Both the position numbers and the translations under genes were made by a program. The notes under the pieces are model-generated. The model had not been told where the DNA came from. It did not search any database and saw nothing but the letters and a program-made list of their open reading frames with translations. From assembly GCF_027579695.1 (NCBI RefSeq), contig NC_083572.1, positions 19,609,421-19,673,420 on the forward strand: a stretch of 64,000 bases of DNA, written 5' to 3'. This document shows positions 1 through 64,000 of this stretch, piece by piece. Origin of the DNA: Neoarius graeffei (taxonomy: Eukaryota > Chordata > Actinopteri > Siluriformes > Ariidae). How positions within the stretch are numbered: the first letter of the stretch is position 1; each line of letters starts with the position of its first letter.

Positions 1-342
1 TACGAAACGCTCAGAAGATCCACAAAGTCAAAAACAAAAGCCACAAAGTCCAAAAGAAAGCAAAAATACAAAGAACACAAGGACATGGATGAGGAAATCG
101 GAACAGAGGTAACTGGAGCTTAAACATAACAGCACAAAGACTCCATGACAAGAGGACTGAACTCAGGGGGTATAAATACACAAGATAAATTGGAAACAGG
201 TGACACTAATGAAAACAGGCAATCAACATCAACACAAAACACAGGACACAGTGGCGACCTCTAGAGGCCAAAACAACCATAGACAAAAAACAGGAAATAA
301 CAGCGGCCTCTAGAGGCCAAAACAGTCCCAGTCCTAACAGGA
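1..342 (-). repeat. 3' LTR of Gypsy-1 (partial)
   Basis: Near-identical to about 2765-3108. In element orientation it begins TGTTAGGACTGG. It contains two copies of a short module, CCTCTAGAGGCC within a longer repeat, at about 266-277 and 308-319, and a TATTTATA box (complement of 171-180). Its 3' end lies left of the window. Confidence 0.85.
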
Positions 343-351
343 CCCCCCCCT

Positions 352-1098
352 CTAGGAGCGTCTCCTGACGTTCCCAGGGCGATCCGGATGGGCCGAATGG
401 AAGTCCCGACACAGTTCTTTATCTAAGACGTCCCGAGTGGGAACCCAGCAGCGCTCCTCAGGACCATAGCCCTCCCAGTCCACAAGATATTGCAGCCCGC
501 CGCGGACCCGGCGGGAGTCAAGCAGGCGATGCACGGTGAACACAGTCTGACCCTGGAAGATGCGGGGGGGGGGTTTCCTAGGGGCAGGGGCATACGTGGA
601 CGTCAGTACGGGCCGCAACAGGGAAACATGGAATGTGGGGTTGATCCTCAGAGTCCGGGGCAACTGGAGCCGGTAGGAGACAGGGTTCACCCTGCGCACC
701 ACCTTGAAGGGGCCAATGTAGCGAGGAGCAAGCTTGCGGTTCTCCACCCGCAGCGGAAGGTCCTTAGTGGACAGCCAAACCCACTGCCCAGGGTGGAAAG
801 TGTGGGCAGGTCTTCTATGGCGGTTGGCCTGAGTCTGGTTGGTTCTGGAGGTCTGGATGAGGGTCTTCCTGACCTTGCTCCAGGTCTTGCGACACCGTCT
901 CACATATTGGTTGACCGAGGGCACCCCCGCATCCTCCTCCTGGTCTGGGAACAGAGGTGGCTGGAACCCGAATTGGCACTGGAATGGTGACAGCTTGGTG
1001 GCCGATGACTGCAGGGTGTTGTGGGTGTACTCACCCCAGGAGATGGAGACCGGGATGTAGACTCCTTGGCCAGGGAGTTCAGGAGAGAGGGTAGGCCC
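352..1098 (-). pseudogene. Integrase C-terminus plus chromodomain (Gypsy-1)
   Basis: The reading frame encodes the last part of a Ty3/gypsy integrase. Beginning at about 1080 it carries the post-catalytic region with EYTHNTL and SSATKLSPF, then the GPF module (APRYIGPFKVV) and the TFHVSLLRP segment, and ends in a chromodomain around [19 protein letters not shown]. Chromodomains on integrase define chromoviruses and are thought to direct integration to particular chromatin. The catalytic D,D-35-E core and zinc finger are missing. The frame is fused almost directly to the end of gag, so this is the product of one internal deletion and not a free-standing gene. The longer frame to 1197 is only run-on through gag sequence. 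Confidence 0.85.
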
Positions 1099-1100
1099 TG

Positions 1101-2096
1101 TCACAACCCTCCCTCGGCTGGACGGAGCGGTCCTTTTCCCGAGAGCTCGGGACATGATGCTCGGAAATGGCCAGGCTTGCCACAGTAGATGCAGCACTTG
1201 TCCCTCCTTCTGCGCTCCCTCTCAGCTGTGGAGAGACAAGTACGGCCAACTTGCATGGGCTCTGGACAGTCACTGGAGGAGGTAGACGGGCTCCAGGTTG
1301 AGGCAGTGAGGCCGGGGAAGCTCAGGACTCGGCAGCACTCTCTAATCCTGTTGTACAGATGAGTAGAATGTGAGATGAGAGTTTTGAGGTCACTTGGGCA
1401 TCCAATAGAGGCCAAGCCTTCCTTGATGGGGTCAGACAGACCATGGTGGAAGGCTGACACCAGGGCAGTCTCATTCCATCCACTTACTGCTGCGAGCATC
1501 CGGAACGAGATGGTGTAATCTGTGACGATTCCTCCTTGCCAGATGGACATGAGCTTTCTGGCTGCGTCGGTACTGATGTCCGCCTGGTCGAAGACCCGAA
1601 GCATCTCTTCAGTAAACAGTTCAAAATCAGAGCACTCGGGTCCCCGTCTCTGCCAGATAGCTGTTGCCCAAGCTCGTGCCTTACCAGCTAACAAGGTTAT
1701 CACAAAGGCGATCTTGCGGTGATCCGTAGTGTAGGTTGTAGGCTGGAGCTCAAAGGTGAGTTGGCACTGGGTAAGGAACTCCCGGCTCTCACCGTGCTTG
1801 CCGTCATACCTCTGTGGTGCAGGAAGGCTGGGTTCGCGAGTTGAAGGAGACAGTGTGGCGGGAGGCACTGGAGCAGGAGCTGGATCAGGATGAGGAGATG
1901 CAGGCAGAGGTGTCAGCTGTGCCAGGGTTTTCCCAATTTGCTGAAGCAGTTCCTCGTGGCGAGCAAGGGCCTCACGTTGGCTGGTGAGCGTTCGTCCATG
2001 AGCGTCCATGGTCGCTCCAAAGCGTGTCAAAGCTGCCATAATTCCCTGAAGGTTGGCCGGGTAGACAGTTGAAGCAGCCTCTGCTGAGTCGGTCAT
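1101..2096 (-). CDS. Gag polyprotein of Gypsy-1 (chromovirus)
   Basis: A 331-residue open frame starting at ATG 2096. The N-terminal third is coiled-coil-like and proline-rich. Residues from about 95 to 230 match the retrotransposon gag (capsid-like) region, with FLTQCQLTFELQP, KIAFVITLLAGKARAWA and FDQAD. Near the C-terminus there is a CCHC zinc knuckle, CCIYCGKPGHFRASC, for nucleic-acid binding. Gag packages element RNA in cytoplasmic particles. The frame is intact, unusually for this window, and ends just past the knuckle, where the pol frame of a full element would follow; here the integrase tail follows instead. An intact gag on a pol-less element fits a parasite that still supplies or co-opts Gag, but loss of the rest could simply be recent. 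Confidence 0.88.
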   Translation of the reverse strand: MTDSAEAASTVYPANLQGIMAALTRFGATMDAHGRTLTSQREALARHEELLQQIGKTLAQLTPLPASPHPDPAPAPVPPATLSPSTREPSLPAPQRYDGKHGESREFLTQCQLTFELQPTTYTTDHRKIAFVITLLAGKARAWATAIWQRRGPECSDFELFTEEMLRVFDQADISTDAARKLMSIWQGGIVTDYTISFRMLAAVSGWNETALVSAFHHGLSDPIKEGLASIGCPSDLKTLISHSTHLYNRIRECCRVLSFPGLTASTWSPSTSSSDCPEPMQVGRTCLSTAERERRRRDKCCIYCGKPGHFRASCPELSGKGPLRPAEGGL

Positions 2097-2124
2097 GATG
2101 GAATCTTTCTGTTAGGGTTTTGCT

Positions 2125-2190
2125 GGGATTCGAACCTGGTTCACTGGTGTGATAATCCAGCAAACCCCCACGAGGCCACCAGGAGGATGA
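2125..2190 (-). other. tRNA-like leader segment of Gypsy-1, with candidate primer-binding site
   Basis: Between the 5' LTR and gag. In element orientation there is a TGGCCTCGTGGG stretch resembling a pol III A box and, about 42 nt on, GGTTCGAATCC, a perfect B box, at tRNA-like spacing. The first bases after the LTR include TGGTGGCCTCG, which could serve as the primer-binding site. The T-stem does not pair well, so this is tRNA-derived at best and not a working tRNA gene. The LTR/leader boundary is inferred. Confidence 0.4.
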
Positions 2191-3108
2191 CTCAAATGCA
2201 GAGGCGTGAGGTGGAAGTAGAAAAAGTATCAAAAGGTTTATTTACAATATTTACAAAAAATCCAAAAAGTATAATCCAAAACGCTCAGAAGATCTCATCT
2301 CATCTCATCTCATTATCTCTAGCCGCTTTATCCTGTTCTACAGGGTCGCAGGCAAGCTGGAGCCTATCCCAGCTGACTACGGGCGAAAGGCGGGGTACAC
2401 CCTGGACAAGTCGCCAGGTCATCACAGGGCTGACACATAGACACAGACAACCATTCACACTCACATTCACACCTACGGTCAATTTAGAGTCACCAGTTAA
2501 CCTAACCTGCATGTCTTTGGACTGTGGGGGAAACCGGAGCACCCGGAGGAAACCCACGCGGACACGGGGAGAACATGCAAACTCCACACAGAAAGGCCCT
2601 CGCCAGCCCCGGGGCTCGAACCCAGGACCTTCTTGCTGTGAGGCGACAGCGCTAACCACTACACCACCGTGCCGCCCCGCTCAGAAGATCTAAGGGAAAA
2701 AATAAAAAATCCAAAAGTTCAAAGTCAATACAAAAGCCAAAAAAAAACTAGAAAAGAAAAGGCAAAAATACCAAACGCTCAGAAGATCCACAAAGTCAAA
2801 AACAAAATCCACAAAGTCCAAAAGAAAGCAAAAATACAAAGAACACAAGGACATGGACGAGGAAATCGGAACAGAGGTAACTGGAGCTTAAACATAACTG
2901 CACAAAGACTCCGTGATAAGAGGACTGAACTCAGGGGGTATAAATACACAAGATAAATTGGAAACGGGTGACACTAATGAAAACAGGCAATCAACACCAA
3001 CACAAAACACAGGACACAGTGGCGACCTCTAGAGGCCAAAACAACCATAGACAAAAAACAGGAAATAACAGCGGCCTCTAGAGGCCAAAACAGTCCCAGT
3101 CCTAACAG
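2191..3108 (-). repeat. 5' LTR of Gypsy-1, interrupted by a SINE
   Basis: Shares 2765-3108 with the left LTR and extends left to about 2191, where the leader begins. It includes a polyadenylation-like AATAAA (complement at about 2238-2243). A Mermaid-like SINE is inserted at 2296-2677 between copies of CGCTCAGAAGATCT. A second CGCTCAGAAGATC motif at about 2775-2787 is part of the LTR's own internal repetition. Confidence 0.8.
2296..2677 (-). mobile_element. Mermaid-like tRNA-derived SINE in the Gypsy-1 LTR
   Basis: Complete minus-strand copy. The tRNA-like head (reading GTGGTGTAGTGGTTAGCGC, then B box GGTTCGAGCCC) lies at the right end and the GATGA-repeat tail at the left. It is flanked by a perfect 14-base target-site duplication, CGCTCAGAAGATCT, at 2282-2295 and 2678-2691. 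Confidence 0.95.
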
Positions 3109-4344
3109 TTTCCACTGTTATGCTGATGACACACAGTTGTATGTTTCTGCAAAACCTGATGAGAGACACCAGCTTAATAGAATTGAGGAATGTGTGAAGG
3201 ACATTAGACACTAGATGCTTATTAACTTCCTTCTGCTTAACTCTGACAAGACTGAAGTACTTGTACTAGGACCACATGCAGCTAGAAGTAAGTTTTCTGA
3301 TTACACAGTAACTCTGGATGGCCTTTCTGTTTCTTCACGTGCAGCAGTAAAAGACCTCGGAGTGATTATTGACCCCAGTCTCATCTCATCTCATTATCTC
3401 TAGCCGCTTTATCCTGTTCTACAGAGTCGCAGGCAAGCTGGAGCCTATCCCAGCTGACTACAGGCGAAAGGCGGGATATACCCTGGACAAGTCGCCAGGT
3501 CATCACAGGGCTGACACATAGACACAGACAACCATTCACACTCATACCTACGGTCAATTTAGAGTCACCAGTTAACCTAACCTGCATGTCTTTAGACCGT
3601 GGGGGAAACCGGAGCACCCGGAGGAAACCCACGTGGACACACGGAGAACATGCAAACTCCACATAGAAAGGCCCTCGCTGGCCACGGGGATCGAATCCGG
3701 ACCTTCTTGCTGTGAGGTGACAGTGCTAACCACTACACCACCATGCCGCCCTTGACACCAGTCTTTCATTCAAAACTAACATTGATAACATTACCCGGAT
3801 AGCTTTCTTTCATCTCAGAAATATTGCTAAGATAAGAAATTTAATGTCACTACACGATGCGGAAAAACTAGTTCATGCTTTCATTACCTCTAGGTTGGAT
3901 TATTGTAATGCCTTACTGTCTGAATGTTCCAATAAGTGCATAAACAAGCTCCAGTTAGTTCAAAATGCAGCAGCAAGAGTCCTTACTAGAACTAGAAAAT
4001 ATGACCACATCACCCCTGTCTTATCCACACTGCATTGGCTCCCAATCAAATTTCGTATTGATTATAAAATACTACTATTGACCTTTAAAGCACTGAATGG
4101 TCTCGCACCACAATACCTGAGTGAACTTCTGGTCCTCTATGACCCGCCATGCCTACTTAGATCAATAGGTGCAGGCTATCTCCTGGTACCTCGTATAGTG
4201 AAGTCTACATCAGGGGGCAGAGCCTTTTCTTACAGAGCCCCACAGTTATGGAACAGCCTTCCAAGTAATGTTCGGGAATCAGACACAGTCTCAGCATTTA
4301 AGTCTAGGCTGAAAACATATCTGTTTAGTCAAGCCTTTTGTTAA
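3109..4344 (+). pseudogene. Reverse transcriptase C-terminal half, L2-like LINE copy A
   Basis: Encodes the catalytic YADD region ([10 protein letters not shown] at about 3117-3146), then after frameshifts the thumb region [18 protein letters not shown]. After a SINE insertion it continues through LVHAFITSRLDYCNALL, LQLVQNAAARVL, ITPVLSTLHWLPI and the terminal KTYLFSQAFC at 4344. These are hallmarks of the L2/CR1 group of fish LINEs, whose RT copies element RNA at nicked chromosomal DNA. At least one frameshift near 3180-3215 and the SINE insertion at 3382 make it non-functional. The family call beyond the CR1/L2 group is inference. Confidence 0.88.
3382..3751 (-). mobile_element. Mermaid-like SINE inside LINE copy A
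   Basis: Full-length minus-strand copy flanked by TTGACCCCAGTCT (3369-3381) and TTGACACCAGTCT (3752-3764), a 13-base duplication with one difference. The uninterrupted site is present in LINE copy B at about 19810. Confidence 0.95.
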
Positions 4345-5245
4345 TGGTGTTTATGAGGTAAAGGTGTAGATCTGGAGGTTTCCTCAGACATAGAGTGTTT
4401 TGGTAAACTGGGATGTATGGATGCTGTCAGTCCCCCACTTGCTTGCTCACTCGAGTTTGTTGACGGTGTAGTGGCTGGCTGCTTTATGTCCCGGGGCTCC
4501 CTCATGCCTGTGTTACCTTCTGGCTCTCCCCTTTTAGTTATGCTCTCATAGTTAGTTTTGCCGGAATCCCTGCTTGTACTCAGTGCAATATGTATACTGT
4601 TCCTACTTATTGAGGTGACATGGGGCATACCTAACAACCTGTTTCTCTCTATCTCTCCCCCCCCAAATCTGTCCCTCTGAGTTACATGTCGGTCCTGGGA
4701 TCGAGATGCTGACCTCTTCTGCTCCTCGGACCTGCCTGATCCATCCTGGTGCCCTGTGTCTGGCTGGAGCCTCAGCGCATCACTCCTGTGGAGGATGGCC
4801 CCATGTGAACAGTTGAAAGTCACAACTGGAGGATGCTCTGGACTCTTACAGTAATGCTTTTATGGCTGAGGACTACAGTTGACTTGCTAACTTTAGGACT
4901 GCAGTTGTCATGAACAATTTTGCACTCAAGGTTCCATCAATGAAGAGTTTATAACATCAATGAAACCGACTTTATGTTAAAACTGTTAATGTTATAGTCA
5001 TGTTGTCTGTTGTTGCCCAAATGAGGATGGGTTCCCTTTTGAGTCTGGTTCCTCTCGAGGTTTCTTCCTCATGTTGTCTGAGAAAGTTTTTCCTTGCCAC
5101 CATCGCCACAGGCTTGCTCATTGGGGATAGATTAGGGATAGATTAGGGATAAAATTAGCTTATGTTTTAAGTCATTCAAATTCTGCAAAGCTGCTTTGCG
5201 ACAATGTTTATTGTTAAAAGTGCTATACAAATAAACTTGACTTAA

Positions 5246-6103
5246 ACTTCATAAAGATCCAACTTTATGAGAGATTTACAGTAGTCCAAGTGGGAGAGGA
5301 TAAGTGCTTGGATCAGGAGTTGAGTAGAGTAGGTGGTGAGGAAAGGGCGGATTCTTTGGATGTTGTAGAGGAGAAATCTACACATCTGGGTCACTGCAGC
5401 GATGTTCTCTGAGAAGGAGAGTCTGTCATTGAACATGAGCCCTAGGTTTTTCACACTGGGTGAAGGTGACCTAGAGATGTCCCCCAGGGAGATGATGATG
5501 ACCAGGGGTGGAGAGGATGGAGTGGGAATGCAGATAACCTCTGTCTTGCCTGGGTTGAGCCTGGGTGATGGTTGTCCATCCAGCACTGGATATCACACAG
5601 ACAAGCAGAGATGTGAGCAGAGACCTGTATGTCAAAAGGAGGAAAAGAGAGAAACAATTAGGTGTCATCAGCATAGCAGTGGTAGGATAGACCATGAGCA
5701 GAGATAATCAGGCTGAGAGACTGGGTGTAGAGGGTGAATAGAAGTGGACCAATGACTGAACCTTGACGGACACCAGTGGTAAGTGGGCGTGGTGCTGATA
5801 CAGTACCAGACCAGGTAACCTGGAAGGAGCGACTGGAGAGATAGGATGTGAACCAGTCTAGGGCTGTCCTGCAGATCCCCAGAGCTGATAGGGATGACAG
5901 GAGGGTGGGGTGATCAACAGTGTCAAATGCAGAAGAAAGGTCTAGGAGAATCAGGACAGAGGAGAGGGAGGCAGCACGTGCTGCATGAAGTGCCTCACTG
6001 ATGGAGAGAAGCACAGTCTCGGTTGAGTGTCTAGCTCGGAATTCAGAGTGGTGAGGATCCAGGAGGTTGTTCCGAGAGAGAAAAGAGAGTTGGTTAGCAA
6101 CAG
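5246..6103 (-). pseudogene. Reverse transcriptase fragment of the old L2 LINE
   Basis: Minus-strand RT coding sequence. Reading leftward from 6103 it shows FRARHSTETVLL, LILLDLSSAFDTVDH, TTGVRQGSVIGPLLF and the catalytic SYHCYADDT near 5660. After a frameshift follow LNPGKTEVICIP, VKNLGLMFND and LILSHLDYCKSL near 5250. These are diagnostic of the widespread fish L2 family, different from copies A and B. The C-terminal end and 3' UTR are missing. Frameshifts near 5585 and 5658 break the frame. Confidence 0.88.
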
Positions 6104-6360
6104 GTGGCATGGTGGTGTAGTGGTAAGCACTGTCCCCTCACAGCAAGAAGGTCCTGGGTTCAAGCCCAGTGGCCAATGAGGGCCTTTCTGTGTGGAGTTT
6201 GCATGCTCTCCCCATGTCCATGTGGGTTTCCTCTGGGTGCTCCGGTTTCCCTCACAGTCCAAAGGCATGCAGGTTAGGCTAATTGATGGCTCTAAATTGA
6301 CCGTAGGTGTGAATGTGAGCAGAGCCTAATCTAGGGTGCGTAATACGCGATAATACGCGT

Positions 6361-6543
6361 TTTTTTTTTTTTAAAGATTTTTTTTGGGCTTTTTGCACCT
6401 TTATTGGATAGGACAGTGTAGAGACAGGAAATGAGCGGGAGAGAGACGGGAAGGGATCGGGAAATGACCTCGGGCCGGAATCGAACCCGGGTCGCCCGCA
6501 TTCATGGTATGGCGCCTTAACCACCTGAGCCACGATGCCCCCG
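6361..6543 (-). mobile_element. tRNA-derived SINE (second family) with poly-A tail
   Basis: Read on the minus strand it begins GGGGGCATCGTGGCTCAGG. It has A-box-like TGGCTCAGGTGG and B-box GGTTCGATTCC, then a short body ending CCAATAAAGGTGC and an A-rich tail (T-run at 6361-6373). The direct repeat TAATACGCGTTTTTT flanks it (from 6351 and from 6544). It is a retroposed tRNA-like element, not a host tRNA gene. Confidence 0.85.
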
Positions 6544-7030
6544 TAATACGCGTTTTTTATCTGTCTGTCGCACATCCACTTTTTGGGCATGAGAGTGATA
6601 TCGCGTATCTATTCATTTTGTCGCGCATTTATAAGTAGAGAGCGTGTAGTCGCGTTTTACTGAATCTTGTGCGTATCAATTTGTCAGCACCAGCTAGCAA
6701 GCACTGCGGTAAATATAGTGTTGTTTACACACCAATCGGAAAATATCAGAAAGGACCGAAGTATTCCGAATGGTTTATTTAGCGGGTAAAACAGTTTTGT
6801 GAACTATTATATCATTGGTCACTGAACTGGAAGACAGTGTATCTCAACCAATCGTGTGAAGTGTTTTAAAAATACCCAAAAGCACATGGCATATCGTTCT
6901 GTCTCATCCAAACATAACAATGTCAAAACGCGTGGTCACGTTGAAAGCCCTTTGGATGAAAAAAGGAAACAAAATGAAGACACAGAAGTGACAGATACTA
7001 ATCCAGCCAACATTACACAACCCGATACAA

Positions 7031-7640
7031 GATATTATGAAATAGATTTAATCTGTTCTTGTATAATGGTAGGTACTGTAACATTACTGTAAATAATAAG
7101 AGACTATCATGATTATACTGTTTAGGAAGTCTGAATTTTGGTATTATCTCTAGTCATCTATGTCAAAAACTAGTTTAAAGATAAGTTCTACATGAATGCT
7201 AGTTGTTTTTTTTGTTTGTTTGTTTTTTGTTTGGGAGTAATTTGTTTAATTCAGTGTAGTATTATGTAATTAATCATATTCAAATAGTAAATGTGCTTAG
7301 CTGATATATATGGTAAGACATATATAAGTTTGTGTACAAATATGATCTTAGAGTAATTACCGTATATGACAGTGTGAAGACATACTAAGTCATTTGATTC
7401 TGATTGATAATGGTTTTTGAAGTTTGAATTTGATATTATTTTCCTAATGCCAATATACAATTAGTTTGATAATGTTTGGTATTATGTAAGTTTTATTTAA
7501 AAATATTATGAAATATATTTAATCTGTTCTTGTGTAATTGTAGGTATTGTAAGATTGTAAATGATAGAGATTATATACTTTTTAGGAAGTCTGAATTTTG
7601 AGATTATCTCCAGTCATTTTTGTCAAAATCTAGTTTAAAC
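7031..7640. repeat. Internal direct repeat in the CAGAG transposon
   Basis: Sequence 7031-7185 is repeated with divergence at 7503-7645. Shared blocks include TTTAATCTGTTCTTGT, AGGAAGTCTGAATTTTG and AAACTAGTTTAAA-like stretches, about 470 bp apart. The surrounding 6600-8070 is AT-rich and no gene is recognised. Confidence 0.7.
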
Positions 7641-8072
7641 ATAGGTAGATTGTTTAATGTTTTTCACTTTCATGAAAGGTGGTCTGAACAAAACAAATAT
7701 GATAGCATTTTTAAATATTTGATAGTGATTTTATTTTATTCAGAAAGTCAGATTTTTCATCTTATTATTAATTGTGGCAAGACTACATGGATTTTAGACT
7801 TAACTATATCAAATGATGTAATATTAACCTAGTCATATTTGATATGCAATATTAACCTAGTCATATTTGAAATGCAACATTATACTACTGGTGGTCAAAT
7901 TGGTAAAAATAGGCTAGCCACATGATTTATAGTAAAACACTAGTCATATAACAGAAAACTAGTCATATTTGTAAGGTTTTGCAGTATATAATTCTTCATA
8001 TAGTTTTTGATCTAAAATCTTTACATTTTTAAAGTTCAGATCTGATCATAATGTTTGTGCAATACTATAAAC

Positions 8073-8889
8073 TGTCAGGGACCAGACAGGAGAGGAGATC
8101 AAATGCACTCAAACCACAGTTTATTAATAATAGGGGAAAAGGGAGTTGGGAGAATGTGTGTGTGTGTGAAGTTCAGTGGCAGGAGGACTGAGAGGTAGGG
8201 ATGGCTGGTGGGAGCGTGGTGGTGATGTCTGGGGTCTCCCATCCAAGTACTGACCAGACCCAACCCTGCTTAGCTTCTGAGATCAAATGGAATCAGGCGT
8301 TGTCAGAGAGGTGTGGTTGTAGGCTGACAGCACTTGGGTTTCAGGCAGTCTCCCAGCAGTAGTCCCTCAGTAGGCTGGAGTTAGGGAGCAGGCTGGAACA
8401 CAGAGTCACAGATCAGATAGCAAGATAGGGGACAGAAATGCAGGGTCAGGTTACCGGGGCTGGAGAGTAGGGCTCCAGGCAGGGCTGCTCACACTGGGCT
8501 GATGGAGAGGCAGGCAAGCAGCAGGGCTGGGCAGGCTGGAGATCAGGCGAAGGTACAGGAGAGGCAGGCAAGAGGCAGAGTCGACAGGACAGAAGGCAGA
8601 TCAGGTTACCGGGGCTGGAGAGTAGACAGAGTCAGACTGAACAGAATATCATCAGGAGTCAGAGTAGTAGGAACACAGAGTAGGTTATCATGCTAGAAGT
8701 TGCAGATGATCTGACACAGAAGCTTGGGAGGACTGCAACTTAAATACACATGGGGGGGGGAAGCAGGTGATCGGCAACAGCCAATGACAGCCACTGGAAG
8801 TTAATAAGAGGAAGTGAGTGCGGGCGTGGCCGGTAATGCTGAGTGGAGATGTTACCTGAAGAGAGAAGCCCACAGGTAGGACCATGACA
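8073..8889 (-). repeat. 3' LTR of Gypsy-2
   Basis: Begins TGTCAGGGACCAG and ends GACCATGACA on the plus strand. It differs from the right LTR by scattered substitutions and small indels, such as a longer TG run at 8157-8168, an extra segment near 8208-8225 and a longer G-run at 8752-8760. Together these indicate an insertion that is not very recent. It contains the 5S-derived segment at 8233-8324. Confidence 0.93.
8233..8324 (-). other. 5S rRNA-derived segment in the 3' LTR of Gypsy-2
   Basis: Read on the minus strand, this 92-nt stretch aligns without gaps to nucleotides 1 to about 92 of vertebrate 5S rRNA. It starts GCCTAC and ends GGATGGGAGACC. The internal control region of 5S genes is well kept, including AAGCTAAGCAGGGTT (A box), the intermediate element and CAGTACTTGGATGGGAGACC (C box region). 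The 3' quarter of 5S rRNA is absent. It is not an independent 5S gene: the same segment occupies the same place in the other LTR. Confidence 0.9.
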
Positions 8890-8979
8890 GAACCCCCCCC
8901 CCCTCAAGGGACGGCTCCAGAAGTCCCTAGCCACAGATCCACCAAGACGGGCGGGAGGAGGGGGAATACCGGTGGAGAG

Positions 8980-10242
8980 TCAGAATTCCTCTGACCGGTC
9001 CGTGTCCAAGGCCTCAGGATCTGGTTCAGAATCGGACTCGGGGACAGTAGCGGTTGGCGCATCGTCATTCCGACAAGGGCCCTTTGGTCGACCCCTCAGG
9101 TTGGCCGGCTGGTCCGGATGCAGGCGATGAAAGGTGCTGATGAGGGTACGGTCTAAGATTCTCCCAGCAGGAACCCACATCATCTCCTCAGGACCATAGC
9201 CCTCCCAATCCACCAGGTATTGGAGGCCCCTGCCCCTGTGCCGTGACTTTAGCAGTTGCCGGACGGAGTAGACCAGGCCACCATCGATGAGACGAGGAGG
9301 AGGAGGAGAAGGTGCAGCTGGGACCAGCGGGCTCTCGTGCACTGGCTTAATCTTTGAGACGTGGAAGGTGGGGTGCACTCTCATAGACTTGGGCAGTCGG
9401 AGCCGGACAGCAGACTGGCTGATTATCCTCTGGATCGGGAATGGTCCGATGAACTGAGGTGCCAGCTTACGAGACTCCACCTGGAGGGGCAGATCCTTGG
9501 CTGACAACCACACCTTCTGGCCCACCCAGTAGGTGGGCACAGGCGTCCTCTGCCGGTTGGCTCCAATGGAGTAGCTGGTGACTGACTTGAGGAGTGCAGC
9601 GCGGGCTTGAGACCAGGTGCGGCGGCATTGGCGTGCATAGGTGAGGGCAGACGGGCAGGTGACCTCTCCCTCCTGGCTGGGGAACAGGGGTGGTTGGTAG
9701 CCATACACACAGTGGAATGGGGACAGTCCAGTGGCTGAGCTGGTGAGGGAGTTGTGGGAGTATTCCACCCACAGCAGGTGCTCACACCAGGCCCTAGGGT
9801 TGCGTGACACCATGCACCGAAGTGCCTTCTCCAACTCCTGGTTAGTCCGCTCTGACTGGCCGTTGGACTGGGGTCGGAATCCGGAGGTGAGGCTGGCGGT
9901 GGCCCCGAGTAGGTGACAGAATTCCTTCCAGAATGAGGAGATGAATTGCGGCCGCCGGTCTGAAACAATGTCCCTGGGCAGCCCATGGATGCGGAAGACC
10001 TGCTGCAGGACGATCTGGGCGGTCTCTTTGGCCGACGGTAGTTTAGGGAGGGGAACAAAGTGTGCCAGCTTACTAAAGCAGTCCACGATGGTGAGTATGA
10101 CAGTCATCCCGTTAGAAGGGGGCAGACCCGTAACAAAATCCAGGGAAATATGGGACCAGGGTCGCATTGGCACGGGCAGAGGCTGGAGCAAACCGGCAGG
10201 AGGCTGGCTGGAGGACTTATTCTGATTACAGGTAGGGCAGGC
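8980..10242 (-). pseudogene. Integrase and chromodomain of Gypsy-2 (pol C-terminal part)
   Basis: Continues in frame from the RNase H segment after a TGA at 10243-10245, beginning with the zinc-finger cysteines (ACPTCNQNK). The catalytic core shows [11 protein letters not shown] (first D), [11 protein letters not shown] (second D) and [14 protein letters not shown] (catalytic E). Then come [12 protein letters not shown] (GPY/F module), [13 protein letters not shown] and a chromodomain, [19 protein letters not shown]. Integrase joins the linear cDNA to chromosomal DNA, and the chromodomain probably guides targeting. The frame from 10191 to 8980 is open and all catalytic residues are present. 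The start is not a true start; it is part of pol. Confidence 0.92.
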
Positions 10243-10245
10243 TCA

Positions 10246-11370
10246 GACAAAGTCTCGCACATCCCTGCTCATAGAAGACCACCAGAACCGTTGGGCGAGC
10301 AGGTGGTAGGTGCGAATGGAACCAGGTTGGCAGGCTAGACGGGAGTCGTGTCCCCATTGTATAACCTGGGATTGCAGGTCTTCAGGAACAAAGAGGAGAC
10401 TTGCAGGGCATGCACTGGGGCTGGGTTGGTCACGGAGGGCTTCCCACACTCGTTCTTCGATGTCCCAGGTCAGAGCAGCAACGATACAGGGGTCAGGTAG
10501 GATGGGAGCCGGATCCTTGGAGGGGGCATCATCCTTCTGGAACTGGCGGGAGAGTGCGTCAGGCTTGATGTTGCGAGATCCAGGCCGGTATGAAAGGGTG
10601 AAATTGAATCTGGTGAAAAAGAGAGCCCAGCGGGCCTGTCTGGGGTTGAGTCGTTTGGCGGTGCAGATGTATTCCAGATTCTTATGGTCTGTCCAGACCA
10701 GGAATGGGACTACGCACCCCTCCAGCCAGTGACGCCATTCCTCCAGGGCGAGCTTGACCACCAGCAGTTCCCGGTTGCCTATGTCGTAATTGCATTCGGC
10801 CGGTGATAGCCGGCGGGAGAAGAACGCACAGGGGTGGAGTTTGTTGTCATCCGCTGACCTCTGTGAGAGCACTGCCCCAACTCCCACATCCGAGGCGTCC
10901 ACCTCAACGATGAATTGCCGCTCCGCATCTGGCATCTGGAGGACGGGAGCAGTGGTGAACCGAGCCTTGAGGGTGGCAAAGGCTTCGTTGGCAGCCGGAG
11001 TCCAGGTGAAGGGCTGTTTGGTGCTGGTCAAGGTGGTGAGGGGTGACGCAACGGTGCTGTAATTACGAATGAATTTCCTGTAGAAATTTGCGAAGCCCAG
11101 GAACTGCTGAAGCTTCTTCCTGCTCTCTGGTACTGGCCATGAAGTCACTGCTGAGACTTTGGCAGGGTCCATCTGGATGCTTCCCTCTGCCACGATGTAC
11201 CCCAGGAACCCCACAGACTTGGGATGAAACTCACACTTCTCTGCCTTGACGAAGAGGGAGTTTTCAAGGAGACGACAGAGCACTTGCTGGACATGCTGGG
11301 TGTGTTCGGACAGGGTCTTTGAGAAGATCAGGATGTCGTCGAGGAAAACGAACACGAACTTGTTCAACAT
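10246..11370 (-). pseudogene. Reverse transcriptase C-terminus and RNase H of Gypsy-2
   Basis: The frame follows an in-frame TGA (11371-11373) that splits the RT domain between fingers and palm. It begins with the catalytic box [12 protein letters not shown] and continues through [15 protein letters not shown] and the connection domain [16 protein letters not shown]. RNase H follows ([45 protein letters not shown]) and then the integrase N-terminal H2C2 region ([18 protein letters not shown]). It ends at TGA 10243-10245. Both terminating codons could be CGA-to-TGA changes, since arginine is common at these sites in relatives. Confidence 0.92.
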
Positions 11371-11373
11371 ATC

Positions 11374-12840
11374 TCACAGGACATCATTCACCAGAGCCTG
11401 GAATACCGCTGGCGCGTTGGTAAGGCCAAACGGCATCACCCGGTATTCATAGTGACCGGTGGGGGTGTTGAACGCGGTCTTCCACTCGTCTCCCTCCCTT
11501 ATCTGAACCAGGTGGTAGGCATTCCGGAGATCGAGTTTGGTGAAGACCGTGGCTCCCTGGAGCAGCTCGAAGGCGGAGGTAAGCAGTGGGATTGGGTATC
11601 GGTTCTTGACGGTGATGTCGTTGAGACACCTGTAATCGATGCAGGGGCGCAGGGATCCATCCTTCTTTCCCACGAAGAAGAACCCAGCGCCGGCGGGAGA
11701 AGAGGATGGATGGATGAGGCCGGCAGCCAGAGAGTCACTGATGTAGGCCTCCATCGCCTTCCTTTCCGGGGTGGACAGAGAGTAGAGACGGCCCTTGGGT
11801 GGTGCAGTGCCTGGGAGGAGATCAATGGCGCAGTCGTAGGGCCGGTGAGGGGGCAAGTAAGTGGCCTTGGCTTTGCTGAATACCTCCCGAAGGCTGTGAT
11901 AACACACTGGGACATTAGTGAGGTCGGGGGCAGAGCTGGCAGGTGGAGTACGAGAGGTTAGAGTGGCGGCTCGTAAGCAGGTCCGGTGGCAATCCTTGCC
12001 CCATTCTCTTATCGCTCCAGTGGCCCAGTCGAGGTGAGGACTGTGCTGGCGGAGCCATGGATAGCCCAGGATGAGAGATTGGCCGGGGGAACGGAGCAGG
12101 TGAAACTGGATGGTTTCGTGATGGTTACCAGACAGAGTCATCGGGACAGGGGCAGTGAGGCGGGTGACGGTGCCAAGGAGATGGCCATCCAGTGCCCTGG
12201 CTGGAATGGGAGAGGATAAATGATGGCTTTGCAGACCCAACTGGTGCGCAAGCTTGGTGTCCATGATGTTAGCCTCGGCGCCAGAGTCAACCAGGGTGTG
12301 GGTGGAATCCGACAGACGAAGGCAAACTTGGAGCATAGGTTTCTGGCTGGTGGAGGATTGGAGGATCATTGAACCCAGCCGGGCCCCTCCTATGTCCGGC
12401 GAGCTCAGGCTTCTCTGTGCGCTGATGACCGACTGAGTCTGGCGGGCCCTCTCTTGTCGACGGGTCTGGACCCGGTGGTCAATGCGGACGGCCAGGGTGA
12501 TGGCCTCATTGAGTGTCGACGGTTGTTCGTACGAGACCAATTCGTCCTTCATGTAGTCGGCCAGGCTGTGCAGAAAGGCGTCCACCAGCGCCTGCATGTT
12601 CCACTTGCTGCGCCGGGCCAAGGTCCGGAAATCGATCGAGTAGTCAGCCACTGTACGTCTGCCTTGGCGAATACTCATCAGTCCTCTGGATGCCTCTACT
12701 GATGACGAGCCCAGGTCGAAGACCTTAATCATCTTCGCTGCAAACAGGGAGAAGGAGGCACACGCCGGTGTCCGGCATTCATACTCAGCAGTCCCCCACA
12801 GGCGGGCGCGGCCAGTCAGATGAGTGATGATGAAGGCCAC
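11374..12840 (-). pseudogene. Gag C-terminus, protease and RT N-terminus of Gypsy-2
   Basis: Contains the rest of the capsid-like region ([43 protein letters not shown]), an arginine-rich stretch and an aspartic protease with active site [12 protein letters not shown]. It then enters [33 protein letters not shown] and [20 protein letters not shown]. No CCHC knuckle is visible between gag and protease, which is also true of some sushi-type chromoviruses. The frame is offset from the gag N-terminus by a small indel around 12840-12855. Confidence 0.9.
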
Positions 12841-13202
12841 CTTCGCTGCAGGTCGAACAGCAACCAGCAGCTGGTCAGGAAAGCACGGACTTGGGAGGGG
12901 TCACTGTCAAAACACTCTGGACTGCCGACCTTGGGTTCCGGGGCATCGAGTGCAGCAGGAGCACCTCCCAGAGCTGGCAAGTCAGCGGTGGGTATGACAG
13001 GGGCTGATGCAACGAGGGGCGGCGGTGGTTGACTCGGAGGTGCAGGGGGTGCTAGGGCGGTGAGCAGCTGGAGTGCTTGGTCCAGTCGTTGTTGCTGATG
13101 ACCAAGCTGGATCAGGGCTGCAACGTCGGCAGACATCTGACTGACATCTCCTTCGGTGCACTGCAGCCGGTCTAGGGCAGAGGGTTCGGGCGCTGACTCC
13201 AT
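12816..13202 (-). pseudogene. Gag N-terminus of Gypsy-2
   Basis: Begins at ATG 13202, only about 18 bases from the 5' LTR, so the primer-binding site must lie in 13203-13220. It encodes an acidic, glutamine-rich coiled-coil-like segment, a proline-rich linker and the beginning of the capsid region ([16 protein letters not shown]). It then runs out of frame into the next segment at about 12850. Confidence 0.85.
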
Positions 13203-13220
13203 GTCTTGGTCAGATCATTC

Positions 13221-14019
13221 TGTCAGGGACCAGACAGGAGAGGAGATCAAATGCACTCAAACCACAGTTTATTAATAACAGGGGAAAAGGGAGTTGGGAG
13301 AATGTGTGTGTGAGAAGTTCAGTGGCAGGAGGACTGAGAGGCAGGGATGGCTGGTGACGTCTGGGGTCTCCCATCCAAGTACTGACCAGACCCAACCCTG
13401 CTTAGCTTCTGAGATCAGACAGACTCAGGCGTTGTCAGAGAGGTGTGGCTGTAAGCTGACAACACTTGGGTTTCAGGCAGTCTCCCAGCAGTAGTCCCTC
13501 AGTAGGCTGGAGTTAGGGAGCAGGCTGGAACACAGAGTCACAGATCAGATAGCAAGATAGGGGACAGAAATGCAGGGTCAGGTTATCGGGGCTGGAGAGT
13601 AGGGCTCCAGGCAGGGCTGCTCACACTGGGCTGATGGAGAGGCAGGCAAGCAGCAGGGCTGGGCAGGCTGGAGATCAGGCGAAGGTACAGGAGAGGCAGG
13701 CAAGAGGCAGAGTCAACAGGACAGAAGGCAGATCAGGTTACCGGGGCTGGAGAGTAGACAGAGTCAGACGGAACAGAATATCATCAGGAGTCAGAGTAGT
13801 AGGAACACAGAGCAGGTTATCACGCTGGAAGTTGCAGACGATCTGACACAGAAGCTTGGGAGGACTGCAGGTTAAATACACACAGGGGGGAAGCAGGTGA
13901 TCGGCAACAGCCAATGACAGCCACTGGAAGTTAATAAGAGGAAGTGAGTGCGGGCGTGGCCGGTAATGCTGAGTGGAGATGTTACCTGAAGAGAGAAGCC
14001 CACAGGTAGGACCATGACA
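13221..14019 (-). repeat. 5' LTR of Gypsy-2
   Basis: Direct repeat of 8073-8889, containing the 5S-derived segment at 13365-13456. In element orientation it carries an AATAAA-type signal (complement of TTTATTAATA at about 13268). No clear TATA box was found, leaving open whether the 5S-like internal promoter contributes to transcription. Confidence 0.93.
13365..13456 (-). other. 5S rRNA-derived segment in the 5' LTR of Gypsy-2
   Basis: Same 92-nt segment as at 8233-8324, on the minus strand, beginning GCTTACAGCCACACC and ending GGATGGGAGACC. This copy is slightly closer to 5S rRNA in places (GCTTAC start; CTGATCTCAGAAGC). The two LTR copies differ at a handful of sites, as do the surrounding LTRs, so the segment was present in the LTR before this insertion. 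Confidence 0.9.
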
Positions 14020-14510
14020 AACTGTGGATAAGTGTTTGCTGATATGGTTTTCATATCACTGTATTAAAGGATAAGTATAGTGCCATAATTATGATATTAT
14101 ATAGATTAACATCTAATATGAACATTTGTTACATGTATTTAGTTTTATTAATAAAACTGTTCTGTTTATAGATGTACTCTTGAAAATATCTACCAATGTA
14201 TTACTTATTTTTCTGTCCCCACTAACTGGAACAAATGAGGGATATTTTTACCCATGTTAATATTTTCTGTCCCCTGTTTCTACAACTAGTGAGGGATCTG
14301 TCCCCTATTTTCAAATTCCTAGATTAGGCTCTGTGTGAGTGTGAATGGTCGTCTGTGTCTATATGTCAACCCTGCAATAACCTGGCGACTTGTCCAGGGT
14401 GTACCCTGCCTCTTGCCCATAGTCAGCTGGGATAGGCTCCAGCTTGCCTGCGACCCTGTAGGACAAGATAAGTGGCTACAGATAATGGATGGATGGATGG
14501 TTAGCAACAG

Positions 14511-14605
14511 CAGATTCAAGCATCTTTGATAAGAAGGGGAGCAGAGTAACCTGGCAGTAGTTCTGGATGACAGAGGGGTCTAGGGTGTGTTTTTTTCAGC
14601 AGAGG
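14511..14605 (-). pseudogene. RT fingers segment of the old L2 LINE
   Basis: Minus-strand coding sequence including LDPSVIQNY and LLPFLSKMLESAVANQ. It joins directly to LSFLSRNNLLDP in 5246-6103 once the SINE is removed. On its right it is interrupted by the RTE-like LINE. Confidence 0.8.
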
Positions 14606-15423
14606 GGGTGGTGTGGACAGCAAGAGAGGCAGCAAGGAAGGTGCTAGGGTGGTCATCAGGAAGGAGGAAGGAAGAGGAGACATGGTGGTGGAACAAAGAA
14701 GTGCAGAAAATTATAAAAGAGAAGATGCTAGCCAGGGGTGTATCAAGCTTTCCAAAAGTGGGGGTGTTCTGGAATGGGGAAGCCATATCATTAGAAATCA
14801 GTTTATGGCTATATACACTCCCGGCGTGTACACTGTGATGTACTGTCAATGATCGATATGGAACTTTTTCATACCCATGGTCCATGGATGCAAATGAAAG
14901 GGAGGACAGCAGAAAGCCTATAAATCCAGTTGATTCCAGCCAAGTTCTGCATTTAATGCAGAGATCTATCATGTTGGGTTTTGGTGTTGTTACTGCCAGG
15001 GCTATGTAATTATTCAGTAAGTGAAGGCAAAAAGTATTGAGTGATAATTCTAGGTAACAGGATACTGTTCTATAACAGAGATGTCAGTATTGCTGCCTAC
15101 ACTGGTATACACTGATATAAACAAAACCAAAAACTTCACATAGCCCAAGAAGTCATACACAGTGTATAGATCATTCAACGTTTGATAATCACACGAGTCG
15201 ACACGAGTCACCTTAGCATAGCTAATATTGCCTCTCTCTCTCTAGCCGGCTAGTATGCTACTAACATTAAGCATTTCAATCAATACTGCCTTAAATAAAA
15301 CTGGTGCACCACGGATCCTTGATCTTGAAATGAGTGCAGTGGTTGAGTGATTGAGCAGTAGGCTACTCAAAGTAGTGGCACGTTTGCAAGCCTGTGGGTG
15401 CAGGGGTAATATAGTCAACTTAC

Positions 15424-15477
15424 TTGGGTCTTCTTGAAAAAGGAGTCAATCGTCCCCTGCCTTTTCCTTTTCTGCAT
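15424..15477 (-). pseudogene. hAT transposase N-terminal exon piece (TIDSFF motif)
   Basis: Minus strand, encoding KRKRQGTIDSFFKK followed by GTAAGT, a consensus splice donor (intron starting at 15423). The TIDSFF-type motif is common near the N-terminus of hAT transposases and their domesticated relatives such as ZMYM-type proteins. The longer open frame up to 15909 shows no further recognisable domain. Confidence 0.55.
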
Positions 15478-16605
15478 CCTTGTCAATATTGCACGACAAA
15501 AGAGGACAGCATTAATAGTCCTATAGAAATTAACACAATCTTTTAGGGCATGGCACCTGGGACAACTGTTTGAACGACGGCATCGCAAGCGCTTTGAGAA
15601 GGGTCTGTCTGCAGAGCCGCAGAGCCAGGCACAGTAAGCACCGCATGCGACGTCAAACCTGGAACGGTGAATCAGGAGCGGTAAAACTGGTGTTGGCTCT
15701 GCAGCTCTGCAGACAGATCCCCTTCGCATGTTTGTAAACAAACTGACTGTTGCTAGGATGCGCGCGCAGCCTGGACTCAGAAACAATGGTGCTGCCCATA
15801 GACTGGCATTATGAGCTGTCAGATTATGCAAAACAATTGTCGTTACAAGATTGAGAATGCTACATAAATAAGTTAACTCTAACAAGTGGACATCGCTTAC
15901 CAGATCCATATTTAATTAAAGAGTGGACGGATGATGTTAGTAAGTTCCCTGGTATACAATGGCCAGATATATACTCGTACCTTATTGACAAGACCTCAGT
16001 GTACACCCACGAAAAACTTTGTGCCTACAAGTCTTTAGACGCATATGATTATGTTATGTGCGGGCATGTACAGAACGTGTTTTACACTGAAATTGTTTTA
16101 ATCAAATTATGCCAGTGATGTGATGCCAATGTGGCTTTAGCTACAACAGCAAATACCAACACTAAACAGCAATTTGCAGGAGGTAATGGCATGAAAGGAA
16201 TGATAGTGTAAAGAGTGCAGCTAAGAGAAATCAGAGCTGCGTAAAAAGCGAGAGGCAGAGACCAGAAATGAAACTGACGGGGCGGGAGCTAGGTTAGAGC
16301 AGTCAACATAAGTTGGCATTTAGAGTGAGGGCACACAATTTTACCTTTCCATCCTTGCTTTAAAATTGTGATTTTCGGCATACACAAATAATGATGGCAC
16401 AAAATCTGGACTGCTTGAGTCAAGCGAGACCTCTCCTACAAACAAAATTGCATGCAAAGCTAAGTTAACATGCTAACAATATTAATTACATTATGTAACT
16501 ATGACCCAGCTAATCAGACAAACGTTACCAAAGTATTTTGCTACATCAATAAACGAAGACTAGAAAGAATAAAAAAGAAAGATTTAATAAATAGCCTGAT
16601 CTTAT

Positions 16606-16795
16606 CTGTGATGAAGTGGGCGCTGCAAACCCGCGCATTTTTGATAGTGCTTTCATCCCAGTCTACACGTTTGATGGCTTGTAGCCATAGACGTCGGCGA
16701 TTTTTTTAGAATGGGTGAGATCCTTCAGGAATTCTGTACATTTTAACCCCATCACTGCTACGATTCTGACACCCGACAACACAACAACTAGGCAT
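16606..16795 (-). pseudogene. THAP zinc-finger exon
   Basis: Minus strand from ATG 16795. Begins MPSCCVVGCQNR and has KMYRIPEGSHPF, a TAA stop (16706-16708), then RRRLWLQAIKR and VCSAHF in the same frame. The paired cysteines, the FP/YRIP motif, the tryptophan helix and the CxxH pair form the C2CH THAP DNA-binding fold. The exon ends near 16606 at a CAG followed by ATAAGA, a probable decayed donor. THAP joined to a hAT transposase is the architecture of THAP12 and related fish transposons. One nonsense codon inactivates it. Confidence 0.8.
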
Positions 16796-17146
16796 TTCTT
16801 CCAAATATTTCTTCTCGTCTGACCGTCGCTGAGTCTTTTTTGAGTCCAGGCTGCACGCGCAATTTTCTCTTACGTATGAATGACGTTTACTGTGAAGGGG
16901 TCTATTCACGCAACTGCTGATTGGTTGGGTGAGAAAAACTGTTTTGAGTCCGTTGCGTGGCTGTTTTTTGTCTAACGTTATGGCAATAGTTTACTTCCTT
17001 GTTACACATTTTATAGTAGCTGTATAATTTTCATAATGATGTCATTTTAATCTGACAAAAGTGCGGGGGATGAAATTGTGTTTCAACAAAAGTGGGGGGG
17101 ATGAAACGTACGCATCCCCCGCGGGTGATACGCCCCTGATGCTAGC

Positions 17147-18763
17147 AAAGAAGAATTGGGACAATCAGAGAGATGAGGAAAGCAGGCAGTTATATAGAGA
17201 GATGAGACAGAAGGCAAAAAGAGCGGTTGTGAAGGTGAAAGCAGATGCATACCAGGAGCTGTACGAAAGACTGGAGACCAAAGAAGGAGAGAAAGACCTG
17301 TACAGACTAGTTAGGCAGAGAAACAGGGAAGCGAGGGATGTACAGCAGGTAAGAGTGATGAAAGATGTAAATGGAAATGTGCTGACAAACAAAGAGAGTC
17401 AGATTCGTTGGAGACAGCAAATCAGGAAGCAGAGTTGATTAGTAAGGATGAGGCGAGAGCAGCCATGAAAAGAATGAGGACTGGGAAAGCAGTTGGACCA
17501 GATGGTATCCCAATTGAGGCTTGGAGATGTTTGAGTGAGATGGCTGTGGAGTTCCTAACTAGATTGTTTAATAAGATCCTAGAGAATGAGAAAATGCCAA
17601 ATGAATGGAGAGTGTGCTAGTCCCAATATACAAGAATAAGGGAAATGTACAGAGCTGCAGTAATTACAGAGGGATAAAATTGATGAGCCACACCATGAAG
17701 TTATGGGAAAGGGTATTGGAGGCAAGATTGAGAAGAGGTAGCAATCTGTGAACAGCAGTACAGGTTTATGCCAAGGAAGAGCACGTCGGATGCAATTTTT
17801 GCTTTAAGAATGTTAATGGAGAAGTACAGGGAAGGCCAGAGAAAGCTACATTGTGTGTTTGTAGACTTGGAGAAGGCATATGATAGAGTGCAGAGAGATG
17901 AGTTATGGTATTGTATGAGAAAGTGTGGAGTGAATGAGAAGTATATTAGAGTGGTGCAAGACATGTATGAGAACAGTGACACAGCAGTGAGGTGTGCAGT
18001 TGGAATGACTGAATGGTTCAAGGTGAAGGTGGGACTCCATCAAGGATCTACTTTGAGTCCTTTCTTGTTTGCTATAGTGATGGATAGCTTGACAGACAAA
18101 GTGAGGCAAGAGTCACTATGGAACATGATGTTTGGGGATGATATTGTGATATGTGGTGAAAGTAGAAAGGAGGTTGAGTTGGGTTTGGAGAGATGGAGGT
18201 ATGCATTGGAATGAAGAGGAATGAAGGTGAGCAGTAGCAAAACAGAATACATGTGCATCAATGAGAATGGGGATGAGAGTGTAGTGAAGATGCAAGGAGT
18301 AGACGTAAAGAAAGTTGGTGAATTCAAGTACCTGGGATCAACTGTGCAGGAAAATGGGGGCTGCGGTTGTGTGGTGAGAAAGAGTGCGCAGGCAGGGTGG
18401 AGCAGTTGGAGAAGGATTTCGGGAGTCATTTGTGATAGGAAAGTCCTAGTGAAAGTGAAAGGTAAGATGTATAAGACAGTAGTGAGACCAGCTATGATGT
18501 ATGGATTGGAGACAGTACCCTTAGTGAAGAGACAGGAGGCAAAGTTGGAGGTGGCGGAATTGAGGATGTTAAGGTTTGTGATGGGAGTGACAAGGCTGGA
18601 CAGGATAAGGAACGAGCACATCAGAGGGACAGCACATGTGGAGAGCTTGGGAATTAAGCTAAGAGAGATGAGACTGAGATGGTATGGGCACATCCTGAGA
18701 AGTGATGCAGAGTATGTTGGAAGGAGAATGTTGAGGATGGAGCTGCCAGGCACACGAAAATGA
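17147..18763 (+). pseudogene. Reverse transcriptase of the RTE-like LINE
   Basis: Plus strand. Encodes the linker after endonuclease (LYRLVRQRNREARDV, VLTNKES), then [53 protein letters not shown] and a catalytic GDDIVICGES (usual form ADD). The thumb follows (FKYLGSTVQENGG), then the C-terminal MLRFVMGVTRLDRIRNEHIRG and MRLRWYGHILRSDAEYVGRR. Frameshifts at about 17400, 17605, 17750 and 18215 break it. Endonuclease is absent because of 5' truncation at 14617. Confidence 0.88.
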
Positions 18764-18932
18764 GGAAGGCCAAAGAGGAGATACATGGATGTGGTGAGAG
18801 AGGACATGAAAGTGTCAGGTGTGGTAGAGAAGGATGCAGAAGACAGGGAGCAATGGAGATGAAAGATCCGCTGTGGCAACCCCTAATCAGGAGCAGGCAA
18901 AAGAAGAAGAAGAAGAAGAAAGGGTGGTGTGG

Positions 18933-19173
18933 GCCTGTTTGAATCTGGAAAAGTACTGGTGAAAAATCTGGTGAAAACTTCCATCATTGAGAGATCAACA
19001 AACCAGTGCCACCACCACGATAACCAGACGGGCAAGGGCTGTCAGAGAAGGAGAAGGAGGTGGAGAGGGTTGCAGGTGCTGTGGTGTTATCAGGTGAAAT
19101 CCAGGTCTTGGTCAGTGCAAGGATATGGAGGGACAGGAGGGAGGGATAGACAAAGGAATAACATCCATGAAAT
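18933..19173 (-). pseudogene. Endonuclease segment of the old L2 LINE
   Basis: Minus strand. Encodes [19 protein letters not shown], then a serine-rich stretch and [11 protein letters not shown], the conserved core of the L2 apurinic-like endonuclease, followed by a stop. At its left edge the frame jumps to a pre-RT segment (FKQAHTT), so several hundred bases between endonuclease and RT have been lost. Its right edge is the insertion point of LINE copy B. Confidence 0.8.
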
Positions 19174-20400
19174 GTATCAGTCAGGATTTAGACCTCATCA
19201 TAGCACAGAGACAGCACTGGTTAAAGTAGTAAACGACCTACTGTTGGCATCTGATCACGGCTGTGTCTCGCTACTTGTGTTGCTTGACCTTAGTGCAGCA
19301 TTTGATACCATTGATCATTCCATTCTTCTGGATAGACTAGAAAATGTTGTGGGAGTTAAGGGAATGGCCCTCTCCTGGCTCAGGTCTTATCTAACTGATC
19401 GTTATCAGTATGTTGATATAAATGGTGATATTTCTAGACGTACCGAGGTAAAGTTTGGTGTTCCACAAGGTTCTGTCTTGGGTCCATTGCTTTTTTCTCT
19501 ATATATGTTACCTCTGGGTGATATTATCCGTAAACATTGTATTAGTTTCCACTGTTATGCTGATGACACACAGTTGTATGTCTCTGCAAAACCTGATGAG
19601 AGACACCAGCTTAAAATAGAATTGAGGAATGTGTTAAGGACATTAGACACTGGATGCTTATTAATTTCCTTCTGCTTAACTCTGACAAGACTGAAGTACT
19701 TGTGCTAGGACCACATACAGCTAGAAGTAAGTTTTCTGATTACACAGTGACTCTGGATGGCCTTTCTGTTTCTTCACGTGCAGCAGTAAAAGACCTCGGA
19801 GTGATTATTGACCCCAGTCTTTCATTCGAAACTCACATTGATAACATCACCCGGATAGCTTTCTTTCATCTCAGAAATATTGCAAAGATAAGAAATGTAA
19901 TGTCATTGCATGACGCAGAAAAACTAGTCCATGCTTTCGTTACCTCCAGGTTGGATTATTGTAATGCCTTACTGTCTGGATGTTCCAATAAGTGCATAAA
20001 TAAGCTCCAGTTAGTTCAAAATGCAGCAGCAAGAGTCCTTACTAGAACTAGAAAATATGACCACATCACGCCTGTCTTATCCACACTGCATTGGCTCCCA
20101 ATCAAATTTCGTATTGATTATAAAATACTACTATTGACCTTTAAAGCACTAAATGGTCTCGCACCACAGTACCTGAGTGAACTTCTGCTCCTCTATAACC
20201 CGCCACGCCTACTTAGATCAAAAGGTGCAGGCTATCTGCTGGTACCTCGTACAGTGAAGGCTACATCAGGGGCCAGAGCCTTTTCTTACAAAGCCCCACA
20301 GTTATGGAACAGCCTTCCAAGTAATGTTCGGGAATCAGACACAGTCTCAGCATTTAAGTCTAGGCTGAAAACATATCTGTTTAGTCAAGCCTTTTGTTAA
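19174..20400 (+). pseudogene. Reverse transcriptase of L2-like LINE copy B
   Basis: Shows RT blocks in order: [55 protein letters not shown], then catalytic [10 protein letters not shown] at about 19555-19585. After a frameshift near 19640 come [51 protein letters not shown] and VLSTLHWLPIKFRIDYK, with an end at YLFSQAFC. The endonuclease domain is missing by 5' truncation. Apart from the one frameshift the RT is intact, making this the best-preserved copy of its family here. Confidence 0.92.
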
Positions 20401-21690
20401 TGGTGTTTATGAGGTAAAGGTGTAGATCTAGAGGGTCCTCAGACATAGAGTGTTTTGGTAAACTGGGATGTATGGATGCTGTCAGTCCCCACTCGCTTGC
20501 TCACTCGAGTTTGTTGACGGTGTAGTGGCTGGCTGCTTTATGTCCCGGGGCTCCCTCATGCCTGTGTTACCTTCTGGCTCTCTCCTTTTAGTTATGCTGT
20601 CTTAGTTAGTTGCCGGAGTCCCTGCTTGTACTCGGTGTAATATGTATACTGCTCCTACTTATTCAGGTGACATTGGGCATACCTAACAACCTGGGTTTTC
20701 TTTCCCTCCCCCCTCCCCCACCCCAAATCTGTCCCTCTGAGTTACATGGAGTCAACCGGAAATCTTTTGGTGGAGAGGGTGGAGACCTCGACTGGCTATC
20801 GTAGCCTGCAGGGAATCGGCCGTCAGACTTTCTGTCGCATGTCCCAGACCCGGTGAAATGTAACTGAATTGTCTTGGCCAGCCCTAAGGGTCCCATCTGC
20901 ATCTCATCATTGCTGAGGAGTGTGCTCCCATCACCCAATCAAGCATCCAGCCAGAGCAGGTCATGATATATTTTTTACCATATTAACATGCCATTGTTGT
21001 GTGTTATGCCTGATGTCAAGACTCTCGTCTCTGCGAGCCTACCACACAGATTTAATACTTGTCATTTTTAGGGCATACCTAACAACATGTGTTTTCTTTC
21101 TCTCTCTCTTCCCCTCCAATCTGTCCCTCTGAGTTACATGTTGGTCCTGGGATTGAGATGCTGGCCTCTTCTGCCCCTCGGACCTGCTTGATCCATCATG
21201 GTGCCCTGTGTCTGGTTGGAGTTTTATCGCATCGCTCCTGTGAAGGACGGCCCCATGAGGATAGTTGAGGGTTATACCTGGAGGATGCTCTTGACTCTTA
21301 CAGTAATGCTTTTATGGCTGAGGACTACAGTTGTCTTGCTAACTTTAGGACTGCAGTTATCATGAATCAGTTTTGCACTCAAGTTTCCATCAATGAAGAG
21401 TTATAACATCAATGAAACTGTCCTCATGTTAAAACTGTTAATATTATAGTCAGGCTGTCTGTTGTTGCCCAAATGAGGATGGGTTCCCTTTTGAGTCTGG
21501 TTCCTCTCGAGGTTTCTTCCTCATGTTGTCTGAGGGAGTTTTTCCTTGCCACCGTCGCCACAGGCTTGCTCATTGGGGATAGATTAGGGATAAAATTAGC
21601 TCATGTTTTAAGTTGTTCAAATTCTGTAAAGCTGCTTTGCGACAATGTTTATTGTTAAAAGCGCTATACAAATAAACTTGACTTGACTTA
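19174..21690 (+). mobile_element. L2-like LINE, copy B
   Basis: Plus-strand LINE, truncated within RT at about 19174 and ending at the ATAAACTTGACTTGACTT tail near 21690. It is the more complete relative of copy A and supplies the uninterrupted sites for the SINE and Gypsy-1 insertions there. Its 3' UTR (20401-21690) is non-coding and holds a duplicated module: the stretch from GGCATACCTAACAAC to GAGTTACATG occurs at 20676-20750 and again at 21071-21140. Diverged flanks (AACATCCATGAA and AACAAAGATGAA) may be the target duplication. Confidence 0.9.
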
Positions 21691-21947
21691 ACAAAGATGA
21701 AGTCAGCCTTCCATGTGGCAGACTGGCAGTTCCATAATCCAGCAGCAATTCAGAAGGTGTCAGTGGAGATAGCTGAAGGGTAGATAAGGTTGGACGGGCA
21801 TTATCCTCACGGGGGCCCATGGCAATGGAAGCACCTTTTATAGGTGAGACCACCAACAGGAATGGGGTAGAGACACATAATGAACAGGTTATGGGTGTGA
21901 TAGAAGAGGAGGAGAGATTTTGGAAAGAAGCCACTTGAAACCACACT
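21691..21947 (-). pseudogene. 5' part of the old L2 LINE
   Basis: Read on the minus strand its end encodes LWNCQSATWKADFI, a motif at the start of L2 endonuclease ORFs. It connects in frame sense to the endonuclease segment at 19173 after removing LINE copy B. Upstream sequence to 21947 is leader-like. The L1 element begins at 21963, after its target duplication. Confidence 0.65.
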
Positions 21948-22100
21948 AAAAGCCTTGCTAATGGGACTTCTGGCTATGGCAGCTTACTGAATAGACGCGT
22001 GCAAGACTGCTCTGCTACTCCAATCTTCAAATCCTTTCTAAAAAGCTAAATTTTGTGCATCATTCAGCCCAAGTACAACACCAAGGTTTAAGGAAAACCA

Positions 22101-23039
22101 ATGAGTCAAAGGAAGACAAATCGCGGCCGGACAAACCAAACTGACCTAACTAATTTTGCAACACCAACTGCCAAAGCCAAGATGGCCGCTAGCGGCGAGG
22201 CTATGCAAGCTAGAGCTGGTGCCGGCCCCGCCGCTACCGTTAGCCCCAAGAAACAGTCGGAGGGAGACATTACTACTGCCAGGGGGGAGTCCGGTACATC
22301 TTTGACAACAATACTGGCAGCTATTAACACCATGAAGACTGAGTTCTCGTCCAAATTTGATGGCATCCTGTCTGTGATTGAAAATGTAAGGAGAGACATT
22401 ACAGACTGCTCAGAAAGAGTCACACAGGCATAGACGAGAATCTCAGCAACAGAAGACAATGTTACTGCGCTCCAAGAGAAGATGAAAAATCTAGAGGGGA
22501 AAAATAAAGACCTGGAAGAGAAAGTTCTGGACCTAGAAGCTCGCTCATGTCGTTCCAATGTATGGCTTGTTAATCTACCTGAGGGCGCGGAGGGTGAAGA
22601 CACCTGTGGATTCCTGGAGAGCTGGATACTGGAGGCGCTGGAGCTAGCGCCACTCCAGGGGAAAATTACGGTGGAAAGAGCACACAGGCTTGGACCAAGA
22701 ATTCCAGATAATACTAACCCCGCACCTAGAACCCTCATAATGAAGTTTCTAAATTACAAAGGCAAGGAAGCGGTGATGAGAGCGGCTAGGGCGAAAAAAC
22801 AGATCCTCTACAAGAACCAGATGGTGAGGTTCTATCAGGACATGGCAGCAGAGACACACAAGAAGCTGAAAGAGTTCAGAGAGGCGAGGCGACAACTCCG
22901 CTCACTGGGGCTCCGGTACAGTATGATCCCTCCTGCCTGACTTATAGTCACCTACAAGGAGCGCTCACACATCTTCAGCTGCGCCAACGAAGCCGAGCGC
23001 TTCATTAAGAAGATCCAGTCGGATATTCATCCAGACTGA
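22101..23039 (+). pseudogene. L1 ORF1p-like RNA-binding protein
   Basis: A 312-codon frame with two in-frame stops (22431-22433 TAG, 22938-22940 TGA). The N-terminal region is basic and low-complexity. A long coiled coil follows, with its heptads continuing across the first stop (KMKNLEGKNKDLEEKVLDLE). Next comes the RRM-like centre (RSNVWLVNLPEGAEGEDT, ITVERAHRLGP, RTLIMKFLNYKGKEAVM) and a C-terminal domain (YKERSHIFSCANEAERF). This is the ORF1p plan of vertebrate L1-type elements (Transposase_22), which form trimers binding LINE RNA. Only two point mutations separate it from an open frame. Confidence 0.88.
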
Positions 23040-23568
23040 GGTATTGATGAGCAGACGACACCATAACAATTGTCATCCAAAACTGCTGATGGAACATTAT
23101 TTTGATATCTTGATACAGCATAGAGATAGGAGTGGAGTGCAGGGTGAAAGTTAGTTAAGTTGTTACACTGAGTTCTGATCTCTCTCCCTCCCCAGCCTAT
23201 TGATAAGGAACAATTCTCTGATTTAATATGAACGGTTTAATTAAGCAAATAAGGATACGTTTTTCATTTGCTGGGCTGTTTTAAAGGAATTTTCTGAATC
23301 ATAGTATCAGAGTAGTTACGCTTACTCTGTTTTTTCTTTTTGTTTTGATTTTTTTTACACCAGCATAGCTATACTGATCCTCACGGTGTGTGGACCGGCT
23401 CTTTGCTTTCTGGAGGTCCAGCATATGAAGGTGGGGGAACATCTGACGGGGTAATATTCAGGTGGATTGATAATGGCCGAGGGAAATAATTTAGTTTTTT
23501 GTTCATTTTTTCTTTGTTGAGTCTGAAATTACTCAAAATATTGGGAAAATGCAATACTACTTGTCCAT

Positions 23569-25449
23569 ATGTCTGTTGATCTAAAGGTTAGAATTACATC
23601 CTGGAATTGCAGAGGGCTACAAAAAACAAAAAAGGTCAAACAAGTTATGAACAGGATTAAATTGTTACAGTCTAATATAGTATTTCTTTAAGAAACCCAC
23701 CTAACACATGAAGATGAGCTTAAAGTGAGGAGGAGGTGGAAGGGTAAAATTCTGTCAGCTCCCTTTACCTCTCAGGCAAGGGGTGCCATGATTTTGATCC
23801 ATGATTCTATTCCACTACAAATTCATAAAGTTATCAAAGATAAGGCAAGGCAATACCTGATTATTCAGGGAAGAATTCTTAGGGAACAATTAATTCTGAT
23901 AAATATCTATGCTCCAAACACAGGCAAACCCAAGTTTTTCCAAAACATATTTCTTACCATTGCTTCTTTACCTGGTGCTTGTATTATGGCAGGTGATTTT
24001 AATTGCACCTTAGATCCACGGAAGGACAAAAGTTCAGGAGTAGACCAATCACATCCGAGGAGCAGGGGTGTAATTCTTCATTTCATGAAAGAAATGAATC
24101 TAATTGATGTTTGGAGGAAAGATAATCCCAATGGGAAAAAATATTCATGCTACTCCAGTACACATCAGTCATATTCCCGCATAGATTTCTTTCTGGTCTC
24201 AGCATTACTAAAATGTAAAATAAAAGAGGTTTCCTATGAAGCCATACTCCTGTCAGACCATGCTCCAAACTCTTTAGTCTATTATGATTCCAAATTGACT
24301 AGTGATATTCCCAAATGGAGATTTAAAACAAAATGGATGGCAGATACTGGCTTTGTTTCTTTTCTAGATGAACAGATTAAATATTATTTTGAAACAAATA
24401 CAATAGAAACCTCAGGAGGTATTAGATGGGAAGCATTTAAGGCCTTTATTAGGGGACAAATAATTAACATTACTAGCTCTAAGGCCAAAGAAACTTACAA
24501 GAAAACAAAATCATTAGAAACAGAAATAAAGAAATTAGAAGACGAATATTATCAATCAGGTTCTCAAGATATCCACCAAAGATTACTTCTGTTAAGAACA
24601 CAATATAATGAAATATCTACAACAAGAGCTTTATCAAGCTTATTACGGCTTAAACAGATGTTCTATGCTCAAGGTGAAAAGCCTGGCAGAGTGCTGGCAT
24701 GGTGCATCAAACAACTTCAGAATGAAAGATTAATAACCTCACTGCAAAAGGATAATAATGAAAATATTGTGGACCCAATTGAAATAAATGAAAACTTCAA
24801 AAAATTTTATGAACAGCTTTATAGCTCAGAAATAGGTCCAAATACATCTGATTTGAATAATTTCTTGGACAGCATCCACATTCCCAAGATATCAGAAGTA
24901 ATTAAGGGAGAACTAGAGAAAGCTATAACTTTAGTGGAATTATCTGTAGTTATTGATAGTATCAAAGGAGGGAAAACCCCTGGGCCAGATGGGATACCCA
25001 TTGAAGTTTATAAAATGTTCAAGCATAGAATGATGCCACCATTATTAGAAATGTTTAAGGAATCTTTTCACAATGGAATCCTTCCAACATCTTTAAAGGG
25101 AGCATTCATCACTTTCCTGCCAAAACCGGGCAAACCGAATAACAAATGTGAGAACTTTAGGCCAATCAGTCTTTTAAATGTGGATTTAAAAATTTTGAGT
25201 AAAATAATAGCCAGGAGACTTGAGAAAATAATTCCGGATATTATTGATAAGGATCAAAATGGCTTTTTACAAGGTAGGCAAGGCTTTCATAATGTTAGGA
25301 GAATTCTAAATATAATATTCGAGGAAAAAGGAGCAGCAGATACAGCATTACTGTCATTAGATGCTGAAAAAGCTTTTGACAGAGTGGAATGGCTCTATTT
25401 ATTTGAAATCCTCAAACGTTTTGGCTTTGGAGAAAACTTTAATAAATGG
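23569..25449 (+). pseudogene. L1 ORF2: endonuclease and RT N-terminal half
   Basis: The probable start ATG is 23569-23571, giving ITSWNCRGLQKTKK, the first endonuclease motif. A TAA at about 23689-23691 replaces the Q of the usual QETH motif. The endonuclease continues with [32 protein letters not shown] and LLSDHAP, so the catalytic N, E-like, D and H positions are largely visible. The RT part has [55 protein letters not shown] and [15 protein letters not shown]. At FNKW the gene is cut by the Gmr1-like insertion and resumes at 32007. Confidence 0.9.
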
Positions 25450-25757
25450 TGTGGCAGCGGGGGCGTGGCCAAGCGTTGGTCTGTGACCGGAGGGCGGAGT
25501 CGGGGAAGGTAAGTGGCAGAATCACTGCACCTGAGGTTGATTAATGTGTTTGTGTGTCTTCCCCAGTGACCACACCCTATTTAAGGAAGAGAGCGAGAGC
25601 AGAGCGGACTCTCTCCCCAACCAGATGACGGGAGTGTGTGTGTGTATGTGTGTACATGTGTATAGTTAAAGCTGAAAAGCTAAAATAAACGGGTTTTGTG
25701 AACTCAGTTCTGGCCTGCTGTCCTTCTGTGCTCCACCCACCCATCTGAACTGTTACA
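25450..25757 (+). repeat. 5' LTR of Gmr1-like copy 1
   Basis: Starts TGTGGCAGCGGGGGC and ends CTGAACTGTTACA. It matches 31676-32001 closely; the main difference is a much longer TG run in the right LTR (31860-31892). It contains a CCTATTTAAGG TATA-like box at about 25568 and an AATAAA at 25684-25689. Confidence 0.95.
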
Positions 25758-25758
25758 G

Positions 25759-25776
25759 TGGTGCCAAAACCCGGGA
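25759..25776 (+). promoter_or_regulatory. Primer-binding site of Gmr1-like copy 1
   Basis: TGGTGCCAAAACCCGGGA lies one base after the 5' LTR and begins with TGG, complementary to the CCA end of a tRNA. The second copy has TGGTGCCAAAACTTGGGA at the equivalent minus-strand place (about 45040-45057). The specific tRNA was not determined. Confidence 0.75.
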
Positions 25777-25804
25777 GCTTGGAGCGCCGAAGCAGAACAG
25801 CCCC

Positions 25805-26677
25805 ATGGAGTCCTCCCCTTTCGCCGAGCTGGTCCACGCCCTTGCCACGGCCCAGCAAAGCCAGCACCAGGCATTAGTCGCCCTCCGGAAGGAACAGGAA
25901 CAGCGGTTCGAGGCCCTGGTGCTGGCTCAGCAGGAAGAGCGACAGGCGTTCCGACACCTCCTCGCGTCGGCGGGGTCCACTGCCGCGGGGCCGTCCCCCT
26001 TCACCCTGACGAAGATGGGCCCGCAGGATGACCCCGAGGCCTTCCTCACATTCTTTGAGCAGGTAGCAGAGACCTCGGGGTGGCCGATGGAACAGCGCAC
26101 GGCGCGCCTCCTCCCCCTGCTAATGGGAGAGGCGCAGCTGGCCGCACTACAGCTCCCCGCCGACCGCTAGCTGGCCTATGCGGACCTTCGCCGGGCCGTC
26201 CTCCAGCGTGTGGAGCGCACCCCCAAGCAACAATGGCAGCGTTTCCACGCTTTGCGCTTGGAGGAAGTTGGCCGGCTGTTCATGTTTGGCCAGCAACTCC
26301 GGGACGCCTGCGGGCGGTGGTTGAGGGCCGACAACCGCGACTCCAAGGGGATCATCGACCAGGTGGCACTGGAGCAGTTCATCACGCGTCTACCAGCCAG
26401 AGCTGCAGAGTGGGTCCAGTGCCACCGCCCGGCGTTGCTGGATCAGGCAATCGAGCTGGCGGAGGACCATTTGGCAGCTGTCCCAACGGCAGGACAGCAG
26501 ACAACCTCTTCTCCCCTCTCCTCTCTCTCTCCCTCTCCTCCTGTGTCTCATCCTCGCCCTGTTCCCCCACCGCGGAGGTGGGGGCCAGCCCCACCCCAGC
26601 CGGCCTGTCGCACCTGCGGTGCCCTCCCGTTTTTCCCTTCTGTGTCTGTCTCTCCCCCCCCCCCCCCCCTCAGGTGA
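25805..26677 (+). pseudogene. Gag with SCAN-like domain, Gmr1-like copy 1
   Basis: Starts at ATG 25805 (MESSPFAELVHAL). It has an N-terminal coiled coil rich in Q and E, then the matrix/capsid region (FTLTKMGPQDDPEAFLTFF). A TAG at 26168-26170 interrupts, and the same frame continues with an LEEVGRL...QQLRDAC...RWL and EQFITRLP...AEWVQCH pattern closely resembling the SCAN domain, which is thought to derive from the capsid of a Gmr1-like element. After a proline/serine-rich stretch the frame ends past a C16 run (26654-26669). The zinc knuckle continues in another frame. Confidence 0.88.
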
Positions 26678-27780
26678 GTGAGCCCCAGAGCACCAGTACA
26701 GAGAGGAAGCCCGGGCTGGTTTGCTGGCGCTGCGGGGAGCCGGGCCACCTCCAACAGCAGTGCTCGGCAATGGAGGTGGGCGTGGTGGTTCGGATCCCCG
26801 ACACACCAGGAGCCGCCCTCAATCGGGCCGGAGTGTATCGCATACCGGTGAGTATCCAAGGGGATACACATCAGGCGTTGGTGGATTCTGGTTGTAATCA
26901 GACCTCAGTCCACCAAAACCTGGTGCAAGACGAGGCATTGGGGGGAGCACAATTGGTGAAGGTGTTGTGTGTGCATGGGGATGTTCACAGCTACCCTTTA
27001 GTGTCGGTCCACATTTTTTTTCGAGGGGAAAAATTTATAGTGAAGGTGGCGGTTAATCCTCGCCTTACCCACTCGATAATTTTGGGGACGGATTGGCCAG
27101 GATTTGGGGAATTAATGAGTCACCTAGTGAAGAGTGGGTCCTGCCATAGTTTAATAAGGGGAGGTCCCGGTGTCGCATTGGCGGGAGCAGCTGTCACAGA
27201 GCCGTCTACATCAGCTCCGCGTCAGAGTGAGTAGCCGCCGGCTCCTCCTCTCTCTATTGGGGAATCCCTCGCGGATTTCCCATTAGAGCAGTCGCGAGAC
27301 GAGACTCTGAGGCATGCATTTGACCAAGTGAGAGTAATTGATGGTCAAATGCTCCAGCCAAATGCCACCCCGCCTTTCCCCTACTTCGCAATTATGAAGG
27401 ATAGATTATACCGAGTGACGCAGGACACTCAAACTAAAGAGCAAGTCACACAGCTGTTGATTCTGAAGAGCCGCCGGGAATTGGTATTCCAGGCGGCTCA
27501 CTTTAATCCCATGGCTGGACACTTAGGGCAGGATAAAACACTAGCCCGAATAATGGCCCGGTTCTATTGGCCAGGGATTCGCGGCGATGTCCGTAGGTGG
27601 TGTACGGCGTGCCGCGAATGCCAGTTAGTAAATCCAGTGGCCATTCCAAAAGCGCCTTTGCACCCTCTCCCATTAATCGAGACCCCGTTCGAAAGAATTG
27701 GGATGGATCTCGTCGGGCCATTAGATCGGTCAACACGAGGGTACCGCTTTATATTAGTTCTGGTGGACTATGCAATGTGA
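26670..27780 (+). pseudogene. Zinc knuckle, protease and integrase N-terminus, Gmr1-like copy 1
   Basis: From the C-run the second frame gives VCWRCGEPGHLQQQC, a CCHC nucleocapsid knuckle. An aspartic protease follows, with YRIPVSIQGDTHQALVDSG (active site DSG) and HSIILGTDWPGF. After a TAG at 27232-27234 the frame continues to the integrase zinc domain: FNPMAGHLGQDKTLARI, then RRWCTACRECQ (H2C2). The first catalytic motif is GMDLVGPLDRS. A TGA at 27778-27780 follows DYAM, probably a CGA-to-TGA change. No RT lies between protease and integrase. Confidence 0.9.
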
Positions 27781-28772
27781 TACCCGGAAGCGGTGCCTCT
27801 TCGCAATATCTCAGCACGCAGTATTGCGGAGGCACTCTTCCGCGTTATCTCCCGAGTTGGAATCCCGAAAGAGATTCTGACTGATCAAGGCACCTCGTTT
27901 ATGTCACGTACACTAAATGAACTGTATAGGTTGTTGGGTATTAAGCTGATCTGCACCAGTGTGTATCACCCACAAACGGACGGTTTAGTTGAACAGTTCA
28001 ATCGCACCCTCAAGAATATAATTAAAAAATTCGTAAGTGAGGACGCACATAATTGGGATAAGTGGCTCGAACCCTTGTTGTTTTCAGTGCGAGAGGTCCC
28101 CCAAGCCTCCATGGGGTTCTCCCCGTTTGAATTGTTATACGGGCATAAGCCGCGCGGCATTCTAGATGTGCTGCGGGAAAATTGGGAGGAGGGACCTTCA
28201 CCAAGTAAAAATGAAATCCAATACTTTATTGACCTGCGCGCAAAACTCCACACACTCGCCCACCTAACCCAGAAGAATTTGCGGCAGGCCCAAGAACGAC
28301 AAACCCGCCTGTACGACAAGGGTACGCACCTCAGGGAGTTCGCACCGGGAGATAAAGTACTCGTACTGTTGCCCACGTCGAGCTCCAAATTAGTCGCCAA
28401 GTGGCAAGGACCCTTTGAGGTCACACAGCAAGTCGGGGACGTTGACTATGAGGTGAGGCGAACGGACAGGGGTGGGGCGTTACAGGTTTACCACCTCAAT
28501 CTGCTCAAACTCTGGAACAAGGAGGTCCCCGTGGCGTTGGTGTCGTTGGTTCCGGAGAAGGCGGAGCTGGGGCCGGAGGTTCAAAAGGGAACCTTGGCAT
28601 CATGTACCTCTCTGGTCCCCTGTGGAGACCACCTCTCCCCGACCCAACTCGCGGAGGTTGCCCAGTTGCAGACCGAGTTTTCAGATGTATTCTCGCCCCT
28701 GCCCGGCCGCACCAACCTCATAGAGCACCACATTGAGATGCTCCCGGGGGTGGTAGTGCGTAGCCGCCCTTA
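27781..28772 (+). pseudogene. Integrase core and C-terminus, start of RT linker, Gmr1-like copy 1
   Basis: Continues the D,D-35-E core: ILTDQGTSFMS (second D) and HPQTDGLVEQFNRTLK (catalytic E). It then has the GPF module AKWQGPFEVTQQVGD and YHLNLLKLW. No chromodomain follows. Instead the frame runs into the N-terminal extension of RT (FSDVFSPLPGRTNLIEHHIE), showing directly that integrase is encoded before RT. The frame is cut at 28772 by the Tc1 element and resumes at 30384 with LPEHNKKVV. Confidence 0.92.
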
Positions 28773-30381
28773 CAGTGGTGCTTGAAAGTTTGTGAACCCT
28801 TTAGAATTTTCTATATTTCTGCATAAATATGACCTAAAACATCATCAGATTTTCACACAAGTCCTAAAAGTAGATAAAGAGAACCCAGTTAAACAAATGA
28901 GACAAAAATATTATACTTGGTTATTTATTTATTGAGGAAAATGATCCAATATTGCATATCTGTGAGTGGCAAAAGTATGTGAACCTTTGCTTTCAGTATC
29001 TGGTGTGACCCCCTTGTGCAGCAATAACTGCAACTAAACGTTTCCGGTAACTGTTGATCAGTCCTGCACACCGGCTTGGAGGAATTTTAGCCCATTCCTC
29101 CGTACAGAACAGCTTCAACTCTGGGATGTTGGTGGGTTTCCTCACATGAACTGCTCGCTTCAGGTCCTTCCACAACATTTCGATTGGATTAAGGTCAGGA
29201 TTTTGACTTGGCCATTCCAAAACATTAACTTTATTCTTCTTTAACCATTCTTTGTTAGAACGACTTGTGTGCTTAGGGTCGTTGTCTTGCTGCATGACCC
29301 ATCTTCTCTTGAGATTCAGTTCATGAACAGATGGCCTGACATTTTTCTTTAGAATTCGCTGGTATAATTCAGAATTCATTGTTCCATCAATGATGGCAAG
29401 CCGTCCTGGTCCAGATGCAGCAAAACAGGCCCAAACCATGATACTACCACCACCATCTTTCACAGATGGGATAAGGTTCTTATCCTGGAATGCACGGTTT
29501 TCCTTTCTCCAAACATAACGCTTCTCATTTAAACCAAAAAGGTCTATTTTGGTCTCATCCATCCCAAAACATTTTTCCAATAGCCTTCTGGCTTGTCCAC
29601 ATGATCTTTAGCAAACTGCAGATGAGCAGCAATGTTCTTTTTGGAGAGCAGTGGCTTACTCCTTGCAACCCTGCCATGCACACCATTGTTGTTCAGTGTT
29701 CTCCTGATGGTGGACTCAGGAACATTAACATTAGCCAATGTGAGAGAGGCCTTCAGTTGCTTAGAAGTTCCCCTAGGGTCCTTTGTGACCTCGCCAACTA
29801 TTACACGCCTTGCTCTTGGGATGATCTTTGTTGGTCAACCAATCCTGAGGACGGTAACAATGGTCTTGAATTTCCTCCATTTGTATACAATCTGTCTGAC
29901 TGTGGATTGGTGGAGTCCAAACTCTTTAGAGATGGTTTTGTAACCTTTTCCAGCCTGATGAGCATCAACAACACTTTTTCTGAGGTCCTCAGAAATCTCC
30001 TTTGTTCATGCCATGATACACTTCTACAAACATGTGTTGTGAAGATCAGACTTTGATAGATCCCTGTTCTTTAAATAAAACAGGGTGCCCACTCACACCT
30101 GATTGTCATCCCATTGATTGAAAACACCTGACTCTAATTTCACCTTCAAATTAACTGCAAATCCTAGAGGTTCACATAGTTTTGCCACTCACAGACATGT
30201 AATATTGGATCATTTTCCTCAATAAATAAATGACCAAGTATAATATTTTTGTCTCATTTGTTTAACTGGGTTCTCTTTATCTACTTTTAGGACTTGTGTG
30301 AAAATCTGATGATGTTTTAGGTCATATTTATGCGGAAATATAGAAAATTCTAAAGGGTTCACAAACTTTCAAGCACCACTG
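28773..30381 (-). mobile_element. Tc1/mariner element in Gmr1-like copy 1
   Basis: Inserted at a TA (28771-28772 and 30382-30383). It has inverted repeats of about 215 bp beginning CAGTGGTGCTTGAAAG. The two repeats differ at only a few positions. A related element lies at 59128-60936. Confidence 0.96.
28993..30011 (-). pseudogene. Tc1 transposase (broken)
   Basis: Minus strand from ATG near 30011. N-terminal helix-turn-helix is visible as KTISKEFGLHQSTVRQI, followed by ANVNVPESTIRRTLNNN (second HTH). After a frameshift near 29575 the DDE core follows: MVWACFAASGPGRLAIIDG (first D), VMQQDNDPKHTS (second D) and WPSQNPDLNPIEMLWK (E), with a normal end GGHTRY. Stops occur at the second codon region and within the linker (after LRIG). 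The catalytic acidic residues remain but the gene cannot give a full transposase. Confidence 0.9.
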
Positions 30382-30383
30382 TA

Positions 30384-31640
30384 CAGGCTACCCGAACACA
30401 ACAAAAAAGTAGTTCGGGAAGAACTCGAAGCCATGCTCGAAATGGGCATCATCGAGGAGTCCCACAGTGACTGGAGCAGCCCGGTGGTCTTGGCACCCAA
30501 GGCCGACGGGTCGGTCCGGTTCTGTGTAGACTATAGGAAAGTCAACGCGGTGTCTAAATTCGACGCGTACCCAATGCCTCATATTCATGAGTTGCTTGAT
30601 CGACTAGGCACAGCTTGCTTTTACTCGACACTGGATTTAACAAAGGGCTATTGGCAGATCCCCTTTGACTCCATTATCCTGAGAAAAAATGGCCTTTTCC
30701 ACACCGTTCGGCTTACACCAGTTTGTCACACTTCCTTTTGGGCTGTTTGGGGTGCCCGCTACGTTTCAGTGGCTGATGGATAGGGTCCTCCGCCCCCACA
30801 CCACCTATGCGGCCGCCTACCTCGACGATATCATTATCTATAGTAATGACTGGCCGAGGCACCTCCAACATCTGAGGGCCGTCCTTCGGTCACTGAGGCG
30901 AGCGGGTCTCACAGCCAACCCAAAGAAGCATGCGATTGGGCGGGTGGAAGTACGGTATCTGGGCTTCCACTTGGGCAACGGGCAGGTGCGTCCCCAAATT
31001 AACAAGACAGCGGCAATTGCGGCCTGCCTGAGGCCCAAGACCAAAAAGGGGGTGAGACAGTTCTTGGGGCTGGCTGGCTATTATTGTAGGTTTATACCTA
31101 ACTATTCGGACATCACCAGCCCGCTGACTGATCTGACTAAAAAGGGGGCACCAGATCCGGTCCAGTGGACGGAGCAATGCCAGCGGGCTTTTTCTGAGGT
31201 AAAGGCTGCACTGTGTGGGGGGCCACTTTTACACTCCCCTGACTTTTCTCTCCCCTTTATGTTACAGACAGATGCGTCGGACAGAGGGCTGGGAGCTGTT
31301 TTGTCCCAGGAGGTGGAGGGGGAGGACCACCCAGTGTTGTACATCAGTAGGAAGCTGTCGGTGCGTGAGGGGCGCTACAGCACCATTGAAAAGGAGTGCC
31401 TAGCGATCAAGTGGGCGGTCCTCGCCCTCCATTACTACCTGCTGGGATGCCCTTTCACCCTCTGTTTGGACCACACGCCCCTCCAGTGGCTCCACCACAT
31501 GAAGGATGCCAACGCGTGGATCACCCGTTGGTATCTGGCACTCCAACCCTTCAACTTCAAGGTGATCCACAGGCCGGGGGCGCTGATGGCCGTGGTGGAC
31601 TTTCTCTCCCGTCAAGGGGGGGGGAGTCGGCTGCAGGCCG
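30384..31640 (+). pseudogene. Reverse transcriptase and RNase H, Gmr1-like copy 1
   Basis: Fingers: MGIIEESHSDWSSPVVLAPK and FCVDYRKVNAVSKFD. Palm: FYSTLDLTKGYWQIP. A frameshift near 30670 follows, then FVTLPFGLFGVPATFQ and catalytic AAYLDDIIIYS at about 30818. Connection: FLGLAGYYCRFIPNYSDI. RNase H: FMLQTDASDRGLGAVLSQ, YSTIEKECLAIKWAV and LDHTPLQWLHHM, with a VIHRPGALMAVVDFLSR end. The 3' LTR and polypurine tract (GGGAGGTGGGGGTA) follow directly with no integrase, confirming the inverted pol order. Protein frame runs on into the LTR to 31738. Confidence 0.93.
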
Positions 31641-31675
31641 GACGGCCGCCTGGCCTGAGTCGGGAGGTGGGGGTA

Positions 31676-31857
31676 TGTGGCAGCGGGGGCATGGCCAAGC
31701 GTCGGTCTGTGACCGGAGGGTGGAGTCGGGGAAGGTAAGTAGCAGAATCACTGCACCTGAGGTTGATTAATGTGTTTGTGTGTCTTCCCCAGTCACCGCG
31801 CCCTATTTAAGGAAGAGGGTGAGAGCAGAGCGGGCTCTCTTCCCAACCAGACGACGG

Positions 31858-31898
<41 letters not shown>

Positions 31899-32001
31899 CA
31901 TGTGTATAGTTAAAGCTGAAAAGCTAAAATAAACGGGTTTTGCGAACTCAGTTCTGGCCTGCCATCCTTCTGTGCTCCACCCACCCATCCAAACTGCTAC
32001 A
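31676..32001 (+). repeat. 3' LTR of Gmr1-like copy 1
   Basis: Direct repeat of 25450-25757. Contains a (TG)n microsatellite at 31860-31892 that is shorter in the 5' LTR. The LTR sequences are otherwise very similar, implying a fairly recent insertion relative to its host L1. Confidence 0.95.
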
Positions 32002-32006
32002 AATGG

Positions 32007-33932
32007 ATAAAACTACTTTATATAGAACCATATGCTGAAATCATGACTAATCGTAATATATCCAAGGTCATTAAGATACAAAGAGGATATAGACAAGGAG
32101 ATCCCCTATCCCCTCTACTGTTCATTATGGCTAGAACCACTGGCAATAGCAGTAAGAGCACACCAAAACGTAACAGGCATATCAATTGGACAGAGGGAAC
32201 GCTGTCTGGCTCTATTTGCAGATGACGTAATAATATTTCTTAAAAAGATGGAAAAATCAATTCCTGAACTACTAGAACTCATTAATGCATTTGGAAAAAT
32301 CTCAGGATATAAATTAAACAAATCAAAATCATCAATAATGTTCTTAAATCAATTAGAAAGTGAAAGTCCTCCTAAAATAGTCACTCAGTTTAAAATTATG
32401 GATTGATTTACATATCTAGGCATTCAAATTGTCCCACAACTTAAATATATTGTAGCTAGTGACTATGAACCATTAATGCAAGAAATCGCAAAGTTACTGG
32501 ACGGGTGGACACCCATACCAATGTCACTAATAGGGAAAATAAACGTCCTTAAAATGAATATACTGCCTAAACTACTGTATTTGTTTCAAAATCTTCCACT
32601 TCCTCCTCCAAGTAACTTGTTCACTCAACTTAAAAGATTGTTTGTTAGATTTTTGTGGAATAACAGACGTCCCCAGACACGACTGTCGCTATTGTACTTA
32701 CCATATGACAGAGGGGGACTCAAATGTCCCAGCCCACTCTGGTACTATTGGGCAGCACAATTAAGAACACTGTTGTTTTACTATACAGAGAGAGATGCTC
32801 CTCTCTGGAAAGAAATGGAGGAACTCCAGCTAAGTCTACCCCTCCCAATATATCTATACTCAGCAAGCACTAAAATCCTTAAAAAGAATACAGAAAATCC
32901 TATCGTGAAAAATATGATTGTAGTGTAGCATCAAGTTAAAAAATACCTGAGAGAAATGTCCTCTCTCTCTGTCTTCAGCCCAATATGGGGAAATGACTCC
33001 TTCCCTCCAGGTAAAACAGACGGGGGATTTAAATCTTGGGCCACTAAGGGGCTGGGAAAAATAGGAGATCTTTACAACTTGCAAAATGTGCTGATGACAT
33101 TTGAAGAAATAGTCGATAAATTTAACATACCCCCCAATCATTTTTTTAAATATGTACAATTGAGAAATTCCATCAGAATACATCAAAATCAAACATTATG
33201 CATTCCTGAAATGTCTACCATAGAAAAATTAATGAATACAAATTGTTTAGGGAGAGGTTTAATTTCCAAAATTTATAAATGCCTGATAGACGGAAGTACA
33301 GAAACATCCACACGATGGCTGGGGGCATGGAGAGAGGATCTACAGGAGGACATCCCAATAGGAAAATGGGAGGAGGCATGTTCTAAAGCACAATCGAGAA
33401 CTACTAACACCCGCCTGAAATTACTGCAATATAATTGGTTGATGCGAATGTATATCACCCCAGAAAAACTTAACAGATATAATAGCGCTATACCTGATTT
33501 AAATATACCTGTATTAAATGTGAGAAGGAAAAAGGTACATTTTTCCATTTTATTTGGCAATGTATAGAAATGCAAAAATTCTGGAAAGAAATAAAACAAT
33601 GTATTCAAAATATTTTGTAGATTCAAATACCCTTAATCCCACAGTTTATAGGCTTATATCCAGATAATTTGAAGATTAAAAAATATCAACGAATATTTGT
33701 AGACTTAAGTGTGTTAATGGCAAAGAGAGTAATAGCCCTCTCATGGAAAAACACTAGAAAGCCAAGTGTAAGCAAGTGGTTCTCTGAACTATCTACAACT
33801 CTCCCCTTAGAGAAAATTACATATACAATAAAACATCAACAATATAATTTTCATCAGATCTGGGACCCCTTCATTTGCTATGTATTGAGAACAGATTTGT
33901 CACGTGTAATGGAAGAGCCCGGAGACGTGTAA
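32007..33932 (+). pseudogene. L1 ORF2: RT C-terminal half and C-terminal domain
   Basis: Resumes the ORF2 frame after the Gmr1-like insertion: [19 protein letters not shown], then after a frameshift near 32130 the catalytic [12 protein letters not shown] at about 32215. Next come FGKISGYKLNKSKS, TYLGIQIVP, WTPIPMSLIGKINVLKMNILP, FLWNNRRPQTR and WYYWAAQL. The C-terminal domain carries a cysteine/histidine segment around 33525-33575 (CEKEKG, FHFIWQC). It ends at about 33932 (MEEPGDV). Stops at 32404-32406, 32926-32928 and 33618-33620 and frameshifts near 32130 and 33520 disable it. Confidence 0.88.
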
Positions 33933-34003
33933 ACAGTGGCACTCTGCAATACGGCAGAAATACGCTTTTTTTTCCCCCTATTCAATAACTGAAATGGACA
34001 AAC

Positions 34004-34687
34004 TAGGGCTGCGTACCGTGAAAATCGATTTGGTACAGGTCAAAAATACTGGATCATGAAGTACTGGTACTGTACCGATATAAATTTACACCAAGTACCT
34101 GCTTATTTTGTGACTGAAGATGCGTAAATCCTACCACAGAGATGAAAATTTAGCACTGGAAAAGACGTAAAATACTGTGCTGAAACTTGAAATCAGAGCC
34201 ATCTTTGATTTGAGATCCTCTCGCCACAGTCTCATGAGACACTGAGAGAGCTTGGCTGATCCAGCGTTCTGATTGGTCAAAAAGACTCAAAATCAGGTCA
34301 GCCATTTTTCCTTTGCTGGCATTGGCAGTCTTTGCTGCTTTGTGTAATTTTGCCGCGTAAGTTAAAGGCTGCGGACTGCGCATAGTCTGTAGTACTCTAG
34401 TGTAGTCACTTCTCGCTGTGAGACAACTTATGACTTTTTGTCCCAAGTTAACTATAGTGTGAGACTGAGAGGGTGACTGAGAAGTGAGGTAGGAAACCTA
34501 GTTATGTTCGGTTTTCTTTGAATAAAGATACTGACAAGTTGTCAACAGTTTATTAATGTTTCTGTCATTATTAAAGAAGTTCAGAAGAATTTGTCAAATT
34601 GTTCAGGTACAGGTACAGGTCCGGACCTGTACCTAAACCTCTGTACCGGTACCTGTACCTGATGTTATGTTTAGGCACGCAGCCCTA
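34004..34687. mobile_element. hAT-type MITE in the L1 3' UTR
   Basis: 684 bp. Ends are TAGGGCTGCGTACC at 34004-34017 and the imperfect complement ...CACGCAGCCCTA ending at 34687, with a perfect 8-base duplication GGACAAAC (33996-34003 and 34688-34695). Subterminal GTACAGGTAC-type repeats are dense near the right end (34604-34660) and occur near the left end. No transposase. The minus-strand frame at 34150-34446 has no recognisable domain. Confidence 0.9.
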
Positions 34688-34923
34688 GGACAAACATACT
34701 AACCTGATTCCCAACCAAGAACTGGAGTAATTTGGAGAGCGGGTGATGGGGTGGGGTTGGGGGCGGGGGTATGTTCGTTCAAGACATGCAACTGTATTTC
34801 TTTGTATTTTCCTATTCCTGTTGTCTTGTAATAAAAGCAATAAAAAAGAATGTTGGTAAAAAAAGCCTTACTAATTAGCAAAAGAAAAAAACAGCTGATT
34901 GCTTATGCAATCGAAACTGATGC

Positions 34924-35699
34924 AGGGTTTCCCCAGAAAAAAATATCAGAGTGGTGCTACTGATGCGGAGCCCAGCCCTTAAGGGCTAGCTGCTAGGGGG
35001 TTCCAGGGTCATGCTCCCCCAGAAAATTTTGAAATTAGAGACTTCAAATGGTGCACTCTGGTGGCATCTAGGGCTGATTTAGGACAATTCATTCATTTTT
35101 AGCACAATTCAACATTAAATTTGCTGATTTTTTACCTTGTCAAAATTTAAAGGGCAAAATTAGATTTGAAAAGAAAACACTGGAAACAGTTAATTCAGGG
35201 AAATATTTCAATTTATTGCACAACAAAAAATTCATAATATTGAACAATGTAGCAGCTGAAATTAAAATATTAGCAATATGGCTGTCAACTACAGACCTGC
35301 AACCCAACAGGCAAAAGTCACACACAAAAGCCTACAGTATAGTGCCAGGAACAGAATCAAGGTCAACTCATGCAACAACGCCATCTAGTGACCAGTGCCT
35401 AGAATGTGGTTTTATGTATGGTTGCAAATGGCAGTCAGTGCACGCAGCGAAACCCTTTATTTTCACTTTTGGGTTGAGTACCAGGATAATCTAGACTTAT
35501 ATATTAGAACATCTTCCTATTTCTATAGCTATTACTCATTTTGAGAGGGGAATAGGAGATATTTAGGTGTGGAAAGTACTCTGCATTGTTCAGTTTATGA
35601 TATTGATTTTTTTTTTTTGGTGTGCAAGTGACAGTGTGGTGCTGGCATCGTACAGCGCGGCGGAGTGCAGCGTATCTGCACTTTGGGGAAAGCCCTGTG
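34924..35699. mobile_element. Probable non-autonomous DNA transposon with CAGGGTTTCCCC ends
   Basis: Left end CAGGGTTTCCCCAGA and right end CTTTGGGGAAAGCCCTG form an imperfect inverted repeat like those of hAT elements. A TGATG pentamer lies at both flanks, but an 8-base duplication is not evident. The body is AT-rich and I see no gene in it. Confidence 0.5.
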
Positions 35700-36532
35700 A
35701 TGGGCGAATCCCGTCTAGTAGCTAAGCAGGTGTAAACACAAGGTATTGGAGTAGCACATACCTAACAAGCAGCAGATAAACAGAGTATTCAACAGATACA
35801 AGCAACAGAAAAACACAGTATACGAATCATGAAAACAATCAGCAAAACACAGAAAACTTAGCCTGCTCTAGAAGTCATGCATAACTCCTGTAGCCAATGA
35901 CGAATGCACTCAACATTCATCTTTGGCTAAAAAACGATCTTTTTAGACAGCAAGAATTGCATTACTATGACAATGACCATTGCTTAATAGTATCTCTGTC
36001 AGTACTGTGTATGCATTGTCTAGCCAAGCAGGATTCGAATTATGAATTAATCTTTGTGGGGTCTCTTAAAAAAAAAAGAACAGTGCATGGATGCAACAAG
36101 TAAACATATAAATAAATAGCTTAACAGGTGCGCTTTCTGTGAGTGAGAGGCTACGTGCTTCGTTAGATTATACTTGCATGCACACAGAGTAGTCTTTTTT
36201 ATTGTTTTTTGTTGTTGTTGAACATATTGTTTTTGCTATTTTCCTATAGCCTATGCTTTAAACAGAGGGAGAATGCATTCTACGAGTAGAAAGTAAAAGC
36301 CATTCTCTTATCATCATGCAGACAAAACAGACCAAAGTGGTCTGTTTTCAGCAGGCTGTGGTTGTGATCTTTTTCTTGAAAAGGATGAAACCAAGGTCAA
36401 GTGGTTCTTCTTCTGAAAGGATTAATGCATGTGTGTCTGTTAATGTTCACGAGATCTCAAAAGGACAGTTTGCGTGCATAGTGGCATGGTGGTACTGCAT
36501 TCACGAGAGTATGCACCTAGCTGTAATGCATT
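35700..36532. other. Unassigned AT-rich sequence
   Basis: No gene, RNA or recognisable transposon found. Frames at 35897-36103 and 36316-36558 are short and lack recognisable motifs. It may be remnant flank of the older nested elements. Confidence 0.5.
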
Positions 36533-36731
36533 CGGTGGCACGGTGGTGTAGTGGTTAGCACTGTCGCTGCGCAGCAAGAAGGTTCTGGGTTCGAGGCCAG
36601 TGGCCGATGGGGGCCTTTCTGTGTGGAGTTTGCATGTTCTCCCTATGTCTGCATGGGTTTCCCCCACAGTCCAAAGACATGCAGGTTAGGCTAAATGGTG
36701 ACTCTAAATTGACCATACCTCACAGCTGGTC
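36533..36731 (+). mobile_element. Mermaid-like SINE, 3' truncated
   Basis: Plus-strand head (GTGGCACGGTGGTGTAGTGGTTAGCACTGTCG) through the conserved CAAAGACATGCAGGTTAGGC block, ending at AATTGACCATA where LINE sequence resumes. The GATGA tail is missing. Confidence 0.85.
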
Positions 36732-36789
36732 TTACTTTTCACTTTTGCTGGGACTTTCCTATCACAAATGACCTATCCTTTCTCATACA

Positions 36790-37409
36790 ATACCATAACT
36801 CATCACTCAGCACTCTATCATATGCCTTCTCTAGGTCTACAAACACACAATGTAGCTTTCTCTGTACTTCTCCATTAACATTCTTAAAGCAAAAATTGCA
36901 TCCGACGTACTCTTCCTTGGCATAAACCTGTACTGCTGTTCACAGATTGCTACCTCTCTTCTCAATCTCACCTTCAATACCCTTTCCCATGGCTTCATGG
37001 TGTGGCTCATCAATTTTATTCCTCTGTAATTACTGCAGCTCTGTACATCTCCCTTATTCTCATATATTGGGACTAGCACACTCTTTCTCCATTCATTTGG
37101 CATTTTCTCATTCTCTAGGATCTTATTCAACAATCTCGTGAGGAACTCCACAGCCGTCTCACCCAAACATCTCCAAGCCTCAATCGGGATACCATCTGGT
37201 CTGACTGCTTTCCTAGTCTTCATTCTTTTCATGGCTGCCCTCACCTCATCCTTACTAACCAACTCTGCTTCCTGATTTGCTGTCTCTAACAAATCTGACC
37301 TTTTCTGTCTTGGATTCTCCTCATTTAATAAATCCTTAAAGTACTCTTTCCACCTTCTTAATACACTCTTTTTGTTTGTCAGCACATTTCCATTTACATC
37401 TTTCATCAC
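36790..37409 (-). pseudogene. RT N-terminal part, RTE-like LINE
   Basis: Encodes VLTNKKSVLRRWKEYFKDLL, MKTRKAVRPDGIPIEAWRC, EKMPNEWRKSVLVPIYENK, NYRGIKLMSHTMKPWERVL and FMPRKSTSDAIFALRMLME, with the remaining LEKAYDRV block just beyond. The catalytic domain is deleted. A further upstream linker fragment is at 37455-37724 in shifted frames. Compared with 17147-18763 this copy has a cleaner N-terminal RT. Confidence 0.85.
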
Positions 37410-37801
37410 TCTTACGGTACCTGCTGTACATCTCTCGCTCCCCTGTTTCTCTGCCTAGCTAGTCTGTACAGGTCTTTCTCTCCTTCTTTGGTCTCCAGTC
37501 TTTCGTAGAACTCCTGGGATGCTTCTGCTTTCGCCTTCGCTACCACTCTTTTTGCCTTCTGTCTCGTCTCTCTGTGTAACCGCCTGCACTTCTTTGTTCC
37601 ACCACCATGTCTCCTTCTCTTCCTTCCTCCTTCCCGATGACCACCCTAGCACCTTCCTTGCTGCCTCTCTTACTAGTACAGCAGTAGTATTCCAATCTTC
37701 TGGCAGACTTCCATTACCTCTCAATGCTCATCTTATTTCTTCCCTAAACTCCTTCTGATGTTCAACCTCTTTTAGTTTCCACCACTTAATCTTCGGTTCC
37801 A

Positions 37802-38560
37802 TTATTTCACACTTCCTCTTTTCACTTTCAAGCTCATCCTACACACGACCACTTGATGTTGTCTAGCTACACTCTCCCCTGCCATCACTTTACAGTCTCC
37901 AATCTCCTTCAGGTTACCCCTTCTGCAGAGTATGTAGTCCACCTGTGTAGATCTTCCTCCACTCTTAAACATCACCCTGTGCTGCTCTTTCTTCTCGAAG
38001 TATGTATTGACTATTGCCAAATTCATCCTCTTTGAAAAATCAACCACCATTTGCCCTTCCACATTTCTCTCTCTTACACCATATCTGCCCATCACGTCCT
38101 CATCTCCTCTGTTTCCCTTGCCAACATGTCCGTTGAAATCTGCTCCTATCAGCATGCGCTCCTCCCTCGGTATACTTTCTACCACTTCATCCATCATTTC
38201 CTAGAAAGACTCTTTCTCTTCATTCTCACATCCAACCTGTGGGGCGTATACACACACAACATTGATTACCACTCCTTGAATCTCCAACTTCATGCCTATC
38301 ACTATCTGACACCCTCTTCTCTTCATATCAATCACATTGTTGACCAACTCTCCCCTCAAAACAATACCAACACCATTGACTCCATACTAAAACAACTTGC
38401 ATCCATCTCCAATGTTCTTGTCCTTTCTTCCTTTCCACCTTGTCTCCTGCACACACAAAATGTCCAACTTCCTTCTTTCCATCATACCTGCTAACTCTCT
38501 TGCTCTGCCAGTCAATGTTCCCACATTTAGTGTTCCTACCCTCAATTCTAAGCTCCTTCC
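37802..38560 (-). pseudogene. Endonuclease of RTE-like LINE
   Basis: Minus strand. N-terminal motifs VGTLNVGTLTGRARELAG and CVQETRWKG appear near 38440-38550, then VYAPQVG near 38240. After a stop near 38200 come MLIGADFNGHVGKGN (catalytic GDFN type), QVDYILCRR and the SARQHQVVVC end near 37850. This is an AP-type endonuclease that nicks target DNA. Stops near 38380 and 38200 interrupt it. Confidence 0.85.
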
Positions 38561-38850
38561 CTTCTATCTTTCATGCTCTCTCCTAACATGCCTCCCCCCT
38601 CTCTTTCTCCTTCTCCGCTTTGGCGCAACAGTAGCAGACTTTCCACCGGCACCCTGTTGACCAACAGTACCAGAGGTGGTCGTTGTTAACCCGGGCCCCG
38701 ACCAATCCGGTATGGTATTTCTATTTTCATTCCGCATGTTAGATTTGGCACAGTTTTACGCCGGATGCCCTTCCTGATGCAACCCTCTCCAATTTGTCCG
38801 GGCTTGGGACCGGCGCCATGAGTACACTTATGCACCCCCAGTGGCTGGAT

Positions 38851-39423
38851 TCTTATTATTATTTAAGGATATTTGTCTGCTTTAACGTAAATATTACTCA
38901 GTATATTGAAGGAAAATGAGCTTTATTTGTGAATAAAATATAATGATGCTGTGTTTTTAGAGACCCCCACAAATATATGATTTTCCTGCTTTCATGGGAG
39001 CCACTCCTCATTCTATGGGAGCTCAGCTCCCACTGGCTCCCACATAACATGAACCATGTAACCAAGTTTAAACTTCCTAAAAGTGAAGTCTGTTGATTCA
39101 TGGATTTTGTTGCCAGTAAAACTCACATGGTTACAGAAAATTTCTAATTATATTTTTAGAAGTAGAAGCCTTTATTTGTCACATATACAGTACAGCACAG
39201 TGAAATTCTTTCTCTGCATTTAGCCTATCTGAAGCAGTGAACGCATGCACAGACACACACATATACACACAGAGCAGTGAGGAGCTGTTCTCCAGCGCCT
39301 GGGGATTTTTTCAGAATTAAGAAGCCTTTATTTGATGGCTCTGCATTACCAAGGTAAATGGTGCACTAGTATGTCAGCTACGTCACAAGCGGATATCCGG
39401 TTTCAGTGCAAATGGCCCAGGGA
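38851..39423. other. Intergenic repeat-derived sequence with LINE-tail-like segment
   Basis: No gene. Part of it (39158-39310), with CCTTTATTTGTCACATATAC, GTGAAATTCTTTCTCTGC and CTCCAGCGCCTGGGGA, resembles 54440-54600 and is a dispersed fish repeat, probably the 3' end of a LINE. A palindromic-looking GGGAGCTCAGCTCCCACTGG occurs near 39018. Confidence 0.5.
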
Positions 39424-39852
39424 TAAGGTGACCAGATTTCTGAGAAAAAAAACCGGGGACATTTTCGGTTTGGCAAGTGAAAATATCATTAAAACATCTA
39501 ATGTTTTCATCTTTGTAATAAAAAGGGAGGATATTTCTGGTTTTCATGTATTTTGATCATGCATTACATAAAAAGTGGGTCCTCACTGAGTGCACTGTAG
39601 GCTGATTCTGCAACTGCTTTCAGTTAACATTAATTAAAGACAATGTGAAAATCTCTGGGATGGGTACATAGTTTAGATTTATAGACTCTTAAATTGTAGG
39701 CTAACTGAAATAGATGTTTTCGACCCATGAAAGTAAATACATTAAATTAATTACCATATGCCACTAGTAATTGACAATGTATTTAAAAATATACAAAACA
39801 CACAACACAATGTAAATAAACAGTTTACTTCAATCCAAGCAATTTCAAGGTG

Positions 39853-39979
39853 TGGCAACATATTATTATTATTATTATTATTCATCTCATCTCATCTCAT
39901 TATCTCTAGCCGCTTTATCCTTCTACAGGGTCGCAGGCAAGCTGGAGCCTATCCCAGCTGACTACGGGCGAAAGGCGGG

Positions 39980-40019
<40 letters not shown>
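39853..40019. repeat. ATT microsatellite with an embedded SINE 3' fragment
   Basis: ATT repeats at about 39859-39881 and 39981-40018 bracket a minus-strand Mermaid-like SINE fragment (39882-39981) that contains only the 3' part and GATGA tail. The repeat on both sides is probably the target duplication expanded as a microsatellite. Confidence 0.8.
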
Positions 40020-40583
40020 GGGATGAACAGCCATTCAGTGGTCCTGGTATCAGAACAGCCATTCAGTAGTCTTGATAATATAATGTAGAGTAAAAGCAGA
40101 AGAGATCATGAGCAAAATAGACAATAGTGCATGGTCAGAGGGTCTAGGTCCTGTTCAAGGTTCTGTGTTACTAGTGTAGTGGCCCATGGTGCAAACACTT
40201 TAGTCACCATCACATCACATTTTGTCCTAGCACATGTAAACTTTGGCTCATAAAGCTTCCTTGTTAGTTGTGCAGTGCAGTCCATAGATCTAAAACTGTG
40301 ATTATGTTAGATTGTGTGGTATGCAAAGATACCCTGCTGCACAGCTAAATCTTACTCTACTTGAGAAGGCTCTACCCTTTTGAAGAATGTGATGACAGAG
40401 GGTACACCAGCACGGGCAATGATAGAAGATTTATGCTTCTTTGTCTGTTGGTGTTCTACCATTGCCGTTCTTCCTCCACTGCCAACTGAAAAAGAAGAAT
40501 TGCAAAGGGTGAAGAAAGCCATTGCATCGTCATGACTTGGGCATCTAAATGGAAATTCTTTCAGTATGTTGTCATTAATATGG

Positions 40584-40898
40584 TGTAGCAAATCCCTGAT
40601 GTGGGTGGAGTACAGAAGCACGGCAGGTGGGAACTGAAGTTCGTGCAAACTTTTGCTTTTAAAGATATATATAGCTTTTCAGCTCACTCACTCCCACATG
40701 CACACACACATGCATTCTGGTCAGGAGTCAGCTCTTCTCTGCTTTTCCCCCTCCTTTTATGCTCCATCCCTACAAAACAAACACACACACATACACACCC
40801 ACATTAACTGACACCAGGTGTAATGACTTAGCCACTTACCTTCCCTGACCCCGCCCTCCATTCACAAACTGCCGCTTGGCCACGCCCCTGTTGCAACA
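40584..40898 (-). repeat. 3' LTR of Gmr1-like copy 2
   Basis: Plus strand TGTAGCAAATCCC to CCCTGTTGCAACA. Pairs with 45059-45402 and is related to the LTRs of copy 1 (shared GCCAAGCGGCAG-like and GGTGGAGTACAGAAG blocks). Adjacent polypurine tract is the complement of 40899-40908. Confidence 0.92.
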
Positions 40899-42250
40899 TA
40901 CCCCCACCGGGGAGCCGTCCAGCCCGAAGCAGACTCCACCCCCCGACCGGACAGTAAGTCCGCCACCACCATCTGTGCCCCCAGCCTGTGGACCACCTCG
41001 AACTTAAATGGCTGGAGGGCGAGATACCAATGGGTGATCCATGCATTGGCATCCTTCATGTGGTGGAGCCACTGGAGGGGGGCGTGGTCCGAACAGAGAG
41101 TAAAAGGGTGCCCCAGCAGGTAGTATCAGAGGGCAAGGACTGCCCACTTGATGGCAAGACACTCTTTCTCGATGGGCGCTGTGTGAGACGGCTGCCTCTC
41201 CAGTAGCTCTGTAGTTTTTAGCTCTTTAAACCTCTTTTTTCTCTACCATTTTTTACTTTTCTGCTCTTCTTACGAAGACCTAGTGTGTTTTACTATATAA
41301 CATGGATATATTTCTCCTGCCGCCGCCCCCCATTTTTGCCCCCTCCTTCCCCCCTTCCCCATATCTTATTCTTTTTATATTTGTATATGTAAATAATTTT
41401 ATTTTAATTTATCTAGAAGTTTTCTCTATTTATTTTTTCTGTTTATCTGTAATGATGCTGCTGGAATCTTAATTTCCCTGAGGGAACCCGCCCAAAGGCT
41501 ATCAATAAAGTTTTATCTAATCTAATCTACTTGCTTTCATGCATCAAGAGTTTACGGCTGATGTACAGCACGAGGCGCTCCTCACCTTCCACCTTCTGGG
41601 ACAAAACGGCCCCCAGCCCTCTGTCCGATGCGTCAGTCTGAAAAATAAAGGGGAGAGAGAAGTCAGGGGAGTGCAAAAGTGGCCCCCACACAGTGCAGCT
41701 TTTACCTCAGAGAAAGCCTGTTGGTGCTGCTCCGTCCACTGGACCAGATCTGGAGCCCCCTTTTTAGTGAGGTCGGTTAAAGGGCTGGTGACATCCAAAT
41801 AATTAGGTATAAACCTACAGTAATAGCCAGCCAGCCCCAGGAACCGTCTCACCTCCTTTTTGGTCTTGGGCCTCAGGCAGGTCGCAATCACTGCAGTCTT
41901 GTTAATTTGGGGACGCACCTGCCCATGACCCAAGTGGAACCCCAGATACCGTACTTCCACCCACCCAATTGCACACTTTTTCGGGTTAGCTGTGAGGCCC
42001 GCACGCCTCAGCGACTTTAGAACGGCCCTCAGATGTTCCAAGTGCTGCGGTCAATCATGGATGTAGATTATTATATCATCTAGATATGTGGCCATGTAGG
42101 CAGCGTGAGGGCAGAGGACTCTGTCCATAAGCCGCTGGAATGTAGTGGGCGCCCCAAACAACCCAAAAGTGAGCATGACAAATTGGTGTAATCCAAACAG
42201 TGTGGAAAAGGCCGTTTTCTCTCAGGATAGAGGAGTCAAGGAGATCTGTC
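40899..42250 (-). pseudogene. RT C-terminus and RNase H, Gmr1-like copy 2
   Basis: Reading leftward: catalytic YLDDIIIY near 42080, then LRRAGLTANPKKCAIGWVEV, FLGLAGYYCRFIPNYLDV and QQAFSEVKAALCGG. RNase H follows near 41640 and continues past an inserted LINE tail (41203-41526) to HMKDANAWITHWYLALQPF and VHRLGAQMVVADLLSG at 40960-41060. Multiple frameshifts are present. RNase H directly precedes the 3' LTR, as in copy 1. Confidence 0.87.
41203..41526 (+). mobile_element. LINE 3' end fragment in Gmr1-like copy 2
   Basis: Plus-strand insertion ending AATAAAGTTTTATCTAATCTAATCT, the typical 3' tail of a fish LINE, preceded by TTTCCCTGAGGGAACCCGCCC. There is no coding content. RNase H sequence resumes on each side. 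Confidence 0.75.
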
Positions 42251-42833
42251 AATATCCCTTTATTAGATCCAGTGTCGAATAAAAGCGAGCAGTGCCTAAC
42301 TGATCAAGCAACTCATCAATGCAAGGCATTGGGTATCTGTCAAATTTAAACACCATGTTGACCTTTCTATAGTCCACACAAAACTGGACTGACCCATCAG
42401 TCTTGGGAACCAGGACCACTGGGCTGCTCCAGTCACTGTGGGACTCCTCGATTATGCCCATTTCGAGCATGGCCTTGAGGTCATCCTGAACCACCTTTTT
42501 CTTGTGTTCAGGCAAGTGGTAAGGGTGGCTACACACTACCACCCCCAGGGGCATTTCGATGTGGTGTTCTATGAGGTGGGTATGACCGGGAAGGGTCGAG
42601 AACATGTCGGAAAATTCCTTTTGCAACTTGGCCACCTCCATGCATTGGGCCGGTGAGAGGTGGTCTCCACAAGGGACCGGAGTGGTTCGAGATGTTATCT
42701 TTTTTACCTCCAGCCCCAGCTCCGCCTTCTCTGGGACTACCGACACCAATGCTACAGGGACCCCCTCATTCCAGCATTTTAAAAGGTTGAGGTGGTAGAT
42801 TTGCAATGCCCCAGTCCTATCTATTTGCCTCAC
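42251..42833 (-). pseudogene. RT N-terminal half, Gmr1-like copy 2
   Basis: Encodes the integrase/RT linker (VYHLNLLKCWNEGVPVALVS pattern), FSDMFSTLPGHTHLIEHHIE, LEMGIIEESHSDWSSPVVLV, FCVDYRKVNMVFKFDRYP and FYSTLDLIKGY. The frame is open over 194 residues. It connects upstream with integrase (to 43583) and downstream with the YLDD box after a frameshift near 42250. Confidence 0.9.
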
Positions 42834-43871
42834 CTCATAGTCGATGTCCCTGACTCACCGTGTGACCTCAAAGGACCCTTGCCACTTGGCGATTAACTTA
42901 GAGCTCAGCATGGGTAATAATATGAGCACTTTGTCTCCCGGCGTGAACTCTTTAAGGTGTGTGCCCCTGTCATACAGCCGGATTTGACATTCTTGTGCCT
43001 GCCACAAATTCTCCTGGGTTAGGTGCATGAGGGTGTGAAGTTTTCTGCACAGGTCAAGAATATATTGAATTTCATTTTTGTTAGGCGAAGGCCCCTCTGC
43101 CCAGTTTTCTCATAGCACGTCCAAAATGCCATACGGCTTATGCCCATATAATAATTCAAATGGAGAAAACCCTGTGGAGGCTTGCGGGACCTCTCATACT
43201 GCAAATAACAGGGGCTTGAGCCACTTATCCCAATTACGTGCATCTTCACTTATGAATTTCCGGATTATGTTTTTGAGGGTTTGGTTAAAATGCTCCACTA
43301 AGCCATCCGTTTGTGGGTGATAGACACTGGTGCGGATAGACTTAATACCCAGTAACCCATACAGCTCGCACAGTGTGCATGACATAAATGTAGTGCCTTG
43401 GTCTGTCAGGATTTCTTTCGGAATCCTGACCCGGGAGATAATACAGAAGAGTGCTTCCGCAATACTGCATGCTGAGATATTGCAGAGAGGCACTGCTTCC
43501 GGATATTGCACTGCATAGTCCACCAGAACTAAAATAAAGTGATATCCTCGTGCTGACTGATTTAATGGCCCGACGAGATCCATCCTAATTTATTCAAACG
43601 GGGTCTCAATTAGAGGGAGAGGGCACAAAGGTGGTTTTGGAGTAGCCGTGGGATTTACTAATTGGCATTCACGGCACACTGCACACCACCGACGGACATC
43701 CTTGCGAATCCCTGGCCAATAGAACCGGGCCATTATTTGGGCTAGTGTTTTATCTTGCCCTAAGTGTCTAACCATGGGATTAAAGTGAACCGCATGGAAT
43801 ACGAGTTCCCTATGGCTCTTTGGGACTAATAATTGGGTTATTTGTTCACCAGTTTGAGTGTCCTGTGTCAC
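42834..43871 (-). pseudogene. Integrase, Gmr1-like copy 2
   Basis: Follows a TGA at 43872-43874. Zinc domain: HLGQDKTLAQIMARFYWPGI and CAVCRECQ. After a TAA near 43590 comes the core: MDLVGPLNQSARGYHF, ILTDQGTTFMS and HPQTDGLVEHFNQTLK, giving D, D and E. The C-terminal part to about 42841 is in broken frames. The equivalent of the 27778 TGA is intact here (DYAVQYPEAVPL). Confidence 0.88.
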
Positions 43872-43874
43872 TCA

Positions 43875-45014
43875 GTACAATCTATCTTTAATAATAGCAA
43901 AATAAGGGAAGGCCGGTGTCGCACTTGGTTGAAGAGTTTGACCATTGATTACTCTCACTTGGTCAAACGCATGCTGCAGAGTCTCGTCTTGCAAGTGCTC
44001 TAATGGGAAATCCTCAAGGGAATCCCTGAGAGAGGGAGGGGCAGGCTGCTCCTCACTCTGATGTGGTGCTGACATAGACAGCTCTGTGACAGCTTCTCCA
44101 GTCAACGTCACACCGGGATCTTCCCATGACCTACTAGTGCAGGACCCACTACGTGTTAAATATTCCATCAGCTTTTTAAACCCTGGCCAATCAGTACCCA
44201 AAATCAACGAGTGGGTGAGATGAGGATTAACCGCCACCTTTATTCTATGCATTTGGCCCTGGAATAGAATATGGACAGACACTAAGGGATAATTGTGAAC
44301 ATCCCCGTGCACACACAACACTTTCACCGCTTGTGCTCTCCCCAATGCCTCACCTTGCACCAGGAGTTGGTGAATTGAGGTCTGATTACAACCAGAATCC
44401 ACCAAAGTGTGATATGTATCCCCTTGAACACTTACCAGTATGCAATACATTCTGGCCCAATCGGGGGCGGTCTCTGGCGCGTCATCGTCTTCTGCCCTCA
44501 GCCACTGCCGGCAGGCATCCCGGAGTTGTTGGCCAAATGCAAACAGTCGGCCGACCTCCTCCAGTATCAGCTTCCGGAACCGCTGGCGATGTTGTTCCGG
44601 GCAGCGGCCGACCCACTGCAAAATGGCCCTCTTGAGGTTGGAGTAGTTGAGCCGGCTGTCGGTAGGGAGCTGCTGCGCCTCGCCTGTCAGGAGTGGGAGG
44701 AAGTGAGCCATGCGCTGCTTGATTGGCCACCCCCACGCTTGGGCTGCTTGCTCAAAGAGAGTGATGAAGGCTTCGGGCTCGTCATGCGGGCCCATCTTCG
44801 TGAGGGTGACATGAGGGGAGTCCATGGTGGTAATGTTGGATGCCCCTGCCGATGCCAGCAAATGCCAGAATGCCTGGCGATCTTCCCGCTGGGCCAGCAT
44901 CAAAGCTTCAAAGCGTTGTTCTTGGTCCTTCTGGAGGGCAGTCAGCACTTGATGCTGGTTCTGCTGGGCAGCAGCGAGGGCATGGACAAGCTCCATAATT
45001 GGGGAGGACTCCAT
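43875..45014 (-). pseudogene. Gag-protease with internal deletion, Gmr1-like copy 2
   Basis: ATG at 45014 gives MESSPIMELVHALAAAQQ, matching copy 1. Gag runs through HVTLTKMGPHDEPEAFITLF to the SCAN-like part LEEVGRLFAFGQQLRDAC and RQWLRAE. It then jumps in frame to DWARMYCILVSVQGDTYHTLVDSG, the protease. The second half of the SCAN-like region, the proline-rich stretch and the CCHC knuckle are therefore missing. The frame stays open for 380 codons across the join. The upstream extension to 45119 is LTR and leader, not gene. Confidence 0.88.
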
Positions 45015-45058
45015 GGGGTGGTTCCCTTCCGTACTTGCGTCCCAAGTTTTGGCACCAC

Positions 45059-45247
45059 TATAGCGAATCCCTGATGTGGGTGGAGTACAGAAGCACGGCA
45101 GGCGAGAACTGAAGTTCATGCAAACTTTTATTTTTAAAGATATATATAGCCTTTCAGCTCACTCACTCCCACACGCGCGCACACATGCATTCTGGTCAAG
45201 AGTCAGCTCTTCTCTGCTTTCCCCTTCCTTTTATGCTCCATCCCTGC

Positions 45248-45306
<59 letters not shown>

Positions 45307-45402
45307 ACTAATTGACACCAGGTATAATGACTTAGCCACTTACCTTCTCTGACCCCGCCCTCCATTCACAAACTACCGCTTGGCCATGCCCCCATTGCCA
45401 CA
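45059..45402 (-). repeat. 5' LTR of Gmr1-like copy 2
   Basis: Direct repeat of 40584-40898 with an expanded (AC)n tract at 45248-45308. The end abutting the primer-binding site reads TATAGC in place of TGTAGC, a G-to-A change. Confidence 0.9.
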
Positions 45403-46320
45403 AATGGCATTTCCTTTTCTTGGAGTGAGCCATTGTTGCCACCTTCCCTTTCTATTCTTCTTACTCTCCTTATGTCACTCTTTGCACTCTTCTTGTTTGT
45501 ACTGTTTGCATCCCTGGTATTTTTAAATCCATTGAGCATACAAATGATTCCCGATCTTCCATAGCCTAAATTGTATCCATAGCTGAATTGACAACCTCAC
45601 CTAAATGAGTATCCTTAATCAAAATATGTAGTCTGCTACACACCACAACAAATTATACAGATAACTGAACACTTTGGTAACATTACCATAAGCCTACAAC
45701 TTTACATAGCCAGCTACTCTGTGGAATAACACCCCAATTTGTGTGTAAGTTAGCTTATGTCATCGATCTGTTACAATTTTACCTCAGCTAGATTTCTGTT
45801 ACAGCAATGTTACATCTAGCAACAACTTCAGTTGACTGATTGGCGCTGCACTGAGCTTTCTCCTGCTAGCATTGGCCACAGTTTACAGCTACGGTTTGTT
45901 AGGTCAACCGCTATATCCCAATACAGTGTGACAAGCAATGTTATGTCATATACAACATCGCAAAATGTAGCTTACACATTTAAAGTCTAAATAACCTAGA
46001 TGACAAACAATGTCACTTAGGCCTACAAGAAAAGACTATGGTTCACCTGTCCAGTAGTGGATGAAGCAATCTGTCAAAGCTGAATGAATGACTTTCTAGC
46101 GTGCTGCTAAAAAGTTGTTCCTCAACTCCACCAATCAAAGTACTGGAAAGGCAATCACCAGAGGTGTTCTAGAACAGGGGTTCTCAACCTTTTCTGCTTT
46201 GAAGCCCACCTATTCATACTTGTACTGAATCGGGGCCCATTAAAAAAGATCCCAAATTATTTTGGCTCATCTATTTTACAACCCTGATTCCAAAAAAGTT
46301 GGGACAAAGTACAAATTGTA

Positions 46321-47925
46321 CAACCCCGATTCCAAAAAAGTTGGGACAAAGTACAAATTGTAAATAAAAATGGAATGCAATAATTTACAAATCTCAAAAA
46401 CTGATATTGTATTCACAATAGAACATAGACAACATATCAAATGTCGAAAGCGAGACATTTTGAAATTTCATGCCAAATATTGGCTCATTTGAAATTTCAT
46501 GACAGCAACACATCTCAAAAAAGTTGGGACAGGGGCAATAAGAGGCTGGAAAAGTTAAAGGTACAAAAAAGGAACAGCTGGAGGACCAAATTGCAACTCA
46601 TTAGGTCAATTGGCAATAGGTCATTAACATGACTGGGTATAAAAAGAGCATCTTGGAGTGGCAGCAGCTCTCAGAAGTAAAGATGGGAAGAGGATCACCA
46701 ATCCCCCTAATTCTGCGCCGACAAATAGTGGAGCAATATCAGAAAGGAGTTCGACAGTGTAAAATTGCAAAGAGTTTGAACATATCATCATCTACAGTGC
46801 ATATCATCATCAAAAGGTTCAGAGAATCTGGAAGAATCTCTGTGTGTATGGGTCAAGGCCAGAAAACCATACTGGGTGCCCGTGATCTTCGGGCCCTTAG
46901 ACGGCACTGCATCACATACAGGCATGCTTCTGTATTGGAAATCACAAAATGGGCTCAGGAATATTTCCAGAGAACATTATCTGTGAACACAATTCACCGT
47001 GCCATCCGCTGTTGCCAGCTAAAACTGTATAGTTCAAAGAAGAAGCCGTATCTAAAGATGATCCAGAAGCGCAGACGTCTTCTCTGGGCCAAGGCTCATT
47101 TAAAATGGACTGTGGCAAAGTGGAAAACTGTTCTGTGGTCAGACGAATCAAAATTTGAAGTTCTTTATGGAAATCAGGGACGCCGTGTCATTCGGACTAA
47201 AGAGGAGAAGGACAACCCAAGTTGTTATCAGTGCTCAGTTCAGAAGCCTGCATCTCTGATAGTATGGGGTTGCATTAGTGCGTGTGGCATGGGCAGCTTA
47301 CACATCTGGAAAGACACCATCAATGCTGAAAGGTATATCCAGGTTCTAGAGCAACATATGCTCCCATCCAGATGACGTCTCTTTCAGGGAAGACCTTGCA
47401 TTTTCCAACATGACAATGCCAAACCACATACTGCATCAATTACAGCATCATGGCTGCGTAGAAGAAGGGTCCGGGTACTGAACTGGCCAGCCTGCAGTCC
47501 AGATCTTTCACCCATAGAAAACATTTGGCGCATCATAAAATGGAAGATACGACAAAAAAGACCTAAGACAGTTGAGCAACTAGAATCCTACATTAGACAA
47601 GAATGGGTTAACATTCCTATCCCTAAACTTGAGCAACTTGTCTCCTCAGTCCCCAGACGTTTACAGACTGTTGTAAAGAGAAAAGGGGATGTCTCACAGT
47701 GGTAAACATGGCCTTGTCCCAACTTTTTTGAGATGTGTTGTTGACATGAAATTTAAAATCGCCTAATTTTTCTCTTTAAATGATACATTTTCTCAGTTTA
47801 AACATTTGATGTGTCATCTATGTTCTATTCTGAATAAAATATGGAATTTTGAAACTTCCACATCATTGCATTCCGTTTTTATTTACAATTCGTACTTTGT
47901 CCCAACTTTTTTGGAATCAGGGTTG
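46321..47925 (+). mobile_element. Tc1/mariner element (inner), nested in the outer copy's terminal repeat
   Basis: Starts CAACCCCGATTCC and ends ...GGAATCAGGGTTG, with long inverted repeats. The TA duplicated at 46319-46320 and 47926-47927 belongs to the ATTGTAAATAAA sequence of the outer copy's repeat, 42 bp from that element's end. Confidence 0.94.
46683..47705 (+). pseudogene. Tc1 transposase, one nonsense codon (inner element)
   Basis: Frame from MGRGSPIPLILRRQIVEQY to the end GDVSQW. N-terminal paired-type HTH: CKIAKSLNISSSTVHIIIK. Second HTH region: ARDLRALRRHC. DDE core: TVLWSDESKFEVLYGN (first D), CIFQHDNAKPHTA (second D) and CSPDLSPIENIWRIIKWKI (E). The only break is TGA at 47373-47375, where the outer copy has CGA, so one C-to-T change separates it from an open 340-residue gene. 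Tc1 transposases cut and paste at TA sites. The start could also be an upstream in-frame ATG at 46629. Confidence 0.93.
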
Positions 47926-48105
47926 TAAATAAAAACAGAATGCAATGATGTGGAAGTTTCAAAATTCCATATTTTATTCAGAATAGAACATAGATGACAT
48001 ATCAAATGTTTAAACTGAGAAAATGTATCATTTAAAGAGAAAAATTAGGCGATTTTAAATTTCATGTCAACAACACATCTCAAAAAAGTTGGGACAAGGC
48101 CATGT

Positions 48106-49121
48106 TTACCACTGTGAGACATCCCCTTTTCTCTTTACAACAGTCTGTAAATGTCTGGGGACTGAGGAGACAAGTTGCTCAAGTTTAGGGATAGGAATGT
48201 TAACCCATTGTCTAATGGAGGATTCTAGTTGCTCAACTGTCTTAGGTCTTTTTTGTCGTATCTTCCATTTTATGATGCACCAAATGTTTTCTATGGGTGA
48301 AAGATCCGGACTGCAGGCTGGCCAGTTCAGTACCCGGACCCCTCTTCTATGCAGCCATGATGCTGTAATTGATGCAGTATGTGGTTTGGCATTGTCATGT
48401 TGGAAAATGCAAGGTCTTCCCTGAAAGAGACATCGTCTGGATGGGAGCATATGTTGCTCTAGAACCTGGATATACCTTTCAGCATTGATGGTGTCTTTCC
48501 AGATGTGTAAGCTGCCCATGCCACACGCACTAATGCAACCCCATACTATCAGAGATGCAGGCTTCTGAACTGAGCACTGATAACAACTTGGGTCGTCCTT
48601 CTCCTCTTTAGTCCGAATGACACGGCGTCCCTGATTTCCATAAAGAACTTCAAATTTTGATTCGTCTGACCACAGAACAGTTTTCCACTTTGCCACAGTC
48701 CATTTTAAATGAGCCTTGGCCCAGAGAAGACGTCTGCGCTTCTGGATCACGTTTAGATACGGCTTCTTCTTTGAACTATAGAGTTTTAGCTGGCAACAGC
48801 GGATGGCACGGTGAATTGTGTTCACAGATAATGTTCTCTGGAAATATTCCTGAGCCCATTTTGTGATTTCCAATACAGAAGCATGTATGTGATGCAGTGC
48901 CGTCTAAAGGCCCAAAGATCACGGGCACCCAGTGTGGTTTTCTGGCCTTGACCCTTACGCACAGAGATTCTTCCAGATTCTCTGAATCTTTTGATGATAT
49001 TATGCACTGTAGATGATGATATGTTCAAACTCTTTGCAATTTTACACTGTTGAACTCCTTTCTGATATTGCTCCACTATTTGTCGGCGCAGAATTAGGGG
49101 GATTGGTGATCCTCTTCCCAT
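48106..49121 (-). pseudogene. Tc1 transposase (outer element), frameshifted
   Basis: Minus strand from ATG 49121. The same protein family as the inner copy, with HTH IAKSLNISSSTVHNIIKRF and DDE motifs VLWSDESKFEVLYG, FQHDNAKPHTAS and SPDLSPIENIWCI. A frameshift at about 48870-48900 separates HTH and catalytic parts, and a codon is missing at RQWVNIP. It is the older of the two, consistent with being the target of the inner one. Confidence 0.92.
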
Positions 49122-50344
49122 CTTTACTTCTGAGAGCCGCTGCCACTCCAAGATGCTCTTTTTATACCCAGTCATGTTAATGACCTATTTCCAATTGACC
49201 TAATGAGTTGCTATTTGGTCCTCCAGCTGTTCCTTTTTTGTACCTTTAACTTTTCCAGCCTCTTATTGCCCTGTCCCAACTTTTTTGAGATGTGTTGTTG
49301 TCATGAAATTTCAAATGAGCCAATATTTGGCATGAAATTTCAAAATGTCTCACTTTCGACATTTGATATGTTGCCTATGTTCTATTGTGAATACAGTATC
49401 AGTTTTTGAGATTTGTAAATTATTGCATTCCGTTTTTATTTACAATTTGTACTTTGTCCCAACTTTTTTGGAATTGGGGTTGTATTAGAATCTAATAATC
49501 TATTGTAAAGTGTATTAACAAAATGCAACATCATTCCGTGTTACAGATGGGAATTAAATCAATGCAATAAAAAATAATTTTTAGACTGTAGGTATTGTAT
49601 TTAAAACTGTATGGATGTGCCAGAAGCCAAACCATGTATGCAGGTCATTCTCCGTCAAAAGGGATTAATGATCCAAAAGTGGAGTCTGGTCCATTAACAC
49701 AAGAACTTATTGCCATGTTTGTGTACAGCAAACAAGCAAGTTATTAAAACCAAGAAGTACACTCAAAAGAAGTGGCTATAGAAACCACTCAATGGGATTA
49801 GATCTTTACACACTAACAAAGAAGGATTTTTCCCCATGAAAGAAAAATTTACTAGCTAACTTTGACATTAGTAGAATAAATTTGATCATGTTGTAGCTGT
49901 AACTACAAAGACAACAGTTATGCATACTATTAATTAACTTAATGTGAAGATAATTAACAGATAATCAACATATTTTAAGTTTTTTTAATATTGTGTATAT
50001 TTTTAGTCTTTTGTATTTGTAATTATTTGTATATATACACATGCATGACCCCACCAGCTCTGCTGATCAACTAATCATGTTTAAATAAAGTCATTTGTTC
50101 ATGAGTTAGAAAATGATCCATTCATTGAGTTCCCCGACATCTCAAACTACCTGGTGCTGCAGATATCGTTCTACATTGACACACAGATGAATCCTGGAAG
50201 AGCATGGAGGAGTACAGCTTTTTATATGTGGCTGGGTTAAAGCTCTGGGGATCAGGACACTGCAAGATAAATCCTGTATCATTTTTGCCCGGGCAAATAG
50301 GAGTTTCTGGGCTTTTTGTACGCGTCTTTGCGATGGTTGGTAGG

Positions 50345-50740
50345 TCAAGTCAAGTTTATTTCTATAGCGCTTTTAACAATAGACATTGTCGCAAAGCAGC
50401 TTTACAGAATTTGAATGACTTTAAGCATAAGCTAATTTTATCCCTAATCTATCCCCACTGAGCAAGCCTGTGGCAATGGTGGCAAGGAAAAACTCCCTCA
50501 GACAACATGAGGAAGAAACCTCGAGAGGAACCAGACTCAAAAGGGAACCCATCCTCATCTGGGTGATAACAGACAACATGATTATAACATTAACAGTTTT
50601 AACATGAAGTCAGTTTCGTTGATGTTATAACTCTTCACTGATGGAAACGTGAGTGCAAAACTGTTCATGACAACTGCAGTCCTAAAGTTAGCAAGTCAAC
50701 TGTAGTCCTCAGCTGTAAGAGCATTACTGTAAGTGTCCAG
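50345..50740 (-). mobile_element. L2-like LINE 3' UTR fragment
   Basis: Minus strand, matching the 3' UTR ends of LINE copies A and B (TTTATTTCTATAGCGCTTTTAAC, CATTGTCGCAAAGCAGC and the CTCGAGAGGAACCAGACTC block). Extremely 5'-truncated, no coding content. Confidence 0.9.
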
Positions 50741-51364
50741 AGTGGTAGGTGGTTGGACTCTACAAGTTTTAGTACTGGGTGTAAACAAACCACAGCTGCT
50801 CAATTCCCAATCCTCCCTGCTCTTGTCTTCCAGCAGGCATCACAGAACCATATAATTTACCCACAACGTATTTATTTATATCTCTCTCTCTCTCTGTGCG
50901 CGTGTGTGTGCATGCACGCGGGGATTAAATGTAGAGGAGGAATGTGACAAAAAGGCTTGTTCATCTTAATTTACCCACAAATGTATTTATTCTACTTGAA
51001 AAGTGTTTGGCAAACCAGCTACTGGATTTGGGACACAACGACATCCTGAACTATTTAGTATTTGGCTTCAAACTTGAAAAAAATTGCGGCCCACTAGATG
51101 GCGCTTCACAGCCCACTAACGGGCCACGGCCCAATGGTTGAGAAACACTGTTCTAGAACATCTCTGCTATCGGCCTAAGCTTGTCTTAATGTGATCCACA
51201 AAACACTACACAAAGCGTCTGCTGAATTCTGGTAAATGTTTTGGTCTGTTTTTTTTTTTCCTGGGTCTGTTGGTCATGGTTAAAAATAAGGGACAGCTCC
51301 TGCCAGGGACAGGCCACCAAAAATGGGGACTGTCCCCAGAAAACGAGGACGTCTGGTCACCATA

Positions 51365-52136
51365 GTTTTGTTTTGCTTGAAGAAAGCTAACCTCTGTCCC
51401 AGGATATTGGTGGGCTTCTACCGTTATACCACTGAGCACATACTCGTGAACTGCACCTCAGTACGGTATGGCAACTGCTCCATATTAGACCATAAAGCAA
51501 TCCAGCAGGTGGTGAAAATGGCCCAACAGATTACCGGCTCTCAGTTACCCTCCACTGAGAACATTTATTACAAGTGATGCTAAGGCAGGGCGAGTAACAT
51601 CATCAAGGATGCCACCCACCCTAGCCATGCACTTTTCTCCCTCATCCCATCTGGCAGACATTACAGGAGTCTCCGCTCCCTGACCAGCAGGCTCAGGAGG
51701 AGCTTCTTCCCTGAGGTGGTGACCATGCTGAACTCCACACCACCACTCTGCCAGCATCACTGCACTCATCCTGCACTACTCACACAGTACTTTAACATGC
51801 CATTTACACGAAACGGACCACTTACATTGTTGCACAGACTCACACTTTATTGTACATTTAAGTAACTGTACATGTGTGTTACATACTGCTAACTGTACAT
51901 ACAACCCTACGTACTCTCTAATCCTGTCCACCTTCCCTCTGTAAATGTGCATTTGAATAGTTACAAACTTGTATATTGTAACTCTCCACTGTGCATCACT
52001 GTGCTGCAGTACTTGGCACTTATCTGTAAATAATACTGTATTTTGCACTTCTGGTTAGATGCTAACTGCATTTCATTGTGCAGAGTACAGGTACAAAGCC
52101 AATGACAATAAAGTTGAGTCTAATCTAATATATGAA
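51365..52136 (+). pseudogene. C-terminal fragment and 3' UTR of a non-LTR retrotransposon
   Basis: Plus strand. Encodes LVGFYRYTTEHILVNC, VVKMAQQITGSQLPS and, in another frame, HALFSLIPSGRHYRSLRSL, a C-terminal pattern common in fish LINEs. The tail at 52090-52136 reads GACAATAAAGTTGAGTCTAATCTAAT. Clade not determined. The 3' UTR 51800-52136 is non-coding. Confidence 0.75.
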
Positions 52137-53089
52137 CATACATTAATATTAAATAACAATGTAGGGATTTGTACTTTATTTGTCAATACACATTTGTAGT
52201 ACCTTGTTGATTTAATGATTACTGTATTAAGACTATTTAACAAACAACGTAAAGCAATATTATCTCATTAAATAGAAGGTAAAATAAAATTTCATGAAAC
52301 AGTTTTAATTATAGAAAGACAAAGAAAAATTCGAATAAACTATTTTTGCTACACCGGATGTCATTTGATGAGCAGGAAGTGACCATTTAACCAGCTGACA
52401 AAAGCGGAAGTGCACCGTTAAAGTTTGTTCTCAGTCGCTGCTAATTTATTAAGTTTAATTTGAATTAATTCAAAACCCCTACAGATTTTTATTATTTTAT
52501 TTTATTTTTAATTGAAGTAATAGCAAACGTAGAAGAAAAATAACTAAACACGCTAATTCCAAATCAGGAAGTGTCAAAGACTAAACACAGTTACAAAAAA
52601 CACATAATAAAACATAATTAAAAAACACAAGTAACGTTTTTTTAAGGAAAGCGGGTACTATTGGAGGCTAATGCAAAATTGACAGTGTTATTCAAAAGAA
52701 TGTTTTATTTGTTATTAAAATTAGAATGTGCAAAAAGCAAAAGCTTCTTTTTAGAAACTAAAAATAATGAATGAATTTTTAATGTTCAGTAGTATTTATG
52801 TATAAATCATTCACATAGATAATTATACTGTTTATATATCTAAGATGTGACGTTTCAGTATCGACTGTCCAGCTCTGTATCGTTAAAGAGTAGTGACATA
52901 CGTGGCCACCAGAGGGCGATGTCTGCTCAAAGACATGTTTGTTTGTTTAATACAAACTCTGATTTTTAACTCATTAACACATTGTTTCTCAGTCCTGCTC
53001 CTGGAACTCCCCTATCCTTCAGTTCTTCTATCTATCCTTGCTCCAAACACACCTGAAGGTGTGCTCAGGTAAACAAATATACCACTGAT
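52137..53089. other. Unassigned AT-rich sequence
   Basis: No gene or recognisable repeat. Includes AT-rich homopolymer-like stretches (52480-52520). No frame over 60 codons with recognisable motifs. Confidence 0.55.
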
Positions 53090-53100
53090 GAGTTCAGTCA

Positions 53101-54246
53101 GGGCGGCACGGTGGTGTAGTGGTTAGCGCTGTCGCCTCACAGCAAGAAGGTCCTGGGTTCGAGCCCCGGGGCCGGCGGGGGCCTTTCTGTGTGGAGTTTG
53201 CATGTTCTCCCCGTGTCCGCGTGGGTTTCCTCCGGGTGCTCCGGTTTCCCCCACAGTCCAAAGACATGCAGGTTAGGTTAACTGGTGACTCTAAATTGAC
53301 CGTAGGTGTGAATGTGAGTGTGAATGGTTGTCTGTGTCTATGTGTCAGCCCTGTGATGACCTGGCGACTTGTCCAGGGTGTACCCCGCCTTTCGCCCGTA
53401 GTCAGCTGGGATAGGCTCCAGCTTGCCTGCGACCCTGTAGAAGGATAAAGCGGCTAGAGATAATGAGATGAGATGAGATGAGATGAGTTCAGTCAGGGTG
53501 GCACGGTGGTGTAGTGGTTAGCGCTGTCGCCTCACAGCAAGAAGTTCGAGCCCCGGGGCCGGCGAGGGCCTTTCTGTGCGGAGTTTGCATGTTCTCCCCG
53601 TGTCCGCATGGGTTTCCTCCGGGTGCTCCGGTTTCCCCCACAGTCCAAAGACATGCAGGTTAGGTTAACTGGTGACTCTAAATTGACCGTAGGTGTGAAT
53701 GGTTGTCTGTGTCTATGTGTCAGCCCTGTGATGACCTGGCGACTTGTCCAGGGTGTACCCCGCCTTTCGCCCATAGTCAGCTGGGATAGGCTCCAGCTTG
53801 CCTGCGACCCTGTAGAAGGATAAAGCGGCTAGAGATAATGAGATGAGATGAGATGAGTTCAGTCAGGGCGGCACGGTGGTGTAGTGGTTAGCGCTGTCGC
53901 CTCACAGCAAGAAGGTCTGGGTTCGAGCCCCATGGCCGGCGAGGGCCTTTCTGTGTGGAGTTTGCATGTTCTCCCCGTGTCCGCGTGGGTTTCCTCCGGG
54001 TGCTCCGGTTTCCCCCACAGTCCAAAGACATGCAGGTTAGGTTAACTGGTGACTATAAATTGACCGTAGGTGTGAATGTGAGTGTGAATGGTTGTCTGTG
54101 TCTATGTGTCAGCCCTGTGATGACCTGGCGACTTGTCCAGGGTGTACCCCGCCTTTCGCCCGTAGTCAGCTGGGATAGGCTCCAGCTTGCCTGCGACCCT
54201 GTAGAACAGGATAAAGCGGCTAGAGATAATGAGATGAGATGAGATG
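53101..54246 (+). repeat. Tandem triplet of Mermaid-like SINEs
   Basis: Three plus-strand SINEs head-to-tail at about 53101-53484, 53495-53854 and 53865-54246. Each has a tRNA-like head and GATGA tail. They are separated by, and flanked with, the same GTTCAGTCAGG sequence (53092, 53487, 53857 and 54249 on). The units differ by small indels: unit 2 lacks GAATGTGAGT and a CCTGG in the head, and unit 3 has one changed base in CTATAAATTG. Confidence 0.93.
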
Positions 54247-55246
54247 AGTTCAGTCAGGTGGGTAGAGCAGAAAAAGTGTTCTACCTTAAAACATTTCCAA
54301 AGCTGAGAAAGTGTTAGCGTGAGCAGTTCCGTAGTCTGATGGCTTGTGGGTAGAAACCATCTGTGAAACTGCTGGTTCGAGTCTGGCTGCTCCTTTACCT
54401 CCTGCCAAACAGCAACAGTGTGAAAATCTGTGCATAAATTAGAAGAACAACAACAACTTTATGCATCACGTACACTTAAGCACAGTCCTCTCTGCATTTA
54501 ACCTATCTGAACCAGGAAACACACACACACACAAGTGAGCAATGAGCACACACACACATACCCAGAGCAGTGGCAGCTATGCTACAGCGCCTGGGGAGCA
54601 GTTAAGGGTGGCACTTCAGCCCAAGGCTGCCCCACGTTAACCTAACCGCATGTCTTTGAACTGTGGAGGCACCCAGAGGAAATTATTAGTTAACCACAGT
54701 TTGTGTACTTGGTCATTTTATGCTAAAACATAACTCTGTAACTTTCAGCCTTGTTACTCATTTAAGAGCAAAATGCAGCCAGTGTTAACAAAGAAACCCA
54801 GGGGAAGAAAGTATGTGTGATGGGTTAACACATCTAAATGGTTAAAAGCATGTAGATTCAATGCTGGAAATGATACTGAGTGAACTTTGATGAATTGACA
54901 CTAATCCATTTACTTGAGCTGGGCATTAATACTGGACTATGATCAGCTTTTTATAACATTTATGTCATTCATGTGCCTTATACAAGCTAGAATCAAATCA
55001 AATCAAGTTTATTTGTACAGCGCTTTTAACAATAAACATTGTCGCAAAGCAGCTTTACAGAATTTGAACGACTTAAAACATGAGCTAATTTTATCCCTAA
55101 TCTATCCCCTCTATCCATTTTTTCCCTTAGTACAGGTTCCACATTTGAGGTGGGATGTTATGAAAGAATTATACAACCATGAATTTAAAAACCAAAGGAC
55201 CAAGCTTGGAAGATACTGGGTTAGAAAGACTACGTGATTTCTTTCT
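54247..55246. other. Repeat-derived non-coding sequence
   Basis: Contains a dispersed repeat at 54440-54680 related to 39158-39310 (CATTTAACCTATCTGAACC, (AC)n, GCGCCTGGGGAGCAG) and an L2-like LINE 3' end on the minus strand at 54985-55125 (CAAGTTTATTTGTACAGCGC). No gene is recognised. Confidence 0.7.
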
Positions 55247-55553
55247 TTGGGTGGCATGGTGGTGCAGTGGTTAGCACTGTTGCCTCACAGCAAGAAGGTT
55301 CCAAGTTTGAACCTCACAGCTGACAGGAGCCTTTCTGTGTGGAGTTTGCGTGTTCTCCTCGTGTCTGCATGGGTTTCTTCTGAGTGCTCCAGTTTCCTCC
55401 ACAGTCCAAAGACATGTGGATTAGGTAAAAATACCCAGCCACTGGGTTTGTACAAGACAGTGCATACTTAGTGCTGGTCCCAAGCCCAGATAAACTGGGG
55501 AGGGTTGTGTCAGGAAGGGCATCCAGTGTAAAAACCTATGCCAAATTTGAAGG
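55247..55553 (+). mobile_element. SINE head joined to RTE-like LINE 5' leader sequence
   Basis: 55247-55425 is a diverged Mermaid-like SINE head (GGTGGCATGGTGGTGCAGTG to GTCCAAAGACATG). 55430-55553 matches the 5' leader of the RTE-like LINE at 38740-38850 (CCAGCCACTGGG, GGTCCCAAGCCC and GTCAGGAAGGGCATCCAG). There is no coding content. Confidence 0.75.
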
Positions 55554-55916
55554 CCCAAACTTAGGGTGACCAGACGTCCCAGTTTTACCGGGACAGTCCC
55601 GATTTGGGGTTGTGTGTCCCGAGTCCCGACAAAAGTCTGTCGGGACACGGATATGTCCCGGTTTTTGCCACTCGCGATGTTTGCGACTGAGCAGCATGGG
55701 AATCATTAGCGGAGAAATGCCTGCATTTACTATTTTGATGAATTGACAGGAATCGCAAACTTTCCTGGTTACTGCCCCCTGGCCCTGTGGCATGGATGTT
55801 TATTTAGCCACATTATTCCAGACAACAGAACGTGTTGCCATGCAACAATAAAATAAACATTAACTGGCGCGAATGTTCTTTGTCTAGCAGCTAGCAGCAG
55901 TAATGCCGCAGCAATT

Positions 55917-56016
55917 ATGCCGAAAAGAAAATGTACCTTTTCCAAAGATTTACAGGGCACCTACCCCTTCCTCCGAGAGGTGCAGAACAATGCGCACGAA
56001 GCCTACTGCACACACT
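55917..56016 (+). pseudogene. hAT transposase first exon
   Basis: ATG 55917 gives MPKRKCTFSKDLQGTYPFLR and ends YCTHC just before a GTAAGT donor at 56017. Basic start plus a CxxC pair matches the N-termini of fish hAT transposases. No acceptor or catalytic exon is found within the element. Confidence 0.65.
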
Positions 56017-56121
56017 GTAAGTGCTTTGTTCTTGTACTGAGTTGGGTAGCCTATGTTGCAAATGCTGTGCGCTCCTGTGGGGGCTTTCCTCGGGCTGTCT
56101 CCCCTCTCCTCCTTTATTGCT

Positions 56122-56735
56122 GAGAGAGGCCCTTCATATAATCTTTTTTTATTCACCTTGTTATCCCGAGATAACGACATAATTAATTCAGGATCTCGAG
56201 AAAACAACACAACTAATTCGAGATCTTGAGAAAATAAAACCATTATTCCGTGATCTCGAGAAAACAAAACAATTATTTCATGATCTCAGCTGGATCACTG
56301 TATCTCCATCGGTAGAGACGAAGCCGGGCCAGTCTTCTGCGGAGGTGCCGCGGACTAATTTTGAAATTATCCCTTATTAAAAGACTTAATGCAATCTCTC
56401 CCTGTGTCAACCCCTTATCAAAATATTGCCTTATTAGGTGATCGATTATTCCAGACATTCTAATGACCAAAGTTGCGTCTATACAGAATGAGAAATAGCC
56501 CCAAAGTCGCATATCACAAGTCTCTTGGCGTACCTGAATGAACCATTCCTCAGCTGTTTACTCGAGATCATGGAATAATTGTTTTGTTTTCTCGAGATCT
56601 CGGAATAACGGTTTTGTTTTCTCGAGATCTCGAATTAGTTGTGTTGTTTTCTCGAGATCCTGAATTAATTATGTCGTTATCTCGGGATAACAAGGTGAAT
56701 AAAAAAAAGGATTATATGAACGGCCTCTCGGCTTC
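56122..56735. mobile_element. DNA transposon with ~150 bp inverted repeats built of sub-repeats
   Basis: 56122-56290 and 56560-56735 are inverted copies. Their outer ends read GAGAGGCCCTTCATATAATC and, complemented, GAGAGGCCGTTCATATAATC. Each repeat holds three to four copies of a CTCGAGAAAACAAAAC/ATTATTCCG-type unit. The core (56290-56540) contains a small minus-strand frame. No clear target duplication found, so the superfamily is open. Confidence 0.7.
56273..56512 (-). pseudogene. HTH-like N-terminus of an integrase-type transposase
   Basis: Minus strand, 80 codons, with IDHLIRQYFDKGLTQGEIA and ISPRHLRRRLARLRLYRW, an HTH pattern seen at the N-terminus of several eukaryotic rve-integrase transposases. 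The catalytic core is absent. Assignment is by motif resemblance only. Confidence 0.45.
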
Positions 56736-57326
56736 CGTAGTATATATTCTCAAATCACTTGTCTCTTTTTTGTTTCTGTTTAACATACCATTCTGACAGT
56801 TTGGCCATATTGAACAGCTTGTTGCACCTTCCATTAAAGTGTTCACTTTTGTACACATCTTCTTGCTTTATTCATTCAGTTGTGGGGAATGGTTAGTAAG
56901 GTTGATTCTGACCTAGGCTATGTTGAGGTCACATATCTACTTTTTAAGTTCATGCTATAGTGCATACAATTTTAGAGATATAGCCTACATGTGCATATGC
57001 ATTCTTCTTGGTGTTCTCACAAACAGGTGAAATAAATCAGTTTAAATTTGGCCTATGGACATAGCCTGGCCTATTCTCAGCCATTACAAAATCTGTTGTC
57101 TGACCATAATTTAACTGATCTGTATACCACTATGCTACTAGATAACAAAATGCCTGTTTGTTTTATTTCATGTGAGATGTTGATAAATGTGAGCTTCAAC
57201 AAAATGATAAGAGCACCTCTCTGAGTGTCACGTTTACGTAAAAAAAAGGTGTGCGAGCACGAGCATGGTCGCGCGCAAAAGTGTCCCGGTTTCAGACTAG
57301 GGAAATCTGGTCACCCTACCCAAACT

Positions 57327-57875
57327 GGTTATTTACCTTCTGAAAATAAAGTCATTATTATGTTTCTTTCTTTAATTTGAAAACTGCAAAAAGACCAGGC
57401 AACTTTATTCCAATCTTGCAACAACCTGTCTAGTTTCAGCAAACCTGTACTCACTGGAACCTCAGATTTCTGTTCTTGGCTGACAAGAGTGGAACCCAAT
57501 GAGATGTTCTGCTGTTGTAGCCCATCTGCCTTAATGTGCTGCATGTTCAGAATTGCTTTTCTACTCACCACGGATGTAAAGAGTGGTTATTTGAGTTACT
57601 AAATCCTTCCTGTCAGCTTGACCTGACCTCCTCCTGATTGCTCTCATCCTCTAGAACTCATGCTCATTATATGTTTCTTTTGTTTTTTTGCACTGTTTTG
57701 AGTAAACTCAATAGATGTTAAAATCTAAACAGATCAACAGTCTCTGAAATGCTTAAACCAGCCTGCCTGTCACAAAAACATTCCATGGCCAGAAATCAGA
57801 GATTGCATTTCCCCCCTAGGTTGGTGTTTCATGGAATATTAACTGAAGTTCTTTACTTGTATCTGCATGATTGGA
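57327..57875. other. Unassigned sequence downstream of ETV5
   Basis: No gene recognised; the minus-strand frame at 57329-57571 lacks motifs. Possibly unique host flank. Confidence 0.5.
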
Positions 57876-58032
57876 TAATTGTAGTGTAGATAAATATAGG
57901 CTAATCTGTAATGTGACTTTTTTGTGATGTCATTCAGTCTCGGAAGGACAACACTGCAAGGTTTAAGTGAAGCAAAAACGTTTATTGTACCCAGTACAGA
58001 AATAATGCTTAATAGTGGATGTAAAGGTTACC
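57876..58032. repeat. Left copy of a ~155 bp direct duplication
   Basis: Matches 61487-61647 over its length with scattered differences and small indels. Shared blocks include AATATAGGCTAATCTGTAATG, CAACACTGCAAGGTTTAAG and TTTATTGTACCCAGTACAG, up to GGTTACCCTTAAA. The pair brackets the LINE at 58033-61486. The right copy lies in the ETV5 3' region. Confidence 0.88.
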
Positions 58033-59127
58033 CTTAAACCCAATGCTCATCGCTGTCATTGTCGGCTGTCCATTGCTAGCAACGATGACTGCTTCATTAG
58101 GATGCAGAGAAATGCAGATGGGCTGCGAGACCCACACCAGAACGAAAGAGTGGTGGCACGAATGGCCTGGCTGAGCTGCCATGGAATGTCTGGTTTTGTG
58201 AGCCCTCGTATACTCCCTTTGACACTTGTCTTCAATTGTGGACACTGAGCTTTTAATTATGCTTTGCCATGTCGATCTATCTGAGGCATCCCTTTCCCAT
58301 GTCTGATTGATAATTCTGGCCTTTTTCATGTTCCTCTTCAAGACATCTTTGTACCTCAGTTTCTGTCCTCCTTGTCTCCTCTTTCCGAGGTTCAGTTCTG
58401 TGTAGAAAATGGCTTTGGGTAGTCATGTGTCAGGCATGCACCAGATATGTCCAGCCTAATGAAGTTGGGAGGCTGTGATCAGGGTTTCCAGGCTTACTGT
58501 ACTGGCTCGCCTGAGGACTTCTACATTGGGGACCTTGTCCTGCCATGTTATTTTGAGGATTTGATGCAGGTGTCGGAATTGTAGCCTGGTCAGTTTCTTG
58601 AAATGTTTATGGTAGAGTGTCATGCATTCAGTGGCATAAAGCAGAGATGGTAAGACTGAAGCATTATATACTTTCAACTTGGTGGTTCTTTTGATGTCAT
58701 GATGAGACCATAGTTGCTCTTGTAATGCACTGAAGGCTTTGGGGACAGCTTGAATCCTGTGGTCTACCTACAAGTCTGATGAGTTTGTGTTGGTAACTGC
58801 ACTGCCTAGATACATGAAACTCCCAGAACTCCTAAGAGGCATTCCATTGACCAAAACAACTTTGTTTGGCCTTGCTTGTGGCTCAGGTGAGGGTTGGAAG
58901 AGGAGTTCTGTTTTCATGGTATTGATTTTCAACCCAAAGAGGATTGCAGCTAAGGCAAAGCGATCAACGATTTACTGCATGTCATCCAAATCTGTTGCAA
59001 CAAATGCAGAGTCATCTGCATACAGCAGTTCTCATGCAAATTTGCCAAGTTTTGTTTGAGGACTTGAGTCTGGCAAGATTGAACGGTTTGCCTTCCGATC
59101 GAGTACTGATGTAGACTCCTTTATCTA

Positions 59128-60936
59128 CAGTGGTACTTGAAAGTTTGTGAACCCTTTAGAATTTTCTATATTTCTGCATAAATGTGACCTAAAACATCAT
59201 TAGATTTTCACACAAGTCCTAAAAGTAAATAAAGAGAACCCAGTTAAACAAATGAGACAAAAATATTATACTTGGTCATTTATTTATTGAGGAAAATGAT
59301 CCAGTATTACACATCTGTGAGTGGTAAAAGTACAATGGTGCTTGAAAGCTTGTGAACCCTTTAGAATTTTCTATATTTCTGCATAAATATGACCTAAAAC
59401 ATCATCAGGTTTTCACACAAGTCCTAAAGGTAGATAAAAAGAACCCAGTTAAACAAATGAGACAAAAATATTATACTTGGTCATTTATTTATTGAGGAAA
59501 ATGATTCAATATTACATATCTGTGAGTGGCAAAAGTATGTGAACCTCTAGGATTAGCAGTTAATTTGAAGGTGAAATTAGAGTCAGGTGCATTCAATCAA
59601 TGGGATGACAATCAGGTGTAAGTGGGCACCCTGTTTTATTTAAAGAACAGGGATCTATCAAAGTCTGATCTTCACAACACGTTTGTGGAAGTGTATCATG
59701 GCACAAACAAAGGAGTTTTCTGAGGACCTCAGAAAAAGCATTGTTGATGCTCATCAGGCTGAAAAAGGTTACAAAACCATCTCTAAAGAGTTTGGACTCC
59801 AACAATCCACAGTCAGACAGATTATGTACAGATGAAGGAGATTCAAGACCATTGTTACCCTCCCCAGGAGTGGTCAACCAATAAAGATCACTCCAAGAGC
59901 AAGGCGTGTAATAGTCAGCGAGGTCACAAAGGACCCCAGGGTAACTTCTAAGCAACTGAAGGCCTATCTCACATTGGCTAATGTTAATGTTCATGAGTCC
60001 ACCATCAGGAGAACACTGAACAACAATGGTATGCATGGCAGGGTTGCAAGGAGAAAGCCACTGCTCTCCAAAAAGAACATTGCTGCTCATCTGCAGTTTG
60101 CTAAAGATCACATGGACAAGCCAGAAGGCTATTGGAAAAAATGTTTTGTGAACGGATTAGACCAAAATAGAACATTTTGGTTTAAATGAGAAGTGTTATG
60201 TTTGAAGAAAGTAAAACACTGCATTCCGGCATAAGAACCTTATCCCATCTGTGAAACTTGGTGGTAGTAGTATCATGGTTTGGGCCTGTTTTGCTGCATC
60301 TGGGCCAGGACGGCTTGCCATTATTGATGGAACAATGAATTCTGAATTATACCAGCAAATTTTAAAGGAAAATGTCATGACATCTGTCCATGAACTGAAT
60401 CTCAAGAGAAGGTGGGTCATGCAGCAAGACAACGACCCTAAGCACACAAGTCGTTCTACCAAAGAATGGTTAAAGAAGAATAAAGTTAATGTTTTGAATG
60501 GCCAAGTCAAAGTCCTGATCTTAATCCAATCGAAATGTTGTGGAAGGACCTGAAGCGAGCAGTTCATGTGAGGAAACCCATCAACATCCCAGAGTTGAAG
60601 CTGTTCTGTCAGGAGGAATGGGCTAAAATTCCTCCAAGCCAGTGTGCAGGACTATCAACAGTTACTGGAAATGTTTAGTTGCAGTTATTGCTGCACAAGG
60701 GGGTCACACCAGACACTGAAAGCAAAGGTTCACATACTTTTGCCACTCACAGATATGTAATATTGGATCATTTTCCTCAATAAATAAATGACCAAGTATA
60801 ATATTTTTGCCTCATTTGTTTAACTGGGTTCTCTTTATCTACTTTTAGGACTTGTGTGAAAATCTGATGTTTTGGGTCATATTAATGCAGAAATATAGAA
60901 AATTCTAATGGGTTCACGAACTTTCAAGCACCACTG
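59128..60936 (+). mobile_element. Tc1/mariner element with a doubled left terminal repeat
   Basis: TA at 59126-59127 and 60937-60938. A first left terminal repeat (59128-59330) is followed by TA and a second left terminal repeat starting CAATGGTGCTTGAAAG at 59333. There is only one right repeat. Same family as 28773-30381, opposite orientation. Confidence 0.92.
59698..60719 (+). pseudogene. Tc1 transposase (broken)
   Basis: ATG 59698 begins MAQTKEFSEDLRKSIVDAH. HTH: KTISKEFGLQQSTVRQI, then a TGA near 59833. Second HTH: ANVNVHESTIRRTLNN. DDE core: MVWACFAASGPGRLAIIDG and VMQQDNDPKHTS, with the NPIE region frameshifted near 60500 and terminal GGHTRH at about 60716. Several frameshifts make it inactive; the N-terminal start is better preserved than in the copy at 28773-30381. 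Confidence 0.9.
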
Positions 60937-61105
60937 TAGGTTAGTGCCCATAGTCTCTAGGACTGCTGTAAGGTAGAGTATAAACAATGTTGGGGCAAGA
61001 ACGCATCCCTGTTTGACACCATGATTGACAGGAAAAGCTTCACTAATGTCTCCTCCAATCAAAACCTTCCCAGACATGTTCTGACGGAAGAGCTTAATGA
61101 ATTAT

Positions 61106-61470
61106 CTCATCTCATTATCTCTAGCCGCTTTATCCTTCTACAGGGTCGCAGGCAAGCTGGAGCCTATCCCAGCTGACTACGGGCGAAAGGCGGGGTACAC
61201 CCTGGACAAGTCACCAGGTCATCACAGGGCTGACACACAGACAACCATTCACACTCACATTCACACCTACGGTCAATTTTAGAGTCACCAGTTAACCTAA
61301 CCTGCATGTCTTTGGACTGTGGGGGAAACCGGAGCACCCGGAGGAAACCCACGCGGACACGGGGAGAACATGCAAACTCCGCACAGAAAGGCCCTCGTCG
61401 GCCACGGGGCTCGAACCCGGACCTTCTTGCTGTGAGGTGACAGCGCTAACCACTACACCACCGTGCCGCC
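61106..61470 (-). mobile_element. Mermaid-like SINE next to the ETV5 3' end
   Basis: Minus-strand, tail at left. Perfect 14-base duplication GCTTAATGAATTAT at 61092-61105 and 61471-61484. Its insertion point is inside the LINE, close to the LINE's truncated 5' end. Confidence 0.95.
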
Positions 61471-61486
61471 GCTTAATGAATTATAG

Positions 61487-61647
61487 TGGAGAAAAATATA
61501 GGCTAATCTGTAATGTAACTTTGTGATGATATTCTGTCTCAGAAGAACAACACTGCAAGGTTTAAGTGAAGCAGAAATGTTTATTGTACCCAGTACAGAT
61601 TATAAACGCTGAATAGTGGATGTAAAGGTTACCCTTAAATCCAATGT
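61487..61647. repeat. Right copy of the ~155 bp direct duplication
   Basis: See the left copy at 57876-58032. On the minus strand this copy contains the only canonical AATAAA between the ETV5 stop codon and the LINE (complement at 61580-61585). Confidence 0.88.
61580..61585 (-). terminator. Candidate polyadenylation signal of ETV5
   Basis: AATAAA on the minus strand, 1,028 bases downstream of the stop codon and the only exact hexamer in 61560-62612. Cleavage would fall at about 61555-61570. Inference from sequence only. Confidence 0.5.
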
Positions 61648-62612
61648 TACAGAGCTGATGTCCCACTGAAAGGTTATACCATTTAAAGTACAAGATTCTA
61701 TGGCTCAGCAGTTACTGGAGCATCTTTGTAATGCAGGCTTACTGCAATGCTTAAGTTATTAGATTGTCAGATACATTTCTTTTAAATCCACATTTGTCCA
61801 AGGTTTTTCTTTTAAAATGTAGGAATTCAGACCCCTCAGATATTAAGTTTTTTTTTAAAAAGAGAAACGCTTTGATTGCGTGTTTAGACATAGCCCAAGT
61901 TTCCACTATGTAAATTTAAGATAAAAGGTCTGATACATAGCTTGTACAACAATGAAAACAAATGCAGGCTTTGCAAAAATATACTTATATAATTATACAT
62001 ATAGATTTTACTCTTTCAATATTCCTACAAAAGCAGAAACACTTTTTCCAGGCCTGTGATAAAAGCATGTGAAACTTGCGTGGCTAGAATAATATACAAA
62101 CCTTTCATTAAAACAAGTTACATACTTTAATAAAATTCAGCATTTGATAGCATAGAATTTTAGAAATAGCACTTAAGTACAGAGCTGAAAAATACACAGC
62201 AGGTTCTACACAAGAAACAGTGCACAAAAGCCATCTTAGAATATTTATAGAGATTTATACATAGAAAACCTGAAGCTGGTTTTAAAAAATACTGCAGAGC
62301 CCATTTTAGTGTCGGCTGATTTAAAAAAAAGCCCGCAAGACAAAACGTGCATTACAGTAATGTGTGTGTGCTTGGTGAAAACAGTTCAAATGAGACAAGT
62401 ATGGAAGGACTGAAAATTCTCAAATAAGAAAGCATTTATATTAAAAAAAAAAAAATATATATATATCATACATACAAGCATGTGTTATATATTTATACAT
62501 GCCAGTAATTCAGCTTCATGTGTCAGGAGGAAGTGATGGGGCATGTGGATCAGTGGGCGGAGGGGATTCAGGAGTCCAAACGGAGATGAAAGCAGGACAG
62601 AAAGTGTAGCTG
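61586..62612 (-). other. etv5: ETV5 3' untranslated region
   Basis: About 1 kb, AT-rich, following the ETV5 stop codon. No transposon is recognised in the part 61650-62612, unlike everything to its left. Includes an A/AT run at 62443-62467. Confidence 0.65.
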
Positions 62613-62813
62613 TCAGGGAAAGACAGCCCTGCCATCTACATAAGAGGCTCTGCTGGTTTCATTGTAGTGGGAGAGAGGAACGGTGTCATCCTCAGGGACC
62701 TGCATCCCATCAGGGTCGGCTTTTAGGCTTGGCCTCTGGTTATCTGGGAAGGCCATGGAGAAGAGAGCTTCTGGGTCACACACAAACTTGTACACGTACC
62801 GCTCACCTGCGAC
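62613..62813 (-). CDS. etv5: ETV5 last coding exon
   Basis: Acceptor AACACAG; stop TGA at 62613-62615. Encodes [31 protein letters not shown] and a short tail with [10 protein letters not shown] ending DGRAVFP. The family's usual C-terminal extension of about 15 residues is replaced. Confidence 0.93.
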   Translation of the reverse strand, partial: VAGERYVYKFVCDPEALFSMAFPDNQRPSLKADPDGMQVPEDDTVPLSHYNETSRASYVDGRAVFP

Positions 62814-64000
62814 CTGTGTTGGAGAGAAACGCAAGTATTGATCTAATATTCCAAACAAAACTGGAAGAATATATTGAATGAGGTGTACAATATCAGGCTT
62901 GGCTATTATGTTGTTCAAGGAGGAACATTTATAGAACAAACCCACTCTAATTTTGATGTTTCACCGGTTAAAGAGCTTTACATGAACCAACGATGAAACA
63001 TCAAGAATATACGGCAATTCTAGTTCCATGAACTTACTGCTACTACTCAAAATTCTCCATTTTATGACTTAAAATATTCAAAGAAGGAAAGAAGTAAAAA
63101 AAATTGGAACGGGAACGTGCCTTTACCTTCTGCATGATGCCCTTCTCGTAGTAGTAACGGAGAGATCGGCTCAGCTTGTCGTAGTTCATGGCAGGCCTGT
63201 TCTTTTGGATACCCCAGCGCCTGGCCACCTACACACACACACACACACACCAGTTAGTTCTGTACATACAGAAAAATCTATTTTAACTAATTATCTAAAA
63301 TCACATGTTGCAAACTGACCTCTTCTGGCTCAACGAGTTTAAACTCAAGCCCACGGCCTGTCCACGCAATAAAGTGGCTGTTAGACGGATTGTCCAATAG
63401 CGTGACCAAAAATTGCCAGAGCTGCAGGGAGCCCCGTCTCTGGTACGGTGGCCCCTCCCTGAAGCCCACTCCTTCCTGTTTGTACTTTCCATCGAGCCGC
63501 TCAGGCACCACACATGTGTCTTCGTAATAGAGGTGAGGCTCTCCATCATACATGAACCCTGTACACGGAGGAAATAGGAGTCTCAGGTTAACCTGTAACA
63601 TCTCTCAGGAATGATTCTGATCCCTTAACATATTAAACTGATGGCGAAAACAAACTCGACAAAGATGTGTGGGTGTAGTTGCACCATACGAGACAATGTA
63701 TGAATCTTTACCTTCACTGTTGACCTGACAAAAGTTTGAGGACTTCCCAAAGGATGACTGGCAGTTCTGTATCTCTGCAATATGGATAAATTCAATTCAA
63801 TTGGCTAATTTTGTTCATTATGGAGGTTTTAAAAAAAAAAAGGGCAGCCATAATTAAAAGTAAATGTAAAAGCCAAAGACAGTGGTTATACTGACTTGCG
63901 ACCATACAATGCTCACCAGAGTCAATGCCAAATTCTCTGGGCTCCTGTTTGATGGACATTTGATGGTATGATGGGACATGATTGGCTGCAACATTAGAGA
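62613..64000 (-). CDS. etv5: ETV5-like PEA3-group ETS transcription factor, C-terminal exons
   Basis: Five minus-strand coding exons, 63917-63985, 63712-63774, 63320-63558, 63127-63228 and 62613-62813, with AG acceptors and GT donors at every junction and phases that join without a break. The product is a nuclear DNA-binding regulator downstream of FGF/ERK signalling in vertebrates. Visible parts are the IKQEP sumoylation-type motif, a linker with DTCVVPERL and [10 protein letters not shown], the complete winged-helix ETS domain (LQLWQFL to [11 protein letters not shown]) and a short C-terminal tail. DTCVVPERL and [11 protein letters not shown] favour ETV5 over ETV1 and ETV4. The N-terminal activation domain lies beyond 64000. 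The tail ends GRAVFP, unlike the (E)GFAY-type end usual in the family. Teleosts often have two ETV5 paralogues; I cannot say which this is. Confidence 0.93.
63127..63228 (-). CDS. etv5: ETV5 exon: ETS recognition helix
   Basis: 102 bases, 34 codons. Encodes [20 protein letters not shown] then [14 protein letters not shown]. The two arginines of [13 protein letters not shown] contact the GGA core of ETS sites and are intact. A (AC)n run lies in the intron just upstream (63231-63250). Confidence 0.97.
63320..63558 (-). CDS. etv5: ETV5 exon: linker and first half of ETS domain
   Basis: 239 bases between TGTACAG and GTCAGT. Encodes [20 protein letters not shown], then [10 protein letters not shown] and the ETS start [20 protein letters not shown] with [24 protein letters not shown] replaces the more usual GMEFKLI, conservative changes. 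Confidence 0.95.
63712..63774 (-). CDS. etv5: ETV5 exon encoding a short linker
   Basis: 63 bases between TTGCAG and GTAAAG. Encodes [20 protein letters not shown], aligning with the NCQSS segment of vertebrate ETV5. Confidence 0.85.
63917..63985 (-). CDS. etv5: ETV5 exon with IKQEP motif
   Basis: Acceptor TGTTGCAG ends at 63986; donor GTGAGC starts at 63916. Encodes [18 protein letters not shown] and GIDS. IKQE fits the consensus for SUMO attachment that dampens activation in PEA3 proteins. Confidence 0.85.

Follow-up and report, generated by a model that had tools for sequence, protein, structure and literature searches.

A circularly permuted 5S rRNA sequence in both long terminal repeats of a fish chromovirus

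RESULTS

The window, by which we mean the whole 64-kb stretch of DNA that was analyzed, contained a Ty3/gypsy chromovirus LTR retrotransposon with the following layout.

8073..14019, minus strand: whole element, Ty3/gypsy chromovirus LTR retrotransposon (LTR pair, TG...CA ends, protein domains)
13221..14019, minus strand: 5' LTR, 799 bp (LTR pair, TG...CA ends)
13208..13220, minus strand: self-priming PBS, GAATGATCTGACC (sequence pairing)
8980..13202, minus strand: coding region for gag, protease, RT, RNase H, integrase and chromodomain (domain scan)
8893..8905, minus strand: polypurine tract (read directly)
8073..8889, minus strand: 3' LTR, 817 bp (LTR pair, TG...CA ends)

The two LTRs differed by 22 substitutions over 799 aligned bases. 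Scanning of separate pieces of the coding region detected gag, protease, RT, RNase H and integrase in the order typical of Ty3/gypsy elements. The integrase part consisted of H2C2, rve and SH3_Tf2-1 domains and was followed by a chromodomain (32.6 bits against a cut-off of 25.1), the combination of integrase and chromodomain by which chromoviruses are recognized, in agreement with the coding chromovirus proposed in a first-pass annotation. At ~5.9 kb and with coding domains, the element was not short and non-coding in the manner of Cassandra/TRIMp3 elements. The coding region was split among several ORFs, and this interruption of the reading frame indicated that the copy in the window is not intact. 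Relatives of the integrase were not found in a search of viral_contigs, and pattern scans with a 44-nt piece of the 5S sequence in the window produced no matches in either viral_contigs or genome_contigs.

Both LTRs contained 5S rRNA sequence, arranged as follows.

13365..13487, minus strand: circularly permuted 5S insert of the 5' LTR, nt 84 to 118 and then nt 1 to 92 (cmscan, dimer alignment)
13455..13487, minus strand: 5S nt 84 to 118 placed in front, 5' LTR (weak alone; 2 of 200 shuffles reached the score)
13365..13456, minus strand: 5S nt 1 to 92, 5' LTR, containing box A, IE and the greater part of box C (cmscan)
8233..8355, minus strand: circularly permuted 5S insert of the 3' LTR (cmscan, dimer alignment)
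8323..8355, minus strand: 5S nt 84 to 118 placed in front, 3' LTR (0 of 200 shuffles reached the score)
8233..8324, minus strand: 5S nt 1 to 92, 3' LTR (cmscan)

The limits of the two inserts (~123 nt each) were read directly. With cmscan, RF00001 matched positions 8225 to 8317 of the minus strand in the 3' LTR (48.8 bits; E value, 4.2e-07) and 13349 to 13456 of the minus strand in the 5' LTR (48.5 bits; E value, 5e-07). These were the only Rfam matches at gathering level (38 bits for RF00001) within the 64-kb window, and they confirmed the presence of 5S-derived segments, corresponding to nt 1 to 92, at 8233 to 8324 and 13365 to 13456. As in Cassandra/TRIMp3 elements, promoter boxes were thus located inside the LTR; box C was cut at nt 92, whereas the full box extends to nt 97.

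The 3' end of the 5S sequence had been regarded as degraded. The 5S sequence in these LTRs is not truncated but circularly permuted, with the tail before the head: nt 84 to 118 stand directly ahead of nt 1 to 92, the two parts adjoin at the RNA's own termini with a single GCTT at the joint, and the 9-mer TGGGA(A/G)ACC (nt 84 to 92) is present at both edges of the insert. Alignment to a head-to-tail dimer of host 5S produced scores of 150.5 for the 3' LTR and 157 for the 5' LTR, with the best of 20 shuffles reaching 27.0 and 27.5, respectively. Permuted order was also detected by this alignment in LTRs L010 and L027. A complete 5S in native order, as expected of a 5S gene, was therefore not present in the two LTRs of the window, which scored 48.5 to 48.8 bits, while 46 of the 47 host 5S matches listed scored 98.5 to 117.6 bits. 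Nearest neighbors among these 47 matches were at least ~780 bases apart, indicating that there was no spacerless dimer among the matches listed.

Examination of other copies of the family, as the first-pass annotation had proposed, detected nt 1 to 92 in all 31 close LTRs and 5S sequence in 65 of 70 further LTRs, 63 of these 65 being permuted. The dimer-alignment rule had marked 64 of the 70 as permuted; removal of L058 and L059 reduced this number to 62, and L065, whose 5S is internally deleted, was counted as permuted to give 63. L058 and L059 have nt 1 to 92 without a recognizable 3' part, the short end at that place scoring no better than shuffles, and remained within the set of 66 copies (37 of a GC lineage and 29 of an AC/TC lineage) used for the divergence, pairing, stop and 3'-part shuffle tests. 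When nt 93 to 118 were tested alone, none of 200 shuffles reached the observed score in 45 of the 66 copies and at least one did so in the other 21.

Two LTRs, L061 and L100, lacked exactly the insert and had a single TGGGA-ACC, as expected from an exact loss between the 9-bp repeats. Because both nest within the insert-bearing clade of a tree that was midpoint rooted without an outgroup, they look like later losses. The existence of members without the segment, which had been put forward as a sign of a late chance insertion, was thus borne out, but a late chance insertion does not follow from copies that are nested and have lost the insert exactly. One of the two insert-free LTRs has a clean TSD, which indicated that the insert is not essential for the spread of a copy; these copies may have moved in trans.

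L061 and L100 were also considered as the pre-insertion state, a reading that their position in the midpoint-rooted tree disfavors. No pre-insertion relative was found, these two nested LTRs being the sole empty copies among the LTRs compared; such an LTR would be expected to read TGGGAAACC, without the insert, and to lie outside the clade.

Signals for transcription were located on both sides of the insert.

13872..13878, minus strand: TATTTAA, TATA-like box, 5' LTR (motif; 3' LTR counterpart at 8740-8746)
13838..13847, minus strand: GTCAGATCGT, putative RNA start and self-primer, ~30 nt after TATTTAA
13285..13288, minus strand: TTTT, possible pol III stop after 5S (missing from the AC/TC lineage)
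13268..13273, minus strand: poly(A) signal AATAAA, located downstream from the insert (3' LTR counterpart at 8120-8125)

In the close LTRs, the TATA box (30 of 31), the start motif TCAGATC (28 of 31) and AATAAA (27 of 31) occurred in this order around the insert. In all 14 copies having a PBS, pairing was best at the place 30 nt after the TATA box, with a longest run of 7 to 10 nt; another place tied in the number of matches in the window's 5' LTR, L024 and L035 with a shorter run. This pairing corresponds to the self-priming layout of the Tf1/sushi group, with a putative RNA start, and the pol II start of the element's RNA is probably at the GTCAGATC place. As the TATA box lies ~30 nt before the best PBS-pairing sequence, the genomic RNA of the window copy should start ~390 nt upstream of 5S +1, and with AATAAA downstream the insert would sit in R.

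These positions bear on the proposal that the 5S internal control region was captured as a Cassandra-like promoter from which RNA polymerase III transcribes the element, wholly or in part. In favor of such a capture, the 5S start is present together with box A, IE and the portion of box C that ends at nt 92, and all 31 close copies have TTTT after the 5S. The changes from host 5S common to both lineages, which include C18T, G23C, T35C, G107A and the absence of nt 97 and 98, are similarly suggestive: none falls within nt 48 to 92 and six fall within nt 3 to 47, three of the latter lying at CpG sites. Divergence from host 5S at non-CpG sites was 6 to 8% in nt 48 to 92 and 16 to 25% in nt 3 to 47. 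However, an RNA starting at 5S +1 would lack the self-primer, TTTT precedes the PBS in the window's lineage, and no TTTT stop was detected in any of the 29 AC/TC-lineage copies (28 of 37 GC-lineage copies had one). Box C was conserved no better than its non-5S neighbor, with a between-lineage divergence of 4.9% at non-CpG sites and no greater divergence in the adjoining LTR; box A and IE vary among copies, and insert-free LTRs occupy two sites. Pol III capture is therefore considered unlikely, and the putative upstream start argues against the 5S as the element's promoter, the role first suggested for it.

Selection on box C as a promoter was considered separately and dropped, because the windows of lowest divergence continue into non-5S LTR sequence.

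DISCUSSION

We favor, with moderate confidence, a single old capture of 5S rRNA by template switching of RT, the insert having been kept mainly as a passenger. The host element would have been a self-priming, Tf1/sushi-like fish chromovirus and the capture would have occurred once, in the ancestor of the sampled 5S-bearing LTR lineages. While copying R, the RT would have switched at TGGGA(A/G)ACC to the identical 9-mer in 5S rRNA (nt 84 to 92), continued until it reached the 5' terminus of the 5S, and transferred from there to the 3' terminus of a 5S molecule by means of the GCUU that both termini share. Copying of nt 118 to 84 would then have been followed by a return to R at the same 9-mer. 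The product would be one entire 5S unit in R, circularly permuted, and because each LTR receives a copy of R, the insert would be inherited at both ends in subsequent copies. Its role is most likely mainly that of a passenger, carried by a pol II transcript in the untranslated sequence at either end. Judging from their sequence, the readable 5S boxes may bind TFIIIA or may yield short pol III transcripts where a TTTT stop exists.

Some observations run counter to this account. The path is intricate, with two switches at one 9-mer and an end-to-end jump, and is rebuilt from one old event; the 3' part alone fell short of significance in 21 of the 66 copies and was unrecognizable in L058 and L059. 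The lack of shared changes in nt 48 to 92 would also be expected under promoter selection, contrary to the passenger view. In favor of template switching, LINE-1/5S rRNA chimeras, in which an RT likewise joins 5S to a retroelement, have common breakpoints at 5S nt 46 and 90, in loops C and D (PMC13174262). These chimeras are separate one-off insertions, typically antisense, whereas the 5S of the fish element is in sense orientation and heritable in a multiplying family.

A 5S-headed SINE of the SINE3 type, or a 5S pseudogene, could instead have been inserted into the LTR and then rearranged, along the lines proposed for Cassandra and Ajax. Several fish are reported, in an excerpt of PMC5437419, to have SINEs bearing 5S features, and the greater divergence of the 5' half than of the promoter part is a pattern that Kojima, in a section of PMC10886601, reads as the SINE3 past of Ajax. 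The 5S-derived part is best kept over the promoter boxes in SINE3 and 5S-headed fish SINEs also. In the fish element, however, a single permuted 5S unit lies within the LTR without the body and LINE-like tail of a SINE3, bordered directly by LTR sequence that is also present in the empty-site copies. The joint falls at the ends of the 5S RNA, and an insertion, a duplication and two deletions would have to hit the same 9-mer twice by chance, which makes this route rather improbable.

A nearly identical product would be expected if the template had been a circular or end-ligated 5S RNA, or if a small circle of 5S DNA had undergone recombination at the 9-mer. Host 5S genes start with GCTT and finish with AAGCTTTT in 8 of 8 inspected, so joining of untrimmed ...AAGCUU to GCUUAC would leave GCTT twice. 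A simple motif search detected one GC(T/C)T-like block at the joint in 37 of 66 LTR copies, the other 29 having diverged there, and in none of the 66 was the block doubled; we give such templates little credence. Mimicry of 5S RNA, in which R would fold like 5S and bind TFIIIA or ribosomal protein L5 to aid export or translation, is very improbable, since helices II and III are still 85 to 94% paired but only about as well as shuffled columns, apart from a weak signal in helix III of the GC lineage (observed pairing reached by 8 of 300 shuffles), and helix I is paired at 56% in the GC lineage and 80% in the other.

The template-switching account places the 5S insert in an element that shares its chromodomain, SH3_Tf2-1 domain and self-priming layout with Tf1/sushi chromoviruses, in which, to our knowledge, no 5S in R has been known. 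The plant TRIM Cassandra resembles it in that both LTRs contain promoter boxes within sequence derived from 5S, and the nemertean TRIM Ajax (TRIMp3) in having a 5S promoter region in an animal LTR. Part of PMC10886601 describes Cassandra as 565 to 860 bp, non-coding and using the 5S promoter for its RNA, and Ajax as 421 to 434 bp, with a tRNA-Leu primer and a 5S portion limited to box A through box C. In contrast to Cassandra, the fish element encodes gag and pol domains and has an upstream TATA box, a self-primer and a permuted 5S; the TATA box and self-primer argue against a template RNA made by pol III, at least as far as sequence features can indicate.

The 5S-bearing LTRs described in portions of PMC10886601 and PMC10853983 are those of the non-coding TRIMs Cassandra and Ajax, for which the capture route is left open; insertion of a SINE3 is proposed in the former source, and transposition, recombination or eccDNA in the latter. 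The joint and the 9-mer edges of the fish insert suggest reverse transcription of 5S rRNA itself as a route. In an element that has coding domains, a single LTR can evidently accommodate both a TATA promoter and a 5S control region, a coexistence that bears on the possible origin of pol III TRIMs. It is conceivable, but doubtful, that the insert forms a second, TFIIIA-dependent pol III unit in the pol II-transcribed R of an autonomous-type vertebrate LTR element, giving an R RNA of ~180 nt. The permuted joint of such a unit would be the record of an RT jump on 5S rRNA, and the TTTT-stop lineage would make one such RNA per LTR, tuning the element or its neighborhood.

The gathering score of Rfam was passed by 18 of 20 close loci and by 9 of 20 mixed loci; the mixed set included two loci without the insert. 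Such LTRs may therefore be mistaken for 5S genes in automatic annotation.

Structure of the 5S-bearing element and its insert

The LTRs of the Ty3/gypsy chromovirus at 8073-14019, which start with TGTCATGG and finish with CCTGACA, each contain 5S rRNA-derived sequence.

14019-13221, minus strand, 5' LTR (W5)
8889-8073, minus strand, 3' LTR (W3)
13365-13487, minus strand, 5S insert of the 5' LTR
8233-8355, minus strand, 5S insert of the 3' LTR

The first-pass annotation had placed a 5S segment in both LTRs, and this was borne out by cmscan, with the Rfam 5S model RF00001 scoring above gathering in each; no further gathering-level Rfam match was found in the 64-kb window. It had also described the 3' end of the 5S as degraded. 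Alignment of the LTR with two host 5S units placed head to tail, using host genes from the same genome, corrected this, as the sequence immediately upstream of the reported segment was the missing 3' part. The insert therefore runs from nt 84 to 118 (without nt 97-98) and then from nt 1 to 92. Alignment scores against this dimer were 150.5 for W3 and 157 for W5, with values of at most 27.5 in their shuffles; the highest-scoring copy was another locus, L104 (188).

Both edges of the insert were formed by the 9-mer of nt 84-92, TGGGA(A/G)ACC. The 5S-bearing LTRs fall into two lineages, GC and AC/TC, and the left-edge 9-mer ended in T in most GC copies. Host 5S genes began with GCTT and ended with AAGCTTTT in all eight examined. 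At the joint, TGT was followed by the simple motif (two bases)GC(T/C)T(A/G)C in 37 of 66 copies; the remaining 29 deviated from this motif, and a doubled GCTT was present in none of the 66. The 3' part alone was clear in well-kept copies, scoring 33.5 in L104 and 37.5 in L106, where shuffles peaked at 20 and 19.5. Many other copies gave a weak signal: in 21 of 66, 19 of them of the GC lineage, one or more of 200 shuffles scored as high, and in L058, L059, and L073 over half did.

The two window LTRs differed by 18 transitions and 4 transversions across 799 aligned bases. Gag, protease, RT, RNase H, integrase, and chromodomain were all detected internally, split among several ORFs, indicating an interrupted reading frame. 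The target site lacked a clean TSD, having merely an overlapping GTTT. The nearest named integrases belonged to ray-finned fish, namely Fundulus (72%), Coilia (74%), and Larimichthys (70%), and one unnamed protein was 79% identical.

Distribution of the insert among LTR copies

The 5S segment was part of the LTR in other copies also: nt 1-92 were present in 31/31 close LTRs (W5, W3, and 29 further loci taken from the matches of a search with the 3' LTR), some with short internal gaps. In this search, the best 40 of 1,667 first-look candidates were scored; all 40 listed matches started within the first three query positions and ended at 817, with one exception at 806, and the window's own 5' LTR was absent among them. 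TSDs of 5 to 6 bp flanked several copies (e.g., GTATGA, TAATAT, CCATGC, TACTG, CTTTTG, and AATATC).

A TATA-box pattern sited away from the 5S gave 488 genome matches and none when reversed. We examined 70 of these loci, a nonrandom sample taken in sequence from the start of the contig list (C1 to C3), and 62 had both parts of the permuted 5S. The permuted 5S of L065 was internally deleted, L058 and L059 kept nt 1-92 with an unrecognizable 3' part, L049 and L050 read N inside the insert, and L107 was fused to other sequence ahead of the insert place. The insert was exactly missing from two of the 70, L061 (CTGGGAACCCTCAGA) and L100 (CTGGGAAACCTCAGA), which had a single 9-mer-like block versus the 9-mer, insert, and 9-mer seen elsewhere.

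Copies lacking the segment had been proposed as a sign of chance late insertion. Two such copies do exist, but they are nested among insert-bearing LTRs in a FastTree phylogeny of 68 LTRs with the insert removed (64 selected by the dimer-alignment rule plus L061, L100, W3, and W5). L061 and L100 clustered with L105 and L106 (support, 0.96); supports above this group to the AC/TC-side root were 0.73, 0.96, 1.0, 0.94, 0.93, 0.77, and 0.74. The insert was common to the AC/TC side and the GC lineage, between which the LTRs are ∼28% divergent. The simpler reading, on a tree midpoint-rooted without an outgroup, is that L061 and L100 would have lost the insert later, between its direct repeats. L100, a solo LTR, is flanked on either side by TCATG, and L061 has PBS-like sequence after the LTR (no 3' LTR match was found in one fetched stretch), so the lineage without 5S occupies two distinct sites. 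Relatives with the 5S may have mobilized this lineage in trans.

Position of the insert and pol III signals

Among the 31 close copies, TATTTAA was present at LTR position ∼142 in 30, TCAGATC ∼32 nt past it in 28, and AATAAA at position ∼757 in 27. The PBS paired best at the TCAGATC place in all 14 copies having a PBS; W5, L024, and L035 had a second place equal in matches with a shorter run, and L015 lacked an exact TATTTAA. We take this to be the self-priming layout of Tf1 and sushi. With the TATA box and the putative, PBS-pairing start upstream and AATAAA downstream, the insert lies within R, the part transcribed at both RNA ends, and would be present at both. Subfamilies differed in the spacing between TATA box and insert, which ranged from ∼150 to 390 nt (L078 and L083 versus L052 and L101), indicating that large changes in the length of R are tolerated.

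Box A, IE, and box C up to nt 92 were all present in the insert. TTTT followed the 5S in 31/31 close copies; by lineage, this stop occurred before AATAAA or within 120 nt in 28/37 GC and 0/29 AC/TC copies. Divergence between the lineages at non-CpG sites was 21.7% in nt 3-47, 12.1% in nt 48-92, and 4.9% in nt 80-92, with 16.4% and 13.2% in the left and right flanks; the least diverged of 231 windows spanned box C and the adjoining non-5S flank. Changes from host 5S common to both lineages, by contrast, count against the favored reading of the insert as mainly a passenger: there were none in nt 48-92 versus six in nt 3-47 (nt 7, 18, 23, 30, 35, and 47, of which 7, 30, and 47 are CpG sites), a pattern that promoter selection would also produce. 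Paired fractions in AC and GC copies were 80% and 56% for helix I, 93% and 85% for helix II, and 94% and 92% for helix III, near shuffled expectation except for helix III in GC (reached by 8 of 300 shuffles).

Origin of the insert

Template switching by the RT to 5S rRNA within R fits the sequence facts best, and we regard it as moderately probable. The 9-mer in R would have served as the RT's entry point to 5S rRNA and its exit back, and GCUU at both 5S ends could have bridged the end-to-end jump. The copies with a weak 3' part weigh slightly against template switching, as does the exclusion of L058 and L059, which brings the permuted loci from 64 to 62. Breaks at nt 46 and 90 are common in LINE-1/5S chimeras (PMC13174262).

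Among the 47 host 5S matches listed, no neighbor was nearer than ∼780 bases. The host genes on contig C21 (genome G000; 39218343-39294172) lay on largely alternating strands with gaps of ∼0.8 and 3.5 kb, not plainly head to tail.

Short noncoding elements with a 5S promoter in the LTR, such as Cassandra and Ajax, are defined as TRIMp3 in Kojima 2024 (PMC10886601), which argues that a pol II promoter is required in autonomous partners and that a long LTR stretch in common between these and TRIMp3 is improbable. Papers on Cassandra (PMC10853983 and PMC7215508) and on pike 5S (PMC5437419) provided further background. No title or abstract among the open-licence literature matches listed described a coding vertebrate element with 5S sequence in its LTR, and the present element may be catalogued in Repbase.

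Other repeats in the window

A second, shortened chromovirus occupied 1-3108 (minus strand), with a gag domain at 1104-2111, SH3_Tf2-1 plus a chromodomain at 355-1221, and terminal repeats at 1-340 and 2769-3108 (97.6%); its LTR contained TATTTATA and had no RF00001 match by cmscan. Two copies (94%) of a 1.6-kb element, whose 216-bp inverted ends are 98% alike, were present at 28771-30384 and 59330-60938, the former copy breaking a gypsy-like element at 25450-32001. Integrase pieces of this gypsy-like element (27781-28782) lay ahead of RT/RNase H pieces (30683-31735), an order known from Gmr1-type elements, and a diverged inverted copy was found at 40586-45402. A ∼380-bp repeat was present at 2291-2677, 3379-3752, and 61104-61480 and as three tandem copies at 53100-54258.
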